From: Streptomyces sp. NBC_00490
GTDB taxonomy: Bacteria; Actinomycetota; Actinomycetes; Streptomycetales; Streptomycetaceae
Length of the DNA stretch: 64,000 bases
Direction: 5' to 3'
NCBI RefSeq assembly: GCF_036013645.1
Contig: NZ_CP107869.1
Span: forward strand, 620,001 to 684,000
Part shown: piece after piece, positions 1-64,000 of the stretch
Layout: every line of letters begins with the position of its first letter
Numbering within the stretch: position 1 is the first letter of the stretch
The notes under the pieces: generated by a model
What the model saw: only the letters and a program-made list of their open reading frames with translations
The model's database searches: none
Told to the model about the DNA's origin: nothing
Program-made: the position numbers and the translations under genes

Positions 1-3000
1 TCCTGGGTGGAGATCCAGTCCAGGCTGACCACCCGCACCGGACGCGCCGCGGACGCAGGCTCGCCGGCCTTGCGCACCATCAGGGTGCGCTCCACCCGGT
101 AGAGCGCGACGGGGTGGTTGCGGACGCGGCCGGTGGTCTTGCGGGCAGCGTCGGTGCCGAGGTAATGGCCGCGCCCGGAGCTGAGGTCCGCGCGGACGAG
201 CGGCCCGCCCTGGAGACGTACGTCGGTCTCCGGGCCGACGAGGGTGTGGTTGGGGCCGGCGGTGACCTGGACACCGAAGCGCGTGTCGCGGACATGGCCG
301 CGCTCGTTCTGGTACGTCGTCTGGGTCAGGTCGCGCAGCTCCGCCTTGACCGACTCGGCGACCAGGGTGGCCCGGTGCGGGATCGACCGCTCGACGACGA
401 GGTGCCCCAGCGGGTGCTGACCGCTCCCCCGCGTGAGCTCAGGTCCGCTGACCGGTCCGGAGAACCGGCCGAACAGGGCGAGCAGCCGCCCCGGACGGAC
501 GTACGAGATCAGGGTGCGGTGCGCCGAACTGCCGGGACGGGCGCCGGAGATGGCGAGCGCGATGTCCTCCGGCGGGTCCACCAGGTGCAGTCCGGTGGTG
601 TCGGTCATCCGCGCCTCGGTCCCGCCGGGGAAGGTGAGCGTCCGCGGCGCCCGCCGGGGTCCGTTGAACGGCACGGTGAGGTCGTCCGGCAGCCGCCAGC
701 TCAGTCCGTCCCGCAGGGCGAACCGGGCGGTGTGCACCTGGCTGCGCTGCCAGCGCGGGACCGTCGCGGGCGAGGTGTCCGCGCCCCTGGTCCTCGGCGC
801 CTCGGTGACGCGCTCCACTCGCACCCGGTAGTGGACGTCGTCCAGGTGCAGGTGCGAGCCCTCGTGGGCGCGGTGCTCGCTCTGGTGGTAGGCCTGGGTG
901 CCCAAGGAGTAGTCGGTTCGGCGGGTCCAGCCCAGCGAAACGCCGATCTTCAGCAGCCAGTTGAGCGGCGGGCCCATGCTCAGCGCGGCGGCGATCCGGC
1001 GTCCGTGGCCGACGCTGCGCCCGCCGCCCGTACCGGCCTGGCCGCGCCGCATGGTGTCCAGCCGTGTCGTGCCGCCGTTCACGTCGGAGAAGCGTTCCCA
1101 GCGGTGGTACGGGATGGCCTCGACGGTCATCTCGTGGCCGACGCCGGACGCTTCCCGGCCCACGAAACGTGCGCCGCGCGGGGCGGTGAAGGCGCCGGGT
1201 TGTTCGGTCAGCAGGCGCAGCAGTTCCGCCTCGTCGAACTGGTCGCGCAACTTCTTCGGCAGCTGCGAGAGGATCTCCTGGGCCACCTGCTCGGGCGAGC
1301 GCAGGGTGAGTACGCCGGGACCGGCGAAGAGGCCGGTCGGCCGGCTTGGACCGGTGGCGTCCGTGCGGGACTCGGGGCTGCCGTCGTCCGGATCCGGCTC
1401 GGCGCCCGGGTCGATGAGGACGGTGGGCAGCCGGCTGCCGTCCTCGAAGGTGACGGTGCGCGGTGCCGGGCCCGGCGGCCGGGCATCCGGCCCGGTCAGC
1501 AGGCGGGCCGGGCGATGCCGTTCGAGCTGCGTCTCCAGCGGCACCGGCTCGCCCCGGTCGGGGGTCTCGGCGTCCGGGCGGTCGAGGTCGGTGATCCCGC
1601 CCATGCCGCGCAGCCACTCGCCGAAGGGGTCGGAGCCCTCCGGTTCGTCGGTGGCACGGTCGGCGGGGGTCGTGGCGGGGTCCGGTGAGGGGGTGAGCGG
1701 GGCGGTGGCCGGGATCAGGGCGTCGTAGTGGTCAGCGCCGTTGTAGGCCAGGTGCAGGGTGCCGCCCCCGCCCGGGTGGAGGATGGTGACGAGGGTGCTG
1801 CCCGGTGCGTGCGGGTCGGACTGGATGAGGCGCAGATCGAGGTCGAGGGTGTGCGCGAGCGCCTGCGGGAGCACGTCGGCGAACGGAGAGGCCCACAGTC
1901 CGGCGTGTTCTGCGGCCGCGGCGATGAGCCCCTCGGTACCGAGCCGTCGTGCGTGGTCCGGGGTGGGCGCGATGTCGGCGAGCTGCGGATAGCCGCTGTC
2001 CCTCAGGATGCGCCGCCACCGGCGGGGGTCGCCGTCGTCGACGACCGCCTGCGCGATGCCGTTCCAGCGCTGGGTGATCCTGCTCTGCGCGTCGGGGTCG
2101 CGTACTCCGGCGAGCGCGGTCATCCGCAGGTCGTCCACCACGGCGAGCACCGGGTCCGGGGTGGCCTCCGCCGCCGCGGCGGCCAGTTCGGACCCGGTGA
2201 TCCGCTCACGCAGAAGTCCGCGCAGCCCGGCGACGTTCCGCGCCGCCCAGGCCGGCGGTACGTCCTGGCTACGCGCGCTGTCGAGCAGCGCCCGGAACAG
2301 GCAGTTCCCGTCGCCCGGGGTGTCCAGCCGTCTGAAGTTCCGGCCGTCCGCCCGAACGGCGTCCGTCGAGCCGGCTGTCGTGCCGCCGTCGCTGAACAGG
2401 GTCAGGTCTTCGGCGAAGCTCTCCGGGCGGCTCGGCGTGGGTGCCAGGTCGGGCCTGCGGCGGGCGAGTTCGATGGTGTCCTCGGCGTTCAGGCCCAGCT
2501 CGGACAGGGGCAGCGAGGTGCTGGAGAGCGACCAGGTGATCTGCGCCGAGGGCGCGTAGGTGAGCCCGCGCACGTCCTCCGGCGAGATGAGGGTGCTCGG
2601 CGCGAGCGCGGGCGGCGGCGGGGGCAGCAGGGCGTCGAGTGTGGTGTCGGGTCCGGCGGCGGAGCGCAACTCGGCTGCGGCGCGCAGGAATTCGGCGTAC
2701 TGCTCCGTCGTCGGCCCGCTCGCCGGGTCGACGGCGACGCCGGGCCGGTCGGTGACCATCCGGCGCAGCAGGTCCGGCGTCATCCGGCCGTCGCCGTAGC
2801 GGGCCGCGGTGTCCGGGCTGAGCCAGCGCAGACCGTCCACATACGTCAACCCGGCGAGCAACTCCTGGTTCTCCGGCTGCTGTTCGGCGTTCGCGCCGAG
2901 GGCGTCGCGCAGGGTGCGGATCTGCTGGAGGGTACGGGTCCGGGCGAAGGCGTCGGCCGGTCCCGGACCGGTGTGCAGACCGGCCTCGCGTGCCAGGCGG

Positions 3001-6000
3001 TCCAGCTCGGCGCCACCGGGCTCCGGGGTGAAAAGACGCCAGCGTCCCGGCCCGTCGCTGCCCTCGGTGAGTACCGCGCGAACCTCGCCGTCATGATCCC
3101 GGGCTGTCCCGACCTCGGTGGTCGGGGCGTACACCGGCCGTCCGGTCCGGTTCGCCACGTGCTGGGCCACCGGCAGCCCCGCCACCTGCGGCTGCTGCCC
3201 GGTCTCGCAGGAGAACAGCACCAGCGGCCGCTCCTGATCGCCGTCCTGGGCCCAGGACTTGAGGACCTCGCCGAGCTGCACGCCACTGACCTTCACGGCG
3301 GGGCGGGCCGCGTCGTCGGTGCCGAGCGTGACGGTGCGGGGGGTGCCGTGGCTCACGAAGTAGTCGGCGCCCCGCTCGGTACCGGAACCGGGGAGCGCGG
3401 TCGGCGGGCCGGTGAAGACCGTACGGGGGGTGGGCTGGGCCGTGCCGGTGCTCGGGTCCTGGTGAGCGGAGGTGGTGCGCACCCCGCGGAAGGTGTCCTG
3501 GCCGAGCAGCGCGCGACGGCCCGCGCTGTGCGCCGTACCGTCCTCGGCCGGGCTCTGCGAGATGGTCAGCGACTGTACGGCGCGCCCCGGTAGGGGCTTC
3601 ACGGCCGCCTCCGGCACCCAGCGCCGCAACTGCCCGACGGGCACCTGGTGGCCGTCCAGCGTCGTGACGACCGGCTCGCCCGCGGGGCGTGCGCGGCGGT
3701 TGGCGCCGCCGGTGTCGGTGTCTCCCCGTCCCGACTCCACGTGCAGATCCTGCGGACCGGTGTCCAGGGCACCGTTGGCGATCAGGGACCCGACCATCTC
3801 CTCCACCGAACGACCGCCCTGGAACAGGCCGTACATGTCGTTGGGCACGATCGGCCGGTAGCCCTGTTCCAGCAGCAGCTTGGGCAGCAGGATCTGGACG
3901 TTGGAGCGGAGGTTGCCGTCCTCGAAGGGGTGGATCACGTGGAGGGCACGGATCGTACGGGCGATCGAGGCGAGCTTCGCGGTGTCGTCGGCGTCGGGGG
4001 CGGCCACCCTCGCGTAGTGCTCCTGAAAGACAGAGTCGACGAGGCCGGGAGCCTCGTTCTTTCTGTAGTTGGTCGCCAGCGCCGGATTGCTGTGCAGGAA
4101 GCGCGTGAGGATGGTGGCCGGCTGCGGCCGGGGCAGGCCACCCTTCCAGTCGTGCGTGGTCATGTCGTAGACCAGGGCTCGCCCCCCGACCCGCTCATCG
4201 AAGATGTCGGGGGCCAGCGCGTCGCCGCGCAGCGGGAAGTGTGTCGGGCGGCCACCGGACCAGTCGAGAGAGCGTCCGAGACCGCTCGTCGCCAGACCGT
4301 GCATCGTCCGGTACGCCGACGAGTCCATCGGCGTCCCGACCGTCTCCGGATCAGCCAGGAACTGCGTGTAGGCCGCGACCATGCCTTGCTCGAAACCGGG
4401 TGAACGGTCGTGGTCGTAGTAGGAGCCCGGAGCATCCGGGAAGGCGGCCTGCGCGGCCTCGTGGTTCTTGGGATCGATGTACATCCGCCACCACTGGCTC
4501 CTGGGCAGGTAGTCGTGCAGCGTGGCCCGCCGGGCGTTCCCGGGCGCGACCCGCCCGCCCTCGCCATCCGCGGGCCGCACGACGATGCGCCCGGTCGACG
4601 GTGGTGGCACCAAGCCTGTCGCGGCGCCGTCCTGCCGGGCAGGCCCAGGCGGAGGCGTGCCGCCGTTCCCGGGACCGGGCCCTCCCCCGGGGCCGGAGAT
4701 CTCCCCCCCGGTCCCGGTGGTCTCGCCGCGGCCGGACTCCAGATGCACGTCGACGGCCGTCTCGGCCTCCTGGCGGGGGAAGCTTCCGCGTTCGGCAGTG
4801 GCCGTGGGGTCCGGGCTGACTTCGCTGCCGTGCGCCGGAGGCGTCGCACCCGGGTCCACCTCCGAGGACGTGGTGAGGGGCCGAGTCGCAGCGGAGACGA
4901 CCGGGGAGCTCTCGTTGTTCACGGCGCTCTCGGTGGCGGGACGCACCTGCGGGGCCGGACCCGTGCCCAGGGCAGCGGCGAGCGGCAGCAGCACGTCCGC
5001 GTCGGGGAACGCCGTGTCCGCGGTATCCGTGTTGCCGGTGGCGTCCGCGGTGCCGTCCGATGTCGTGACGGGCGGCGCGCCGGTGAGCGGACGGACGCGG
5101 ACCGGGGCGCCCGGCCCCTCGCGGGTCAGCTCGACCGCGGCGCGTACGGGCCGTCCCGCCCCGTCCGGAGCGACGGGCGGCCCGAGCACCACGGCGCCAT
5201 CGGTCCCGGCCGCGTCCAGCAGTCCGGCCGCGTCCCGTGTTCCCTCGCCCGGCGGCGGCACGTCCGAGACCACGATGGTCAGCGGCGGTACGGGGGCGGC
5301 TGTGGGGCTCCCGGAGAGGGCGGGCCCTGCCGTCACGTCGCTCGGACCGGTCGGGCCGCTGATGTCGCGCGCGCCGCTGCCCTCAGGTTGGTCGTCGGTG
5401 GCGGCGTACGAGCCGTTGGTGATCACCTTCGGCGGGGCCGTGGTGATCTCGGCGGCCGGGGCAGGCACGCTCTCGTCGGAACCCGTGGAGCCGTTGGCGT
5501 AGGGCGGGTTGGTGGTCGTGGGCGGATCAGTGCTCGCCGAAGAGCCGTCGCCGGACAAGGTCTGCGAAGCGTCGCCGGCCGAGGTCGGCGTCCCGTCCGC
5601 CGGGGCTGTGCCGTCCGGGGTCCGGGTGCCCTGGGGCCCACTGGTGGAGGGGGTCGAAGTGCCTCCGGCGGCGGGAGCGCCACCCGGGCGGGTGCCGGTG
5701 CCCGTGCCGGGCGCGGCTGAGGGGGTGGGGGCGTTGGAGGCGGTGGGGCCGCCGATCCCTTGCCCGGGAACCGCGGAGGGGCGGTCACTCTGCCCGGCTG
5801 TCTCGTCCGGAGAACTCCGGACGTCATTGTCCGGGGAGCCCGTGACCGGTGACTCGGAAGAGTTCTGGTGGTGGCTCTGCGAGGCGTCCCCGACCGGGTT
5901 CGGCGCAGACGTCCCCGGTGCGGCGCCCTCCCGGGCGATGTGCTCGGTCCGGCCGTCCTCACCGGGGTCCCCCGCGGAGTCGGCGGCGGAGGGCGCGGAG

Positions 6001-7775
6001 CCGGCCGTGGGGCCGTTGTCGAAGGCGGCCGGCGTGGCGGTGCGGGGGGCCTCCACTGTGATCGGCGTGCCGAAGCCGTCCAAGACGCGACGGACCTCGT
6101 CGGCGTCGCCCTGAACCGCCGGACCGTCCCCGGCGGGCACCACCCGCACCTCGGGCACCTGCGAGAGGCTGCCGTGCAGGTTGTCGCGGACGTCGATCTC
6201 CGCGTCTCCGGGCGGCTGGGCGCCGCGCAGGGCGGCGATGTCGTGCAGCGCCTGCTCGCGGACGTCGGCGGAGCCGTTGTGGACCTGCTGCCACAGGGTG
6301 TTCTCGGCGGCCGTCGCCGGCAGCGGGCCCGGGGAGTTCTGCGGAGGGTTCTGGAGGGTGTACGACGGCGGGCTGTCCGCTCCAGCGGACGGCGGGGACG
6401 TACGTGTGGAGTCGGCGCCGCCCGTGAGGTGGGTGTTCGAGGGACCGCCGACGCGGTCCGGGCCGTCGCCGCCCCGACTGCGAGAGGAGTCGGCGCTGTC
6501 CCGCGTGCCGGAGTCACCGCTGTCGCCCGTGTCACCGATGCCGGCGGAGACGGTGGGCGGCTGATTGCGCAACGTGTCGATGACGTGCCGCAGTTCGGCG
6601 CCACTGTTCAGGGCGGTGTCGGTGAGCGTGGCCTCGACCTGGCTGCTGATCCCCGCGCCGACGAAGGTGGACCAGCTGGTGGACCAGTCACCGTCGAAGG
6701 CGCCCTTGATCAGGATCTCCGCGAGTGCCTCGCCGGCGCCGGCGGCGAGGAAGTCGGACGTCCCCTTGAGCCCGTAGTGCCCGGCCAGCGCGCCCGGCCG
6801 GTCGGCGTTGTTGCGCAGGATCTGGTTGTTGCGCCACAGGTTCGGGTTGTTCCGGAAGGAGAGCGGGTTGTCCCGGAAGGTGAGCGGCGGGTTGTTCGTG
6901 ACGCCCGGGCCGTTCGCGTTGTGGCCGGGGTCCGGCCGGTCCTTCGGAGTGGGGCCGGGGTCGGGCTCCGGCCTGGGGCCGGGGCCGTTGTTCTTGAACT
7001 CGGGGTTCGGGGTGTTCTTCAGGTGGGGATCGGGCTTGAAGTCGAGGTCGGGCCCGTTCTTGAGAAAGTTGGTGTCGTAGCTCCTGACGATCTTCTTCGC
7101 GATGTCGTCGAAGACGCTGGTGAGGAAGCCCGCGGCGGCGCCGAAAGCGGCGGACTTCAGGATGTCGTTCCAGTCAAAGCCGTCGGGACGGCGGCCGTCC
7201 GGGGCGAAGTTCATCATCGCCAGCCGCACCGCGAAGGTGGTGAAGGCCTCGGCGAAGGCCTCGGTCAGCGAGGGCGCCAGGTGCAGCCGCTGGAGCAGGT
7301 GGGTGAGCATGGTGAGGATGAGGAACCGGCTGCGCAGCTTGGCCATCATGATCTGGCTGGCCGAGGCACCGCCGGTGAAGAAGGACATCGCCAGGTAGAT
7401 GGCGATCTCGATGAGCAGCCGGATGACCTCGGCGATGACCTGCCACTTGGACTCCATGATGTCCATGGACGTCTTGCGCCGGCCCTCGGCGATCTTGTCG
7501 AGCTGTTCGGCGAACTCGCGCAGGGAGTTCTTTCCGCCGTCGTCGATGAGCATGCCCATCGCCTTGGCGTACGACTTGGACAGGTCGTCCGGCATGACCT
7601 CGGCGATGTCATGCACCGACTTGTCGATCAGCGAGGACAGCCGGTCCACCTTGCGGCCCAGGCCGGAGTAGGGCCGACGGCTCTCGTAGGCGAGGTCCTC
7701 ATCGGCGTCGATGAGCTTTTCCCCGGTGAGGATGAAGATCATCGCATTGACCTCGGGCGATGCCTTGATGCTCAT
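1..7775 (-). CDS. Giant type VII-secreted polymorphic effector with Fic-like, His/Cys protease-like and OTU domains (3' end outside window)
   Basis: At least 2591 residues are encoded without a stop before the window edge. Residues 1-160 form a helical WXG100-like head with a hydrophobic stretch (about 100-160) typical of ESX-exported multidomain toxins. Pro/Gly/Ser/Thr-rich spacers follow. A Fic-like domain (about 1030-1340) carries HPFEDGN at 1282-1288. A protease-like domain shows FVSHG (His1476) and LFSCETG (Cys1523), resembling the 'lonely Cys' or caspase-like region of giant Streptomyces proteins. An OTU-type domain has DGNCLFRA (Asp1822, Cys1825) and a later HYDA (His2016). It is the last gene of a series of small ESX-type genes, so export through the adjacent EccB/C/D apparatus is inferred. 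The start is the ATG at 7775, whose ribosome-binding site is weak (AGGA). Domain calls rest on motifs read by eye. The C-terminal effector domain, if any, lies outside the window. Confidence 0.8.
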   Translation of the reverse strand, partial: MSIKASPEVNAMIFILTGEKLIDADEDLAYESRRPYSGLGRKVDRLSSLIDKSVHDIAEVMPDDLSKSYAKAMGMLIDDGGKNSLREFAEQLDKIAEGRRKTSMDIMESKWQVIAEVIRLLIEIAIYLAMSFFTGGASASQIMMAKLRSRFLILTMLTHLLQRLHLAPSLTEAFAEAFTTFAVRLAMMNFAPDGRRPDGFDWNDILKSAAFGAAAGFLTSVFDDIAKKIVRSYDTNFLKNGPDLDFKPDPHLKNTPNPEFKNNGPGPRPEPDPGPTPKDRPDPGHNANGPGVTNNPPLTFRDNPLSFRNNPNLWRNNQILRNNADRPGALAGHYGLKGTSDFLAAGAGEALAEILIKGAFDGDWSTSWSTFVGAGISSQVEATLTDTALNSGAELRHVIDTLRNQPPTVSAGIGDTGDSGDSGTRDSADSSRSRGGDGPDRVGGPSNTHLTGGADSTRTSPPSAGADSPPSYTLQNPPQNSPGPLPATAAENTLWQQVHNGSADVREQALHDIAALRGAQPPGDAEIDVRDNLHGSLSQVPEVRVVPAGDGPAVQGDADEVRRVLDGFGTPITVEAPRTATPAAFDNGPTAGSAPSAADSAGDPGEDGRTEHIAREGAAPGTSAPNPVGDASQSHHQNSSESPVTGSPDNDVRSSPDETAGQSDRPSAVPGQGIGGPTASNAPTPSAAPGTGTGTRPGGAPAAGGTSTPSTSGPQGTRTPDGTAPADGTPTSAGDASQTLSGDGSSASTDPPTTTNPPYANGSTGSDESVPAPAAEITTAPPKVITNGSYAATDDQPEGSGARDISGPTGPSDVTAGPALSGSPTAAPVPPLTIVVSDVPPPGEGTRDAAGLLDAAGTDGAVVLGPPVAPDGAGRPVRAAVELTREGPGAPVRVRPLTGAPPVTTSDGTADATGNTDTADTAFPDADVLLPLAAALGTGPAPQVRPATESAVNNESSPVVSAATRPLTTSSEVDPGATPPAHGSEVSPDPTATAERGSFPRQEAETAVDVHLESGRGETTGTGGEISGPGGGPGPGNGGTPPPGPARQDGAATGLVPPPSTGRIVVRPADGEGGRVAPGNARRATLHDYLPRSQWWRMYIDPKNHEAAQAAFPDAPGSYYDHDRSPGFEQGMVAAYTQFLADPETVGTPMDSSAYRTMHGLATSGLGRSLDWSGGRPTHFPLRGDALAPDIFDERVGGRALVYDMTTHDWKGGLPRPQPATILTRFLHSNPALATNYRKNEAPGLVDSVFQEHYARVAAPDADDTAKLASIARTIRALHVIHPFEDGNLRSNVQILLPKLLLEQGYRPIVPNDMYGLFQGGRSVEEMVGSLIANGALDTGPQDLHVESGRGDTDTGGANRRARPAGEPVVTTLDGHQVPVGQLRRWVPEAAVKPLPGRAVQSLTISQSPAEDGTAHSAGRRALLGQDTFRGVRTTSAHQDPSTGTAQPTPRTVFTGPPTALPGSGTERGADYFVSHGTPRTVTLGTDDAARPAVKVSGVQLGEVLKSWAQDGDQERPLVLFSCETGQQPQVAGLPVAQHVANRTGRPVYAPTTEVGTARDHDGEVRAVLTEGSDGPGRWRLFTPEPGGAELDRLAREAGLHTGPGPADAFARTRTLQQIRTLRDALGANAEQQPENQELLAGLTYVDGLRWLSPDTAARYGDGRMTPDLLRRMVTDRPGVAVDPASGPTTEQYAEFLRAAAELRSAAGPDTTLDALLPPPPPALAPSTLISPEDVRGLTYAPSAQITWSLSSTSLPLSELGLNAEDTIELARRRPDLAPTPSRPESFAEDLTLFSDGGTTAGSTDAVRADGRNFRRLDTPGDGNCLFRALLDSARSQDVPPAWAARNVAGLRGLLRERITGSELAAAAAEATPDPVLAVVDDLRMTALAGVRDPDAQSRITQRWNGIAQAVVDDGDPRRWRRILRDSGYPQLADIAPTPDHARRLGTEGLIAAAAEHAGLWASPFADVLPQALAHTLDLDLRLIQSDPHAPGSTLVTILHPGGGGTLHLAYNGADHYDALIPATAPLTPSPDPATTPADRATDEPEGSDPFGEWLRGMGGITDLDRPDAETPDRGEPVPLETQLERHRPARLLTGPDARPPGPAPRTVTFEDGSRLPTVLIDPGAEPDPDDGSPESRTDATGPSRPTGLFAGPGVLTLRSPEQVAQEILSQLPKKLRDQFDEAELLRLLTEQPGAFTAPRGARFVGREASGVGHEMTVEAIPYHRWERFSDVNGGTTRLDTMRRGQAGTGGGRSVGHGRRIAAALSMGPPLNWLLKIGVSLGWTRRTDYSLGTQAYHQSEHRAHEGSHLHLDDVHYRVRVERVTEAPRTRGADTSPATVPRWQRSQVHTARFALRDGLSWRLPDDLTVPFNGPRRAPRTLTFPGGTEARMTDTTGLHLVDPPEDIALAISGARPGSSAHRTLISYVRPGRLLALFGRFSGPVSGPELTRGSGQHPLGHLVVERSIPHRATLVAESVKAELRDLTQTTYQNERGHVRDTRFGVQVTAGPNHTLVGPETDVRLQGGPLVRADLSSGRGHYLGTDAARKTTGRVRNHPVALYRVERTLMVRKAGEPASAARPVRVVSLDWISTQ

Positions 7776-7856
7776 CGGGGGCCGTCCTGGGGGCCGCGCG
7801 GGCGTGCGGGAGCGGCCGCTCCTGATGTGGTGCGGGAGCGGCCGGCGGTGCGGAGG

Positions 7857-8231
7857 TCAGCGACGGCCATGCCCACCCGGACCGTCGCCGTTCAACCCAT
7901 CGGTCTCGATACGGCTGTTGACCCGCTCGACGTCCTCGATGTTGCGGTCGCGGGTGTCCTTCATCATGCGCACCTGGCTGACCGTGGCGTCGGTGATGCC
8001 CACGACCGCGTCGCGGATCGACATCATCGTCTCCTTGGTGGTCTGGCGCTCCTTCTGCTCCTGCGGCTTGGCCTTCTCGGCGAACTCGCCCTCCGTACCG
8101 GGCCAGGTGACCGTGGGAGCCAGGTCGTCGAGGAACTCCTCGGTGATGCTTCCGGCCAGGGTGCCGATCTCCTCCAACTGCCTGGCCAGGGCCTCGATAC
8201 GGTGGGGGTCGACGTAGTACCGCTGTCCCAT
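7857..8231 (-). CDS. Small ESX-locus helical protein (WXG100-superfamily-like)
   Basis: This protein of 124 residues begins MGQRYYVDPHRIEALARQ. It is predominantly helical, with an N-terminal half like the heads of type VII secretion substrates (helix, then WPGTEGEF near residue 44, then a second long helix). The C-terminus is basic and Gly-rich. Its ATG overlaps the TGA of the upstream YbaB-like gene by one base (TGATG), which implies translational coupling. GGGAGG lies about 5 nt before the start. It sits directly before the giant effector, so a partner or chaperone role for that protein's WXG-like head is a reasonable inference. An open reading frame extends upstream to 8768 but would run through the YbaB-like gene, so the internal start is preferred. 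Confidence 0.72.
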   Translation of the reverse strand: MGQRYYVDPHRIEALARQLEEIGTLAGSITEEFLDDLAPTVTWPGTEGEFAEKAKPQEQKERQTTKETMMSIRDAVVGITDATVSQVRMMKDTRDRNIEDVERVNSRIETDGLNGDGPGGHGRR

Positions 8232-8686
8232 CAGTCCTCCCCGTCCTCGCCGAGCGCGTCCCGCCAGGCGGGCGTGGCCCGGCTGTCGCGTGCCGTGTCC
8301 TCGGCGTCGTCGCGCAGCACCTCGGGGCCGAAGATCCGCTCCCAGTCCAGCTCGAAGCCCTTGAGCTCCGGCACGTTGCTGCTGGGTTCCGTGAAGGGCG
8401 CCATCGCCTTCATCACATGCCGGTTCATCTTCAGGCGTGCCGCATTGGCCGCTTCCAGGACACTGGCGGCCAGCTCCTGGGGGGACATGTCGCGGTACTT
8501 GTTCTCCAGGAACTCGATCCCGGACAACTCGCCCTGCGGTCCCACGGTGGCGCGGACCGCGCGATCGGAGGAGAGCACCGCGAACGACGCCTGCCGCAGC
8601 TCGCGTTCGGTGCGCGCGACCGCCTCCTGGGCAGCCTGGAGTTCGGCCATCGCCTTCTCGAGGCGTTTCTCCAGCGGTTCCGTCAC
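8231..8686 (-). CDS. YbaB/EbfC-like protein of the ESX locus
   Basis: This protein of 151 residues starts MTEPLEKRLEKAMAEL. It shows the YbaB/EbfC layout: an N-terminal amphipathic helix, a short beta segment (RATVGPQGELSGIEF) and a C-terminal helix (SPQELAASVLEAANAA). YbaB-like proteins (compare EspL in mycobacteria) recur in type VII secretion loci, where they are thought to act as small dimeric nucleoid- or chaperone-like factors. The GTG at 8686 is chosen because AGGAG lies 5 nt upstream. The GTG at 8692 would overlap that site. The acidic C-terminal tail (EDTARD, GEDGED) is an extension beyond the core. The gene is coupled to the next one downstream by a 1-nt overlap. Confidence 0.75.
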   Translation of the reverse strand: MTEPLEKRLEKAMAELQAAQEAVARTERELRQASFAVLSSDRAVRATVGPQGELSGIEFLENKYRDMSPQELAASVLEAANAARLKMNRHVMKAMAPFTEPSSNVPELKGFELDWERIFGPEVLRDDAEDTARDSRATPAWRDALGEDGED

Positions 8687-8868
8687 GCCCACTCCTGCCT
8701 TCCCCGTCGGTCGCTGCGTGCGTCCGGACGTGTGGTCCGTGCGCCCGTCCGTGCTTGCCGTCCGTCAACTGCCCTGCTGATCTTGCCCGGTGAGGTCCCC
8801 GCCGCGGAAGCCGGGACCGAGTGTGATGCGTCTCCGCGCGAGGGTGGGCGGCCGCGGCCGTACGGTGC

Positions 8869-11800
8869 TCACCGTCCGATCACGGCCGGTGTGCCGCCCT
8901 CTTCCGTGCCCCACACGTCGGCGTCCTCCTCCAGGTAGTCGGAGCTGGTGGCCCTGTTCCGGCCCGTCTCCGTCTCCTCCTCGGGGGAGTCACCGCCGGT
9001 GGTCGCCACCCGGGAGGCCGGGGCGAGGAAGGTGTCGTCGTCCTCCTGGCGGTTCCACGGGCTGCGCCGTCGGCGGTTGCGGCGCTCGCTCTCCTCCGCC
9101 GCGTCGACCAGTACGGCGCGCACTCGCTCGCCGTTGCCCTTGTCTCCGCCGGCCCCCATGCCGCCGGCGCCCATGCCGCCCATCGGCATGCCGGGGCTGC
9201 CGGGCATGCCGGGGGCGCCGGGGGTTCCGGCCGTCGCGGCGGGGGCGAGCGGGCTGCCCGCGCTTTCGGCGGCGCCGTCCGAGAGGGGGTCTGCTCCGGT
9301 TCCGCCGTTGCTGTCAGCGGTGAGGTAGCTCTCCCCGACCCCGCCGCCTGATGTCCCGTCGCCCGCGCCGCCGCTGAGGCCGAGGTCGGAGAGCGACAGG
9401 TCCTGGGTGGAGGTACCGCCGCCGGTGTCGTTGAGGCCGCCGATGCTCTCCAGATCGCCGAGGCCGTCGAGGATGTCCGAAGCGTCCCCGCTCCCCTGCG
9501 AGTTGAGATCGTGCAGGTCGACGCGTTCGGTGTTGCCCTGCGGGTCAGTGACGGTGGCGATGCCCGTGTCGGGGTCGATGACCTGCTTGCTGCCGTCGGG
9601 GAACTCCGTGGTCAGCATGCCGTTGTCGAGGCTGGTCTTCGAGCCGTCCGGGTTGGTCACCGTCGCACCGTGGGTGAGGTCGGTGGTCGTGGTGGTGCCG
9701 TCCGCGTTCGTGCTGGTGAGCAGACCGCTGTCCGGGTCGAAGCTGATCCGGCTGCCGTCCGGGAAGTCGGTGGCGATGTCGCCGTCGCTGAGCTGGGTGC
9801 TGCCGCCGGTCGGGGTCTCGAGGCCGTTTTGGTCGGTGTTGAGGTTCCCCAGGTCGTCGAGGTCGCCCTCCGACTGGGTGGGCAGGTTGGAGTTGATGTC
9901 GCCGAGGTCGCCCAGATTCGCGTTGTTGCTCTGGCCGTTGAGGCCGCCCAGGTTGCCGAGATCCTGGGTGGTCGTGGTGCCGTCGGGGTCGGTGGTGCTG
10001 ACCTGACCCGTCGTGGGGTCGACGGTCTGGACGCTGCCGTCGGGGAAGGTGGTGGTCAGCTTGCCGTCGTCGCCGAGGGAGGTGACCGAGCCGTCCGGGT
10101 TGGTCACCCTGGTGCCGTCATCCAGGTTCTGCGTGGTGACGCTGCCGTCCGGGTGGGTGGTGGTGAGCACCCCGCTGTCCGGGTCGAAGCTGGTGCTGCT
10201 GCCGTCCGGGAAGTCGGTGGTGAGTTTGCCGCCGTCGAGCTGGGTGTTGCCACCGGTCGGGGTCTTGACCGAGCCACCGCCCGTGTTCAGGCCGCCCAGG
10301 TTCCCCAGGTTCTGGGTGACCGCGTCGTTGGCGGCGTTGTTGGTGCCGCCCGGGCCTGTGTTCACCGAGCCGAGGTTGCCGAGATTCGTGATGCCCGGGG
10401 GCGGGGTGGAGGTGAAGGCCTGCTGGTCGCCGCCCTGACTGTTCACGTCGCCGAGATCGCCCAGGCTCTCGGTGACCGGGTTGTTCTGGTTCAGCAGGTC
10501 GTCCAGGCCGTCGAGGTTCTGCTGGGTGACGCCGTTGGGGTTGTTGATGCCTCCGAGGCTCTCCTCCATGGCCTTGGCCTGCTCCTCGGCCTGCCGCTTG
10601 GCCTCTTCCTGCTCCCGCCGCTGCTCCTCGCGCAGCTCGTCCTGGTACTTCTTGTCCTCGTCGCGCTGCTGGTTCTGCTCGTTGCGCAGTTCGTCCTGGA
10701 GGCGCTTGTCCTCCTCGCGCTGCCGGTTCTGCTCCGCGCGCAGCTCGTCCTGGTACTTCTTGTCCTCTTCCCGCTGCCGGTTCTGCTCCGCACGCAGCTC
10801 GTCCTGGTACTTCTTGTCCTCCTCGCGCTGCCGCTCCTGCTCCGCGCGCAGCTCGTCCTGGTACCTGCGGTTCTCCTCGTTCTGCCGGTTGATCTCCTCC
10901 TGCTCCTCCTCGGCCTTCTTCTCCTCGTACTCCTCCGAGGCGGTGCTGGTCGACTTCGGCTTGGGCACGTTGTCGGAGAAGTCGTCGCCCAGGTCGAGGA
11001 AGTGGTTGTTCAGGTTCGACTGCACCTCGGCTGCGGGCTTGCCGAGGTACTCGTCGACGCCCTGACTCCAGATCTTGACCGCCTTGTCGCCGACCTTCGC
11101 CCAGTTCGCGATGTCGGTGAGGTCGCCGTACTCCGGGTGCACCTGGGTGAAGCCGGCCTGCGGGCTGTGGCTGACGGTCGTGGTGTAGCGGGAGGTGTAC
11201 GACTTGATGTCGGTCTTGGCGACGTTGTTCGCGTCCACCCACTGGGCGAGGTCGTCCAGGACGTAGCGCAGCACCTGATGCGGGTCGTAGTACGGGGACT
11301 TGGCCCAGGCGAGCCACGCCTCCAGCAGCTTGTTCGCGGCGTCCTCGAGGTACTTGCGGCCCAGCGACAGGGCGCGGGAGTACACGGTGGCGCCGGTGCC
11401 GGTCCCGTCGCCCGCGCCCGGGCTGGAGTTGAAGGTCTCGACGTAACTGTCGTAGTTCTCGCGGATCTTCTTCAGCAGGCTGCGGAAGACCTCCGCGGCC
11501 TCGCCCTTCCAGCTCGCGTCGTCGCGGCTGAAGCGGTCCTCCCAGTCCTTCAGCACCACCGCGTGGTCCTTGAAGAACTTGGCGGCGAAGTCGAAGGACT
11601 CCCCGGTGGTGTTGAAGGAGTTCAGGTCCACCACATCCGCGCCGGGCACGCCGAGGTTGCTGAACCGGGCGTCCGTGGTGCTGCCGCCCAGGAGGGCGAG
11701 GAGTGCTGCCCGCGGCCCGTTCATGTACCGGGCGAGCGGGATGGTGCTCATCTTGTCCTTGTTGTAGTCCGTGAACTCGTTGCCCTCACGGACCTGCGCG

Positions 11801-12177
11801 TCATGGACGTTGTCCGAGCCCGGACCGGCGAAGATGATCTCCTCTCCGGCCTTGACCCGGCCCTCGAAGACGATCCGGGCCTGCATGATGGAGCGCTTCT
11901 TGCCGCTGTCGAAGAACCAGATGTCGTAGTCCTCGCCCTTGTTCGTCAGGAACCCGGAGTCCTTGACGAGCACGCTGAGGCTGCGCTCCTTGATGTCCAT
12001 CCGGAACAGCTTGCCGCCGTGTTCGGAGCGCAGGGTGTCGAAGACGGTGTTGCGGTCGGGCACCGGATAGCCGGTGATGTGGGTGACCAGGGTGGCCCAG
12101 GTGTCACTCGACGGATCGCCGGCGTTGTCGAACTTGTCGAGATTGGCGACGGAGCTGGCGTCGTACCGATCGGCCAC
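8869..12177 (-). CDS. Large AAWKG-like ESX-associated protein with coiled-coil and PDGS repeats
   Basis: This protein has 1102 residues and starts at a GTG with AAGGG about 8 nt upstream. Residues 1-300 include a WXG100-type motif (ASWKGEAAEVF, W223-G225) within a helical region, like the streptomycete AAWKG family. Residues about 430-550 are a highly charged coiled coil built of five 18-residue repeats. Residues about 560-900 are Asn/Gly/Asp-rich, with two long blocks of PDGS-type beta repeats separated by LGNLG spacers. Residues about 950-1020 are Gly/Met/Pro-rich, followed by a basic then acidic tail ending near DVWGTEEGG. No signal peptide or membrane helix is visible, so export would have to be ESX-dependent. 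The architecture suggests an extended surface or secreted structural protein, and no catalytic motif was seen. Confidence 0.75.
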   Translation of the reverse strand: MADRYDASSVANLDKFDNAGDPSSDTWATLVTHITGYPVPDRNTVFDTLRSEHGGKLFRMDIKERSLSVLVKDSGFLTNKGEDYDIWFFDSGKKRSIMQARIVFEGRVKAGEEIIFAGPGSDNVHDAQVREGNEFTDYNKDKMSTIPLARYMNGPRAALLALLGGSTTDARFSNLGVPGADVVDLNSFNTTGESFDFAAKFFKDHAVVLKDWEDRFSRDDASWKGEAAEVFRSLLKKIRENYDSYVETFNSSPGAGDGTGTGATVYSRALSLGRKYLEDAANKLLEAWLAWAKSPYYDPHQVLRYVLDDLAQWVDANNVAKTDIKSYTSRYTTTVSHSPQAGFTQVHPEYGDLTDIANWAKVGDKAVKIWSQGVDEYLGKPAAEVQSNLNNHFLDLGDDFSDNVPKPKSTSTASEEYEEKKAEEEQEEINRQNEENRRYQDELRAEQERQREEDKKYQDELRAEQNRQREEDKKYQDELRAEQNRQREEDKRLQDELRNEQNQQRDEDKKYQDELREEQRREQEEAKRQAEEQAKAMEESLGGINNPNGVTQQNLDGLDDLLNQNNPVTESLGDLGDVNSQGGDQQAFTSTPPPGITNLGNLGSVNTGPGGTNNAANDAVTQNLGNLGGLNTGGGSVKTPTGGNTQLDGGKLTTDFPDGSSTSFDPDSGVLTTTHPDGSVTTQNLDDGTRVTNPDGSVTSLGDDGKLTTTFPDGSVQTVDPTTGQVSTTDPDGTTTTQDLGNLGGLNGQSNNANLGDLGDINSNLPTQSEGDLDDLGNLNTDQNGLETPTGGSTQLSDGDIATDFPDGSRISFDPDSGLLTSTNADGTTTTTDLTHGATVTNPDGSKTSLDNGMLTTEFPDGSKQVIDPDTGIATVTDPQGNTERVDLHDLNSQGSGDASDILDGLGDLESIGGLNDTGGGTSTQDLSLSDLGLSGGAGDGTSGGGVGESYLTADSNGGTGADPLSDGAAESAGSPLAPAATAGTPGAPGMPGSPGMPMGGMGAGGMGAGGDKGNGERVRAVLVDAAEESERRNRRRRSPWNRQEDDDTFLAPASRVATTGGDSPEEETETGRNRATSSDYLEEDADVWGTEEGGTPAVIGR
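9500..10275 (-). repeat. PDGS-type repeat blocks inside the AAWKG-like protein
   Basis: Two homologous protein blocks (about 10275-9950 and 9815-9500) each start with TPTGG(N/S)TQL. They continue with TDFPDGS, SFDPDSG, TNPDGS and FPDGS turns. Each short unit is a likely beta-hairpin closed by Pro-Asp-Gly. The blocks are separated by the LGNLGGL/LGDIN spacer motif, which itself recurs many times. Confidence 0.75.
10609..10875 (-). repeat. Five 54-bp tandem repeats encoding an 18-residue coiled-coil unit
   Basis: The unit encodes YQDELRAEQNRQREEDKK with small changes. Copies begin about every 54 bp (the CGCAGCTCGTCCTGG element occurs near 10631, 10685, 10739, 10793 and 10847). The consensus is rich in E, Q, R and K, as expected for a rigid charged helix. 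Near-identity at DNA level suggests expansion by slippage or unequal crossing over. Confidence 0.9.
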
Positions 12178-12201
12178 CGGGCGCCCTTTCTGTTCGGTCG
12201 G

Positions 12202-12669
12202 TCAGGAGTCGTCCGGATCGCCGGAGCCGCCGGCGGTGAGGGTGTCGACCTCGTCAAAGGTCTGGAGGAGCGTCTGGGCGTCGATCGCGTCGAGGTTCTT
12301 GTCCTTGGTCTTGTTGGCCTCTTCGATCGTCTCGGTGAGGGCCTCCTTCAACTCCTTGAAGAGGTCCACCTGGTCGCCGAGCAGCTTGTCGATGGCCTCG
12401 GCCGCGGTGCGGATGTCCTCGATCAGCTTCGGTCCCGACACCAGCGGCTCGGTCACCATCCTGCCGATGCGCAGGAGTTGCTTGTCCTGGGCGAGGTTGT
12501 CCGGTGTGGTGTGTCCGTCGATGAGGTGGCCGAGCGGGCGGATGTGGGATCCGTCGCCCTCCTCCCGGTACTTCTTCGCGGCGGTGTGGACCGGCTGTAC
12601 CTCGTTGTCCCGGAAGTTCTCCATCTGCTTGAGGTCGAAATGCTTGACGTCGGCCTTCTCACCGGCCAT
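12202..12669 (-). CDS. Small helical ESX-associated protein
   Basis: This protein of 155 residues starts MAGEKADVKHFDLKQMEN. It has AGGAG 8 nt before the ATG at 12669. It is almost entirely alpha-helical and acidic at the C-terminus (ending DPDDS), and has no membrane segment or recognisable catalytic motif. The size, helical hairpin character and position between the WXG100 genes and the large AAWKG-like gene suggest a secreted partner or chaperone of the ESX system. I do not recognise a named family with certainty. An in-frame extension up to 12831 is Arg/Pro-rich and looks non-coding. Confidence 0.65.
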   Translation of the reverse strand: MAGEKADVKHFDLKQMENFRDNEVQPVHTAAKKYREEGDGSHIRPLGHLIDGHTTPDNLAQDKQLLRIGRMVTEPLVSGPKLIEDIRTAAEAIDKLLGDQVDLFKELKEALTETIEEANKTKDKNLDAIDAQTLLQTFDEVDTLTAGGSGDPDDS

Positions 12670-12882
12670 GGGACGCACTCCTGACGCTTGGTGCCGGACG
12701 GGGGCACGAGGGCACGGCGGACGCCGGGTGGTGGGCGGACGGCGGCCGGGCCGGCGTCCTCGAGTGCGACATGGACGCAACGGGCCGGTCCGCGGATTCC
12801 CGCCCCGCTCCACGCTGCGTCCGGGGCACACGGCCCGGCCGCGTCATCGAACCCTCGACGAAAGAAAAACTCCGGCGATGCC

Positions 12883-13191
12883 CTAACGGGCCCGCACGTT
12901 GCCCCAGTTGTCGGCGCTCTTGCGCTCGTCGCGGGAGTGGTTGTCGTGGATCATCTGGATCAGCTCGCCGTTGTCGCCAAGGAGTTTGGCCATGTTCTTG
13001 GTGGCCTGATCCCACTCCGCCTGGACCTGACGGTAGGTCTCCTGGTCGGAACCCTCCCAGGAGTTGACGAGCGGCTTCAGCTCGTCCTCCAGGTTGTTGA
13101 GGGTGATGATGATCTGCTGGGTCTGGTCCATCAGTTCCTCGATGGCGTTGCGGACCACGGGGTACTGCACGTCGATGATGCCGTCGGCCAT
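12883..13191 (-). CDS. WXG100 family type VII secretion protein
   Basis: This protein of 102 residues starts MADGIIDVQYPVVRNA. The two-helix WXG100 hairpin is clear, with the turn motif NSWEGSDQETY (W-E-G near residue 45) and an acidic/amphipathic second helix. The C-terminal tail is longer than the usual 100-residue form and ends NWGNVRAR. GAGAGGAG lies 7-8 nt upstream of the ATG. It follows another WXG100-like gene 88 nt away, matching the usual EsxA/EsxB pairing. These dimers are secreted by, and activate, the EccC ATPase. Confidence 0.88.
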   Translation of the reverse strand: MADGIIDVQYPVVRNAIEELMDQTQQIIITLNNLEDELKPLVNSWEGSDQETYRQVQAEWDQATKNMAKLLGDNGELIQMIHDNHSRDERKSADNWGNVRAR

Positions 13192-13278
13192 GGCGTCTCC
13201 TCTCGTAGGGCCGGGCGCCGGCCCGGGAAGCTCAAGGGTTCCGGCCTCGCCGTGACGGGGCCGGTGCTACCGGTCGGG

Positions 13279-13614
13279 TCAGCTCAGCGCTTCGAAGACG
13301 CCCTGACTGGTCTTGCTGTTGAGGACCTCGGTCAGGTCCTGGTTCTCCTGCGCCAAACGGTTGGCGGAGGTCACGTTCTCCTGGAGCGCGTCGACCATCG
13401 TGCTGATCTGGATGACGACCTTCTGCGCCTCGGCGTTCCAGCTGCGGAAGAGCTTCAGCAGGGCCTGGCCCTCGTCGCCGCCGACGCCCGAACGCGCGGC
13501 GATCTCACCGACGTTGTTCTGGATCTTCTCGACCTGGCTCCGGGCCGACTCCAGTGAGGAGACACCCCCCAGGCCCTTGGCATAGTCCGCTTTCCTCGCG
13601 GCGCTGTCCGCCAT
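13279..13614 (-). CDS. WXG100-like (WxA variant) type VII secretion protein
   Basis: This protein of 111 residues starts MADSAARKADYAKGLGG. It forms a helical hairpin with the turn FRSWNAEAQ in place of WXG, so the Gly is replaced by Ala. Long amphipathic helices flank the turn. GAAGGGAG lies 5-6 nt before the ATG at 13614. In-frame residues upstream (to 13650) would cover this ribosome-binding site and are rejected. It is the first gene of the minus-strand ESX substrate series and probably the heterodimer partner of the WXG100 protein encoded immediately downstream. Confidence 0.82.
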   Translation of the reverse strand: MADSAARKADYAKGLGGVSSLESARSQVEKIQNNVGEIAARSGVGGDEGQALLKLFRSWNAEAQKVVIQISTMVDALQENVTSANRLAQENQDLTEVLNSKTSQGVFEALS

Positions 13615-14088
13615 GTCGCGCTCCCTTCGTTCAGCCCCGTCTCGTCGCACAGTTGCTCGCTGAGGCTAAAGAGAAGCCGTCGTTCCGCGCAACGCGCACA
13701 GGGAAGATTTGAGCTTGGGTCAGCTCGCCTGGGAATTCTTACGTGGCAAGGGAGTTGTGCGGAGGTTTCAGCGATATGAACAAGCCTCTCCCACCCGCAG
13801 GGCACCCACAGCGCGCGCCGTCCGCCGGGCAACGCGAGGCGGGCAAAAAGCGGGCACGCGGACAAGCCGAACGGGCTTCGCGGAGAGCCGTATCCGGCTT
13901 TGCCAGCGCTTCCTCCGGATTTCGCGGGTGGCTCGGCCCAAATATCTGAGCTTTGTTTGAGGTTCCCGCCGTGTTCCGTTCCCGACGGCTCCGCGGACTT
14001 CACTTCACCGGCAACCACTTTGGCTCAAAACTTCTGTCGCCTGCGCCCTTTTCCTTTTCATCGGCGCCGAATGCACTCCTTGCCGTGA
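13615..14088. promoter_or_regulatory. 474-bp intergenic region upstream of the ESX substrate genes
   Basis: This region lies between the end of eccB and the start of the first WXG100-like gene. It is visibly less G+C-rich than the flanking genes (runs such as TTTGAGCTTGG and AAATATCTGAG), as expected for a promoter and 5' leader read leftward. I could not assign a convincing -35/-10 pair or operator. No credible coding sequence is present, and the small open frames on both strands lack ribosome-binding sites. Confidence 0.5.
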
Positions 14089-15651
14089 TCAGCGTACGGT
14101 GTCCGCCTTGTCCTCAATGGCGCTCGCCTCATCCGCCTTCCGTTCCGCGTCCGGGGCGCACTGCGGAGCCGTCACCTTGGGCTCGGCAACGCCCGAGGCG
14201 GCGGCCGGGTCGAGGTCGGCGCCGGTCGGCAGAGCCGCGAGCAGAGGCGCCGGGACGGAGGCGATGTCCGCGCTCTCGTAGCCGAGCGCGGCCAGCGAAT
14301 CCTTGGTGGAGACGCGGTACTTGACGCCGTTGTCCGCCACCAGGTAGCTCGTCCCCGCGTGCGCGGCGCCGCTGGCGTTCAGGGCACGGACCAGGGCACC
14401 GCGACCGGGCCGGACCACCGTGGCGTCGGTCGGGACGCAGGCCGGCTTCAGCGGCTGGGCGGCGCCTTCCGAGACCGCGACCGGGGCGAGCTGAGTCAGC
14501 GGCACCAGCACCGACCTGATCCGGACGCCGCCGTCGCCGCCGTCGACCTGTGCGCACAGCGCGGTACCGCGGGGCACGGACTGCGGGACGGGGGGCGCGT
14601 CCGGCAGCTCCGTGGAGGCACTGGTGTCCTGGCCCTTGGCTCGGTGCTCGCGCAACGCGTCGGCGCCGACCGTGCGCACCTCGGGCGAGCGCCCCCGGTA
14701 GGCGTCCTTCTGGGTGGCCGGGTCGCCCAGCACCAGGGCGGCGCCGAGCCGGGTCAGCGGCACCAGACCGTCCTTGCGCAGCAGGTGGTAGGTGCTGGCG
14801 CCCCCGGGGACGCTGACCTTGAACAGCTGGCCGATCCGGCTGGCCTCCCCGCCGAGTTCGGGGCCCTCCGCACCGCGTCCCGGCACCGCCGGCGGCTTCA
14901 GCACGGGGCCGGGGGCCAGCGCGTCGAGGAAGGCCGCCGAGACCGGCATCGGCCGCTCGGAGCCGTAACCGAGGGCGTTGCGCGCGTCCGACGCGCGGTC
15001 CAGGGGAAGCCGGCTGCCCCGCCACACCAGGTACTCGGTGTCGTCCGGCCCGCTCACCAGCACCCCGCGGTCGCCGCCGACGCCGCTGGAATCCAGCGGC
15101 GCTCCGGCCACCACGGTGGTCGCGCCCGGCTTGTCCACCCCGCTCGCCACGGCACCGGAGGTGTCCGGCAACGCGCCGTCCGGGCCGGTGACGCACATGT
15201 GCCAGGCGCCGGAGTCGAGTTGGCCGGGCGCGGGCACGGCGTCGGGGGCGCCGGGGATGCCTGCCGGGGCGCCCACCGGGACGTCCCGCAGCGATGCGGT
15301 GGCCACGTCCACGGTCTCCAGGTCGGAGCCGCCGATCAGCCGCGCCGAGGCGTAGTTGCGCACCGGGTGCAGCACGCCGTCGGTATCGGTCCACAGGTAG
15401 CGGGCACCGGTGTCGCGGTTGACCACCAGGTGCGCGCCGTCGCGCCAGGCGTCGTTCCCGCCGGGGCGCAGCAGGCCGTAGACGGTGGCGCCCGCGCCGA
15501 CCAGGACGGTGACCAGTACGCCGAAGACCACGCCGCGTGTGGTGCGGCCGAGCGGGCTCTCCGGGGCGTCCGGGTCGGCCATCAGCAGGCCCGAACTGAG
15601 CCTGCCCATCATGAAGGTGTGGGCATGTACCTGGTCGCGTTTGGACTGCAC
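14089..15651 (-). CDS. eccB: Type VII secretion core protein EccB
   Basis: This protein of 520 residues starts at a GTG (VQSKRDQVHAHTFMMGRL) preceded by GAGGAGAGG. The sequence is characteristic of EccB: a short cytoplasmic N-terminus with the QSKRDQVHAH motif, one transmembrane helix (GVVFGVLVTVLVGAG, about residues 40-60) and a large extracytoplasmic repeat domain (YLWTDTDGVLHPVRN, then several Tyr/Val-rich repeats). Two conserved Cys are seen in the C-terminal half. EccB contributes to the ESX membrane complex with EccC and EccD. It lies 40 nt downstream of eccD on the same strand, so the two are probably co-transcribed. The open frame extends to 15894 but the extra part is Arg/Cys-rich and non-coding in character. 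Confidence 0.93.
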   Translation of the reverse strand: MQSKRDQVHAHTFMMGRLSSGLLMADPDAPESPLGRTTRGVVFGVLVTVLVGAGATVYGLLRPGGNDAWRDGAHLVVNRDTGARYLWTDTDGVLHPVRNYASARLIGGSDLETVDVATASLRDVPVGAPAGIPGAPDAVPAPGQLDSGAWHMCVTGPDGALPDTSGAVASGVDKPGATTVVAGAPLDSSGVGGDRGVLVSGPDDTEYLVWRGSRLPLDRASDARNALGYGSERPMPVSAAFLDALAPGPVLKPPAVPGRGAEGPELGGEASRIGQLFKVSVPGGASTYHLLRKDGLVPLTRLGAALVLGDPATQKDAYRGRSPEVRTVGADALREHRAKGQDTSASTELPDAPPVPQSVPRGTALCAQVDGGDGGVRIRSVLVPLTQLAPVAVSEGAAQPLKPACVPTDATVVRPGRGALVRALNASGAAHAGTSYLVADNGVKYRVSTKDSLAALGYESADIASVPAPLLAALPTGADLDPAAASGVAEPKVTAPQCAPDAERKADEASAIEDKADTVR

Positions 15652-15691
15652 GGCCTCTCCTCGTCGTTCTCGTGCCGGAGTGCGGTTGGAC

Positions 15692-17098
15692 TCAGCCGAA
15701 CAGGCCGCGCAGCCATCCGAAGAGTCCCGCCACCCACAGGCTGAGCGGCAGCAACGCCACCGCGATGCCGGTGTGCGCCACCTCCGCCGCCCGGCCCCAG
15801 TACGGCAGCATGCGGCGGCCGGGCACCGTCCAGGCGGCGATGACCAGCGCGGCGGCCGCGCCGAGCAGTACCGCGAAGACCACCAGTCGCCCATCGCCGT
15901 CGCTGTCCTGCGCCCAGCTGCGGGCGAGCAGCAGCAGACCCCAGATCCCGGGCACCGCGAGGGTCAGCCGCTGGCCGATGTGCACCAGCCCGCGGGAGTG
16001 CAGAAGCAGCAGCAGGCTCAGCGCGAGCGCGGTCAACACCTCGGGCAGGGAGGGGTGTTCGGCGAGGACCACCAGGGCTCCCGCGGCGATGATCCCGGTG
16101 ACCGCGAAGAGCGCGGTGACCCAGCGCCCGGCCAGTTCGGTGCGCTCGGCGACGTCGCTGCCCGCGTAGGGCTCGATGCCTTCCTGGAGCTGGCTGGCGG
16201 AGGAGGGCAGGGCGGGCATCCGCATCCCGGCCAGCTTGAAGGCGAACGGCGCCACCGTCCCGGCCGCGAGCACGAACACCGTCGCCACCAACGCGACCGC
16301 GGCGGGCACCGCCAGGTCCGTGTAGCCGATGAGGGCCCCGGAGATCGCGATGGCCACCGACACGACCGCGGTACCCAGCAGGGCCGGGGCGCCGACCGCG
16401 GTGGCGGCCAGCGCGAGAACCGCGCCGCCGGCACCGGCCGCGCCCGCGGCGAGCAGCCGCGCGCCCGCAACCCGCGCCGCATCCGGGCCGGTCAGGTCAC
16501 CGCCGGGCAGCACCCAGCCGGCCAGCGCCAGGCAGGGGGCGACCAGCAGGCCGAGCGCGGCCGCGGAGAGCCGGTCGCCGACCGCGCGGCTGGCGGTGCC
16601 CGCGCCCGCGAGCAGCAGGAGCCCCGCCACCGCGGCGCAGGCCGCCCTGACGGAGCCGGAGCCGGCCGCTCCCGGCCAGAACACCAGCACCAGGGCCGCC
16701 GTCACGGTCGCCACCGTGGCGCCCACCAGCAGCCCGCGGGCCGCCTCGGGGTGCCAGGTGTGCAGTCTGCGGCCGGCGGTGTCGGCTATCCCGTCCACCA
16801 GGTCGTCGAGCCGGGCCTCGGGCAGCGCCTCGGTGTGCGGGCGCAGATAGAGCACGTCCCCGTCGGCGAGCCCGGCCCGCGCGAGGGTCGCCTCCTCGTC
16901 GAGCGGGGCGTCACCCAGCCGCTGCAGCACCCAGCCGGCATGGTCGAGCCCGGCCTCCTCGGCCTCCTCGCCGACATAGCGCAGCAGCGTGGGCAGCAGA
17001 TCGGCGACCGGCACGTCGGCGGGCACGGCCAGATCGACGGAGACGCTCGGCGCACGTACGGTCAGGCGGCACAGTTCGGCCACCGCGCTGTCGGTCAT
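15692..17098 (-). CDS. eccD: Type VII secretion membrane protein EccD
   Basis: This protein has 468 residues. An N-terminal ubiquitin-like (YukD) domain (about 1-95: CRLTVRAPSVSVDLAVPADV and so on) is followed by about eleven hydrophobic membrane segments to the C-terminus (ending LFGWLRGLFG). This is the signature architecture of EccD, the multi-spanning dimer at the core of the ESX pore. The ATG at 17098 (MTDSAVAELC) is chosen because it starts the ubiquitin-like fold. The longer frame to 17266 adds unrelated residues. It is divergent from eccC and upstream of eccB. Confidence 0.93.
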   Translation of the reverse strand: MTDSAVAELCRLTVRAPSVSVDLAVPADVPVADLLPTLLRYVGEEAEEAGLDHAGWVLQRLGDAPLDEEATLARAGLADGDVLYLRPHTEALPEARLDDLVDGIADTAGRRLHTWHPEAARGLLVGATVATVTAALVLVFWPGAAGSGSVRAACAAVAGLLLLAGAGTASRAVGDRLSAAALGLLVAPCLALAGWVLPGGDLTGPDAARVAGARLLAAGAAGAGGAVLALAATAVGAPALLGTAVVSVAIAISGALIGYTDLAVPAAVALVATVFVLAAGTVAPFAFKLAGMRMPALPSSASQLQEGIEPYAGSDVAERTELAGRWVTALFAVTGIIAAGALVVLAEHPSLPEVLTALALSLLLLLHSRGLVHIGQRLTLAVPGIWGLLLLARSWAQDSDGDGRLVVFAVLLGAAAALVIAAWTVPGRRMLPYWGRAAEVAHTGIAVALLPLSLWVAGLFGWLRGLFG

Positions 17099-17504
17099 CA
17101 GCTGAACTCTCGTCTTCCGTGGGGGTTTTGACAGGAGGACTTCCCCGCGAGCGGCGTAGTGCGAAGAGTACGGAAGGTCCGCACGGGCCGGAACAGGGGG
17201 GTCGGACAAGGGAATTACGACCGCGAACCCGGCAACCACCTCTCCCGCGTGGACAGGTCGCGTCACGTGAATGCAGACTACTGCCTACGCTCGCCGGAAC
17301 GTGCTGGGGACCGGACTCCTTGTCCGGTATGCAGTTGAATGGTGGGAGAGTTGGCCGTTTCCCGCTTTCCGCTTCCCCCCATTCATCCGGCGTTCACCGC
17401 GTGCCCGGGTCCCGGGAAAATGACAGCGGTGCGGTCTTTCCGGCTACCGGGTCTCCCGGTATTCGGCGTGGGCCGGAAAGTCAGCGAACCGGAGGTTCTG
17501 TTCC
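17099..17504. promoter_or_regulatory. Divergent intergenic region between eccD and eccC
   Basis: These 406 bp separate the divergently read eccD and eccC and must hold both promoters. GGAGG at 17491-17495 serves the TTG start of eccC. Apart from local A/T-richer patches (around 17270-17330) I could not assign consensus promoter elements. No gene is supported. Confidence 0.55.
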
Positions 17505-20500
17505 TTGAGTGTGGTGCTGTTTCGCCGGCCGGCCCGCAGGCGCGGTCCAGAGATGCCCGAAGGACAATTGACCCTCCAGGAGCCGCCGGTCCTCGCCGAG
17601 ACGGTGCCCGACACCTCGGCGATATGGACCTATCTGCCGATGGCGCTCATGTCGGTGTCGATGATGCTGATGTTCCTGCGCCCGGGCGGTGGCAACGGCG
17701 TCTTCATCTACCTGGCGATGGGTGTCATGGCGCTGTCCGCCGGGGCGATGCTGCTGGGCCAGCTCATGCGGCGCTCCAGTGAGCGCAAGCAGCGCCTGAA
17801 GGGCGAACGCCGCGACTACCTCCGCTACCTGGCGCAGACCCGCAAGCGGGTGCGTGCCACCATCGTGGAGCAGCAGCGGGCGCTCGCCTGGCGTCACCCG
17901 GAGCCGTCGTCCCTGCGATCGCTGGCCCGCACCTCACGGCTGTGGGAACGGCGCCCGGCGGACGAGGACTTCGGCGAGGTCCGGCTCGCAGTCGGCGAAC
18001 AGCAGCTCGCCCTCACCCTCAACCCGGTGTCCACCCGCCCGGTGGAGGACCTCGAACCGCTCTGCGCGCACGCCCTGCGCCGCTTCATCCGCGCCTACTC
18101 CACCATTCCCGAGCAGCCCCTGGGCCTGTATCTGCGGTCATCGGCGCGGGTTCTGCTGCGCCCCGAGGAGACCCTGGCAGGGGAGCTCCCCGCGTCGTCC
18201 GGGACCCCCGAGGGCGCCGACGGAGAAGCCGTACGCGCTCTGCTGCGTGCCGCTCTCGGCCAGCTCGCGGTGTTCCACGCGCCGGAGGAGCTGTGGATCG
18301 CCCTCTGCGTCAGCGACGAGCGCCGGGCCGACTGGGAGTGGGTCAAGTGGCTGCCGCACGCGCTGCATCCGTACGAGGAGGACGGCGCCGGGCAGGTCCG
18401 CCGGATCACCGCCGACCTCACCGAGCTGGACGACCTGCTCGGCGCCGAGTTCGCCGAGCGCCCCGGCTTCGACCCGGATGCCCGTCCGGGCCGTGACGAG
18501 CCGTACACCGTCGTCGTCCTGGACGGCATCACCGTGCCCGAGGGGCACCGGTGGGAGGGTCACGGCTATCGCAACGCCGTGGTGCTGGACGTCTCCGGCG
18601 CACTGCGCTGGCGGCCCGGCCGCAACACGCTGCGGCTGACCGTCGGGCCGGACCAGGTGAACCTGGTGCGCACCGACCGCAGCCGCAAGGAGCGCGCGGT
18701 GCCGCTCGGCCGGCCGGACCAGCTCGGCCCGCTCGGTGCGGAGTCGCTGGCGCGGCTGCTCGCCTCCCGCCGGATCAGCCTGAGCAGCGACATCGCCCAG
18801 CCGCTGGACAGCGACGTGGAGCTGACCACTCTGCTCGGCATCCCCGATCTGCACCGGCACGACACCAAGGCTCTCTTCGCGCGCCACACCGGCTCCGCCC
18901 GGTTGCGGGTGCCGATCGCGGTCGGCGTCGACGGCCGTCCGGTGGAACTGGACATCAAGGAGTCCGCGCAGGGCGGCATGGGCCCGCACGGCATGCTCAT
19001 CGGCGCCACCGGCTCCGGCAAGAGCGAGCTCCTGCGCACCCTCGTCCTGGGCCTCGCCCTGACCAACTCCTCGGAGACCCTGAACTTCGTCCTGGTCGAC
19101 TTCAAGGGCGGCGCCACCTTCCTCGGCCTGGAGGAACTGCCGCACACCTCCGCCGTCATCACCAACCTCGCCGACGAAGTCGCCCTGGTGGAACGCATGC
19201 AGGACGCCCTGCACGGCGAACTCATCCGCCGCCAGGAGCTGTTGCGCGCGGCCGGCAACTACACCTCGGCCCTGGAGTACGAGCGGGCCCGCGCCGGCGG
19301 GGCCGATCTCACGCCGCTGCCCAGCCTGTTCGTGGTGGTCGACGAGTTCAGCGAACTCCTCTCCGCACACCGTGAGTTCATGGACCTGTTCGTGATGATC
19401 GGCCGCCTCGGCCGCTCGCTCGGCGTGCATCTGCTGCTGGCCTCGCAGCGCCTGGACGAGGGCCGTATGCACCAGTTGGAGAGCCACCTGTCGTACCGGG
19501 TCGGCCTGCGCACCTTCTCCGCCATGGAGAGCCGGGGGGTGCTCGGCGTGCCGGACGCCTACGAGCTCCCGGCCCAGCCCGGCAGCGGCTATCTCAAGTC
19601 CGGTGTGGAGGCCCTGACCCGCTTCCGTGCCGCCTACTCCTCCGGCACCTACCGGCGCCGCACCGGCGCGGTGGTCCAGGCCCGGGTGGCCAGCCAGGTC
19701 GTGCCGTGGACCAGCGGCTGGGTGGTGCCGCGCACCCTCGACCCCACGCCCGGCCCGGAGCCGGAGAACGAGGAGACCGGCGACGAGGAGACCCTGCTCG
19801 ACGTGGCCCTGGACCGACTGCGCGACTCAGGCCCCGCCGCCCACCAGGTGTGGCTGCCGCCGCTGGACGAGCCGTCCCCTCTGGACGCCCTGCTGCCCCA
19901 TCTCGCCCCCGACCCCGAGCGCGGCCTCACCACCACCGGCTGGTCCGGCACGGGCAGGCTGCGTGTCCCGGTCGGCCTGGTCGACAAGCCCTTCGACCAA
20001 CGCCGCGACCCGCTGGTCGTGGACCTGTCCGGAGCCGGCGGCCACGTGGCCATCGCGGGCGGCTCACAGAGCGGCAAGTCCACCCTCGCCCGCACCCTGA
20101 TCGCCGCGCTCGCCCTCACCCACACCCCGGCCGAGATCCAGTTCTACTGCCTCGACTTCGGTGGCGGCGGCCTCTCCCAGTTCGCCGCACTCCCCCACGT
20201 CGGCGGTGTCGCGGCGCGGCTCAACCCGGAGCGGGTGCACCGGGCCGTCGCCGAGGTGATGACACTGCTCGCCCGCCGGGAGCAGTTCTTCGTCGACCAC
20301 ACCATCGACTCCATGCAGTCCTACCGCCGTCGCCGCGCCGCCGGGGAGTTCCCCGACGAGCCCTTCGGCGACGTGTTCATGGTGGTCGACGGCTGGTCCA
20401 CGGTCCGTCAGGACTACGACGACCTGGTCCCGAAGTTCAACGAACTCGCCGCCCGCGGCCTGAACTACGGCATCCACCTGCTCATCACCACCACCCGCTG

Positions 20501-21545
20501 GGTGGAGCTGTCCGCGCAGGTCCGCGATCAGGCCGCGACCCGCCTGGAACTGCGGATGGGTGATCCGATGGACTCGGAGATCGACACCCGCAAGGCCCGA
20601 TCGGTGCCGCGCAGCGGCGGCCGGGGCATCACCGCCGACAGCAAGATGCACTTCCTCGCCGGCCTGCCCCGCCTGGACGGCAGCGGCTCCCTCGAGGACC
20701 TCGGCGAGGGCGTCGCCCACCTGGTCGCTGAGGTGGCCAAGCACTGGTCCGGCCCGGCCGCCCCGCAGGTCCGCATGCTGCCGCACCGGCTGCCGCTCAC
20801 CGAACTCCCCGCGCCCGAGCCGACCGAGGGCGGCGGCATGCGACTTCCGCTCGGCATCGACCAGGACGCCCTGGAGCCGGTGTGGCACGACTTCAGCCGC
20901 ACCCCGCACCTGATCGTCGTCGGCGACACGGAGAGCGGCAAGACCAACCTGCTGCGCCGCGTCACCGCGGGCATCACCGCCCGTTACGCCCCGAACGAAG
21001 CCAAGATCATCGCGGTGGACTACCGTCGCACGCTGGTGGACGGCATCCCCGAGGAGTACCGCATCGGGCACGTCATCTCCCTGGACAACCTCAAGGAGAC
21101 GATCGACGGCGCCGCCCGCGCGATGAAGACCCGTGTCCCCGGCGCGGACATCGCCCCCGCCCGGATGCGCAAGTGCGACTGGTGGACCGGCCCGCGTCTG
21201 TTCATCCTGGTCGACGACTACGACATGGTCGCCGGCAACTCCTTCCAGAGCCCCTTCGAACCGCTCTTCGAGCATCTGACCCTCGGCTTCGAGATGGGCC
21301 TGCACGTGATCGTCGCCCGGAGCGCCATGGGCGCTGGCCGGGGTCTGAGCGACGCCCTGATCCGCCGCTTGGACGAGGCGAACAACCCCGCGATCCTGCT
21401 CTCCTGCCCGCCCACCGAAGGCCGCCTCTTCGGCAACGCCAAGCCCGTCAACCTCCCGCCCGGCCGAGCCCTGCACATCGCCCGCCGCAAGGCCCGGTTG
21501 ATACAGACGGCACTGGTCGAGGGCGAGCGTGTGCAGGAGGGCTGA
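17505..21545 (+). CDS. eccC: Type VII secretion ATPase EccC (three FtsK/SpoIIIE domains)
   Basis: This protein of 1346 residues starts at a TTG placed 9 nt after GGAGG. Two N-terminal transmembrane helices (about residues 40-90) anchor it. A DUF-like stalk and three FtsK/SpoIIIE ATPase domains follow, with Walker A motifs GATGSGKS (500-507), GGSQSGKS (852-859) and GDTESGKT (1140-1147). The first Walker B region reads LFVVVDEFSELL. EccC is the motor of the ESX system and binds WXG100 substrates at its third ATPase domain. All three P-loops keep the invariant Lys and Ser/Thr. The single-chain form matches actinomycete EccC rather than the split EccCa/EccCb of mycobacterial ESX-1. Confidence 0.96.
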   Translation: MSVVLFRRPARRRGPEMPEGQLTLQEPPVLAETVPDTSAIWTYLPMALMSVSMMLMFLRPGGGNGVFIYLAMGVMALSAGAMLLGQLMRRSSERKQRLKGERRDYLRYLAQTRKRVRATIVEQQRALAWRHPEPSSLRSLARTSRLWERRPADEDFGEVRLAVGEQQLALTLNPVSTRPVEDLEPLCAHALRRFIRAYSTIPEQPLGLYLRSSARVLLRPEETLAGELPASSGTPEGADGEAVRALLRAALGQLAVFHAPEELWIALCVSDERRADWEWVKWLPHALHPYEEDGAGQVRRITADLTELDDLLGAEFAERPGFDPDARPGRDEPYTVVVLDGITVPEGHRWEGHGYRNAVVLDVSGALRWRPGRNTLRLTVGPDQVNLVRTDRSRKERAVPLGRPDQLGPLGAESLARLLASRRISLSSDIAQPLDSDVELTTLLGIPDLHRHDTKALFARHTGSARLRVPIAVGVDGRPVELDIKESAQGGMGPHGMLIGATGSGKSELLRTLVLGLALTNSSETLNFVLVDFKGGATFLGLEELPHTSAVITNLADEVALVERMQDALHGELIRRQELLRAAGNYTSALEYERARAGGADLTPLPSLFVVVDEFSELLSAHREFMDLFVMIGRLGRSLGVHLLLASQRLDEGRMHQLESHLSYRVGLRTFSAMESRGVLGVPDAYELPAQPGSGYLKSGVEALTRFRAAYSSGTYRRRTGAVVQARVASQVVPWTSGWVVPRTLDPTPGPEPENEETGDEETLLDVALDRLRDSGPAAHQVWLPPLDEPSPLDALLPHLAPDPERGLTTTGWSGTGRLRVPVGLVDKPFDQRRDPLVVDLSGAGGHVAIAGGSQSGKSTLARTLIAALALTHTPAEIQFYCLDFGGGGLSQFAALPHVGGVAARLNPERVHRAVAEVMTLLARREQFFVDHTIDSMQSYRRRRAAGEFPDEPFGDVFMVVDGWSTVRQDYDDLVPKFNELAARGLNYGIHLLITTTRWVELSAQVRDQAATRLELRMGDPMDSEIDTRKARSVPRSGGRGITADSKMHFLAGLPRLDGSGSLEDLGEGVAHLVAEVAKHWSGPAAPQVRMLPHRLPLTELPAPEPTEGGGMRLPLGIDQDALEPVWHDFSRTPHLIVVGDTESGKTNLLRRVTAGITARYAPNEAKIIAVDYRRTLVDGIPEEYRIGHVISLDNLKETIDGAARAMKTRVPGADIAPARMRKCDWWTGPRLFILVDDYDMVAGNSFQSPFEPLFEHLTLGFEMGLHVIVARSAMGAGRGLSDALIRRLDEANNPAILLSCPPTEGRLFGNAKPVNLPPGRALHIARRKARLIQTALVEGERVQEG

Positions 21546-21566
21546 GAGCGCTATGGGGTGAGCTAC

Positions 21567-21606
21567 GCGGCGGCGGCGAGGTGGGGTGGTCGCCGCCGTC
21601 GCCTTT
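21567..21606 (+). terminator. Hairpin downstream of eccC
   Basis: GCGGCGGCGGCGA (21567-21579) pairs with TCGCCGCCGTCGC (21590-21602) over 13 positions with one G-T wobble. The loop is 10 nt and is followed by CTTTCCC. It lies 21 nt after the eccC stop and is consistent with an intrinsic terminator between the convergent eccC and mycosin genes. Confidence 0.6.
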
Positions 21607-21882
21607 CCCGCACAAGGGCGACGTGCGGCGGCCCCCGCGTCGGCATTCCGGCACGCGGGTCACACCGGGCGGCCCCCTCCATCGACCATGCGGGACCAGG
21701 CCACGTGAGGTGACCTCCGCCGCCGGCTGTGCGGCACCAGGCCTCTGGGCCGCGCCCGCAGCCGCCGGGCGGTCGGGGTGCCCGGTCACCGGACCGTGGG
21801 CAGAGCGGTGGTTCGCTCGGCGAGGCCGACCACCGCCACAAGCACGACGCCGCCCGCCGGCTCCGCCGCTCCCGGGTACGGC
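21607..21882. other. Convergent intergenic remainder, nothing recognised
   Basis: This is the rest of the 337-bp gap between eccC and the mycosin gene. It is G+C-rich, and several short open frames exist on both strands without ribosome-binding sites. I see no RNA gene, repeat or conserved element. Confidence 0.5.
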
Positions 21883-23121
21883 TCAGTCCTCTCCCGTTCC
21901 ACCGGCCTTTGCCGGACGCCAGCGCCTCGCACGGGCTCGGGGAAGGGCGAACACGGCCCATAGGACCGCGAGTACGGCAGCCGATCCGAGGATGACGAGG
22001 AGGGTGGCTCGGTCTGTGGCGGCGTCGGCGTCGGAGGTGTCACGGACGGTGACGCGGTCCGCGGCGCGCCCGGCGCCGGTCGACGCACGCGGGTCACCGA
22101 GGACCGTGGTCACGGCGGCGTACGCATCCAGCTGGGGGATGTCGGCCGGATAGGCGGTGGCGGTCAGGCGGCGGGTGACGGCGTCGGCCGAGGTGTCCGG
22201 GTGCGCTGCGCGGACCACCGCGGCGGCACCGGCCACATAGGCGGCGGCGACCGAGGCGCCGGCACCGAGGTAATGGCCGTCTCCGCGCGGTCCTCCGGAG
22301 ACGACGCCGGCCCCGGGAGCGGCAAGGTCAATGCCCGTGGTGGGCAGGGCCCGGTCCGGACGGAGGCCACCGGGGAGCATGTCGGCGACCGAGAGGACTC
22401 CGGGTTCCCCGGCCGGCCAGTACACGCGGGGCGGGATCTCGTCGGTGTCCCCCCGCGTCGGCGGGTCGGGAGTGGCCGCGGCCACGACGACCGCACCCGC
22501 GCGGCGGGCGTCGGCGACCGCTCGGGACAGTTCCGTGTCCCGGCGCGGAAGGGCCACCGTGACCGCGATGACGTCGACCCCGGCTCGGGTGGCCTCGCGC
22601 ACCGCCGCCGCGACGAGCGCCGGGTTCGCCTCACCGCGTGTGTCCGTGCCGCGCAGCGCCAGGATCCGCGCGCCCGGGGCGACGCCGGCCAGACGCGCGG
22701 CCCCCTCGGCGGTCCCGGCGATCAGCCCGGCCAGGAAGGTACCGTGCCCGACGCAGTCCTCCGCGGCCGGGCCGTCGGCGGTGACCCGGCCCTCCAGGCC
22801 GTCGGCGTCGGGGGTGACACCGGTGTCGATCAGGGCGACGGTCACGCCCGCGCCGATGCCGTGCCCGTGCAGCCGGTCCAGGTCGAGGCGCTGACGTGAC
22901 CAGTCCTGCTTCTTCGCCTTCTCCCGCGAGGCTGGGGTGCACTCCGCGGCCGCATCGAGCACGGAAGGCATCGCCGGAAGCGCCTGACCCTTCTTCCCGT
23001 CAGCCGTCGGCGTCCGCGAGAGGGGGGCCGTATGAGCCGGAACGGCCGTAGGCAGCAGCAGGGCGGCGGCGAGGCCGGCGCCGGACAGCAGACGGGCTGC
23101 CCCGCGGGAAGGAGGCTTCAC
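21883..23121 (-). CDS. mycP: Mycosin (type VII secretion subtilisin-like protease)
   Basis: This protein of 412 residues starts at a GTG inside a GTGA overlap with the upstream AAA+ gene. It has a Sec-type signal peptide (residues 1-32, core [17 protein letters not shown]), a subtilase domain and one C-terminal transmembrane helix ([19 protein letters not shown]) followed by basic residues. The catalytic residues are Asp99 (VALIDTGV), His126 (GHGTFLAG) and Ser290 ([13 protein letters not shown]). Cys61 and Cys123 match the disulfide pair found in mycosins. Oddly, the segment aligned to the usual AAGN oxyanion motif reads AAATPDP (214-220), so the oxyanion Asn is not evident. Mycosins stabilise the ESX membrane complex and cleave substrates outside the membrane. 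Confidence 0.9.
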
Positions 23122-26100
23122 AGTCCGGCCGCCTTCGGCGCCGCGGCCACGTCCTCGGGAACAAGGATGCGCAAGTCGTCCAGGGTGGGCGCGGCCAGCG
23201 AACTGAGCCGCCCCGCCTGGCGGGTGACCATCGATTCGAGCACCTGCCGGGCAAGCCGGGCGTTGCCGAACGAGCGATCCCGGGGCAGCGCCTCGAAGTA
23301 GGCCCTGAGCACCGGGCCGGTGCCGGGGCCGCACTCGTAGCCCATGCTCGCGGCCTGTGCGCGCACGATGGTGACCAGTTCCTCGGAGGAGTAGTCGGCG
23401 AAGGCGATCCGGCGCGGGAAGCGGGAGGACAGCCCGGGGTTGGAGGCGAGGAAGCGCTCCATCTCGCCGGTGTAGCCCGCGACGATGACGACCACTTCGT
23501 CGCGGTGGTCCTCCATCAGCTTGAGCAGGGTGTCCACGGCCTCCTGTCCGAAGTCGGCGCCGCCGCCTTGCGGGGTGAGGGTGTACGCCTCGTCGATGAA
23601 CAGCACACCGCCGCGGGCCCGTTCGAAGACCTCACGGGTGAGCTGGGCGGTGTGGCCGATGTAGCGGCCCACCAGGTCGGCACGGGCCGCCTCCACCAGC
23701 TGGCCCCGTTTCAGGATGCCGAGCTGGGTCAGGATCTCGCCGTACAGACGGGCGACAGTGGTCTTGCCGGTGCCGGGCGGGCCGGTGAAGACCAGGTGGT
23801 GGCTGAGCGAGGGCACCGGCAGCCCCGCGGCGGCGCGGTGACGGGCGGTGGTGATGAGGTTGACCAGGTCCGCGACATCGCGCTTCACCTCGGCCAGGCC
23901 GATCATGTCGCCGAGGCGGGTCAGCGGGTCGTCCTGAGGTGCACCGGACCCGGCGGCCGTCGCGGCGCCGGTGGCCGACACGTCCTCCGGCAGCAGCAGC
24001 CGCAGGTCGTGCTCACCGACCTGCGCCTGGGCGGCGAGCCGCACGGCCTGTCGGTCCACCATCTCCTCGAACACCCCGCGTGCGGCACGGCCGTTGCCGA
24101 ATCCGGCGTCCCTGGGCATCGCCTCGAAGTGCGCGGCCAGCGCGGCCTCGGTGCCCTCGCCCAGTTCGTACTGGTGCTGGGCGCACATGTTCCCCATGAT
24201 GGCCACCAGTTCGGGCACGGAGTAGTTCTCGAACTCGACGGTCCGGGAGAAACGGGAGGCGAGGCCCGGGTTCGAGCCCAGGAAGGACTCCATCTCCCGG
24301 GAGTAGCCGGCCGCGACCACGACCACGTCATCGCGGTGGTCCTCCATCAGCTTCAGCAGGGTGTCCACCGCCTCGCGGCCGAAGTCGGCTCCGCCGTTGC
24401 CGCTGTCCGCGGTGAGCGTGTACGCCTCGTCGATGAACAGCACGCCCCCGAGAGCCCGTTGGAAGATCTCGGTGGTCTTGATCGCGGTGCCGCCGACGAC
24501 CTGCGCGACCAGGTCGGCGCGGGAGACCTCCACGAGGTGCCCGCTGCGCAGGGAACCCAGTTCGGCCAGGATCGCCCCGTAGAGGCGGGCGACGGTGGTC
24601 TTACCGGTGCCCGGAGGGCCCGCGAAGATCAGGTGTCTGCTCATCGGCGGTGCGGACATACCGAGTTGCTCGCGGCGCTGGGCGAGCTGGGTCAGGTTGA
24701 CCAGGGTGCCGACCTGCTGCTTGACGTTCTCCAGACCGATCAGCGCGTTGAGGGCGCCGAGCGGGCCGTCCACGCGGTCCGGCGGGGGCGCATCCGCGGC
24801 GCCGGATCCTGCCGGGTCGGTGTTCTCGGCGCTTCCGCTGCCCCAGGCGTCACGCTTGCCGTTGCCGGTGCTCCTGAGGCCGTCCACGGCGAGCCGATCG
24901 CCGGGCGTTGTCTGCACCAGGCCGCCGCCCTCGTTCTCCCGGGCCAGGCAGTTCACGAGCGCGACCGGGGCGGTGGACTCCACCCGGAAGCCGTCCTGGG
25001 CGCCGCCGGAGACCTCACAGCCGCTGAGCGAGGCGAGCGCACCCTCGCGAAGCAGGAAGCCATGCCCCTGAGCGGCGTGGACCGTGGTGCGGTTGGCGGT
25101 CAGCTCCCCGCCGGACGCGACCACGACACCTTCCTCGCCGGATATCTCGACGCGGAAGTCGCGGACGGTGACACTGCCGCCGTCCTCCACGACCAGACCG
25201 CTGGTGGCGCTGTCCGAGACCCCTCCGCCGGCCAGATACAGGGTGCTGCCGGAGGCCACCCGCACGCCCGCGCCCTTCGGCCGGACGATCTCGCAGTCCT
25301 CGGCACGGCCGCGGGCGTCCTTGCCCGCCGTGATGCCGTCACCGGAAGGCTCCACCAGTCGGGCCCGGCGCAGCAGCGGGTTGGCACCACCGCGCACCGA
25401 GACCGCGGGCGAGCCGCCGATCACCTCCAGGCGGTCCAGCTCCGGTGCCGAGTCCTCCTCCAGGAGCAGCCCCGCCTGCTGGCAGTCACGGACCGTCAGA
25501 CCGGTCAGTGCCGGAGAGGCGGCCCCCGCAACCCGCAGCGCCGCGCCCTGCGCGCCGTCCACCCAGCAGTCCTCGAAGGTGCCACGCGCCCGGTCGGTGA
25601 CCAGCACGCCATGTCCTCGGGTACGCGAGACGCGGCAGCGGCGCAGCACCGGATCGGTGCCTGCGGCCAGCGCGATGCCGTTCCCGGAGGCTCCGGTGAC
25701 GCGGACGTCCTCCAGCGTCGTACGGCCCGTGCTGCTCAGGTGCACTCCGGTGCTGGTGTCGTGCACCACGGTGCGCACCACCGTCAGGGAGCAGTTCTGC
25801 TCCAGGGCGATGGAGGGCTTGTCCGTGGAGGAGATGTCGCAGTCCTCGACGCTGCCGGTGGCCTCGCCGCTGGCGAGCAGGCCGTTGCCGCGGGCGGCGC
25901 GCACCGTGCAGCCACGGAGCCGGGCTTCGCCCTGTTCGGCGAGGACCAGGCCGCTGGTGCCCAGGTGCTCCAGCGTGCAGGATTCCACGGTCGTGGGCGT
26001 GGTCGAGGTGACGACGATCCCGGCGCCCTGGGGGTTGCTCACCCGGCAGTCCCGCAGCGCGAGGGAGCCGGTGCCCCCGGCCAGTACCGCGGTCCAGGCG

Positions 26101-26432
26101 ACGCCGACGATCTCGCAGCCGTCCAGCGCGGCCTGCCCGCGCCGCACGTCCACGGCGGGCAGTTCGGCGTCACCGCCGCGCAGGGACAGCTCGGAGAGCA
26201 TCACGGCGTCGGCGCGCAGCGCGAGGACGCTGCCCGAGCGTGGCCTGATCTCGACGGTTCCCCGGCCCTCGGCGGCGGTGAGGGTGACCCGGGTGTGGAT
26301 CACCAGGTTCTCCGCGTACGTCCCGGGCCGGACGCTGATCAGCGCCCCGGTCCGGGCAGCCGCGAGTGCCTCACCGATCGTCCGGTAACGGTCCCGGTCC
26401 CCGGGACCGACCGTCAGTACCTGGCGCGACAC
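23118..26432 (-). CDS. Beta-helix/tandem AAA+ ATPase fusion (EccA-like)
   Basis: This protein of 1104 residues starts at a GTG with AAGGAGG 7 nt upstream. Residues about 15-520 are right-handed parallel beta-helix repeats (pectate-lyase-like coils, many ending in xxxVEDCxI- or LRDCRV-type turns). Two CbxX/CfxQ-type AAA+ domains follow, with Walker A GPPGTGKT at 605-612 and 884-891 and Walker [13 protein letters not shown] in each. EccA, the cytosolic AAA+ protein of ESX systems, has one AAA+ domain behind a TPR-like region. Here the N-terminal domain is a beta-helix and the AAA+ domain is duplicated. No signal peptide is visible, so it is probably cytosolic. It overlaps the mycosin gene by 4 nt. 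Confidence 0.9.
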
Positions 26433-26583
26433 GCACCAACCTCCTTGCTAGGGCAGCATCTTCAGCGGGCGCCCCGACCTGCGAGGACGCGTGTCGGCGA
26501 GCCGACGGTGCCATCATGCCCCGCTGCCGGGGCGGTCCGGCGCCAGGAGCGACGCTCTCGGCCAGAAGACGTCTGACACGCGG

Positions 26584-27804
26584 TCAGACGCTCCACTTCT
26601 GGTTGTCGGTACCGGCACAGGTCCACAGTTGCAACCAGGCGCCGTTGCCCGTGTTGTTGTCCTTGATGTCGACGCACTTGCCGACGACGGTGTTGACCAG
26701 GTCGTGACGCTCGTTCAGGACGAACTTCTGGGCGGCGTTCCCACTGCACCGGGCGATCTGGATGGCGGTGCCGTCGCTGTAGTCGGCGTTGGCCACGTCC
26801 AGGCACAGGCCCCGGATGCGCATGGTGCCGTCGGAGGCGAACTGCCACTTCTGCGCCACGCCGTTGTTGCAGTCCCACACGAACAGCTTCTTGCCGTCGC
26901 CGAAGTCGGCGTTCGGTACGTCGAGGCAGCGGCCGGAGAGGTGGCTGCGCAGAGAGACCGGGGCACTGAACGTCACGCCCGAACCGGTGTTGGCGGGCTG
27001 GTCGGCGCCGCCCCCGGAGGTGTTCCCGCCGCCCGACTTCGCGGGCTGATCCTGCCGGCCCGCGTCCCCCTCGGGCCGGTCCTTCCCGCCACCGTCCTGC
27101 TTCGGCGTCTCTCTGCCCGAGCCCTGCGCCGCGCCGCCCTCCGGGGCTTGCTTCACCGGCTTGTCGGGCTTGGCGGACCTCTTCTCGCCGCCGTCGGAGG
27201 CTTTGGTGTCGGGTTCGGTGACCACGAAATCACCCGGCGCCTCCTGCGCACCACCGCCGAGCACGGTTCCTCCCGCCGGTGCCGCTTTGGGGTCCTTGTC
27301 GTCGCCCCCGGTGAGCACGAGGAACGGCACCGACACGAGCAGTGCCCCGGCGACCGCGGCCCCGGCCAGCACCGCCTTGCCCGGACGCCCCACGGGCGCG
27401 GTCTGCTGCCGCGGCCGGTCGATGGCGGTCGCGGTCATGGTCCGCACGAGAGCGGGCAGTCGGCTCTTGACCGCCGCGGCCGCACCGGGGTCACTCTCCG
27501 AGTCGGCGTCGCCGTGAGGCTCCGCTTCCGACTCGGACAGACGGCCGGCGGCCATGCCGTCGGCGGGACCTGTTTCGGCCTCGGGCTCGGCGGCCCGGCC
27601 TTCCGCGGCGGCTTCGGGCTCGGTGGCACCGCCCTCGGCTGCAGTTTCACCCCCGGCGGCCGTCCCCTCGGCCCCGGACTTCGCCTGGGCGGTCTCGGGC
27701 TCGGCCTCGGGCTGAGGCTGGGTGAGGGCGGCGGCCGTGTCCTCGCCGGCGGAACCGGACTCCGCCCGCGGGGAGGTCGGGGGATGCTGGGCCGGACGCG
27801 TCAC
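26584..27804 (-). CDS. Membrane-anchored ricin-type (CBM13-like) lectin
   Basis: This protein of 406 residues starts at a GTG in a GTGA overlap with the upstream gene, with AGGGAGG 5 nt before it. A long acidic, Ala/Glu-rich, probably cytoplasmic segment (about 1-135) leads to one transmembrane helix (AVLAGAAVAGALLVSVPFLV). A Pro/Lys/Gly-rich linker and a C-terminal ricin-B beta-trefoil follow. The three lectin repeats are CLDVPNADFGDG/QKWQF, CLDVANADYSDG/QKFVL and CVDIKDNNTGNG/QKWSV, each ending in a QxW-type motif. The lectin would face outward and bind sugars on the envelope or on another cell. Its place in an operon with the AAA+ protein and mycosin ties it to type VII secretion. Confidence 0.87.
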   Translation of the reverse strand: MTRPAQHPPTSPRAESGSAGEDTAAALTQPQPEAEPETAQAKSGAEGTAAGGETAAEGGATEPEAAAEGRAAEPEAETGPADGMAAGRLSESEAEPHGDADSESDPGAAAAVKSRLPALVRTMTATAIDRPRQQTAPVGRPGKAVLAGAAVAGALLVSVPFLVLTGGDDKDPKAAPAGGTVLGGGAQEAPGDFVVTEPDTKASDGGEKRSAKPDKPVKQAPEGGAAQGSGRETPKQDGGGKDRPEGDAGRQDQPAKSGGGNTSGGGADQPANTGSGVTFSAPVSLRSHLSGRCLDVPNADFGDGKKLFVWDCNNGVAQKWQFASDGTMRIRGLCLDVANADYSDGTAIQIARCSGNAAQKFVLNERHDLVNTVVGKCVDIKDNNTGNGAWLQLWTCAGTDNQKWSV

Positions 27805-28559
27805 GGGGTCCTCCCTGTGGTGTGGGGCCAAGGTTCAGCAGAACTGTGGGTCCGGACCTCGGAGGGGGCCGCGGGCACCCGCTCGACTTCCGGCTCGGGC
27901 AAGGCGTCCAGGAGCCTGTCCGCCGGGACGAGCAGGGGGGCGGCGGCACCGGCGTTGACCATCAGCAGGGCGCCGGACCCGCGCAGTGACCGTGCCAGCT
28001 CCTGTGCCGGGACCGTGTCATGGCGAAGTGCCGCGGACATGAACTCGTGCGCCGGTGAGGTGAACGACAGGATCACCGGCGCCCCGTCCAGTCCGGCGGC
28101 CCTGAGCGGCCCGCCGTCCGGTCCCCGCACCACCGTGATCTCTGCTTCCGCGAGCGCCGCGAACGCCTCGGCCACCGAGCCGTAGCCGGTGGCAGCCCGC
28201 TGCGCCGCCGCGTCCACCGGGTCGGTGGGCTCCGGCCAGCCCAGCACCCGGGCCGAGGGCCGGTAGGCGGGGTTGGGACGGTAGTCCCCGACGTCCCCGC
28301 TCTCGTCGGACTGCCACTCCCCCACCACCGCCCACTCCGGCGGCATACCGTCCTGCTGCCACTCCGGGTCCACCATCCCGATCCAGTGGCCGGGCGCCCG
28401 GCGGGCGGCGTCCCGTACGGCCCCGGGTATCTCGGGAGTCTCTGTGACCTTGGCGTCGTCGGCGCCGGATGCCTCCGCGGCGGCCGGGCCGGAGCTGTCG
28501 GGCACCGCGGACGGGACGTCATCCCCGCCCTCTTGCCGTTGTCCGGGCCGCATCTCCAC
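27801..28559 (-). CDS. SseB-like type VII secretion-associated protein
   Basis: This protein has about 252 residues. The N-terminal third is Ala/Asp-rich and followed by a short segment with GHWIGMVDPEW. The C-terminal half resembles the SseB N-terminal domain of streptomycete ESX loci, with GAPVILSFTSPAHEFMSA, then GSGALLMVNAG and LLVPADRLLDAL. It is likely a cytosolic accessory factor. The GTG at 28559 is chosen because AAGAG lies 5 nt upstream, but the ATG at 28553 is an alternative. It is the first gene of a minus-strand series (SseB-like, lectin, AAA+, mycosin) and overlaps the lectin gene by 4 nt. It is divergent from the second lectin. Confidence 0.68.
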   Translation of the reverse strand: MEMRPGQRQEGGDDVPSAVPDSSGPAAAEASGADDAKVTETPEIPGAVRDAARRAPGHWIGMVDPEWQQDGMPPEWAVVGEWQSDESGDVGDYRPNPAYRPSARVLGWPEPTDPVDAAAQRAATGYGSVAEAFAALAEAEITVVRGPDGGPLRAAGLDGAPVILSFTSPAHEFMSAALRHDTVPAQELARSLRGSGALLMVNAGAAAPLLVPADRLLDALPEPEVERVPAAPSEVRTHSSAEPWPHTTGRTP

Positions 28560-29036
28560 CTGAACTCTTCGGTCAGTACCAACACTTGGGCGCCGGTGGC
28601 TCGCGCACACACCGACGATGATCAGATCGGGAGCCCAGGATGCCACACCAGCCCCGCCCGTTGCGGAGCGGACGGAGTCCGAATCGCCGCGTCGGCGTGC
28701 CCGTTCGTTGCCCGGATCGGGGACTTTCCGGGAGCAGCGAGGCCTGAGTGGACAAAGCGACGGCAGAGTTGAGGGAGGCGGTCGGCCAACCGTCCACGGC
28801 AGGAGCTAAGTTGAGCCGTACGGGAAGACCTTGTTGCTCGGCACGGCGCCGGATCGGCCTGCGGCCACCACAGCGCCGGGCCGGTGCACCTTGACGACCG
28901 CGACCGGACCGAACTCCGGTCCACCTCGGGTCGGCACTCGACCAACGCCCGCCGGACTTCCCGGTGTTCATCCAAACGACCACTGCACGGGCCCCCGGCC
29001 ACGACCGACAGCTCCGCCACCGAGGAGGAGTACCGC
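28560..29036. promoter_or_regulatory. Divergent intergenic region between the SseB-like gene and the bulb-lectin gene
   Basis: These 477 bp carry the promoters of two divergent transcripts. GAGGAGGAG (29022-29030) is the ribosome-binding site of the rightward gene. I found no convincing consensus promoter, operator or RNA structure, and the open frames through it have weak coding character. Confidence 0.5.
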
Positions 29037-30221
29037 ATGTCCCCCCAGCACCCCACCCCCGACGCGAACTCGGAGGCGGCCGCCGCCCGCGCAGGGGAGA
29101 CCGGATTACCGCCCACCCCCTCCACACCGGACGGACCGACGCCGCGCCAGTCCCCGGCTCCACAGGCGGAGTCCGCAAACACCGCCGCGGAGTCAGACGA
29201 AGCCGGGGCGAAATCCGGCAAGAACGAGAAGGAACACGGCACCGCGGACACGGAATCCGGCGGCGCAGGCGCAGAATCCGGACCCCCTAAGGCGGAGTCC
29301 GGTGCCAACGAGACCGGGGCGCCCACCGCTGCCGGAGCCGAGGAGAGCAACGCCACCGCGGCCGGACCCGAAAAGGCCACAGCCCCGGGTACGAGCGAAA
29401 CCGCCGACGCCGAGGAAACCACTGCCATCCCGCCCTCGCCCGAGGCAACCGGAACCACTGAGGCACCCGAGGAGCGCGCCGCCGTAGCGGCAGCCGTCGG
29501 AACCACGCCGCCGGGCGCCAAGACCCACACCGGCGTCGGCGGCGGACGTCCCCGCAAGCCGATCCTGGCCGGGGCAGCGATAGCCGGCGCCGCTCTGATC
29601 GCCATACCCCTGCTGCTGACCGGCAGCGCGAAGGACGACGGACCCCCCGACTCCGCACAGGGGTTGGCCGCAGGAGGCTCCGACACCGTCCTGAACCCGA
29701 CCTCCGCCCCAGCCGCCCTCGACGACTACGTGGCCGAGAAGCCCAGCCCGTCCCCGAAAAAGGCGAAGCCGACGAAGAGCGCGCCCGCGAAGGTCGCCGC
29801 TCCCCAGTCCGCCGCTCCCGAGCCGAAGACCAGCCCGAGCAGCACACCGGAAACGAAGCCCAAGGCCAAGCCCAAGCCCAAGGCGAGCCCGAAGCCGAAC
29901 TGGAGCACCGAGACCGTCTCCGCGACCAGCGTCCTGGAGGTCAACCAGGCCTGGACCACCAACCGCATCCGGATGGTCATGCAGACCGACGGCAACCTCG
30001 TCGTCTACAACGAGCAGCGCAAGCCGATCTGGGCATCCATGACCTTCGGTACGAACCACCGGGCGATCTTCCAGCAGGACGGCAACCTCGTCATCCACAA
30101 CGGCGACGACCGCCCCATCTGGGCTTCACAGACCTGGGGCCACGAAGGAGCCCAACTCGTCCTCCGGGCCGACGCCAAGGTGGCCATCGTGCAGAACGGC
30201 GCAGTGCTCTGGACGACCTGA
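29037..30221 (+). CDS. Membrane-anchored bulb-type (mannose-binding-like) lectin
   Basis: This protein of 394 residues starts at the ATG at 29037, 6 nt after GGAGGAG. An acidic, Ala/Glu/Ser/Thr-rich N-terminal segment (about 1-175) precedes one transmembrane helix (ILAGAAIAGAALIAIPLLL). A Lys/Pro linker (KPKAKPKPKASPKP) leads to a B-lectin domain. Two sites fit the QxDxNxVxY signature (QTDGNLVVY and QQDGNLVIH), and the third (LRADAKVAI) is degenerate. The plan mirrors the divergent ricin-type lectin, and the transmembrane segments are clearly related, so the pair probably shares an ancestor with the lectin head exchanged. Cell-surface sugar binding linked to the ESX locus is inferred. Confidence 0.85.
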   Translation: MSPQHPTPDANSEAAAARAGETGLPPTPSTPDGPTPRQSPAPQAESANTAAESDEAGAKSGKNEKEHGTADTESGGAGAESGPPKAESGANETGAPTAAGAEESNATAAGPEKATAPGTSETADAEETTAIPPSPEATGTTEAPEERAAVAAAVGTTPPGAKTHTGVGGGRPRKPILAGAAIAGAALIAIPLLLTGSAKDDGPPDSAQGLAAGGSDTVLNPTSAPAALDDYVAEKPSPSPKKAKPTKSAPAKVAAPQSAAPEPKTSPSSTPETKPKAKPKPKASPKPNWSTETVSATSVLEVNQAWTTNRIRMVMQTDGNLVVYNEQRKPIWASMTFGTNHRAIFQQDGNLVIHNGDDRPIWASQTWGHEGAQLVLRADAKVAIVQNGAVLWTT

Positions 30222-30266
30222 CACCCTCTCCGACGCGACAAGGACGGATCGGCCTCCCGGCCTCCC

Positions 30267-32549
30267 TCACTTCCCCTGCGTGTCGAAGGCGACGAACCTC
30301 AACTCCGCCGTGTAGCGCCGCCTTTCGTCATCAGTGAGCCAGGTCTGTTCCGGGGTCGGAAGCATCTCCGTGAACGTGGCCGTGCCGTTCGGGTCCTTGC
30401 GGGCAAGGCGGCGCAGGGCCTTGGCGAGGATCGTGACGTACACCGGACTGTCGAAGTCGACGTAGAAGGGCCGGGACTCCGTCGGAGAGACGACGAAGAC
30501 GTAGCGGGGCAGCCCGAGTCGGGTGCGCCACTGGCGCGCCCGCACGAAACGCCGGGCTTCGTCCTTGTCGTCGGCGAAAGCGGCCTCCGCGGCGGGCAGC
30601 TGCCAGGTCTCGCGGGCGACCACCATGCGGTCGAGGGTGACGCGGGGGGTGTGGGCAGCCGCCGGCAGCAGCTGGAAGAGGTCCATCGACAGCGTGGTCA
30701 GGACGTGTGAGAAGACATCGATCGCGGGGAAGAGCGCACCGTCGGGCAGGCGGACGACGAGCTCGCCGTCGCGCTCCTCGACAAGGGCGTCGGCGCTGCG
30801 GACGGCCCGGGGGCGGGCGGGGTCGGCGGTGAAGTCGGAGAGGGCGACCTGGTAGTCCTGGGGTCGCACCAGCGTGTGCCGGACGCGGGCCGAGAGGCGG
30901 GCGCGGTGCTCCTTGGGGATCAGGGGCATCAGGCGCGGGCCGGGGTGGTCCTGGTCGGTGAGGGCGATCAGTTCCTCGATGTCCGGGTGCTGGTGGGTGA
31001 AGAGCGAGGCACCCAAGGTGTTGGCCGCGAGGTGGAGTTCACCGAGGACGAGGGTGAGGTCGCCGCGTGCGGCAGCCTCAGGACCGTCGGCGGCGATCAT
31101 GATGTCCGGGCTGAGGTAACGGGCCGTGGTCCAGCCTCCCCCACCGTCGAACTCCCGCCGCGCGGCCCTCTCGATGTCGGCGGCGCGCCGGCCGACCCGG
31201 CGGGCCCCCTCGGGGACTGCGAGGATGCGCTGCCAGCGTGCGGCGAACTCCCGCTGCAGCTCCCCGGCTGCCGTGCGGGCACTGCCGTGCAGCACCGGCA
31301 GGCACGCGAACCAGAAGGAGGCCAGGTCGACCGGGCCGGAGGCTGCGAGTCGGTGATGGACCGCGCGGATCTCGGCTTCCACGGTGGCGGCCAGTTGTGA
31401 GGTCAGCCAGCCGGCGCTGTCCATCAGGATGCGCAGTGGGGACAGCGCCTCCACGACAGCCGGGCCGAGGCGGGTGGTGGCGGAGCGCCGCGTGTCGCTG
31501 TACACGAGAGAGCGGCAGGGGGCGGTGGAGGCCGACTTCTCCCGCACGGCGGCCGTGTCCGTGAGGTCGGTGAAGTCGCGCTCCAGCTCCTGCAAAGCCG
31601 TCAGGAGTTCGTCCTCGTCGGTGGCGGCGGCTACTTTCTCCCTGCCTTTCTCCAGGAGGTCGAGGGCAGCGAGGCCACGTTGCCTCAGGCTCGGCTCGCC
31701 GATGGTCAGCAGCCAGGTGCGCAGGGCCCGCTCGGGGTGGGTTCCGGCCGGGACCTCCAGCCGCCAGGTCACCCAGCGGCGGGCCACCAGGTCGTGCAGC
31801 GTCGCGGCGACGTCGGTGCCGGGCAGGTCGCTGGCGATGTCGCGGGCCCGCCGTACCCCGTCACAGTGGGCGAGAACCGCCGCGGCCGCGGCGGACACCG
31901 TCGTCGGGCGCCGGCCGGGCACCCGCACCTCGTCACCGTTCAGCACGACGAACGGCACCCGCCGCGGGGCGATCCAGTCGCGCAGTCCCGCATCCGCGTC
32001 CAGGATCTTGGCAAGCGCGTCAATGCCCCAACTGGCCCAGTACACCGTGGAATCGGCGATCAGGCCGGTTCCCGGGTCGACCTGCACCCCGGACGCCGCC
32101 GTGTCCCAGCGGCCCCAGCCGACGGGGCCGAAGAAGCCGATGGTGTCGTTCTTCACGCAGAACCGCTGCCAGTAGTGCGCGACGAGTTCCTCACGCTGGC
32201 GGGGCATGCTGCTGCGCGCATCGATGCCCGGCTTCCAGCGCAGGAACGGGGCGATGCCGGAGGTGAGCACGGGCCGGTTCTGCCAGGCCACCGCCTGCCG
32301 GAACGCCGGGGTGCGGGCGATGTCCTGAAGAACGTGCGCGGTCTGCACGGCCGCCGCGCCCAGCTCGTCGGCGAAGGCTTCCCAGTCGGGGCCGGACAGC
32401 GGGGTGTCGGGGCCGAACTTGTCCGCGGCCTCGGCGAGTCCGGGGGGAGCCAGGCGTAGCACGCCGTCGGCCGGGAAGCCCGGTCCGCGCAGCGCGAACT
32501 GGTTCCACAGGCGCCAGCGGCCGAGGAACGGAACGAGGTCTTCGGTCAT
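30267..32549 (-). CDS. LanB-like (lantibiotic dehydratase N-domain) protein, copy 1
   Basis: This protein of 760 residues starts MTEDLVPFLGRWRLWNQF, with AAGGAG 6 nt before the ATG. It matches the LanB N-terminal (tRNA-dependent glutamylation) domain from end to end. RFCVKNDTIGFFGPVGWGRW lies near residue 140, CRSLVYSDTRR in the middle, and PFYVDFDSP and a final LPTPEQTWL...ELRF segment at the C-terminus. No SpaB-C elimination domain follows. Such short LanBs include split dehydratases and PEARLs, which use aminoacyl-tRNA to add amino acids to peptide carriers. It is the last gene of the minus-strand set, 139 nt after the carrier protein gene. It is paralogous to the protein at 35449-37770, with almost identical DNA in one block. 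Confidence 0.85.
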   Translation of the reverse strand: MTEDLVPFLGRWRLWNQFALRGPGFPADGVLRLAPPGLAEAADKFGPDTPLSGPDWEAFADELGAAAVQTAHVLQDIARTPAFRQAVAWQNRPVLTSGIAPFLRWKPGIDARSSMPRQREELVAHYWQRFCVKNDTIGFFGPVGWGRWDTAASGVQVDPGTGLIADSTVYWASWGIDALAKILDADAGLRDWIAPRRVPFVVLNGDEVRVPGRRPTTVSAAAAAVLAHCDGVRRARDIASDLPGTDVAATLHDLVARRWVTWRLEVPAGTHPERALRTWLLTIGEPSLRQRGLAALDLLEKGREKVAAATDEDELLTALQELERDFTDLTDTAAVREKSASTAPCRSLVYSDTRRSATTRLGPAVVEALSPLRILMDSAGWLTSQLAATVEAEIRAVHHRLAASGPVDLASFWFACLPVLHGSARTAAGELQREFAARWQRILAVPEGARRVGRRAADIERAARREFDGGGGWTTARYLSPDIMIAADGPEAAARGDLTLVLGELHLAANTLGASLFTHQHPDIEELIALTDQDHPGPRLMPLIPKEHRARLSARVRHTLVRPQDYQVALSDFTADPARPRAVRSADALVEERDGELVVRLPDGALFPAIDVFSHVLTTLSMDLFQLLPAAAHTPRVTLDRMVVARETWQLPAAEAAFADDKDEARRFVRARQWRTRLGLPRYVFVVSPTESRPFYVDFDSPVYVTILAKALRRLARKDPNGTATFTEMLPTPEQTWLTDDERRRYTAELRFVAFDTQGK

Positions 32550-32688
32550 GGCGGACTCCTTGACGCGCGTACGGGACGAGGTGAGGTGGGAGTGGGGTGG
32601 TGCGGCGGCCGACCGGTGGCCCCCGGCCCGCGCACGGACCGAGGTGCGCGGAGCATCGGGGGCCCGGTCGGCGCCACGGTGCCCGGGG

Positions 32689-32946
32689 TCAGGGGCGGCC
32701 GAAGTCGGCGTCGACGACCTCGGCGAGGTCGCGCGGGGTCGGGTAGGCGAAGACCAGGGAGACCGGGACGTCGTCGGAGCCGAGGATCTCCTGGAGGCGG
32801 CCGGTGATCTGGAAGGCGGTCAGGGAGTCGCCGCCCGCCTCGTAGAAGTCGGTGTCCGCGGTGAGGTCGGCGTAGTCCAGGACGTCGCGGAAGATGTCGA
32901 CGAGCAGGTCGAGGGTGCTGACGGCGGTGGCGGTCTTCTCGGTCAT
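32689..32946 (-). CDS. Stand-alone peptidyl/acyl carrier protein
   Basis: This protein of 85 residues starts MTEKTATAVSTLDLLVDI. It is a four-helix carrier domain with the phosphopantetheine site DFYEAGGDSLTAFQI (Ser in GGDSL, near residue 42) and the usual YPTPRDLAEVV helix IV. The ATG overlaps the TGA of the PLP-enzyme gene by 4 nt. It probably carries an aminoacyl thioester loaded by the stand-alone adenylation domain two genes upstream, after activation by the phosphopantetheinyl transferase at 38273. No condensation domain lies in this operon, so the loaded residue must pass to another partner, perhaps the LanB-like enzymes or the NRPSs. Confidence 0.9.
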   Translation of the reverse strand: MTEKTATAVSTLDLLVDIFRDVLDYADLTADTDFYEAGGDSLTAFQITGRLQEILGSDDVPVSLVFAYPTPRDLAEVVDADFGRP

Positions 32947-33959
32947 GGCGTGTCCTTTTGGAAGGTGATCGGTGTGATGCAGGTGTGCAGGCGGGCGGCG
33001 GTGTTGCCGCCGGAGACGACGGCCACGGCGGCTTCGCGGCGGCCGGCGCGCAGGGCTCCGGCCAGGGCGACGGCACCGCTGGGTTCGGCGTCGACGCCGT
33101 GGTGGCGCAACAGGGCTGCCGCGGCGAGGATCTCGGCCTCGCCGACGGCGATGAGGTCATCGACCCGGTCACGGATGATCGGGTACGTGAGGCGTCCGGG
33201 CCGCTGGCCGCGCAGGCCGTCGGCGACGGTGTTGCTCGGCGGCAGCTGTACGGGGTGTCCTGCGGCCAGGGAGCGGGCGTAGCGCGGGGTGAGGGCGGGT
33301 TCCACGCCGACGACCCGGATGGGGCGTCCGGTGGCGGCGAGACAGACGCCCGCCAGGAGGCCGCCGCCGCCGACCGGGACGTAGACCGTCTCGGTGTCGG
33401 GGGCGTCGGTGAGGAGTTCGGTGCCGACGGTGCCCTGGCCGGCGATCACCAGGGGGTGGTCGGACGAGGGGACGAGGACGGCGCCGGTCGTGTCGGCGAG
33501 AGCCCGGGCGCGTTCCTCGCGCGCGGCGACTCCCCCGCTCACCTGGACGGTGTGGGCGCCCAGGGCGCGGATGGCGGCGGCTTTGGCGGGGGCGGCACCG
33601 GAGGCGAGGACGACGGTCAGCTCGAGGCCGAGGGTGCGGGCGATACGGGCGAGGGCGATGCCGTGGTTGCCGGAGGAGCCTGTGACGACGCGGTCGGCGG
33701 CCAGGGCGAGAACGGCGTTGGCGGCGCCGCGGGTCTTGAACGAGCCGCCGATCTGGCGGTGTTCGGCCTTCAGCAGCAGGTGCGGGCCGCGGGCGGCGGT
33801 CCTCGGGCCGGGCAGCAGGGGGGTGCGCACGATGTGCGGGGCGATGCGCGCGGCGGCGATGGCGAGGTCGGCGGGATCAGGGAGATGGGCCACGGAGTGC
33901 GTGGTCGTGGGCCTGGTGCCGAGCACGGTCGGGCGGCCGGTGGTGGTCGGCGTGCTCAT
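32943..33959 (-). CDS. PLP-dependent enzyme of the threonine dehydratase/serine racemase fold
   Basis: This protein of 338 residues is a fold-type II PLP enzyme. The Schiff-base Lys75 lies in GGSFKTRGA, and SSGNHG, the phosphate loop VGGGGLLAG and a C-terminal VVSGGN complete the site. The sequence is closest in pattern to threonine/serine ammonia-lyases and racemases rather than O-acetylserine sulfhydrylases. It may make a keto acid, a D-amino acid or a beta-substituted residue for the adenylation-carrier pair. It is held by 4-nt overlaps between the adenylation gene (ATGA at 33959-33956) and the carrier gene, so it acts in the same step or supplies its substrate. Substrate not predictable from the sequence. 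Confidence 0.85.
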   Translation of the reverse strand: MSTPTTTGRPTVLGTRPTTTHSVAHLPDPADLAIAAARIAPHIVRTPLLPGPRTAARGPHLLLKAEHRQIGGSFKTRGAANAVLALAADRVVTGSSGNHGIALARIARTLGLELTVVLASGAAPAKAAAIRALGAHTVQVSGGVAAREERARALADTTGAVLVPSSDHPLVIAGQGTVGTELLTDAPDTETVYVPVGGGGLLAGVCLAATGRPIRVVGVEPALTPRYARSLAAGHPVQLPPSNTVADGLRGQRPGRLTYPIIRDRVDDLIAVGEAEILAAAALLRHHGVDAEPSGAVALAGALRAGRREAAVAVVSGGNTAARLHTCITPITFQKDTP

Positions 33960-35452
33960 GCGGTGCTCCCGGCGACCAGGCGGCTGCGGTCGGCCTTGCC
34001 GCCGCGGGTGGTGGGCAGGGCGGTGTGGCGGTGGAAGAGGCGCGGCATCAGGTGGGGCGGCAGAGTGCGGGCCAGATGGGCGCGCAGGGCGGCGTCCGGC
34101 GTCGTGTGGTCTCCGGTGACGTGCGCGGCCAGGTAGACGCGGCCGCGGTCGTCGGTGTGCGGGGTGATGACGGCCCCGCTCACGGCGGGGTGGGTGAGCA
34201 GGGCGCCCTCGATCTCGGCGGGGTCGACGCGGTAGCCGCGGATCTTGATCTGCCGGTCACTTCGGCCTTCGTAGCGCAGCCCTTGGGGGCTCCAGCGGCC
34301 CAGGTCACCGGTGCGGTACATGCGGGAGCCGGGCGGTCCGTAGGGGTCGGGGACGAACGAGGCGGCGGTGCGCGCCGGGAGTCCTCCGTAGCCGCGGGCG
34401 AGGCCCGTGCCCCCGATGTACACCTCGCCCACGGCGCCGTCGGGGACGGGTGCGAGGTCGGGGCCGAGGACGCGGATGGTGGCGCCGCTCCTGGGCAGGC
34501 CGACGACGTCGTCGGCCGGGTCCGGGTCGGCCGCGACCATGTGGCGGGTGGTCGTCATGGTGCACTCGGTCGGCCCGTACTGGTTGACGAGGCGGCCGGG
34601 GACGAGGTGCCGGCCGCCCGCGGTGAGGAAGGGGCGCAGGGACTCGCCGCTGGAGGCGACGAGGGTGACGCCGGCCAGCGGGTCGGAAAGGTCGCGCTGT
34701 CCGGCGAGGTGGGTGAGGAAGGACGGGGTGACGCTGAGCAGGGCGGTGACACGGTGTTCGCGCACGGTGCGGGCGAATTCGGCCGGGCGCAGCAGTCGGG
34801 CGCGCTCCACGAGGACGAGGCGGGCGCCGGCCAGCAGGGGTGCGAAGGTGTCGCGGATCGAGGCGTCGTAGCCGAGCGGAGCGGTCTGCAGGACGACGGT
34901 GTCGGGGCCGAGGCCGAAGGCGCGGGCGGTGTCGCGCAGATAGCTGTCGAGGGCGTGGTGCTCGACGAGGACGGGGCTCGGCTCGCCGGTGCTGCCGGAG
35001 GTGTGGCTGACGTAGGCCAGGGCCCGTGGGTCGGCGGGCGTGAGCGGTGGGTCGTCGGCCGGGGTGGCGCGGTCCGGTGCGTCCAGGCGGACGACGGGGA
35101 CGCCGAGATCGAGGTCGGCGGCGTGCGCCGTGGTGGTCAGCAGCAGTCGGGCGCCCGCGCTGCGGACGAAGGATGCCAGCCGGTCGCGGGGCTGGCTCAC
35201 GTCCAGGGTGAGGAAGGCCGCGCCGCAGCGCAGGACGGCCGTCATGGCGGCGACCGCGTCCAGGCCGTGCTCGACGGCGACGGCGCAGACGGTCTCCGGC
35301 CGCAGGCCGTGCGCCCGCAGCAGACGGGTCACCTCTGCTGTCCGGTCGTCGAGTTGCCGGTAGGTCACCGGGCCGTCGGGGGTCTGAAGGGCGATCCGTC
35401 GCGGGTGCCGGGCGGCGTGTTCGGCGATGTCGTCGGCGAACGTGCGCATCAC
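33956..35452 (-). CDS. Stand-alone NRPS-type adenylation domain
   Basis: This protein of 498 residues is an AMP-forming amino-acid adenylation enzyme. It shows A3 (HTSGSTGEPSP, atypical because the usual PKG is missing), A4 (GYDASIRDTF), A5 (NQYGPTECT), A7 (YRTGDLGRW), A8 (GRSDRQIKIRGYRVDPAEIE) and A10 (TTRGGKADR). The pocket residues I can align give roughly DARSASQMTK, which matches no specificity I know. It should load the carrier protein two genes downstream and may need the MbtH-like protein encoded divergently. It overlaps the upstream LanB gene and the downstream PLP gene by 4 nt each, so one translationally coupled unit is implied. Confidence 0.88.
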   Translation of the reverse strand: MMRTFADDIAEHAARHPRRIALQTPDGPVTYRQLDDRTAEVTRLLRAHGLRPETVCAVAVEHGLDAVAAMTAVLRCGAAFLTLDVSQPRDRLASFVRSAGARLLLTTTAHAADLDLGVPVVRLDAPDRATPADDPPLTPADPRALAYVSHTSGSTGEPSPVLVEHHALDSYLRDTARAFGLGPDTVVLQTAPLGYDASIRDTFAPLLAGARLVLVERARLLRPAEFARTVREHRVTALLSVTPSFLTHLAGQRDLSDPLAGVTLVASSGESLRPFLTAGGRHLVPGRLVNQYGPTECTMTTTRHMVAADPDPADDVVGLPRSGATIRVLGPDLAPVPDGAVGEVYIGGTGLARGYGGLPARTAASFVPDPYGPPGSRMYRTGDLGRWSPQGLRYEGRSDRQIKIRGYRVDPAEIEGALLTHPAVSGAVITPHTDDRGRVYLAAHVTGDHTTPDAALRAHLARTLPPHLMPRLFHRHTALPTTRGGKADRSRLVAGSTA

Positions 35453-37770
35453 CGGCCCCCCTCGCCGTTGACGGTCTGGTCGACGGCGACGAAGCGCAGT
35501 TCGGAGGTGTAGCGCTGTCCGTCCGCGTCGGTGAGCCAGGCCTGTTCGGGGGTGGGCAGCATCTCGCTGACCTTCAGGCGGGCGCCGGGGTCCTTGCGGG
35601 CGAGCCTACGGGCGGCCTTGGCGAGGATGGTGATGTAGAGGGGGCTGTCGAAGTCGACGTAGAACGGGCGGGGTTCGGCCGGGGAGACGACGAACACGAA
35701 ACGCGGCAGGTCGTGGCGGCCCTGCCAGTGGCGGGCCCGGACGAAGCGGGCGGCCTCCGACTTCTCGTCGGCGAAGTCGACCTCTGCGACCGGCAGTTGC
35801 CAGGTCTCGCGGGCCAGGATCATGCGGTCGACGCTGATGCGCGGGGTGTGGTCGCCTTCGGGGCGCAGGGTGAAGCGGTCCATCACGCGCTGGGTGAGGG
35901 TGTTGGCGTAGGCGTCGAGGAGGTCGTAGCGGGTGCCGTCGGGCAGCACCGCGGTGAGCCGGCCGTCGGTGTCCTGCACCAGGACGTCGGCGCTCAGCGC
36001 GGTGCGCGGACGGTGGGGGTCTCCGGTCTGGTCGACCAGCGCCACGTAGTGGTCCTGGTCCCGGTCGAGCGAGGGGCGGCTGCGGGTGGACCACTTAAGG
36101 GGCAGCTCCTTGGCGAGCATGGGCAGCAGACGCGTGGCGGGGAAGTCGCGGCCGGTCTCGGCGATCAGCTCGTCGCGGTCGGGGTGCTGGTGCACGAAGA
36201 GGGAGGCGCCCATGGTGTTCAGGGCGCAGTGCATCTCGCCCAGGACCAGTGCCACGTCGCCGCGTGCCAGCGCCGCCTCGTCCTCGGCGACGACGAGCAG
36301 GTCGGGGCTGATGTAGCGGGCCAGGGACCAGCCGTCACCGGGCTCGTCGAACTCCTCACGGACCCGGGCTGCGAGGTCGGCGGTGGTCAGCCGGACGCGG
36401 CGCGCGCCGGGCGGGATGTCGAGCAGGCGGGCCCACTTGGCGCGCAGTTCGCCCTGGACGGCGTCGATGAGGTCGCCGGCCTCGGGGTGCGGTGAGGGCA
36501 GGGTGTGCAGCCACAGGGTGGCGAGGTCGACGGGGCCGTCGGCGGCGAGCCGGTCGTACACGGTGCGCAGGCGGGCGCGGATGCCGTCGGCGAAGCGGTT
36601 GGTCATCCAGCGCGCGGCGGTCAGGCACAGCTGGAGGGGTTCCAGGTGGGCGAGCAGGCCCGGTCCTGCGGTGGCGGTGGCCGCGCGGCGCGTGTCGGAG
36701 TAGACCAGGCCGCGGCAGGGCGCGGTCCGGGCGCCCTTGGCGCGCTGGGCCTCGGTGTCGGTGAGGGCGGCGAAGTCGGCTTCCAGGGCGCCGATCGCCG
36801 CGGTGAGCGCGTCCGCGTCGTCGCCGGCGTCGCGCACGGCGTCCCGCCCGCCCTCCAGGACGGCGAGTTTGGCCAGCGCACGACCGCGTGCCGCCGCGTC
36901 GGGGACCCGCTCCACGATGGCGCGCAGCGCGCGGTCGGGGTGGGTGGCCGCGGGTACCTCCAGACGCCAGTGCACCCAGCGCCTGCGCGCCAACTCCCGC
37001 ACGACGGCGGCGGTGTCGTCCTCGGGCAGATCGAGTGCGGTGGCGATCTCGGCCACCGGCCGGGTCCCGTCGCACAGTTCCAGTACGGCCGCCTCACGCT
37101 CCCCCACCGGCTGCGCGGGCCGCCCGGGCACCCGGACGGTGGTGCCGACGACACGGACGATGGAGACGCGGCGCGGCGGGATCCAGCGCATCAGCGCGGC
37201 GTCCTCGGCCAGCACCTTCGCCAGGGCGTCGATCGCCCAGCCGGAGAAGTACACCTCTCCCGCGGCCAGGAAGGCGTTCCCGGCGCGAGTGGAGACGGCG
37301 TCCGCCGCGGCGAGGTCCCAGCGGCCCCAGCCGACGGGACCGAAGAAGCCGATGGTGTCGTTCTTCACGCAGAACCGCTGCCAGTAGTGCGCGACGAGCT
37401 CCTCACGCTGGCGGGGCATGCTGCTGCGCGCATCGATGCCCGGCTTCCACCGCAGGAACGGGGCGATGCCGGTGCGCAGTACGGCGGGGTTCTGCCAGGC
37501 CAGGGCCGCCTGGAAGCGGGGCCGGGCGGCCACCTCCTGCAGGTGGCGGGCGGTGTGCACGGCCGCGGCGGCCAGCTCCTCGCTGAAGCCGTCCCACTCG
37601 GGGCCCGACAGCGCCGTGCCGGGGCCGAACTTGTCGGCGGCCTCGGCCAGTCCGGGTGGGGCCAGGCGCAGCACGCCGTCGGCGGGGAAGCCCGGGCCGC
37701 GCAGCGCGAACTGTTCCCACAGCCGCCAGCCTCCGCCCGGCAGCAGGACAGGTGCGTGCTCGTCCGACAT
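35449..37770 (-). CDS. LanB-like (lantibiotic dehydratase N-domain) protein, copy 2
   Basis: This protein of 773 residues starts MSDEHAPVLLPGGGWRLW, with GGAAGGAG 6-7 nt before the ATG at 37770. It is aligned over its full length with the product of 30267-32549. It shares FLRWKPGIDARSSMPRQREE, KNDTIGFFGPVGWGRW, CRGLVYSDTRR, PFYVDFDSP and LPTPEQAWL, and also ends without an elimination domain. It is therefore a second tRNA-dependent aminoacyl/glutamyl transferase candidate. It is the first gene of the minus-strand operon, and its stop overlaps the adenylation gene by 4 nt. A 12-bp hairpin lies in its leader. Reading upstream of 37770 in frame gives low-complexity sequence and is rejected. Confidence 0.85.
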   Translation of the reverse strand: MSDEHAPVLLPGGGWRLWEQFALRGPGFPADGVLRLAPPGLAEAADKFGPGTALSGPEWDGFSEELAAAAVHTARHLQEVAARPRFQAALAWQNPAVLRTGIAPFLRWKPGIDARSSMPRQREELVAHYWQRFCVKNDTIGFFGPVGWGRWDLAAADAVSTRAGNAFLAAGEVYFSGWAIDALAKVLAEDAALMRWIPPRRVSIVRVVGTTVRVPGRPAQPVGEREAAVLELCDGTRPVAEIATALDLPEDDTAAVVRELARRRWVHWRLEVPAATHPDRALRAIVERVPDAAARGRALAKLAVLEGGRDAVRDAGDDADALTAAIGALEADFAALTDTEAQRAKGARTAPCRGLVYSDTRRAATATAGPGLLAHLEPLQLCLTAARWMTNRFADGIRARLRTVYDRLAADGPVDLATLWLHTLPSPHPEAGDLIDAVQGELRAKWARLLDIPPGARRVRLTTADLAARVREEFDEPGDGWSLARYISPDLLVVAEDEAALARGDVALVLGEMHCALNTMGASLFVHQHPDRDELIAETGRDFPATRLLPMLAKELPLKWSTRSRPSLDRDQDHYVALVDQTGDPHRPRTALSADVLVQDTDGRLTAVLPDGTRYDLLDAYANTLTQRVMDRFTLRPEGDHTPRISVDRMILARETWQLPVAEVDFADEKSEAARFVRARHWQGRHDLPRFVFVVSPAEPRPFYVDFDSPLYITILAKAARRLARKDPGARLKVSEMLPTPEQAWLTDADGQRYTSELRFVAVDQTVNGEGGR

Positions 37771-37813
37771 CGCGTGCTCCTTCCGGAAAGGGGGGTGCGG
37801 GGAGGCGACCGGC

Positions 37814-37841
37814 CCCGGGGCGGACGGTGGTCCGCCCCGGG
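37814..37841 (-). promoter_or_regulatory. Perfect 12-bp inverted repeat in the leader of the LanB operon
   Basis: CCCGGGGCGGAC (37814-37825) pairs exactly with GTCCGCCCCGGG (37830-37841) around a 4-nt loop. It lies 43 nt upstream of the LanB start codon, in the 258-bp divergent region shared with the MbtH gene. It has no T-run, so it may be an operator or an mRNA hairpin rather than a terminator. The rest of the 258 bp shows no element I can name. Confidence 0.5.
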
Positions 37842-38028
37842 TCTGCCGGGTTCTCCGGCCGCAGAGCACCGTCCCGCGCGGCGGGGTCGGGCCGACAGAG
37901 AAGTTCCGGCAGCAACACGTGCCGCGGGGTCGGCGCGTTCGTCCCTGACCCCGGCCTTCGGGGTGCGGGCACGCTGTCGGCGTCGGCCGTGACCTGCGGC
38001 CGGCCCCATCACCCGCGGGAGGTTCACC

Positions 38029-38280
38029 GTGACGCAACCCGACTTCGCCAACGGCGCGGACGCCGAGGAGGTCCGCCCGGACATCGACGAGGAGTACCTC
38101 GTGGTGCGCAACGACGAGGAGCAGTACTCGATCTGGCGGGCGGACCGCGAACTGCCCGCGGGCTGGCACCCGGAGGGGCTGCGCGGCAGCCGGCAGGCGT
38201 GCCTGGACCACATCGACGTGATCTGGACGGACATGCGTCCGCTGAGCCTGCGCCGGCGGCTGGCCGGGGCAGATGCCTGA
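38029..38280 (+). CDS. MbtH-like protein
   Basis: This protein of 83 residues starts at a GTG 6 nt after GGGAGG. The MbtH signature is complete: VVRNDEEQYSIW, LPAGWHPEG and the C-terminal CLDHIDVIWTDMRPLSLR. MbtH-like proteins bind adenylation domains and are often needed for their folding or activity. Its partner could be the stand-alone adenylation enzyme (divergent operon) or an NRPS at the right end. The stop overlaps the start of the phosphopantetheinyl transferase gene by 8 nt. Confidence 0.95.
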   Translation: MTQPDFANGADAEEVRPDIDEEYLVVRNDEEQYSIWRADRELPAGWHPEGLRGSRQACLDHIDVIWTDMRPLSLRRRLAGADA

Positions 38281-39094
38281 GGGGCTCCCGGGCAGGCTCC
38301 CGGGTCCCTCGGCCCACGATCCGCCGGCAGCCGACACGTCCTGCGTGCTGACCGCTCCCGCCGCACCTGTGGTACTGCCGCAGCGGTTGTGTCCGGCCGT
38401 GCTGGACCTGTCGGGGCTGCGGGACGGGCCGGCCGGGCAAGGCCCCCGTGGCCTGCGTGCCCCGCTGGAGCTGTACCTGGCCCGGGTCGCGGAGCAGGAC
38501 GCGCAGACCCTCCGGCACGCCCGCGAGGTCCTCGACGCGGAGGAACGGGCCCGCGCCCGCGCCTTCCGGCACGACCGGGACCGCGACGCCTACGTGGTCG
38601 CCCACGCAGCGCTGCGGGGGGTGCTGAGCGTCGTGCTCGGGGTACGCGCCGACGCGCTGGCGCTGACCCGCGAGCCCTGCACGGGCTGCGGCGGGCCGCA
38701 CGGGCGCCCGGTGCTGCCCGCATCAGGGGTGCACTTCTCGCTGTCGCACAGCGGGGGGCTGGTGCTGGTGGCGCTCGCGCCTGCGCCGGTCGGCGTCGAC
38801 GTGGAGGAGCTGGCCACCGTGAAGGTCATGCTCAGCGCGCAGGCGGCACTGCACTGCGCGGAGGCGGACGAGCTGGCACGCCTGCCCGCCTACAGCCGGC
38901 CGGCGGCGTTCACCCGCGCCTGGGTACGCAAGGAGGCCTACCTCAAAGGGCTGGGCACGGGTCTGGTCCGCAATCCCGCGCTCGACTACCTGGGTACCGG
39001 CCCGACGCCCACCGACCCGGCACCGGGTTGGGCGGTGCGCGACGTTCTGGTCCCGTCCGGGTATGCGGCCGCCGTGGGCCTGCACACCTGCTGA
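38273..39094 (+). CDS. Sfp-type 4'-phosphopantetheinyl transferase
   Basis: This protein of 273 residues carries the family motifs: FSLSHSGG in the centre, GVDVEEL (174-180; the acidic residues bind magnesium) and WVRKEAYLKG (217-226). It transfers the phosphopantetheine arm from CoA to carrier proteins. The targets here are the stand-alone carrier protein and the NRPS T domains. The first ATG (38273) overlaps the MbtH gene by 8 nt and is consistent with coupled translation. A few N-terminal residues could be in excess. Confidence 0.93.
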   Translation: MPEGLPGRLPGPSAHDPPAADTSCVLTAPAAPVVLPQRLCPAVLDLSGLRDGPAGQGPRGLRAPLELYLARVAEQDAQTLRHAREVLDAEERARARAFRHDRDRDAYVVAHAALRGVLSVVLGVRADALALTREPCTGCGGPHGRPVLPASGVHFSLSHSGGLVLVALAPAPVGVDVEELATVKVMLSAQAALHCAEADELARLPAYSRPAAFTRAWVRKEAYLKGLGTGLVRNPALDYLGTGPTPTDPAPGWAVRDVLVPSGYAAAVGLHTC

Positions 39095-39105
39095 CCCGCA
39101 CCCGG

Positions 39106-39149
39106 CAGCGGGGCGGAGGCCGGTTCAACCACCGGTCCCCGCCCCGCTG
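39106..39149 (+). terminator. Strong hairpin after the phosphopantetheinyl transferase gene
   Basis: CAGCGGGGCGG at 39106-39116 pairs with CCGCCCCGCTG at 39139-39149. The inner segment (ACCGGT around TCAACC) can extend the stem. It starts 12 nt after the stop codon, so it probably ends the MbtH-transferase transcript and separates it from the peptidase E gene. Confidence 0.65.
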
Positions 39150-39231
39150 TTGGCATGCACCAGGCGGTCCGACCTGCGCACCGCCTTCACGAATCGCTCA
39201 CGCTTTCCACCACGGCGATCGGTATACGATC

Positions 39232-39972
39232 ATGCGGATGACAGCACCCGAACCCACCATCGTCGCCACCTCAGGCGGTTTTCGCCCCGGCAGACGCACG
39301 CGGGTGCTCTTCGACTCCCTGGTCCACCACGCGGTCGACCTCTCCGGCGTGCACGGCAGACGCCCGCGCATCCTCCACGTCGGCACCGCGGCGGGAGACG
39401 CCGAGCACGTCGCCGCACGAGTCTCCGAAGCGGCCCGGGTGGCGGGCTACGACCTCACCCCGCTGCAGTTGTTCCCCATGCCCAACGTCGAGGACATCGA
39501 GGCCACCGTGCTCGACCACGACGTGGTGTGGGTGGGCGGCGGATCGGTGGCCAACCTGCTCGCCGTATGGCGGGTGCACGCCCTGGACACCGTCCTGCGG
39601 CGCGCCTGGCAGGCCGGAGTGGTCCTCGCCGGCGTGAGCGCGGGCTCCATCTGCTGGTACGAGGGCGGCACCACCGACTCCTTCGGACCCGAGCTGCGAG
39701 CGGTCACCGACGGACTCGCCCTGCTCCCCTACGGCAACGGAGTGCACTACGACTCCGACGAGGGCCGCCGCCCGCTGATCCACCGCCTGGTCACCGACGG
39801 CACCTTCACCGAGGCCCACTGCACCGACGACGGGGTGGGCCTGGTCTACCGCGGAACCGAACTCGTCGAGGCGGTGGCGGAGTTGCCGCGCAAGGCGGCG
39901 TACCTGGTGCGGCGGGAGAACGGGCGGGCCGTGGAGGAGCGCATCGAGCCGCGCCTGCTGCCGACCGCCTGA
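39232..39972 (+). CDS. Peptidase E-like protein (family S51)
   Basis: This protein of 246 residues starts MRMTAPEPTIVATSGGF. It has the class I glutamine amidotransferase-like fold of dipeptidase E, with VGGGSVANLLAVW and the nucleophile elbow GVSAGSICW (Ser). An acidic residue and His follow (DSFGPEL, NGVHYDSDEG). Typical peptidase E releases N-terminal Asp from short peptides; cyanophycinase is a relative. Start choice is uncertain (ATG at 39232 or 39238), as no clear ribosome-binding site is seen. It lies between the MbtH/transferase pair and the regulators. A role in trimming a cluster peptide is possible, but S51 enzymes are also common housekeeping genes. Confidence 0.8.
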   Translation: MRMTAPEPTIVATSGGFRPGRRTRVLFDSLVHHAVDLSGVHGRRPRILHVGTAAGDAEHVAARVSEAARVAGYDLTPLQLFPMPNVEDIEATVLDHDVVWVGGGSVANLLAVWRVHALDTVLRRAWQAGVVLAGVSAGSICWYEGGTTDSFGPELRAVTDGLALLPYGNGVHYDSDEGRRPLIHRLVTDGTFTEAHCTDDGVGLVYRGTELVEAVAELPRKAAYLVRRENGRAVEERIEPRLLPTA

Positions 39973-40033
39973 CTGCCCGGTCCTGTCTCCGGGCTTCCCG
40001 CACACGACCGCGCGGGGCGACGGGCCGGCCCTC

Positions 40034-40050
40034 GGTGCCCGTAGGGCACC
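40034..40050. terminator. Small hairpin between convergent genes
   Basis: GGTGCCC and GGGCACC form a perfect 7-bp stem around GTA, between the convergent peptidase E and LuxR genes. It could act as a bidirectional terminator, but it has no T-tract on either strand. Confidence 0.35.
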
Positions 40051-40099
40051 AGGAGCGCGCATTCCCGTGCCCCGCGTCGTGGACGGGTCGGTCCAGGAC

Positions 40100-40711
40100 T
40101 CAGACCAGGCCGTGGCGCACGGCGTGGGCGACCGCGTGGGCGCGGTTGCGGGCCTGCAGCCGGGTCATGAGCTCGTAGATGACGTTTTTCACGGTGTGTT
40201 CGGAGCAGCTCAGCAGCAGGGCGATGTCGGCGTTGCCGTGTCCCTCGGCCATCAGGCGCAGGACCGAGGTCTGCCGTGCGGTCAGGGCCGGCGTGCCGGG
40301 GGCGGGCGGTCCGAGCGGGCGGATGCCGGTGCTCAGCACGCCGGACAACTCCGGGTAGGGGATGCTCGGATGAGGGTGCGCGGCCCGGTGGACGGCCCTG
40401 AGGAGGCTGTCCTCGGTCAGTTCGGCGGCACCGATGACGACCGCTCCGGCGCGCAGGACCCGCCGCCGGCCCTCCGAGCTGACGGTGTCGCAGACGAACA
40501 GCACCGGCCCGGGCGTGCGCGGCACGCGCAGTGCCCGTTCCGTATCGGCGGCGACGATCACGGTGACCGTCCCGGCGGACGCGCACTGGTCCGCGCCGGG
40601 CTCGAGTCCGGCTCGTTCAGCGAGCGCACGGATGCGTTCCGCGCCCGGGGCGGGCACGACCCGCACCGCGACGGCAGGGGCGACGGGCGGCGCTGTCAGG
40701 GTGGCGGTCAC
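40100..40711 (-). CDS. LuxR-family regulator (orphan, receiver-like N-terminus)
   Basis: This protein of 203 residues starts at a GTG in a GTGA overlap with the upstream regulator gene. The C-terminal LuxR helix-turn-helix is clear (LTARQTSVLRLMAEGHGNAD, then SEHTVKNVIYELMTRLQARN). The N-terminal half is receiver-like but shows no phosphoacceptor Asp in the expected place. It forms a tandem with a paralogue whose last residues are similar (NRAHAVAxAxRxGL in both). The pair faces the LanM gene divergently and is probably the local regulator of the lanthipeptide part of the cluster. Confidence 0.85.
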   Translation of the reverse strand: MTATLTAPPVAPAVAVRVVPAPGAERIRALAERAGLEPGADQCASAGTVTVIVAADTERALRVPRTPGPVLFVCDTVSSEGRRRVLRAGAVVIGAAELTEDSLLRAVHRAAHPHPSIPYPELSGVLSTGIRPLGPPAPGTPALTARQTSVLRLMAEGHGNADIALLLSCSEHTVKNVIYELMTRLQARNRAHAVAHAVRHGLV

Positions 40712-41319
40712 AGCAGGCCCGCCCGCAGTGCGTAGGCGACCGCGTGGGCGCGGTTGCGCAACCTGAAGCGCTGGGTGATGTCGTGCACGACGGTGGTCAC
40801 GGTGCGAGGCGAGTAGGCGAGCCGCTGGGCGATCTCCGCCGTCTCGTGCCCGTCGGCCACCAGGCGCAGCACCGAACGCTCCCGTTCGGACAGCATGCCC
40901 GCGCTCCAGCCGCCGGAGCCGCGCACGGACGCGTCCGGCTGGTCCAGGAGCTCCTCCAGCAGGCCCGGTGGCAGGGTGCAGTCGTCGCGCGCGGCCGCCA
41001 GCACCGCGTGGGCCAGTCGGGAGGCGTCGGCCTCACGGCGCAGCAGCAGGCCCCGGGCACCGGCGGCCAGGGCGTGCAGGACGTCCCCGGAGGCGAGGGT
41101 GCCCGCCACCAGGACGACGGCGGGGCGGTGGGGCTGGGTGCGGGTGGCGCGCACCATGTCGAGTTCGGCCGGACCGAGCCGGTCCACGGTGAGGACGGCG
41201 ACCCGCGCGTCGGCGGGCTCGCAGACGGTCAGTTCGGATCGGACGAGCAGGGTCGCGCAGATGCCTGCCTCCAGCACCGGGTCGAGTGCGACCACACTGA
41301 CACCTACGGGTGCTCCCAT
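40708..41319 (-). CDS. LuxR-family regulator paired with its neighbour
   Basis: This protein of 203 residues starts MGAPVGVSVVALDPVLEA, with AAGGAG 6-7 nt before the ATG at 41319. A receiver-like N-terminal domain (VSVVALDPVLEAGICATLL, VVLVAGTL, ALAAGARGLLLRR) is followed by a LuxR helix-turn-helix (LSERERSVLRLVADGHETAE, SPRTVTTVVHDITQRF). The usual Asp of response regulators is replaced in the core strand (AVLTVDRLG), so ligand- or partner-dependent control is more likely than phosphorylation. In-frame sequence up to 41793 lies upstream of this start and is not coding in character. Confidence 0.86.
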   Translation of the reverse strand: MGAPVGVSVVALDPVLEAGICATLLVRSELTVCEPADARVAVLTVDRLGPAELDMVRATRTQPHRPAVVLVAGTLASGDVLHALAAGARGLLLRREADASRLAHAVLAAARDDCTLPPGLLEELLDQPDASVRGSGGWSAGMLSERERSVLRLVADGHETAEIAQRLAYSPRTVTTVVHDITQRFRLRNRAHAVAYALRAGLL

Positions 41320-41768
41320 CTGCTGCTCCTTGGAAGATCGTGCGCCGGGCCTGAGGCTCCGCGGGCGGTCTGGCATGGGGACGTGAGAACACCGTGCCGT
41401 CCGCACGCCCGCCGGGGCATCGGTAGCCGGACCCCACATTTGCGCACCGGCCACGCCCCACACCCCGGTGCCACCGCACAGGCGGCTGAGACCCGGCCGC
41501 TCAGCCGGCCCGGCGAGACGGGGCGCAGGCCGGACGGACCCCGGCATGGGGAGCCATGGGGAGCACGCACACCCAGGCACCGCCCCACCCCGGTCCGGGC
41601 GGCCCCGCTCCCCACCGCCGCCCCCTGCGCACGCACGAAGGACCACGTCTGCCACCTGCGGTTTCCTCGGCCCATCCCCCATACCCCCACCGGCGGGTGG
41701 CAGGCCGGGGAAAATATGGGGGACGGTTACCCATGTGGGGGCCGCAGAGGGTCTGCGACCTTCTTCTC
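41320..41768. promoter_or_regulatory. Divergent intergenic region between the LuxR pair and LanM
   Basis: These 449 bp hold the promoters of the two-gene regulator unit and of LanM. An unusual A/T patch, GGGAAAATATGGGGG (41708-41722), could be a -10 region or, with its GGGGGA, the ribosome-binding site of an ATG at 41733. A short direct repeat (ATGGGGAGC at about 41545 and 41556) is the only other structure seen. Confidence 0.5.
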
Positions 41769-44700
41769 GTGACCGACACCGCCAGCCTCCCAACTCCCCG
41801 GAGCGCCGGACTGCCCGCCACCTGGTGGGCCCCGGCCCTGACCCTCACGGAGCGGCTCCACGCCCCCGGGCACCCCGGGGCGGCCGCCGCGACCGGCGCC
41901 TTGGGGCCGATGCCCTGGGCCGTCGGGGACGCGGAGGGCTTCGCCCTGCGGCTGGCCCGCCTGGGCGTGGACGGCGACACCGCGGCAGCCCTGGCCGCCG
42001 AGTCCGCCGAGTGCCTTGCGGAGCGGACCGCCAAGCCCGACTGGGCGTCCTACGCGGAAGAGGTTCTGGCCGGCGCGCCCGAGGGCCTTGTCGAGGTCGA
42101 GGTCGGCGGCGAGGGCCCCGACGTGTTCGCACCGGTCGTCAAGCCGCTGGTCGCCACGGCCGCCGCCCGCCTCGCGGACCTGACGGCCGGCGTCCCGGAC
42201 GCCGAAGCCACCGTGTGGCGGGACGGCTTCACCCGGCGCCTGACCCGACAGCTGGTCCGGCAGGCCGCCCGCACCCTGGTCCACGAACTGCACACCGCCC
42301 GGCGCTCCCGGCGCCTGGCGGGGGCCGGTCCGCGCGAGCGGTTCGCCTCCTTCACCGCGGCCACCGGCACCCGGCGGGGGCTGTCGGACCTGTTCACCAC
42401 CTACCCCGTGCTGGCCCGGATGCTGACCCGGACCGCCCTGGACGCAACGCAGGCCGCCGCCGAGCTGGTCACCCGCTTCCAGGCCGACCGCCCCGCCCTG
42501 ACCGCCACCCTCCTCGACGGCCGTGCGCCGGGCAGGCTCGTCCGCGTCGACCTCGGCCGCGGCGACGCCCACCAGGGCAACCGGTCCGTGGCGATCCTGC
42601 ACTTCGACGACGGCAGCCGGCTCGTGCACAAGCCCCGCCCGCTCGACCAGCACGCCCTCCTGGACCACCTGGTCGCCTGGCTCAACGCCAAGGTGCCCGG
42701 ACTGGGGCTGCGCACACCGCGCACGCTGCGCCGCGACACCCACGGCTGGCTGGAGTTCATCGAGCACCGCTGGTGCACCTCGGTCACCCAGACCGACGCG
42801 TTCTACCGCCGCCAAGGCGCCCTGCTGGCCCTGCTGTACGCGGTGGACGGTGCCGACATGCACTACGAGAACGTCATCGCCCACGGCGACCAGCCGGTCC
42901 TGGTCGACGCCGAGACGCTGCTCCACACCGGTCTCGGACAGCCCCTCACGGCGGGCGCCGACCCGGCCGCGGACGCCCTGGCCGCCTCCGTCCACCGCAC
43001 CTGCCTGCTCCCCCACCTCCTCATCGGTGAACACGGCGCCCTGGACATCTCCGCGCTCGGCCGCGACACCGACGGCACCTTCCCCAGCGAGGGGCTGCGC
43101 TGGGAGGACAGCGGACAGGACACGATGCGGGCCGTACGCGGCCCGCTGCCCAGCCCCGCCGCCCAGAACCACCCGCTGCCCCACGGCACTTCCCTCTCCG
43201 GCGCCGACCACACGGCTGCCCTGCTGGGAGGATTCCGCACCGCCTACACGGCGATCGCCGCGCACCGCCGCGAACTGCTCGACGCCGACGGCCCGTTGGC
43301 ACGCTGGACCGAGCGTCCGGCCCGGCTGATCGCCCGCGCGACCCGGCTGTACGCCACCCTCCTGGAGGAGTCCACCCACCCCGCGCTGCTGGGCAACGCG
43401 CTGGCCCGGGAAGGGGTGTTCGCGGTGCTGTGGACGGAGTCCGCGCACGACACGGCGCGCGAGCGCCTCACCGAGCACGAGACCGCGGCCCTGTGGCGCG
43501 GCGACATCCCCTTCTTCACCCACCGGCCCACCGACACCGCGGTCCACGCCGACGACGGCACCTCACTGCCCGGCGTCCTGCCGATGGCCGCCGCGACCGC
43601 GGTGCGCGAGAAGATCGGCCGCATGGACGAGGTCGACTGCCACGACCAGGAATGGATCATCTCGGCCACCCTCGCGGTACGCGGCGCGAGTTCACCGCTG
43701 GACCGGCCGCGGTCGGAACTGGCCCCGGCCCCTGTACCGCCGGTGGCACCGGAACCGTCCCGCCTGCTGGCCGCCGCCTGCGGGATCGCCGACGAGATCG
43801 CCGCCCGCGCGCTCCGGGGCGGATCCCGCACCAACTGGATCGGCCTGGAACGGGTGTCGGGAGCTCACTGGGCCGTACTGCCCATGGGGGCGGGCCTGGC
43901 CCAGGGCTACTGCGGAGTCGCGCTGTTTCTGGCCCACACCGAAGCACTCACCGGATCCGGGCGCTACGGCACGGCGGCCCGGGAGGCGGTACGCCCGCTC
44001 CCCGCCCTCCTCAAGGCACTCGCCGAGGACCCCGAACTGAGCGCGGCGGCCGGCCCGGGCGCCTACGACGGACTCGGCGGGATCGTGTACGCCCTGGTCC
44101 GCATGGCACGGATCCTCGACGAGGACCTGCGGGCATGCCTGCCGGACGCGCTGACCGCACTGGGCCACGCCGCGACGGCATGTTCCGACGCCGGGCTGGC
44201 CCAGGGCCGAGCCGGGGCACTGGCCGCCGCGGTCGCCGCGTACGAGGCCACCGGCGATCCGGCAGCCCTGCACCTGGCGGACCAGGTCGCCGACCTGCTG
44301 CTGGCTGCTCAAGCAGCCGGCCACATCCCTGCCACCGCTGGTCTCGCCGACGGCGCCACCGGCATCGCGTGGGCGCTCCAGCGCTACGCCGCACACCGGC
44401 CCGAGCGCGCCACCCCTGTCACCGAGGCTGCCCGCGCCCTGCTCGACTCCACGCCGCCCACCGGCGCAGAAGCGGATCTGTCCTGGTCGCACGGGCTGGC
44501 CGGAAGGGCCGCCGCCGGCCTGCCGGAAGCCACCGCCCGCCTCGCGGACGCCTCCACCGGCCCCGACCTCAGCCTCGCCCAGGGCGCCCTCGGCAGGCTG
44601 GAGGCCCTGGCCGTCCTGGCCCAACAGGGCGACACCACGGCCCAGTCGGCCCTGGCACGGCACAGCGGTCACGTCCTCGCCCTCGTCGAGGCCCAGAGCC

Positions 44701-44837
44701 ACCACTGCGCCACCCCCGACCACGTTCCCTCGCCCGGACTGATGACCGGCCTGGCCGGCATCGGCTACGGACTGCTCCGCCTGGCCCATCCGAGGACCGT
44801 CCCGTCGGTCCTGCTCCTGCACCACCCCGACCACTGA
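41769..44837 (+). CDS. LanM-type lanthipeptide synthetase with degenerate cyclase domain
   Basis: This protein has about 1022 residues. The N-terminal dehydratase domain is complete in its hallmarks (ILHFDDGSRLVHKPRPLD; GADMHYENVIAHGDQPVLVD, the kinase-like active site that phosphorylates and eliminates Ser/Thr). The C-terminal LanC-like domain keeps the fold repeats (LAQGYCGVALFL, GLGGIVYAL, SPGLMTGLAGIGYGLLRL). However, WCHG is WSHG (Ser907), the CHG motif is SLAQG (Ala937, Gln938), and the GxxHG motif is GLADG (Asp861). All three zinc ligands and the catalytic His are therefore replaced. The enzyme should dehydrate but not cyclise by zinc-thiolate chemistry. The start is uncertain: GTG at 41769, or ATG at 41733 behind GGGGGA. 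It lies 24 nt before the small peptide gene. Confidence 0.9.
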   Translation: MTDTASLPTPRSAGLPATWWAPALTLTERLHAPGHPGAAAATGALGPMPWAVGDAEGFALRLARLGVDGDTAAALAAESAECLAERTAKPDWASYAEEVLAGAPEGLVEVEVGGEGPDVFAPVVKPLVATAAARLADLTAGVPDAEATVWRDGFTRRLTRQLVRQAARTLVHELHTARRSRRLAGAGPRERFASFTAATGTRRGLSDLFTTYPVLARMLTRTALDATQAAAELVTRFQADRPALTATLLDGRAPGRLVRVDLGRGDAHQGNRSVAILHFDDGSRLVHKPRPLDQHALLDHLVAWLNAKVPGLGLRTPRTLRRDTHGWLEFIEHRWCTSVTQTDAFYRRQGALLALLYAVDGADMHYENVIAHGDQPVLVDAETLLHTGLGQPLTAGADPAADALAASVHRTCLLPHLLIGEHGALDISALGRDTDGTFPSEGLRWEDSGQDTMRAVRGPLPSPAAQNHPLPHGTSLSGADHTAALLGGFRTAYTAIAAHRRELLDADGPLARWTERPARLIARATRLYATLLEESTHPALLGNALAREGVFAVLWTESAHDTARERLTEHETAALWRGDIPFFTHRPTDTAVHADDGTSLPGVLPMAAATAVREKIGRMDEVDCHDQEWIISATLAVRGASSPLDRPRSELAPAPVPPVAPEPSRLLAAACGIADEIAARALRGGSRTNWIGLERVSGAHWAVLPMGAGLAQGYCGVALFLAHTEALTGSGRYGTAAREAVRPLPALLKALAEDPELSAAAGPGAYDGLGGIVYALVRMARILDEDLRACLPDALTALGHAATACSDAGLAQGRAGALAAAVAAYEATGDPAALHLADQVADLLLAAQAAGHIPATAGLADGATGIAWALQRYAAHRPERATPVTEAARALLDSTPPTGAEADLSWSHGLAGRAAAGLPEATARLADASTGPDLSLAQGALGRLEALAVLAQQGDTTAQSALARHSGHVLALVEAQSHHCATPDHVPSPGLMTGLAGIGYGLLRLAHPRTVPSVLLLHHPDH

Positions 44838-44861
44838 CCCACACCAGAAGGGACCACCGTC

Positions 44862-45077
44862 ATGGACAAGCACCTCATCGCCGCCGACTCCGCCGAGTTC
44901 ACCGCCACCGACTCCGCCGCGAGCGCGCACACCGAGCAGGACGCCGCGGGCGGCATCACCCTCTCCGGCCGCAACCGCGCCTGCGCCCGCGCCCGCGTGC
45001 TGGCCGGCATGGTCCTCACCAGCGGCATCGTCATCACGCTGAGCACCCTGGACACCTCGGTCTCCGCCCCCAACTGA
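44862..45077 (+). CDS. Candidate precursor peptide for the LanM-type enzyme
   Basis: This protein of 71 residues starts at an ATG 8 nt after AAGGGA and 24 nt after the LanM stop. The N-terminal half is acidic and leader-like (MDKHLIAADSAEFTATDSAA), with a double-Gly at 30-31 (DAAGG) as a possible cleavage site. The remainder is basic (SGRNRACARAR), then hydrophobic and Ser/Thr-rich (LAGMVLTSGIVITLSTLDTS). There is one Cys (Cys41) and about ten Ser/Thr after the GG, so almost no lanthionine can form, but many dehydrations could. That fits the cyclase-defective LanM. The hydrophobic segment might also be a membrane helix. Not recognised as a known family. Confidence 0.6.
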   Translation: MDKHLIAADSAEFTATDSAASAHTEQDAAGGITLSGRNRACARARVLAGMVLTSGIVITLSTLDTSVSAPN

Positions 45078-45105
45078 CCGACGCTCCCCAGCCGTTCCAC
45101 GTGAT

Positions 45106-45135
45106 GGCGCGGGCCCGCCGCAGCGGGCCCGCGCC
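45106..45135 (+). terminator. Near-ideal GC hairpin after the precursor gene
   Basis: GGCGCGGGCCCGC (45106-45118) and GCGGGCCCGCGCC (45123-45135) form a perfect 13-bp stem with a CGCA loop. It begins 28 nt after the peptide stop codon. Actinomycete terminators often lack a T-run, as here. It marks the end of the LanM-peptide transcript. Confidence 0.75.
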
Positions 45136-45255
45136 GCCGCGTTCCCTCAACGCCTCCGACCGGCGGTGCAGGACTCCGCTCCCTCGCCCCGGGAGATGAC
45201 CTCGATCACGGTGCGCTCTGCCCCCGGCTCACTCCGCCGCTTATCATCAGCGTTC

Positions 45256-48171
45256 ATGCGTTCCCATACGCCTTCCCTGGTCGGGCGGGACCCCCAACTC
45301 ACCCAGCTCGAGCGCGCCATGGCCGAGGCAAGGCAGGGCATGGGCAGCGTCGTCTTCCTGGTCGGCGAGGCCGGAGTCGGCAAGTCCCGCCTCGCGGCGG
45401 AGGCCGTGGGCGGGGCGCTGGGCTCCGGGATGCGCGTGCTGCGCGGCCGCAGCAGCACCACAGGCCCCGCCGTACCGTTCCGGCCCCTCACCGAGGCGCT
45501 GATGTCGCTGTTCCGGGGCGGTGACCCCATGGACGACCTCGCGCTCGGCCCCTACCGCCCGGTCCTGGGCCGGCTGATCCCCGACTGGGACACCGGCGAA
45601 CGCGACAGCAGCTCCATGGTCATCCTCGGCGAGGCCGTACTGCGCCTGCTCATCGCCGCCGGACGCGGACAGGGCCAGTTACTGCTGCTGGAGGATCTCC
45701 ACGACGCCGACCCCGAGACACTCGGCGTGCTGGAGTACCTGGTCGACAACCTGGCGTACACGCCCGTCCTGCTGGTGGCCACCGTGCGCACCGACATCAG
45801 CGACGCACTGGACCTCGCCCAGTCCGCACGCCGCCGCGGCGCCGCCACCGTGGTCGAACTGGCCCCGCTGTCCCAGCCACAGGTGCACGAGGTGATCGCC
45901 GCGCAGCTCGGCGCGGACAGCCCGGACGACGTCCCCGCCGCAGTGCTCAGCAGGCTCTGGGAGGACAGCGCGGGCAGCCCCTACCTCGTCGAGGAACTGC
46001 TGCAGTCGATGATCGGCTCGGGCACCCTGGTACAGGGCCCCGGCGGCTGGCGCGCCGTCGGCGACCTGCGCCGTGACGTTTCCTCAACGCTGGCCCGCGG
46101 CATCCTGCGCCGCATCGACCGGCTCGGCACCCAGGGCCTGAACCTGCTGTCCGCCGCGGCGGTGCTGGGCCGCCGCTTCCCGCTCTCCGTCCTGCAGCAC
46201 ATGACCGGCGTCGACGACCGGACCCTGCTCGGCCATCTCCACGCCGGCGTCGCCGCCCGGCTGCTCGTACCCGACGAGCCCGCCCCCGACTGGTACTCCT
46301 TCCGCCACTCCCCCACCCTCGAAGCCCTGTTCACCCAGATGACACCGGGCCAGCGCGCGGAGCTGGCACGGCAGGGCGCACAGGCGGTGGAGGAACTCCA
46401 CCCGGCCCTGGAAGGCGACTGGTGCGCCCTGGCCGCCAGCCTGCGCTGCGAGGCCGGCGACCGGGTCGAGGCCGGGCTCCTCTACGCCGACGCGGGCGGA
46501 CGCGCCCTGACGGCAGGCGCTCTGAACTCCGCCGTGACGCTGCTCAGCCGAGCCGAGTCCCTGCTCGCCGACGCGGGCGATCCGCAGGCACGGGCGGCGG
46601 CCCTGGAGAACCTGCTCCCCGCCCTCGCCGAAGCCGGCGACTTCGCGCGCGCCTTCGACCTGGTCGACGACCTGCACGCGCTGGGCAGCGCCGGCTTGAG
46701 CGCCCAACGCCTGGCGACGCTGCACGCACGGCTGGCCAAGGTGGCCCACACAGCGGGCCGGTGGAGCGACGGCAACCGGCAGATCGCCCGCGCCCGCGAA
46801 GTGCTGGCCGCCGCCCCCGACGAAGCCACCGCGGCGGCCGTGGACGTCACCGCGGCCTACCTCGCCCTGGACACACCCGGCCCCGACCGCACCCAGCACG
46901 CCCAGAAACTGGCCCGCTCCGCCGCCGACACCGCCGAGCGTCACGGGCTGCCCGTCGTCGCCTGCCAGGCCTGGGAACTGCTCGCCACCGTGGCACGCGA
47001 ACGGGACCCGCAGGAGTCGGCGGCCATGCTCGGCCAGGCCATGTCCGCCGCCGAACGCCACCGGCTGCCGTTGCAGCGCATGTACGCGGCCACCCGCATG
47101 GGCGGCAACGCCTGGCTCGCCGAGGGCGACACCGCGGGACTGCTGACGGCCCGTGAGGAGGCGCTGCGCCTGGGCTCGGTGAACATCGTGCACACCGTCG
47201 ACGGCATCCTCGTCCTCGACGCCGTCCTGCGCGGCGAGGACACCGCCGCGCGCTCGGCCGCCGCGGAGTGCCTGGCCGTCGTCCGCCGGCTGCGCCTGGC
47301 CCCCGCCGTGCGCTACGTGCTGATGGCGCAGGCCACGTTGGAAGCCCATCGCGGGGACCGGCCCGCGATGGAAGCGGCACTCGCGGCGTTCACCGAGTGG
47401 GACGGCGCCGGTTCGCAGGAGGAGCCGCTCAGCCTGGGCCTGGCGCGGGCCTTCTGCGCGCTGCTGGAGGAGAACCGGGACCTGGCCCGCGCGGAGTTGG
47501 CGGCAGTGCAGGCCCTCGAGGCGGACAACCCGTCCACGTACCACCTCAGCGGCACCCACGGTGTGCTGCTCCTGCTGGACGTGCTGGCCGGGGACGCCGA
47601 CCGAACCCGGCACGCGGAGATCACGGCGACCGCCATGGCCCGCATGCGGTGGAACCGGCAGTTCGTCCACCTGGCCGAGGCCGTGCTGCTGGGACGGCAG
47701 GGGGCCCACACGGACGCGGCGGCCGCCGTGGAGGTGGCACTGGCGGTGGCCGAACCGTATCCGCTGGCCCAGCAACTGGGGCTGCGGCTGATCGCGGACG
47801 CCGCGCACCAGGACGGCTGGGGAGATCCGGTGGGCTGGCTGCGGCGCGCCGAGCACTACTTCCACGAGCGCGACATCCCCGCCGTCACCGGCGCCTGCCG
47901 GGCGGGACTGCGCCGCCTGGGCGCCCCGGTGCACCAGCACCGCAGCGGCACCAGCGGCATTCCGGAGGACCTGCGCACCCAGGGGGTGACCGTCCGGGAG
48001 TTCGACGTGTTCCGGCTTCTCGCGGAGCGACTGAGCAACAAAGGGATAGCCGACCGGCTGTTCATCTCGCCCCGCACCGCGGAGAAGCACATCGCGAGTC
48101 TCATCACCAAGACGGGAGCGGCCAACCGCGCGGACCTGTGCGCGCGATCGGCCGCTCTGCGCTCGGGCTGA
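45256..48171 (+). CDS. LAL-class LuxR transcriptional activator
   Basis: This protein of 971 residues has the large ATP-binding LuxR (LAL) layout. The N-terminal AAA-type ATPase has Walker A GEAGVGKS (37-44) and Walker B QLLLLEDLHDADPE. A long helical TPR-like middle and a C-terminal LuxR helix-turn-helix (LTVRE-like GVTVREFDVFRLLAERLSNK; SPRTAEKHIASLITK) follow. LALs are frequent cluster-situated activators in actinomycetes. The ATG at 45256 (MRSHTPSLVGRD) is taken because the family begins just before LVGRD. Two upstream in-frame starts (45166, 45196) lack good ribosome-binding sites. Its stop is 14 nt from the stop of the convergent MFS gene. Confidence 0.88.
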   Translation: MRSHTPSLVGRDPQLTQLERAMAEARQGMGSVVFLVGEAGVGKSRLAAEAVGGALGSGMRVLRGRSSTTGPAVPFRPLTEALMSLFRGGDPMDDLALGPYRPVLGRLIPDWDTGERDSSSMVILGEAVLRLLIAAGRGQGQLLLLEDLHDADPETLGVLEYLVDNLAYTPVLLVATVRTDISDALDLAQSARRRGAATVVELAPLSQPQVHEVIAAQLGADSPDDVPAAVLSRLWEDSAGSPYLVEELLQSMIGSGTLVQGPGGWRAVGDLRRDVSSTLARGILRRIDRLGTQGLNLLSAAAVLGRRFPLSVLQHMTGVDDRTLLGHLHAGVAARLLVPDEPAPDWYSFRHSPTLEALFTQMTPGQRAELARQGAQAVEELHPALEGDWCALAASLRCEAGDRVEAGLLYADAGGRALTAGALNSAVTLLSRAESLLADAGDPQARAAALENLLPALAEAGDFARAFDLVDDLHALGSAGLSAQRLATLHARLAKVAHTAGRWSDGNRQIARAREVLAAAPDEATAAAVDVTAAYLALDTPGPDRTQHAQKLARSAADTAERHGLPVVACQAWELLATVARERDPQESAAMLGQAMSAAERHRLPLQRMYAATRMGGNAWLAEGDTAGLLTAREEALRLGSVNIVHTVDGILVLDAVLRGEDTAARSAAAECLAVVRRLRLAPAVRYVLMAQATLEAHRGDRPAMEAALAAFTEWDGAGSQEEPLSLGLARAFCALLEENRDLARAELAAVQALEADNPSTYHLSGTHGVLLLLDVLAGDADRTRHAEITATAMARMRWNRQFVHLAEAVLLGRQGAHTDAAAAVEVALAVAEPYPLAQQLGLRLIADAAHQDGWGDPVGWLRRAEHYFHERDIPAVTGACRAGLRRLGAPVHQHRSGTSGIPEDLRTQGVTVREFDVFRLLAERLSNKGIADRLFISPRTAEKHIASLITKTGAANRADLCARSAALRSG

Positions 48172-48185
48172 ACCTCTCGACCGGG

Positions 48186-49433
48186 TCAGCGCATCTCCCG
48201 CACCGCGCGGGAACCGAGCACCGCCAGTCCCGTGCAGGCGAGGACCACGGCTACGACACCGAACAGGGCCAGGTGCCCCGTCCCGGCCAGAAGACCGCAC
48301 AGGATCAGCGACAGCGGCGCGGCGGCGTAGCCGAGGACCATGTCGACGGAGACGACGCGGGTCAGGACGTCCTGCGGGATGTTCCGCTGGATCCAGCTCA
48401 GGCCGAACACTCCCTGGTAGCCGATGGCGAAACCCATGGCCACGACGGTCGCGACCACGACCGGGGTGCTCTGCGCCAGGCCGAGGACGGCCATCCCCGC
48501 GGCCAGCCATCCTGCGAGGGCGGCCACCAGCAGGCCGACGCGGGGCCGTCCGCCCACGGCGCCGCCGGCGAGGGTGCCGAGGACCGCTCCCCCGGCCAGG
48601 GCGCCGTTGAGGACGCCGAGTGTGGCCGAGCCTCCGCGCAGCACCTGGTCGGCGAGGGTGGCGAAACCGACCGTGAAGGGGCCCGCGTAACAGAAGTTCA
48701 CAGCTGTGTCGAGGGCGACGATGGTGCGCAGGCGCGGGTCGCGCCAGGTGAAGGTGATGCCTTCCCGGATGCGCGCACCGAGGGACGGGCCCGTCGTGGC
48801 CGGTCCGGTGCGGGGGGTGTCGGGCCGGGGGCGGGTGTGGATGCGGGCCACGCACAGGCCGCACAGGGCGAAGCAGACCGCGTCGACGAGGAAGGCGACC
48901 GGCGCCTGCGTCAGGGCGATGACGACACCGCCGACGGCGGGGCCCAGCACAGCCGCCGTACGCGCGCCGGCGCCCAGCAGTGCGTTGGCCGGGGCGAGCA
49001 GGTCCTTGTCGACCACCGACGGCAGGATGGAGACACGGGCCGGCTGGAAGAACGCGTCGACGGCGCCGAAGGCGGCAGCCGCCGCGCACAGCATCCACAC
49101 GGTCAGGTGCCCGGTGAGTCCGGCGGCGCCGACCGTGGCCATCAGCACGGCGCGGGTCCAGCTGGAGGCCACCATCAGGGTGCGGGTGGACCAGGTGTCG
49201 CCGAGGGTGCCGCCCACCAGGGTGAGCAGGGCGCGGGGCACGGCCTGGAACGCCAGGACGTAGCCGAGGGTGAGGGTGGACCCGGTCAGGCTCAGGGTGA
49301 TCCAGGAGAAGGCGACGACGCTGAATCCGTCACCGAGCAGGGAGAGCGCCTGCCCCGTCCACAGCAGGCGGAAGGAACGGTGCCGGGCGGGCGCCCACAG
49401 CCGCGGGCGGTCCGCGGCGAGGGTGGTGGCCAT
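48186..49433 (-). CDS. MFS exporter
   Basis: This protein of 415 residues is a 12-helix major facilitator resembling drug and natural-product exporters of the MFS_3/EntS type. Charged loop motifs such as GGTLGDTWSTRTLM after the second helix and a central cytoplasmic loop with RTGPATTGPSLGARIREG support this. GAGAGG lies 7 nt before the ATG at 49433. It is downstream of the P450 gene on the same strand (37 nt apart), so it probably exports the NRPS product and provides self-protection. Confidence 0.88.
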   Translation of the reverse strand: MATTLAADRPRLWAPARHRSFRLLWTGQALSLLGDGFSVVAFSWITLSLTGSTLTLGYVLAFQAVPRALLTLVGGTLGDTWSTRTLMVASSWTRAVLMATVGAAGLTGHLTVWMLCAAAAAFGAVDAFFQPARVSILPSVVDKDLLAPANALLGAGARTAAVLGPAVGGVVIALTQAPVAFLVDAVCFALCGLCVARIHTRPRPDTPRTGPATTGPSLGARIREGITFTWRDPRLRTIVALDTAVNFCYAGPFTVGFATLADQVLRGGSATLGVLNGALAGGAVLGTLAGGAVGGRPRVGLLVAALAGWLAAGMAVLGLAQSTPVVVATVVAMGFAIGYQGVFGLSWIQRNIPQDVLTRVVSVDMVLGYAAAPLSLILCGLLAGTGHLALFGVVAVVLACTGLAVLGSRAVREMR

Positions 49434-49470
49434 GGGGGTGCCTCTCTTCGAGGGGACGCGTGCGGTCCGG

Positions 49471-50696
49471 TCAGTAGTGGACGGGCAGGGCGGTGAGGCT
49501 GCGGTTGAGCAGGGACGGCTGCCAGGTGAGCCGCTCCGGGTCGGCCAGGGCCAGGCCGGGCCGCTCGCACACCAGCGTGCGCACCGCGCAGACGGCGACC
49601 AGGCGGGCCAGCGCGGCGCCGATGCAGAAGTGGGCGCCGAAGCCGAACCCCAGGTGGGTCGTGCCGCTGCGGGTGACGTCGAAGCGGCCCGGGTCGGGGA
49701 AGCGGGCGGGGTCCCGGTTGGCGGCGGCGGTCACGAGGAAGATCCGGTCGCCGGCGCGGACCGTGTGACCGCCGAGTTCGAGGTCCTGGGCGGCGGTGCG
49801 GATCGACATCTTCGACGGGCCGTCCAGGCGCAGCGTCTCCTCCACCGCGCCCTGGGCCAGCTCCGGTTCGGCGCGCACGGCGGCCAGCTGGTCAGGGCGG
49901 GTGTGCAGGGCCAGGACCGTGTTGGCGATGAGGTTGCTGGTGGTCTCCCCGCCGGCGAACGCCATCTGGGTGAGCATCCCGACGAACTCCTCCTCGCTCA
50001 CCGAGTCGCCCACCCGGCCCTCGCCGAGCACCTGGCTGATCAGGTCGTCGCCGGGCTCCGCGCGCCGCCGGGCGACGAGGGCACCGAGGTAGTCCTCCAG
50101 GCTGACCAGGGCCTGCAGGGAGGCGCGGTACTCGCTCTCCTCCTGGGCGGTGCCGAGCACGAGGTCGGCGACGCGGGTGTTCCAGTACCAGAAGGAGGGC
50201 CCGTCGGTGGGCGGGATGCCGAGCCAGCGGGCGAAGACCAGGGCCGGCAGCGGCTTGGCGAGGTCGGCCATGAGGTCGCCGCTGCGGCCGGGGACGGCCT
50301 TGCGGGCCAGCACGGCACGGGTCACCTTCTGGGTGAAGGCGCTGTAGCGGGCGACGGCGCGGGCGGCGAACGCCTCCTGGAAGACCTGCCGCAGCCGTCG
50401 GTGCTGGGGCGGGTCGTTGAAGACCATCCAGCGCGACAGGATCCCGAAGGCGCGCTCGGCGTCCTCACGGGCCCCTTGCGGGACGGCGTCCATCAGCGGC
50501 CGGACCCGGTCGGCGGAGACGGCCCGGTCCCGCAGGCAGCGCATGACCTCGTCGTAGCCGGTGACGAGCCAGGCATGGTGCAGCGGGCTCCACTGGACCG
50601 GCGCGCTCTCGCGCAGGGCGTCGAGGTGAGCGTAGGGGTCGGCGACCAGGTCGGGGGCGAGCAGGTAGCGCTCGGTGCGGGCGGGGGCGTGCGTGG

Positions 50697-50700
<4 letters not shown>
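49471..50700 (-). CDS. Cytochrome P450 (NRPS tailoring)
   Basis: This protein of 409 residues is a bacterial class I P450. It shows the I-helix motif AGGETTSN, the ExxR motif EETLR, and the haem-binding loop [14 protein letters not shown], where Cys is the haem ligand. There is no membrane anchor, so it is soluble and needs ferredoxin partners encoded elsewhere. The ATG at 50700 overlaps the NRPS stop (ATGA), which couples it to the assembly line and suggests hydroxylation of a carrier-bound residue or of the peptide. An upstream in-frame extension to 51474 lies inside the NRPS gene and is rejected. Confidence 0.93.
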
Positions 50701-57953
<7,253 letters not shown>

Positions 57954-58103
57954 GAGGGCACTCCGAATCTCAAGGTCTGTGGCAGGGCTGAGGGCGTGGG
58001 CCGCCGAAAAGGGGGCTGCGGACCCAGGCGGCGGGTGGCGTCCACCGGGCGGGCCCCCTGCCGGGGACCCGCGTACCGGGGACGGCCGGCGGACGGCCGG
58101 AGG

Positions 58104-64000
<5,897 letters not shown>

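Follow-up and report, generated by a model that had tools for sequence, protein, structure and literature searches.

In the window analysed here, a stretch of 64,000 nucleotides from Streptomyces sp. NBC_00490 that corresponds to C1:620001-684000 in a 10.8-Mb, two-contig genome, five genes on the minus strand join two LanB-type enzymes to a stand-alone amino acid adenylation (A) domain, a PLP enzyme (PALP) and a stand-alone peptidyl carrier protein (PCP). We are nearly certain that the five belong to an NRPS gene cluster, and the best overall explanation, to which we give about an even chance, is that they form the head-unit cassette of that cluster.

In order of transcription, the operon opens with LanB2 (35449..37770, 773 aa), annotated as a lantibiotic dehydratase and matching Lant_dehydr_N PF04738 at 164 bits against a cut-off of 28 bits. 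It continues with the A domain (33956..35452, 498 aa; AMP-binding 220 bits; TIGR01733 357 bits, cut-off 317.4 bits), PALP (32943..33959, 338 aa; PF00291 232 bits) and the PCP with its GGDSL motif (32689..32946, 85 aa; PP-binding PF00550 55 bits), and it closes with LanB1 (30267..32549, 760 aa; PF04738 153 bits), a paralogue of LanB2 with 58% identity. The preliminary description had the first four genes overlapping by exactly 4 nt with a second LanB downstream, and the coordinates agree at all three junctions (LanB2/A 35449-35452, A/PALP 33956-33959, PALP/PCP 32943-32946), LanB1 following the PCP after a gap of 139 nt without overlap. That a scaffold peptide might be concealed between PCP and LanB1 was considered and rejected, as the ORFs there overlap known genes or sit on the opposite strand. 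The earlier observation that no elimination domain accompanies the LanBs is also borne out, PF14028 being matched in this genome at two places, C1:587154 and C1:8199771, neither of which lies in the window. Some 30 kb to the left of the window (C1:582001-602000, L010) an ordinary LanB is accompanied by an elimination-domain protein encoded separately, and the proteins next to them resemble, by their starts, azole-forming and oxidase proteins. Within the window, at 17568-26432, genes for an FtsK/SpoIIIE ATPase, a subtilase and an AAA/beta-helix protein are adjacent to one another, a group that we take to resemble a type VII secretion locus.

The arrangement of the operon is not a matter of chance. 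The genome-neighbourhood search for operons of LanB, carrier and adenylation genes, proposed earlier as a check, was carried out as a locus scan of the named genome collection that started from LanB2, and thus favours close relatives; all five genes were found in 48 of the resulting 66 loci, spread over several actinobacterial families. By their coordinates, 14 of the remaining 18 loci are truncated by contig ends, and four (L022, L060, L063 and L074) are not so truncated. L022 is missing everything after LanB2, the A domain included, with no contig end cutting it there; other S. hirsutus records have the A domain and LanB1. In L060 and L063, both from Amycolatopsis, the A domain and PCP come immediately after a two-module NRPS, all on one contig; and the stretch read of L074, from Actinomadura, holds A-PCP-LanB1. 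Among the 47 loci with all five called as genes, the 4-nt overlap is kept between LanB2 and A in 42, between A and PALP in 34 and between PALP and PCP in 29, with three more in which the latter two are fused. LanB2 of the window is up to 91% identical to the LanB2 of named Streptomyces, and of the 394 genomes in an evenly drawn wider sample of the class, 13 gave a LanB profile match of E 1e-20 or better. Large replicons filed as plasmids in S. albogriseolus, Streptomyces sp. CL7 and S. fungicidicus hold close copies of LanB1 (79-87%), so that the cluster is possibly mobile.

Several of these loci carry further genes. Two genes of similar size lie upstream of LanB2 in most of L056, L058, L060, L061, L065, L067 and L075, with an MFS gene in between for L058 and L067. 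In L061 the pair encodes an aminotransferase of class III and a protein resembling ornithine carbamoyltransferase. A carbamoyltransferase-like gene is likewise present in L060, together with an OCD gene behind LanB1, and a second PALP and an oxygenase of the TauD type are encoded on the L060 contig. A different Streptomyces operon (L118:6646-14088) encodes an A domain, a carrier, an aminotransferase, a PEARL-type LanB (32% identical), a PALP and an OCD/mu-crystallin protein, and is a second LanB-carrier-PLP set, different from that of the window. In a different actinobacterial NRPS cluster, at L112:9434-12031, a free PP-binding protein is encoded directly upstream of a LanB of 41% identity.

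The operon is embedded in the genes of an assembly line. On the plus strand there follow an MbtH-like protein (38029..38280; PF03621 70 bits) and a 4'-phosphopantetheinyl transferase (PPTase; 38399..39094; PF01648 46 bits), and on the minus strand a pair of LuxR-type regulators (40100..41295; PF00196), which adjoin the cluster in several genera, an MFS exporter (48186..49433; PF07690), a cytochrome P450 (49471..50700; PF00067), NRPS2 (50697..57953) and NRPS1 (58104..64000 and on past the window). Pfam domains and motifs give NRPS2 as C-A-T-C-A-T-TE, and Pfam gives NRPS1, with its continuation taken from the organism's own genome, as C-A-T-C-A-T with the C domain first. Beyond the window NRPS1 reaches about 64313 (window coordinate) or slightly further, its exact start being uncertain, and only 66 codons separate the called start from an in-frame stop, so that no A-T can be encoded ahead of that protein's first C domain. 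In Actinosynnema, copies of the exporter (68% identical), the P450 (70% identical), NRPS2 and NRPS1 adjoin the LanB operon, and a search for the NRPS2 C domain in 19 loci placed it on the LanB2 contig in all 19, at distances of 14.9-20.3 kb. The NRPS codes vary between clusters and the head cassette is constant from genus to genus. The preliminary description was right to treat the LanBs, A domain, PLP enzyme and carrier as one conserved set; what it missed were NRPS1, NRPS2, the P450, the transporter, MbtH and the PPTase, together with the published LanB-type PEARLs of NRPS clusters. The second C domain of NRPS2 (window 53274-54653) has DCHVVLDG in place of HHxxxDG, and distant relatives have ECHAxLDG at the same place.

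The stand-alone A domain and PCP are the sole free A-T pair seen in the region, and the domain scan gave the anatomy of an NRPS loading module, with an A domain and a PCP present and a first NRPS that opens with a C domain. Because NRPS1 begins in this way, the pair would constitute a split first module, and we infer a transfer from PCP to NRPS1 that would make A/PCP module 1.

A quite different assignment would have the LanBs modify a ribosomal precursor, either distant or associated with a nearby LanM, and the A-PCP pair belong elsewhere. At window 41733-45077, by the LuxR pair, there is a LanM (641 bits to TIGR03897) followed by an ORF of 71 aa, the last ~45 residues of which, containing one Cys and a hydrophobic segment, are nearly identical in 20 aligned sequences. 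In 25 of the 66 loci, Salinispora among them, a LanM homologue is encoded close to the LanB operon. The position of the LanM and the conserved ORF, 4-7 kb from LanB2, speaks for such an assignment, which the occurrence of A-PALP-PCP inside the operon in 48 of the 66 loci makes very improbable. In 41 of the 66 loci, many of them short contigs, there is neither LanM nor ORF, and both are also absent from the Actinosynnema stretches read, where the NRPSs stand directly beside the LanB operon; the joint modification of this precursor-like ORF that had been suggested earlier is therefore unlikely.

What chemistry the two LanBs may perform can be approached from their phylogeny and their residues. 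In a tree of 55 rows from 31 sources, a subset of the loci, LanB2 forms one clade (100/96) and LanB1 another (95/91), into which the single Actinomadura LanB falls, and both clades span Streptomycetaceae, Pseudonocardiaceae and Micromonosporaceae. On this topology the duplication predates the sequences in the tree, and LanB1 and LanB2 are ancient paralogues that have been retained next to each other. The Actinomadura locus L074 suggests, as one case read at the locus only, that LanB1 is linked to A-PCP and LanB2 to PALP. For BhaB7, residues of ATP-grasp type are given as Asp/Glu, Glu, His and Glu-x-Arg at 558, 575, 577, 813 and 815, and tRNA-CCA-binding residues as Tyr 205 and Arg 208 (PMC12945691; PMC11962472). 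With residues matched by motif and not by alignment to a proven PEARL, the first three of the ATP-grasp set are present in 55/55 LanB rows and the last two in 54/55 (one gap), and both LanB1 and LanB2 of the window carry the set; of three rows checked apart (L115, L119, L121), two have the full ATP set and one has Asp for Glu. Of two ordinary LanBs of the same genome, L001 has none of the five and L002 only the counterpart of E813. The CCA-binding counterparts, Y126/R129, are found in 55/55 rows and also in the two ordinary LanBs, and are thus not discriminating; L121, one of the rows checked apart, has Met for Tyr. The residue count over the 55 rows led to K710 being abandoned as a mark of PEARLs, and a sequence search for solved LanB structures gave none with single sequences and two weak PqqC/D rows with a profile.

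Taken by these residues, LanB1 and LanB2 are probably amide ligases of the PEARL type and not dehydratases. The same published ATP-site and CCA-binding residues are those of TglB, AmmB2 and BhaB1/BhaB7 (PMC12945691; PMC11962472), enzymes that lengthen a small ribosomal scaffold peptide at its C-terminus, whereas no such peptide was found between PCP and LanB1; the PCP C-terminus itself was discarded as a scaffold, since it varies in the aligned rows inspected. The preliminary description had left glutamylation/elimination and PEARL-like amide formation side by side, and the ATP-grasp residues, seen in 55 rows bar one gapped row, make amide formation the better of the two. It could still be argued that the Thr of module 4, or some other hydroxyl, is glutamylated by the LanBs and then converted to a dehydroamino acid through elimination by a C domain or PALP, for the LanBs resemble class I dehydratases by family, NRPS2 has an A domain of Thr type and PALP lies within the dehydratase superfamily. 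We consider this improbable. Class I lanthipeptide dehydratases (NisB, MibB, TbtB, GodF) have an elimination domain, whereas PF14028 is absent from the cluster; the ATP-grasp residues would be purposeless for glutamyl transfer, and they are mostly missing from the two ordinary LanBs; and the 22-kb Salinispora stretch L061, which has both LanBs and beyond which more A domains lie, showed no Thr code.

Since LanB-type PEARLs in NRPS clusters have been published (PMC11212132), the general idea is already known. By that account, about two thousand NRPS/PKS clusters have enzymes labelled lantibiotic dehydratase, one of which has been characterised, and some of these LanBs are fused to thiolation or thioesterase domains. 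The characterised case is the PEARL-like SnaE of the threopeptin (sna) cluster of Stackebrandtia nassauensis, reported in 2024, for which deletion shows that it is needed for an added Thr and the use of aminoacyl-tRNA is proposed (PMC11212132). Threopeptin thus shares with our cluster a stand-alone, LanB-annotated enzyme among NRPS genes. It has one LanB, against two ancient paralogues here, and a loading A-T that is part of the NRPS, against a stand-alone A and PCP, and its listed genes include neither a PALP nor a stand-alone A/PCP, both of which are present here. A second likeness is to livipeptin of Streptomyces lividans 66, made by an L/F-transferase and a C-minus NRPS (PMC10548850), in which an aminoacyl-tRNA enzyme is likewise coupled to an A-PCP protein without a C domain; that enzyme is of the leucyl/phenylalanyl-transferase family, and here NRPSs with C domains are present as well. 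Albopeptide was rejected as an earlier example of LanB action on an NRPS, as a review assigns its dehydrations to C domains. No description of the present combination, paired LanBs with stand-alone A, PCP and PALP, was found in titles and abstract openings, mostly outside subscription journals. The cassette is an uncharacterised variant of a LanB-type PEARL in an NRPS cluster.

The precedent of SnaE, with the PEARL residues kept in both LanBs, lends itself to a possible but less favoured alternative, in which A and PCP are an ordinary loading module and the LanBs act late, independently of the PCP, adding amino acids to the free carboxylate of an NRPS-bound or released peptide. SnaE relies on a ureido-forming C domain (EHHxxHDG) that leaves a free carboxylate (PMC11212132), whereas this motif was not found among the C-domain motifs scanned in the cluster or in the NRPS genes of its relatives, where genes at locus ends were seen in part. 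Ureido chain reversal as in threopeptin was rejected for that reason, and late action of the SnaE kind would lack an evident free carboxylate. The recurrent tie of the LanBs to a stand-alone carrier favours earlier action.

With regard to the substrate of the head unit, the pocket of the A domain reads D-A-R-S-[AVC]-S-Q-M-T in 58 of 60 A rows (L074 and L076 deviate), with D-A-R-S-A-S-Q-M-T in the window and Arg239 in 60/60. The code of the first A domain of NRPS2, DFWNVGMVH, is one residue off the printed Thr code DFWNIGMVHK, a near-match that serves as a check on the method of reading codes; position 278 was read by hand from printed motifs as Ser in the A domain and Asn in the first A domain of NRPS2. 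Side-chain-activating A domains presumably carry the pocket Arg239, and a text search of the literature for their signatures found no relevant paper. As for PALP, the chains of solved structure closest to it are a serine racemase and a threonine deaminase, and its SFK and GGGG motifs, which we take to be the PLP lysine and the Gly-rich phosphate loop, are invariant in 13 aligned sequences, the window included. By these features PALP belongs to the serine racemase / threonine dehydratase family, and its chemistry would be of the racemase or dehydratase type; no NCBIfam match above cut-off was seen among the best 25 of 36 rows that might name a subfamily. PALP and PCP share one reading frame in three of the 47 loci (L030, L049, L064) and in P0255, and these four fusions, some of which may be frameshift errors, hint that PALP works with the carrier.

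Returning to the head-unit explanation, it can be hypothesized that the stand-alone A domain charges its PCP partner with an amino acid, the two forming the split first module that feeds NRPS1, and that PALP adjusts the stereochemistry or oxidation state of this amino acid, possibly on the PCP. Each of LanB1 and LanB2 would phosphorylate a free carboxylate with ATP and join it to the amine of an aminoacyl-tRNA. NRPS1 would then take over from the head unit, NRPS1 and NRPS2 would add four residues, one of them probably Thr, and the TE of NRPS2 would release the peptide. Action of the ligases on this head unit, or carrier-bound amino acid, is an assumption that we hold to be evenly balanced.

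A more specific pathway, for which the literature offers mixed support and which we put forward as tentative and rather unlikely, could be envisioned where an amino diacid is hung on the PCP by its side chain. The A domain would activate an Asp-type acid at its side-chain carboxyl, so that the alpha-amino and alpha-carboxyl groups stay free on the PCP, the latter supplying the free carboxylate for the ligases. PALP would work on the free amino-acid end on the carrier, for example as a racemase, LanB1 and LanB2 would extend the alpha-carboxylate with aminoacyl-tRNAs, and NRPS1 would extend from the side-chain thioester. The invariant Arg239 and the PALP-PCP fusions support this, as does a printed code for alpha-aminoadipate that contains this Arg, which is missing from the common Asp and Glu codes; the same source gives a similar Arg-bearing code for an Asn-activating domain, which weakens the argument (PMC12283262). 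If correct, the product would be a branched iso-peptide instead of the outcome of ureido chain reversal, and the cluster would carry out tRNA-dependent peptide synthesis on an NRPS carrier, as a bidirectional assembly line.

With its own loading enzyme and carrier, the compact and conserved five-gene cassette makes the question of the LanB substrate testable with five proteins. The product of the cluster is an uncharacterised actinobacterial peptide, the first unit of which the LanBs would help to build. Should the amino acid that they extend indeed be carrier-bound, tRNA-dependent peptide synthesis and the assembly line would be merged at one site, which would help both structure prediction and engineering.
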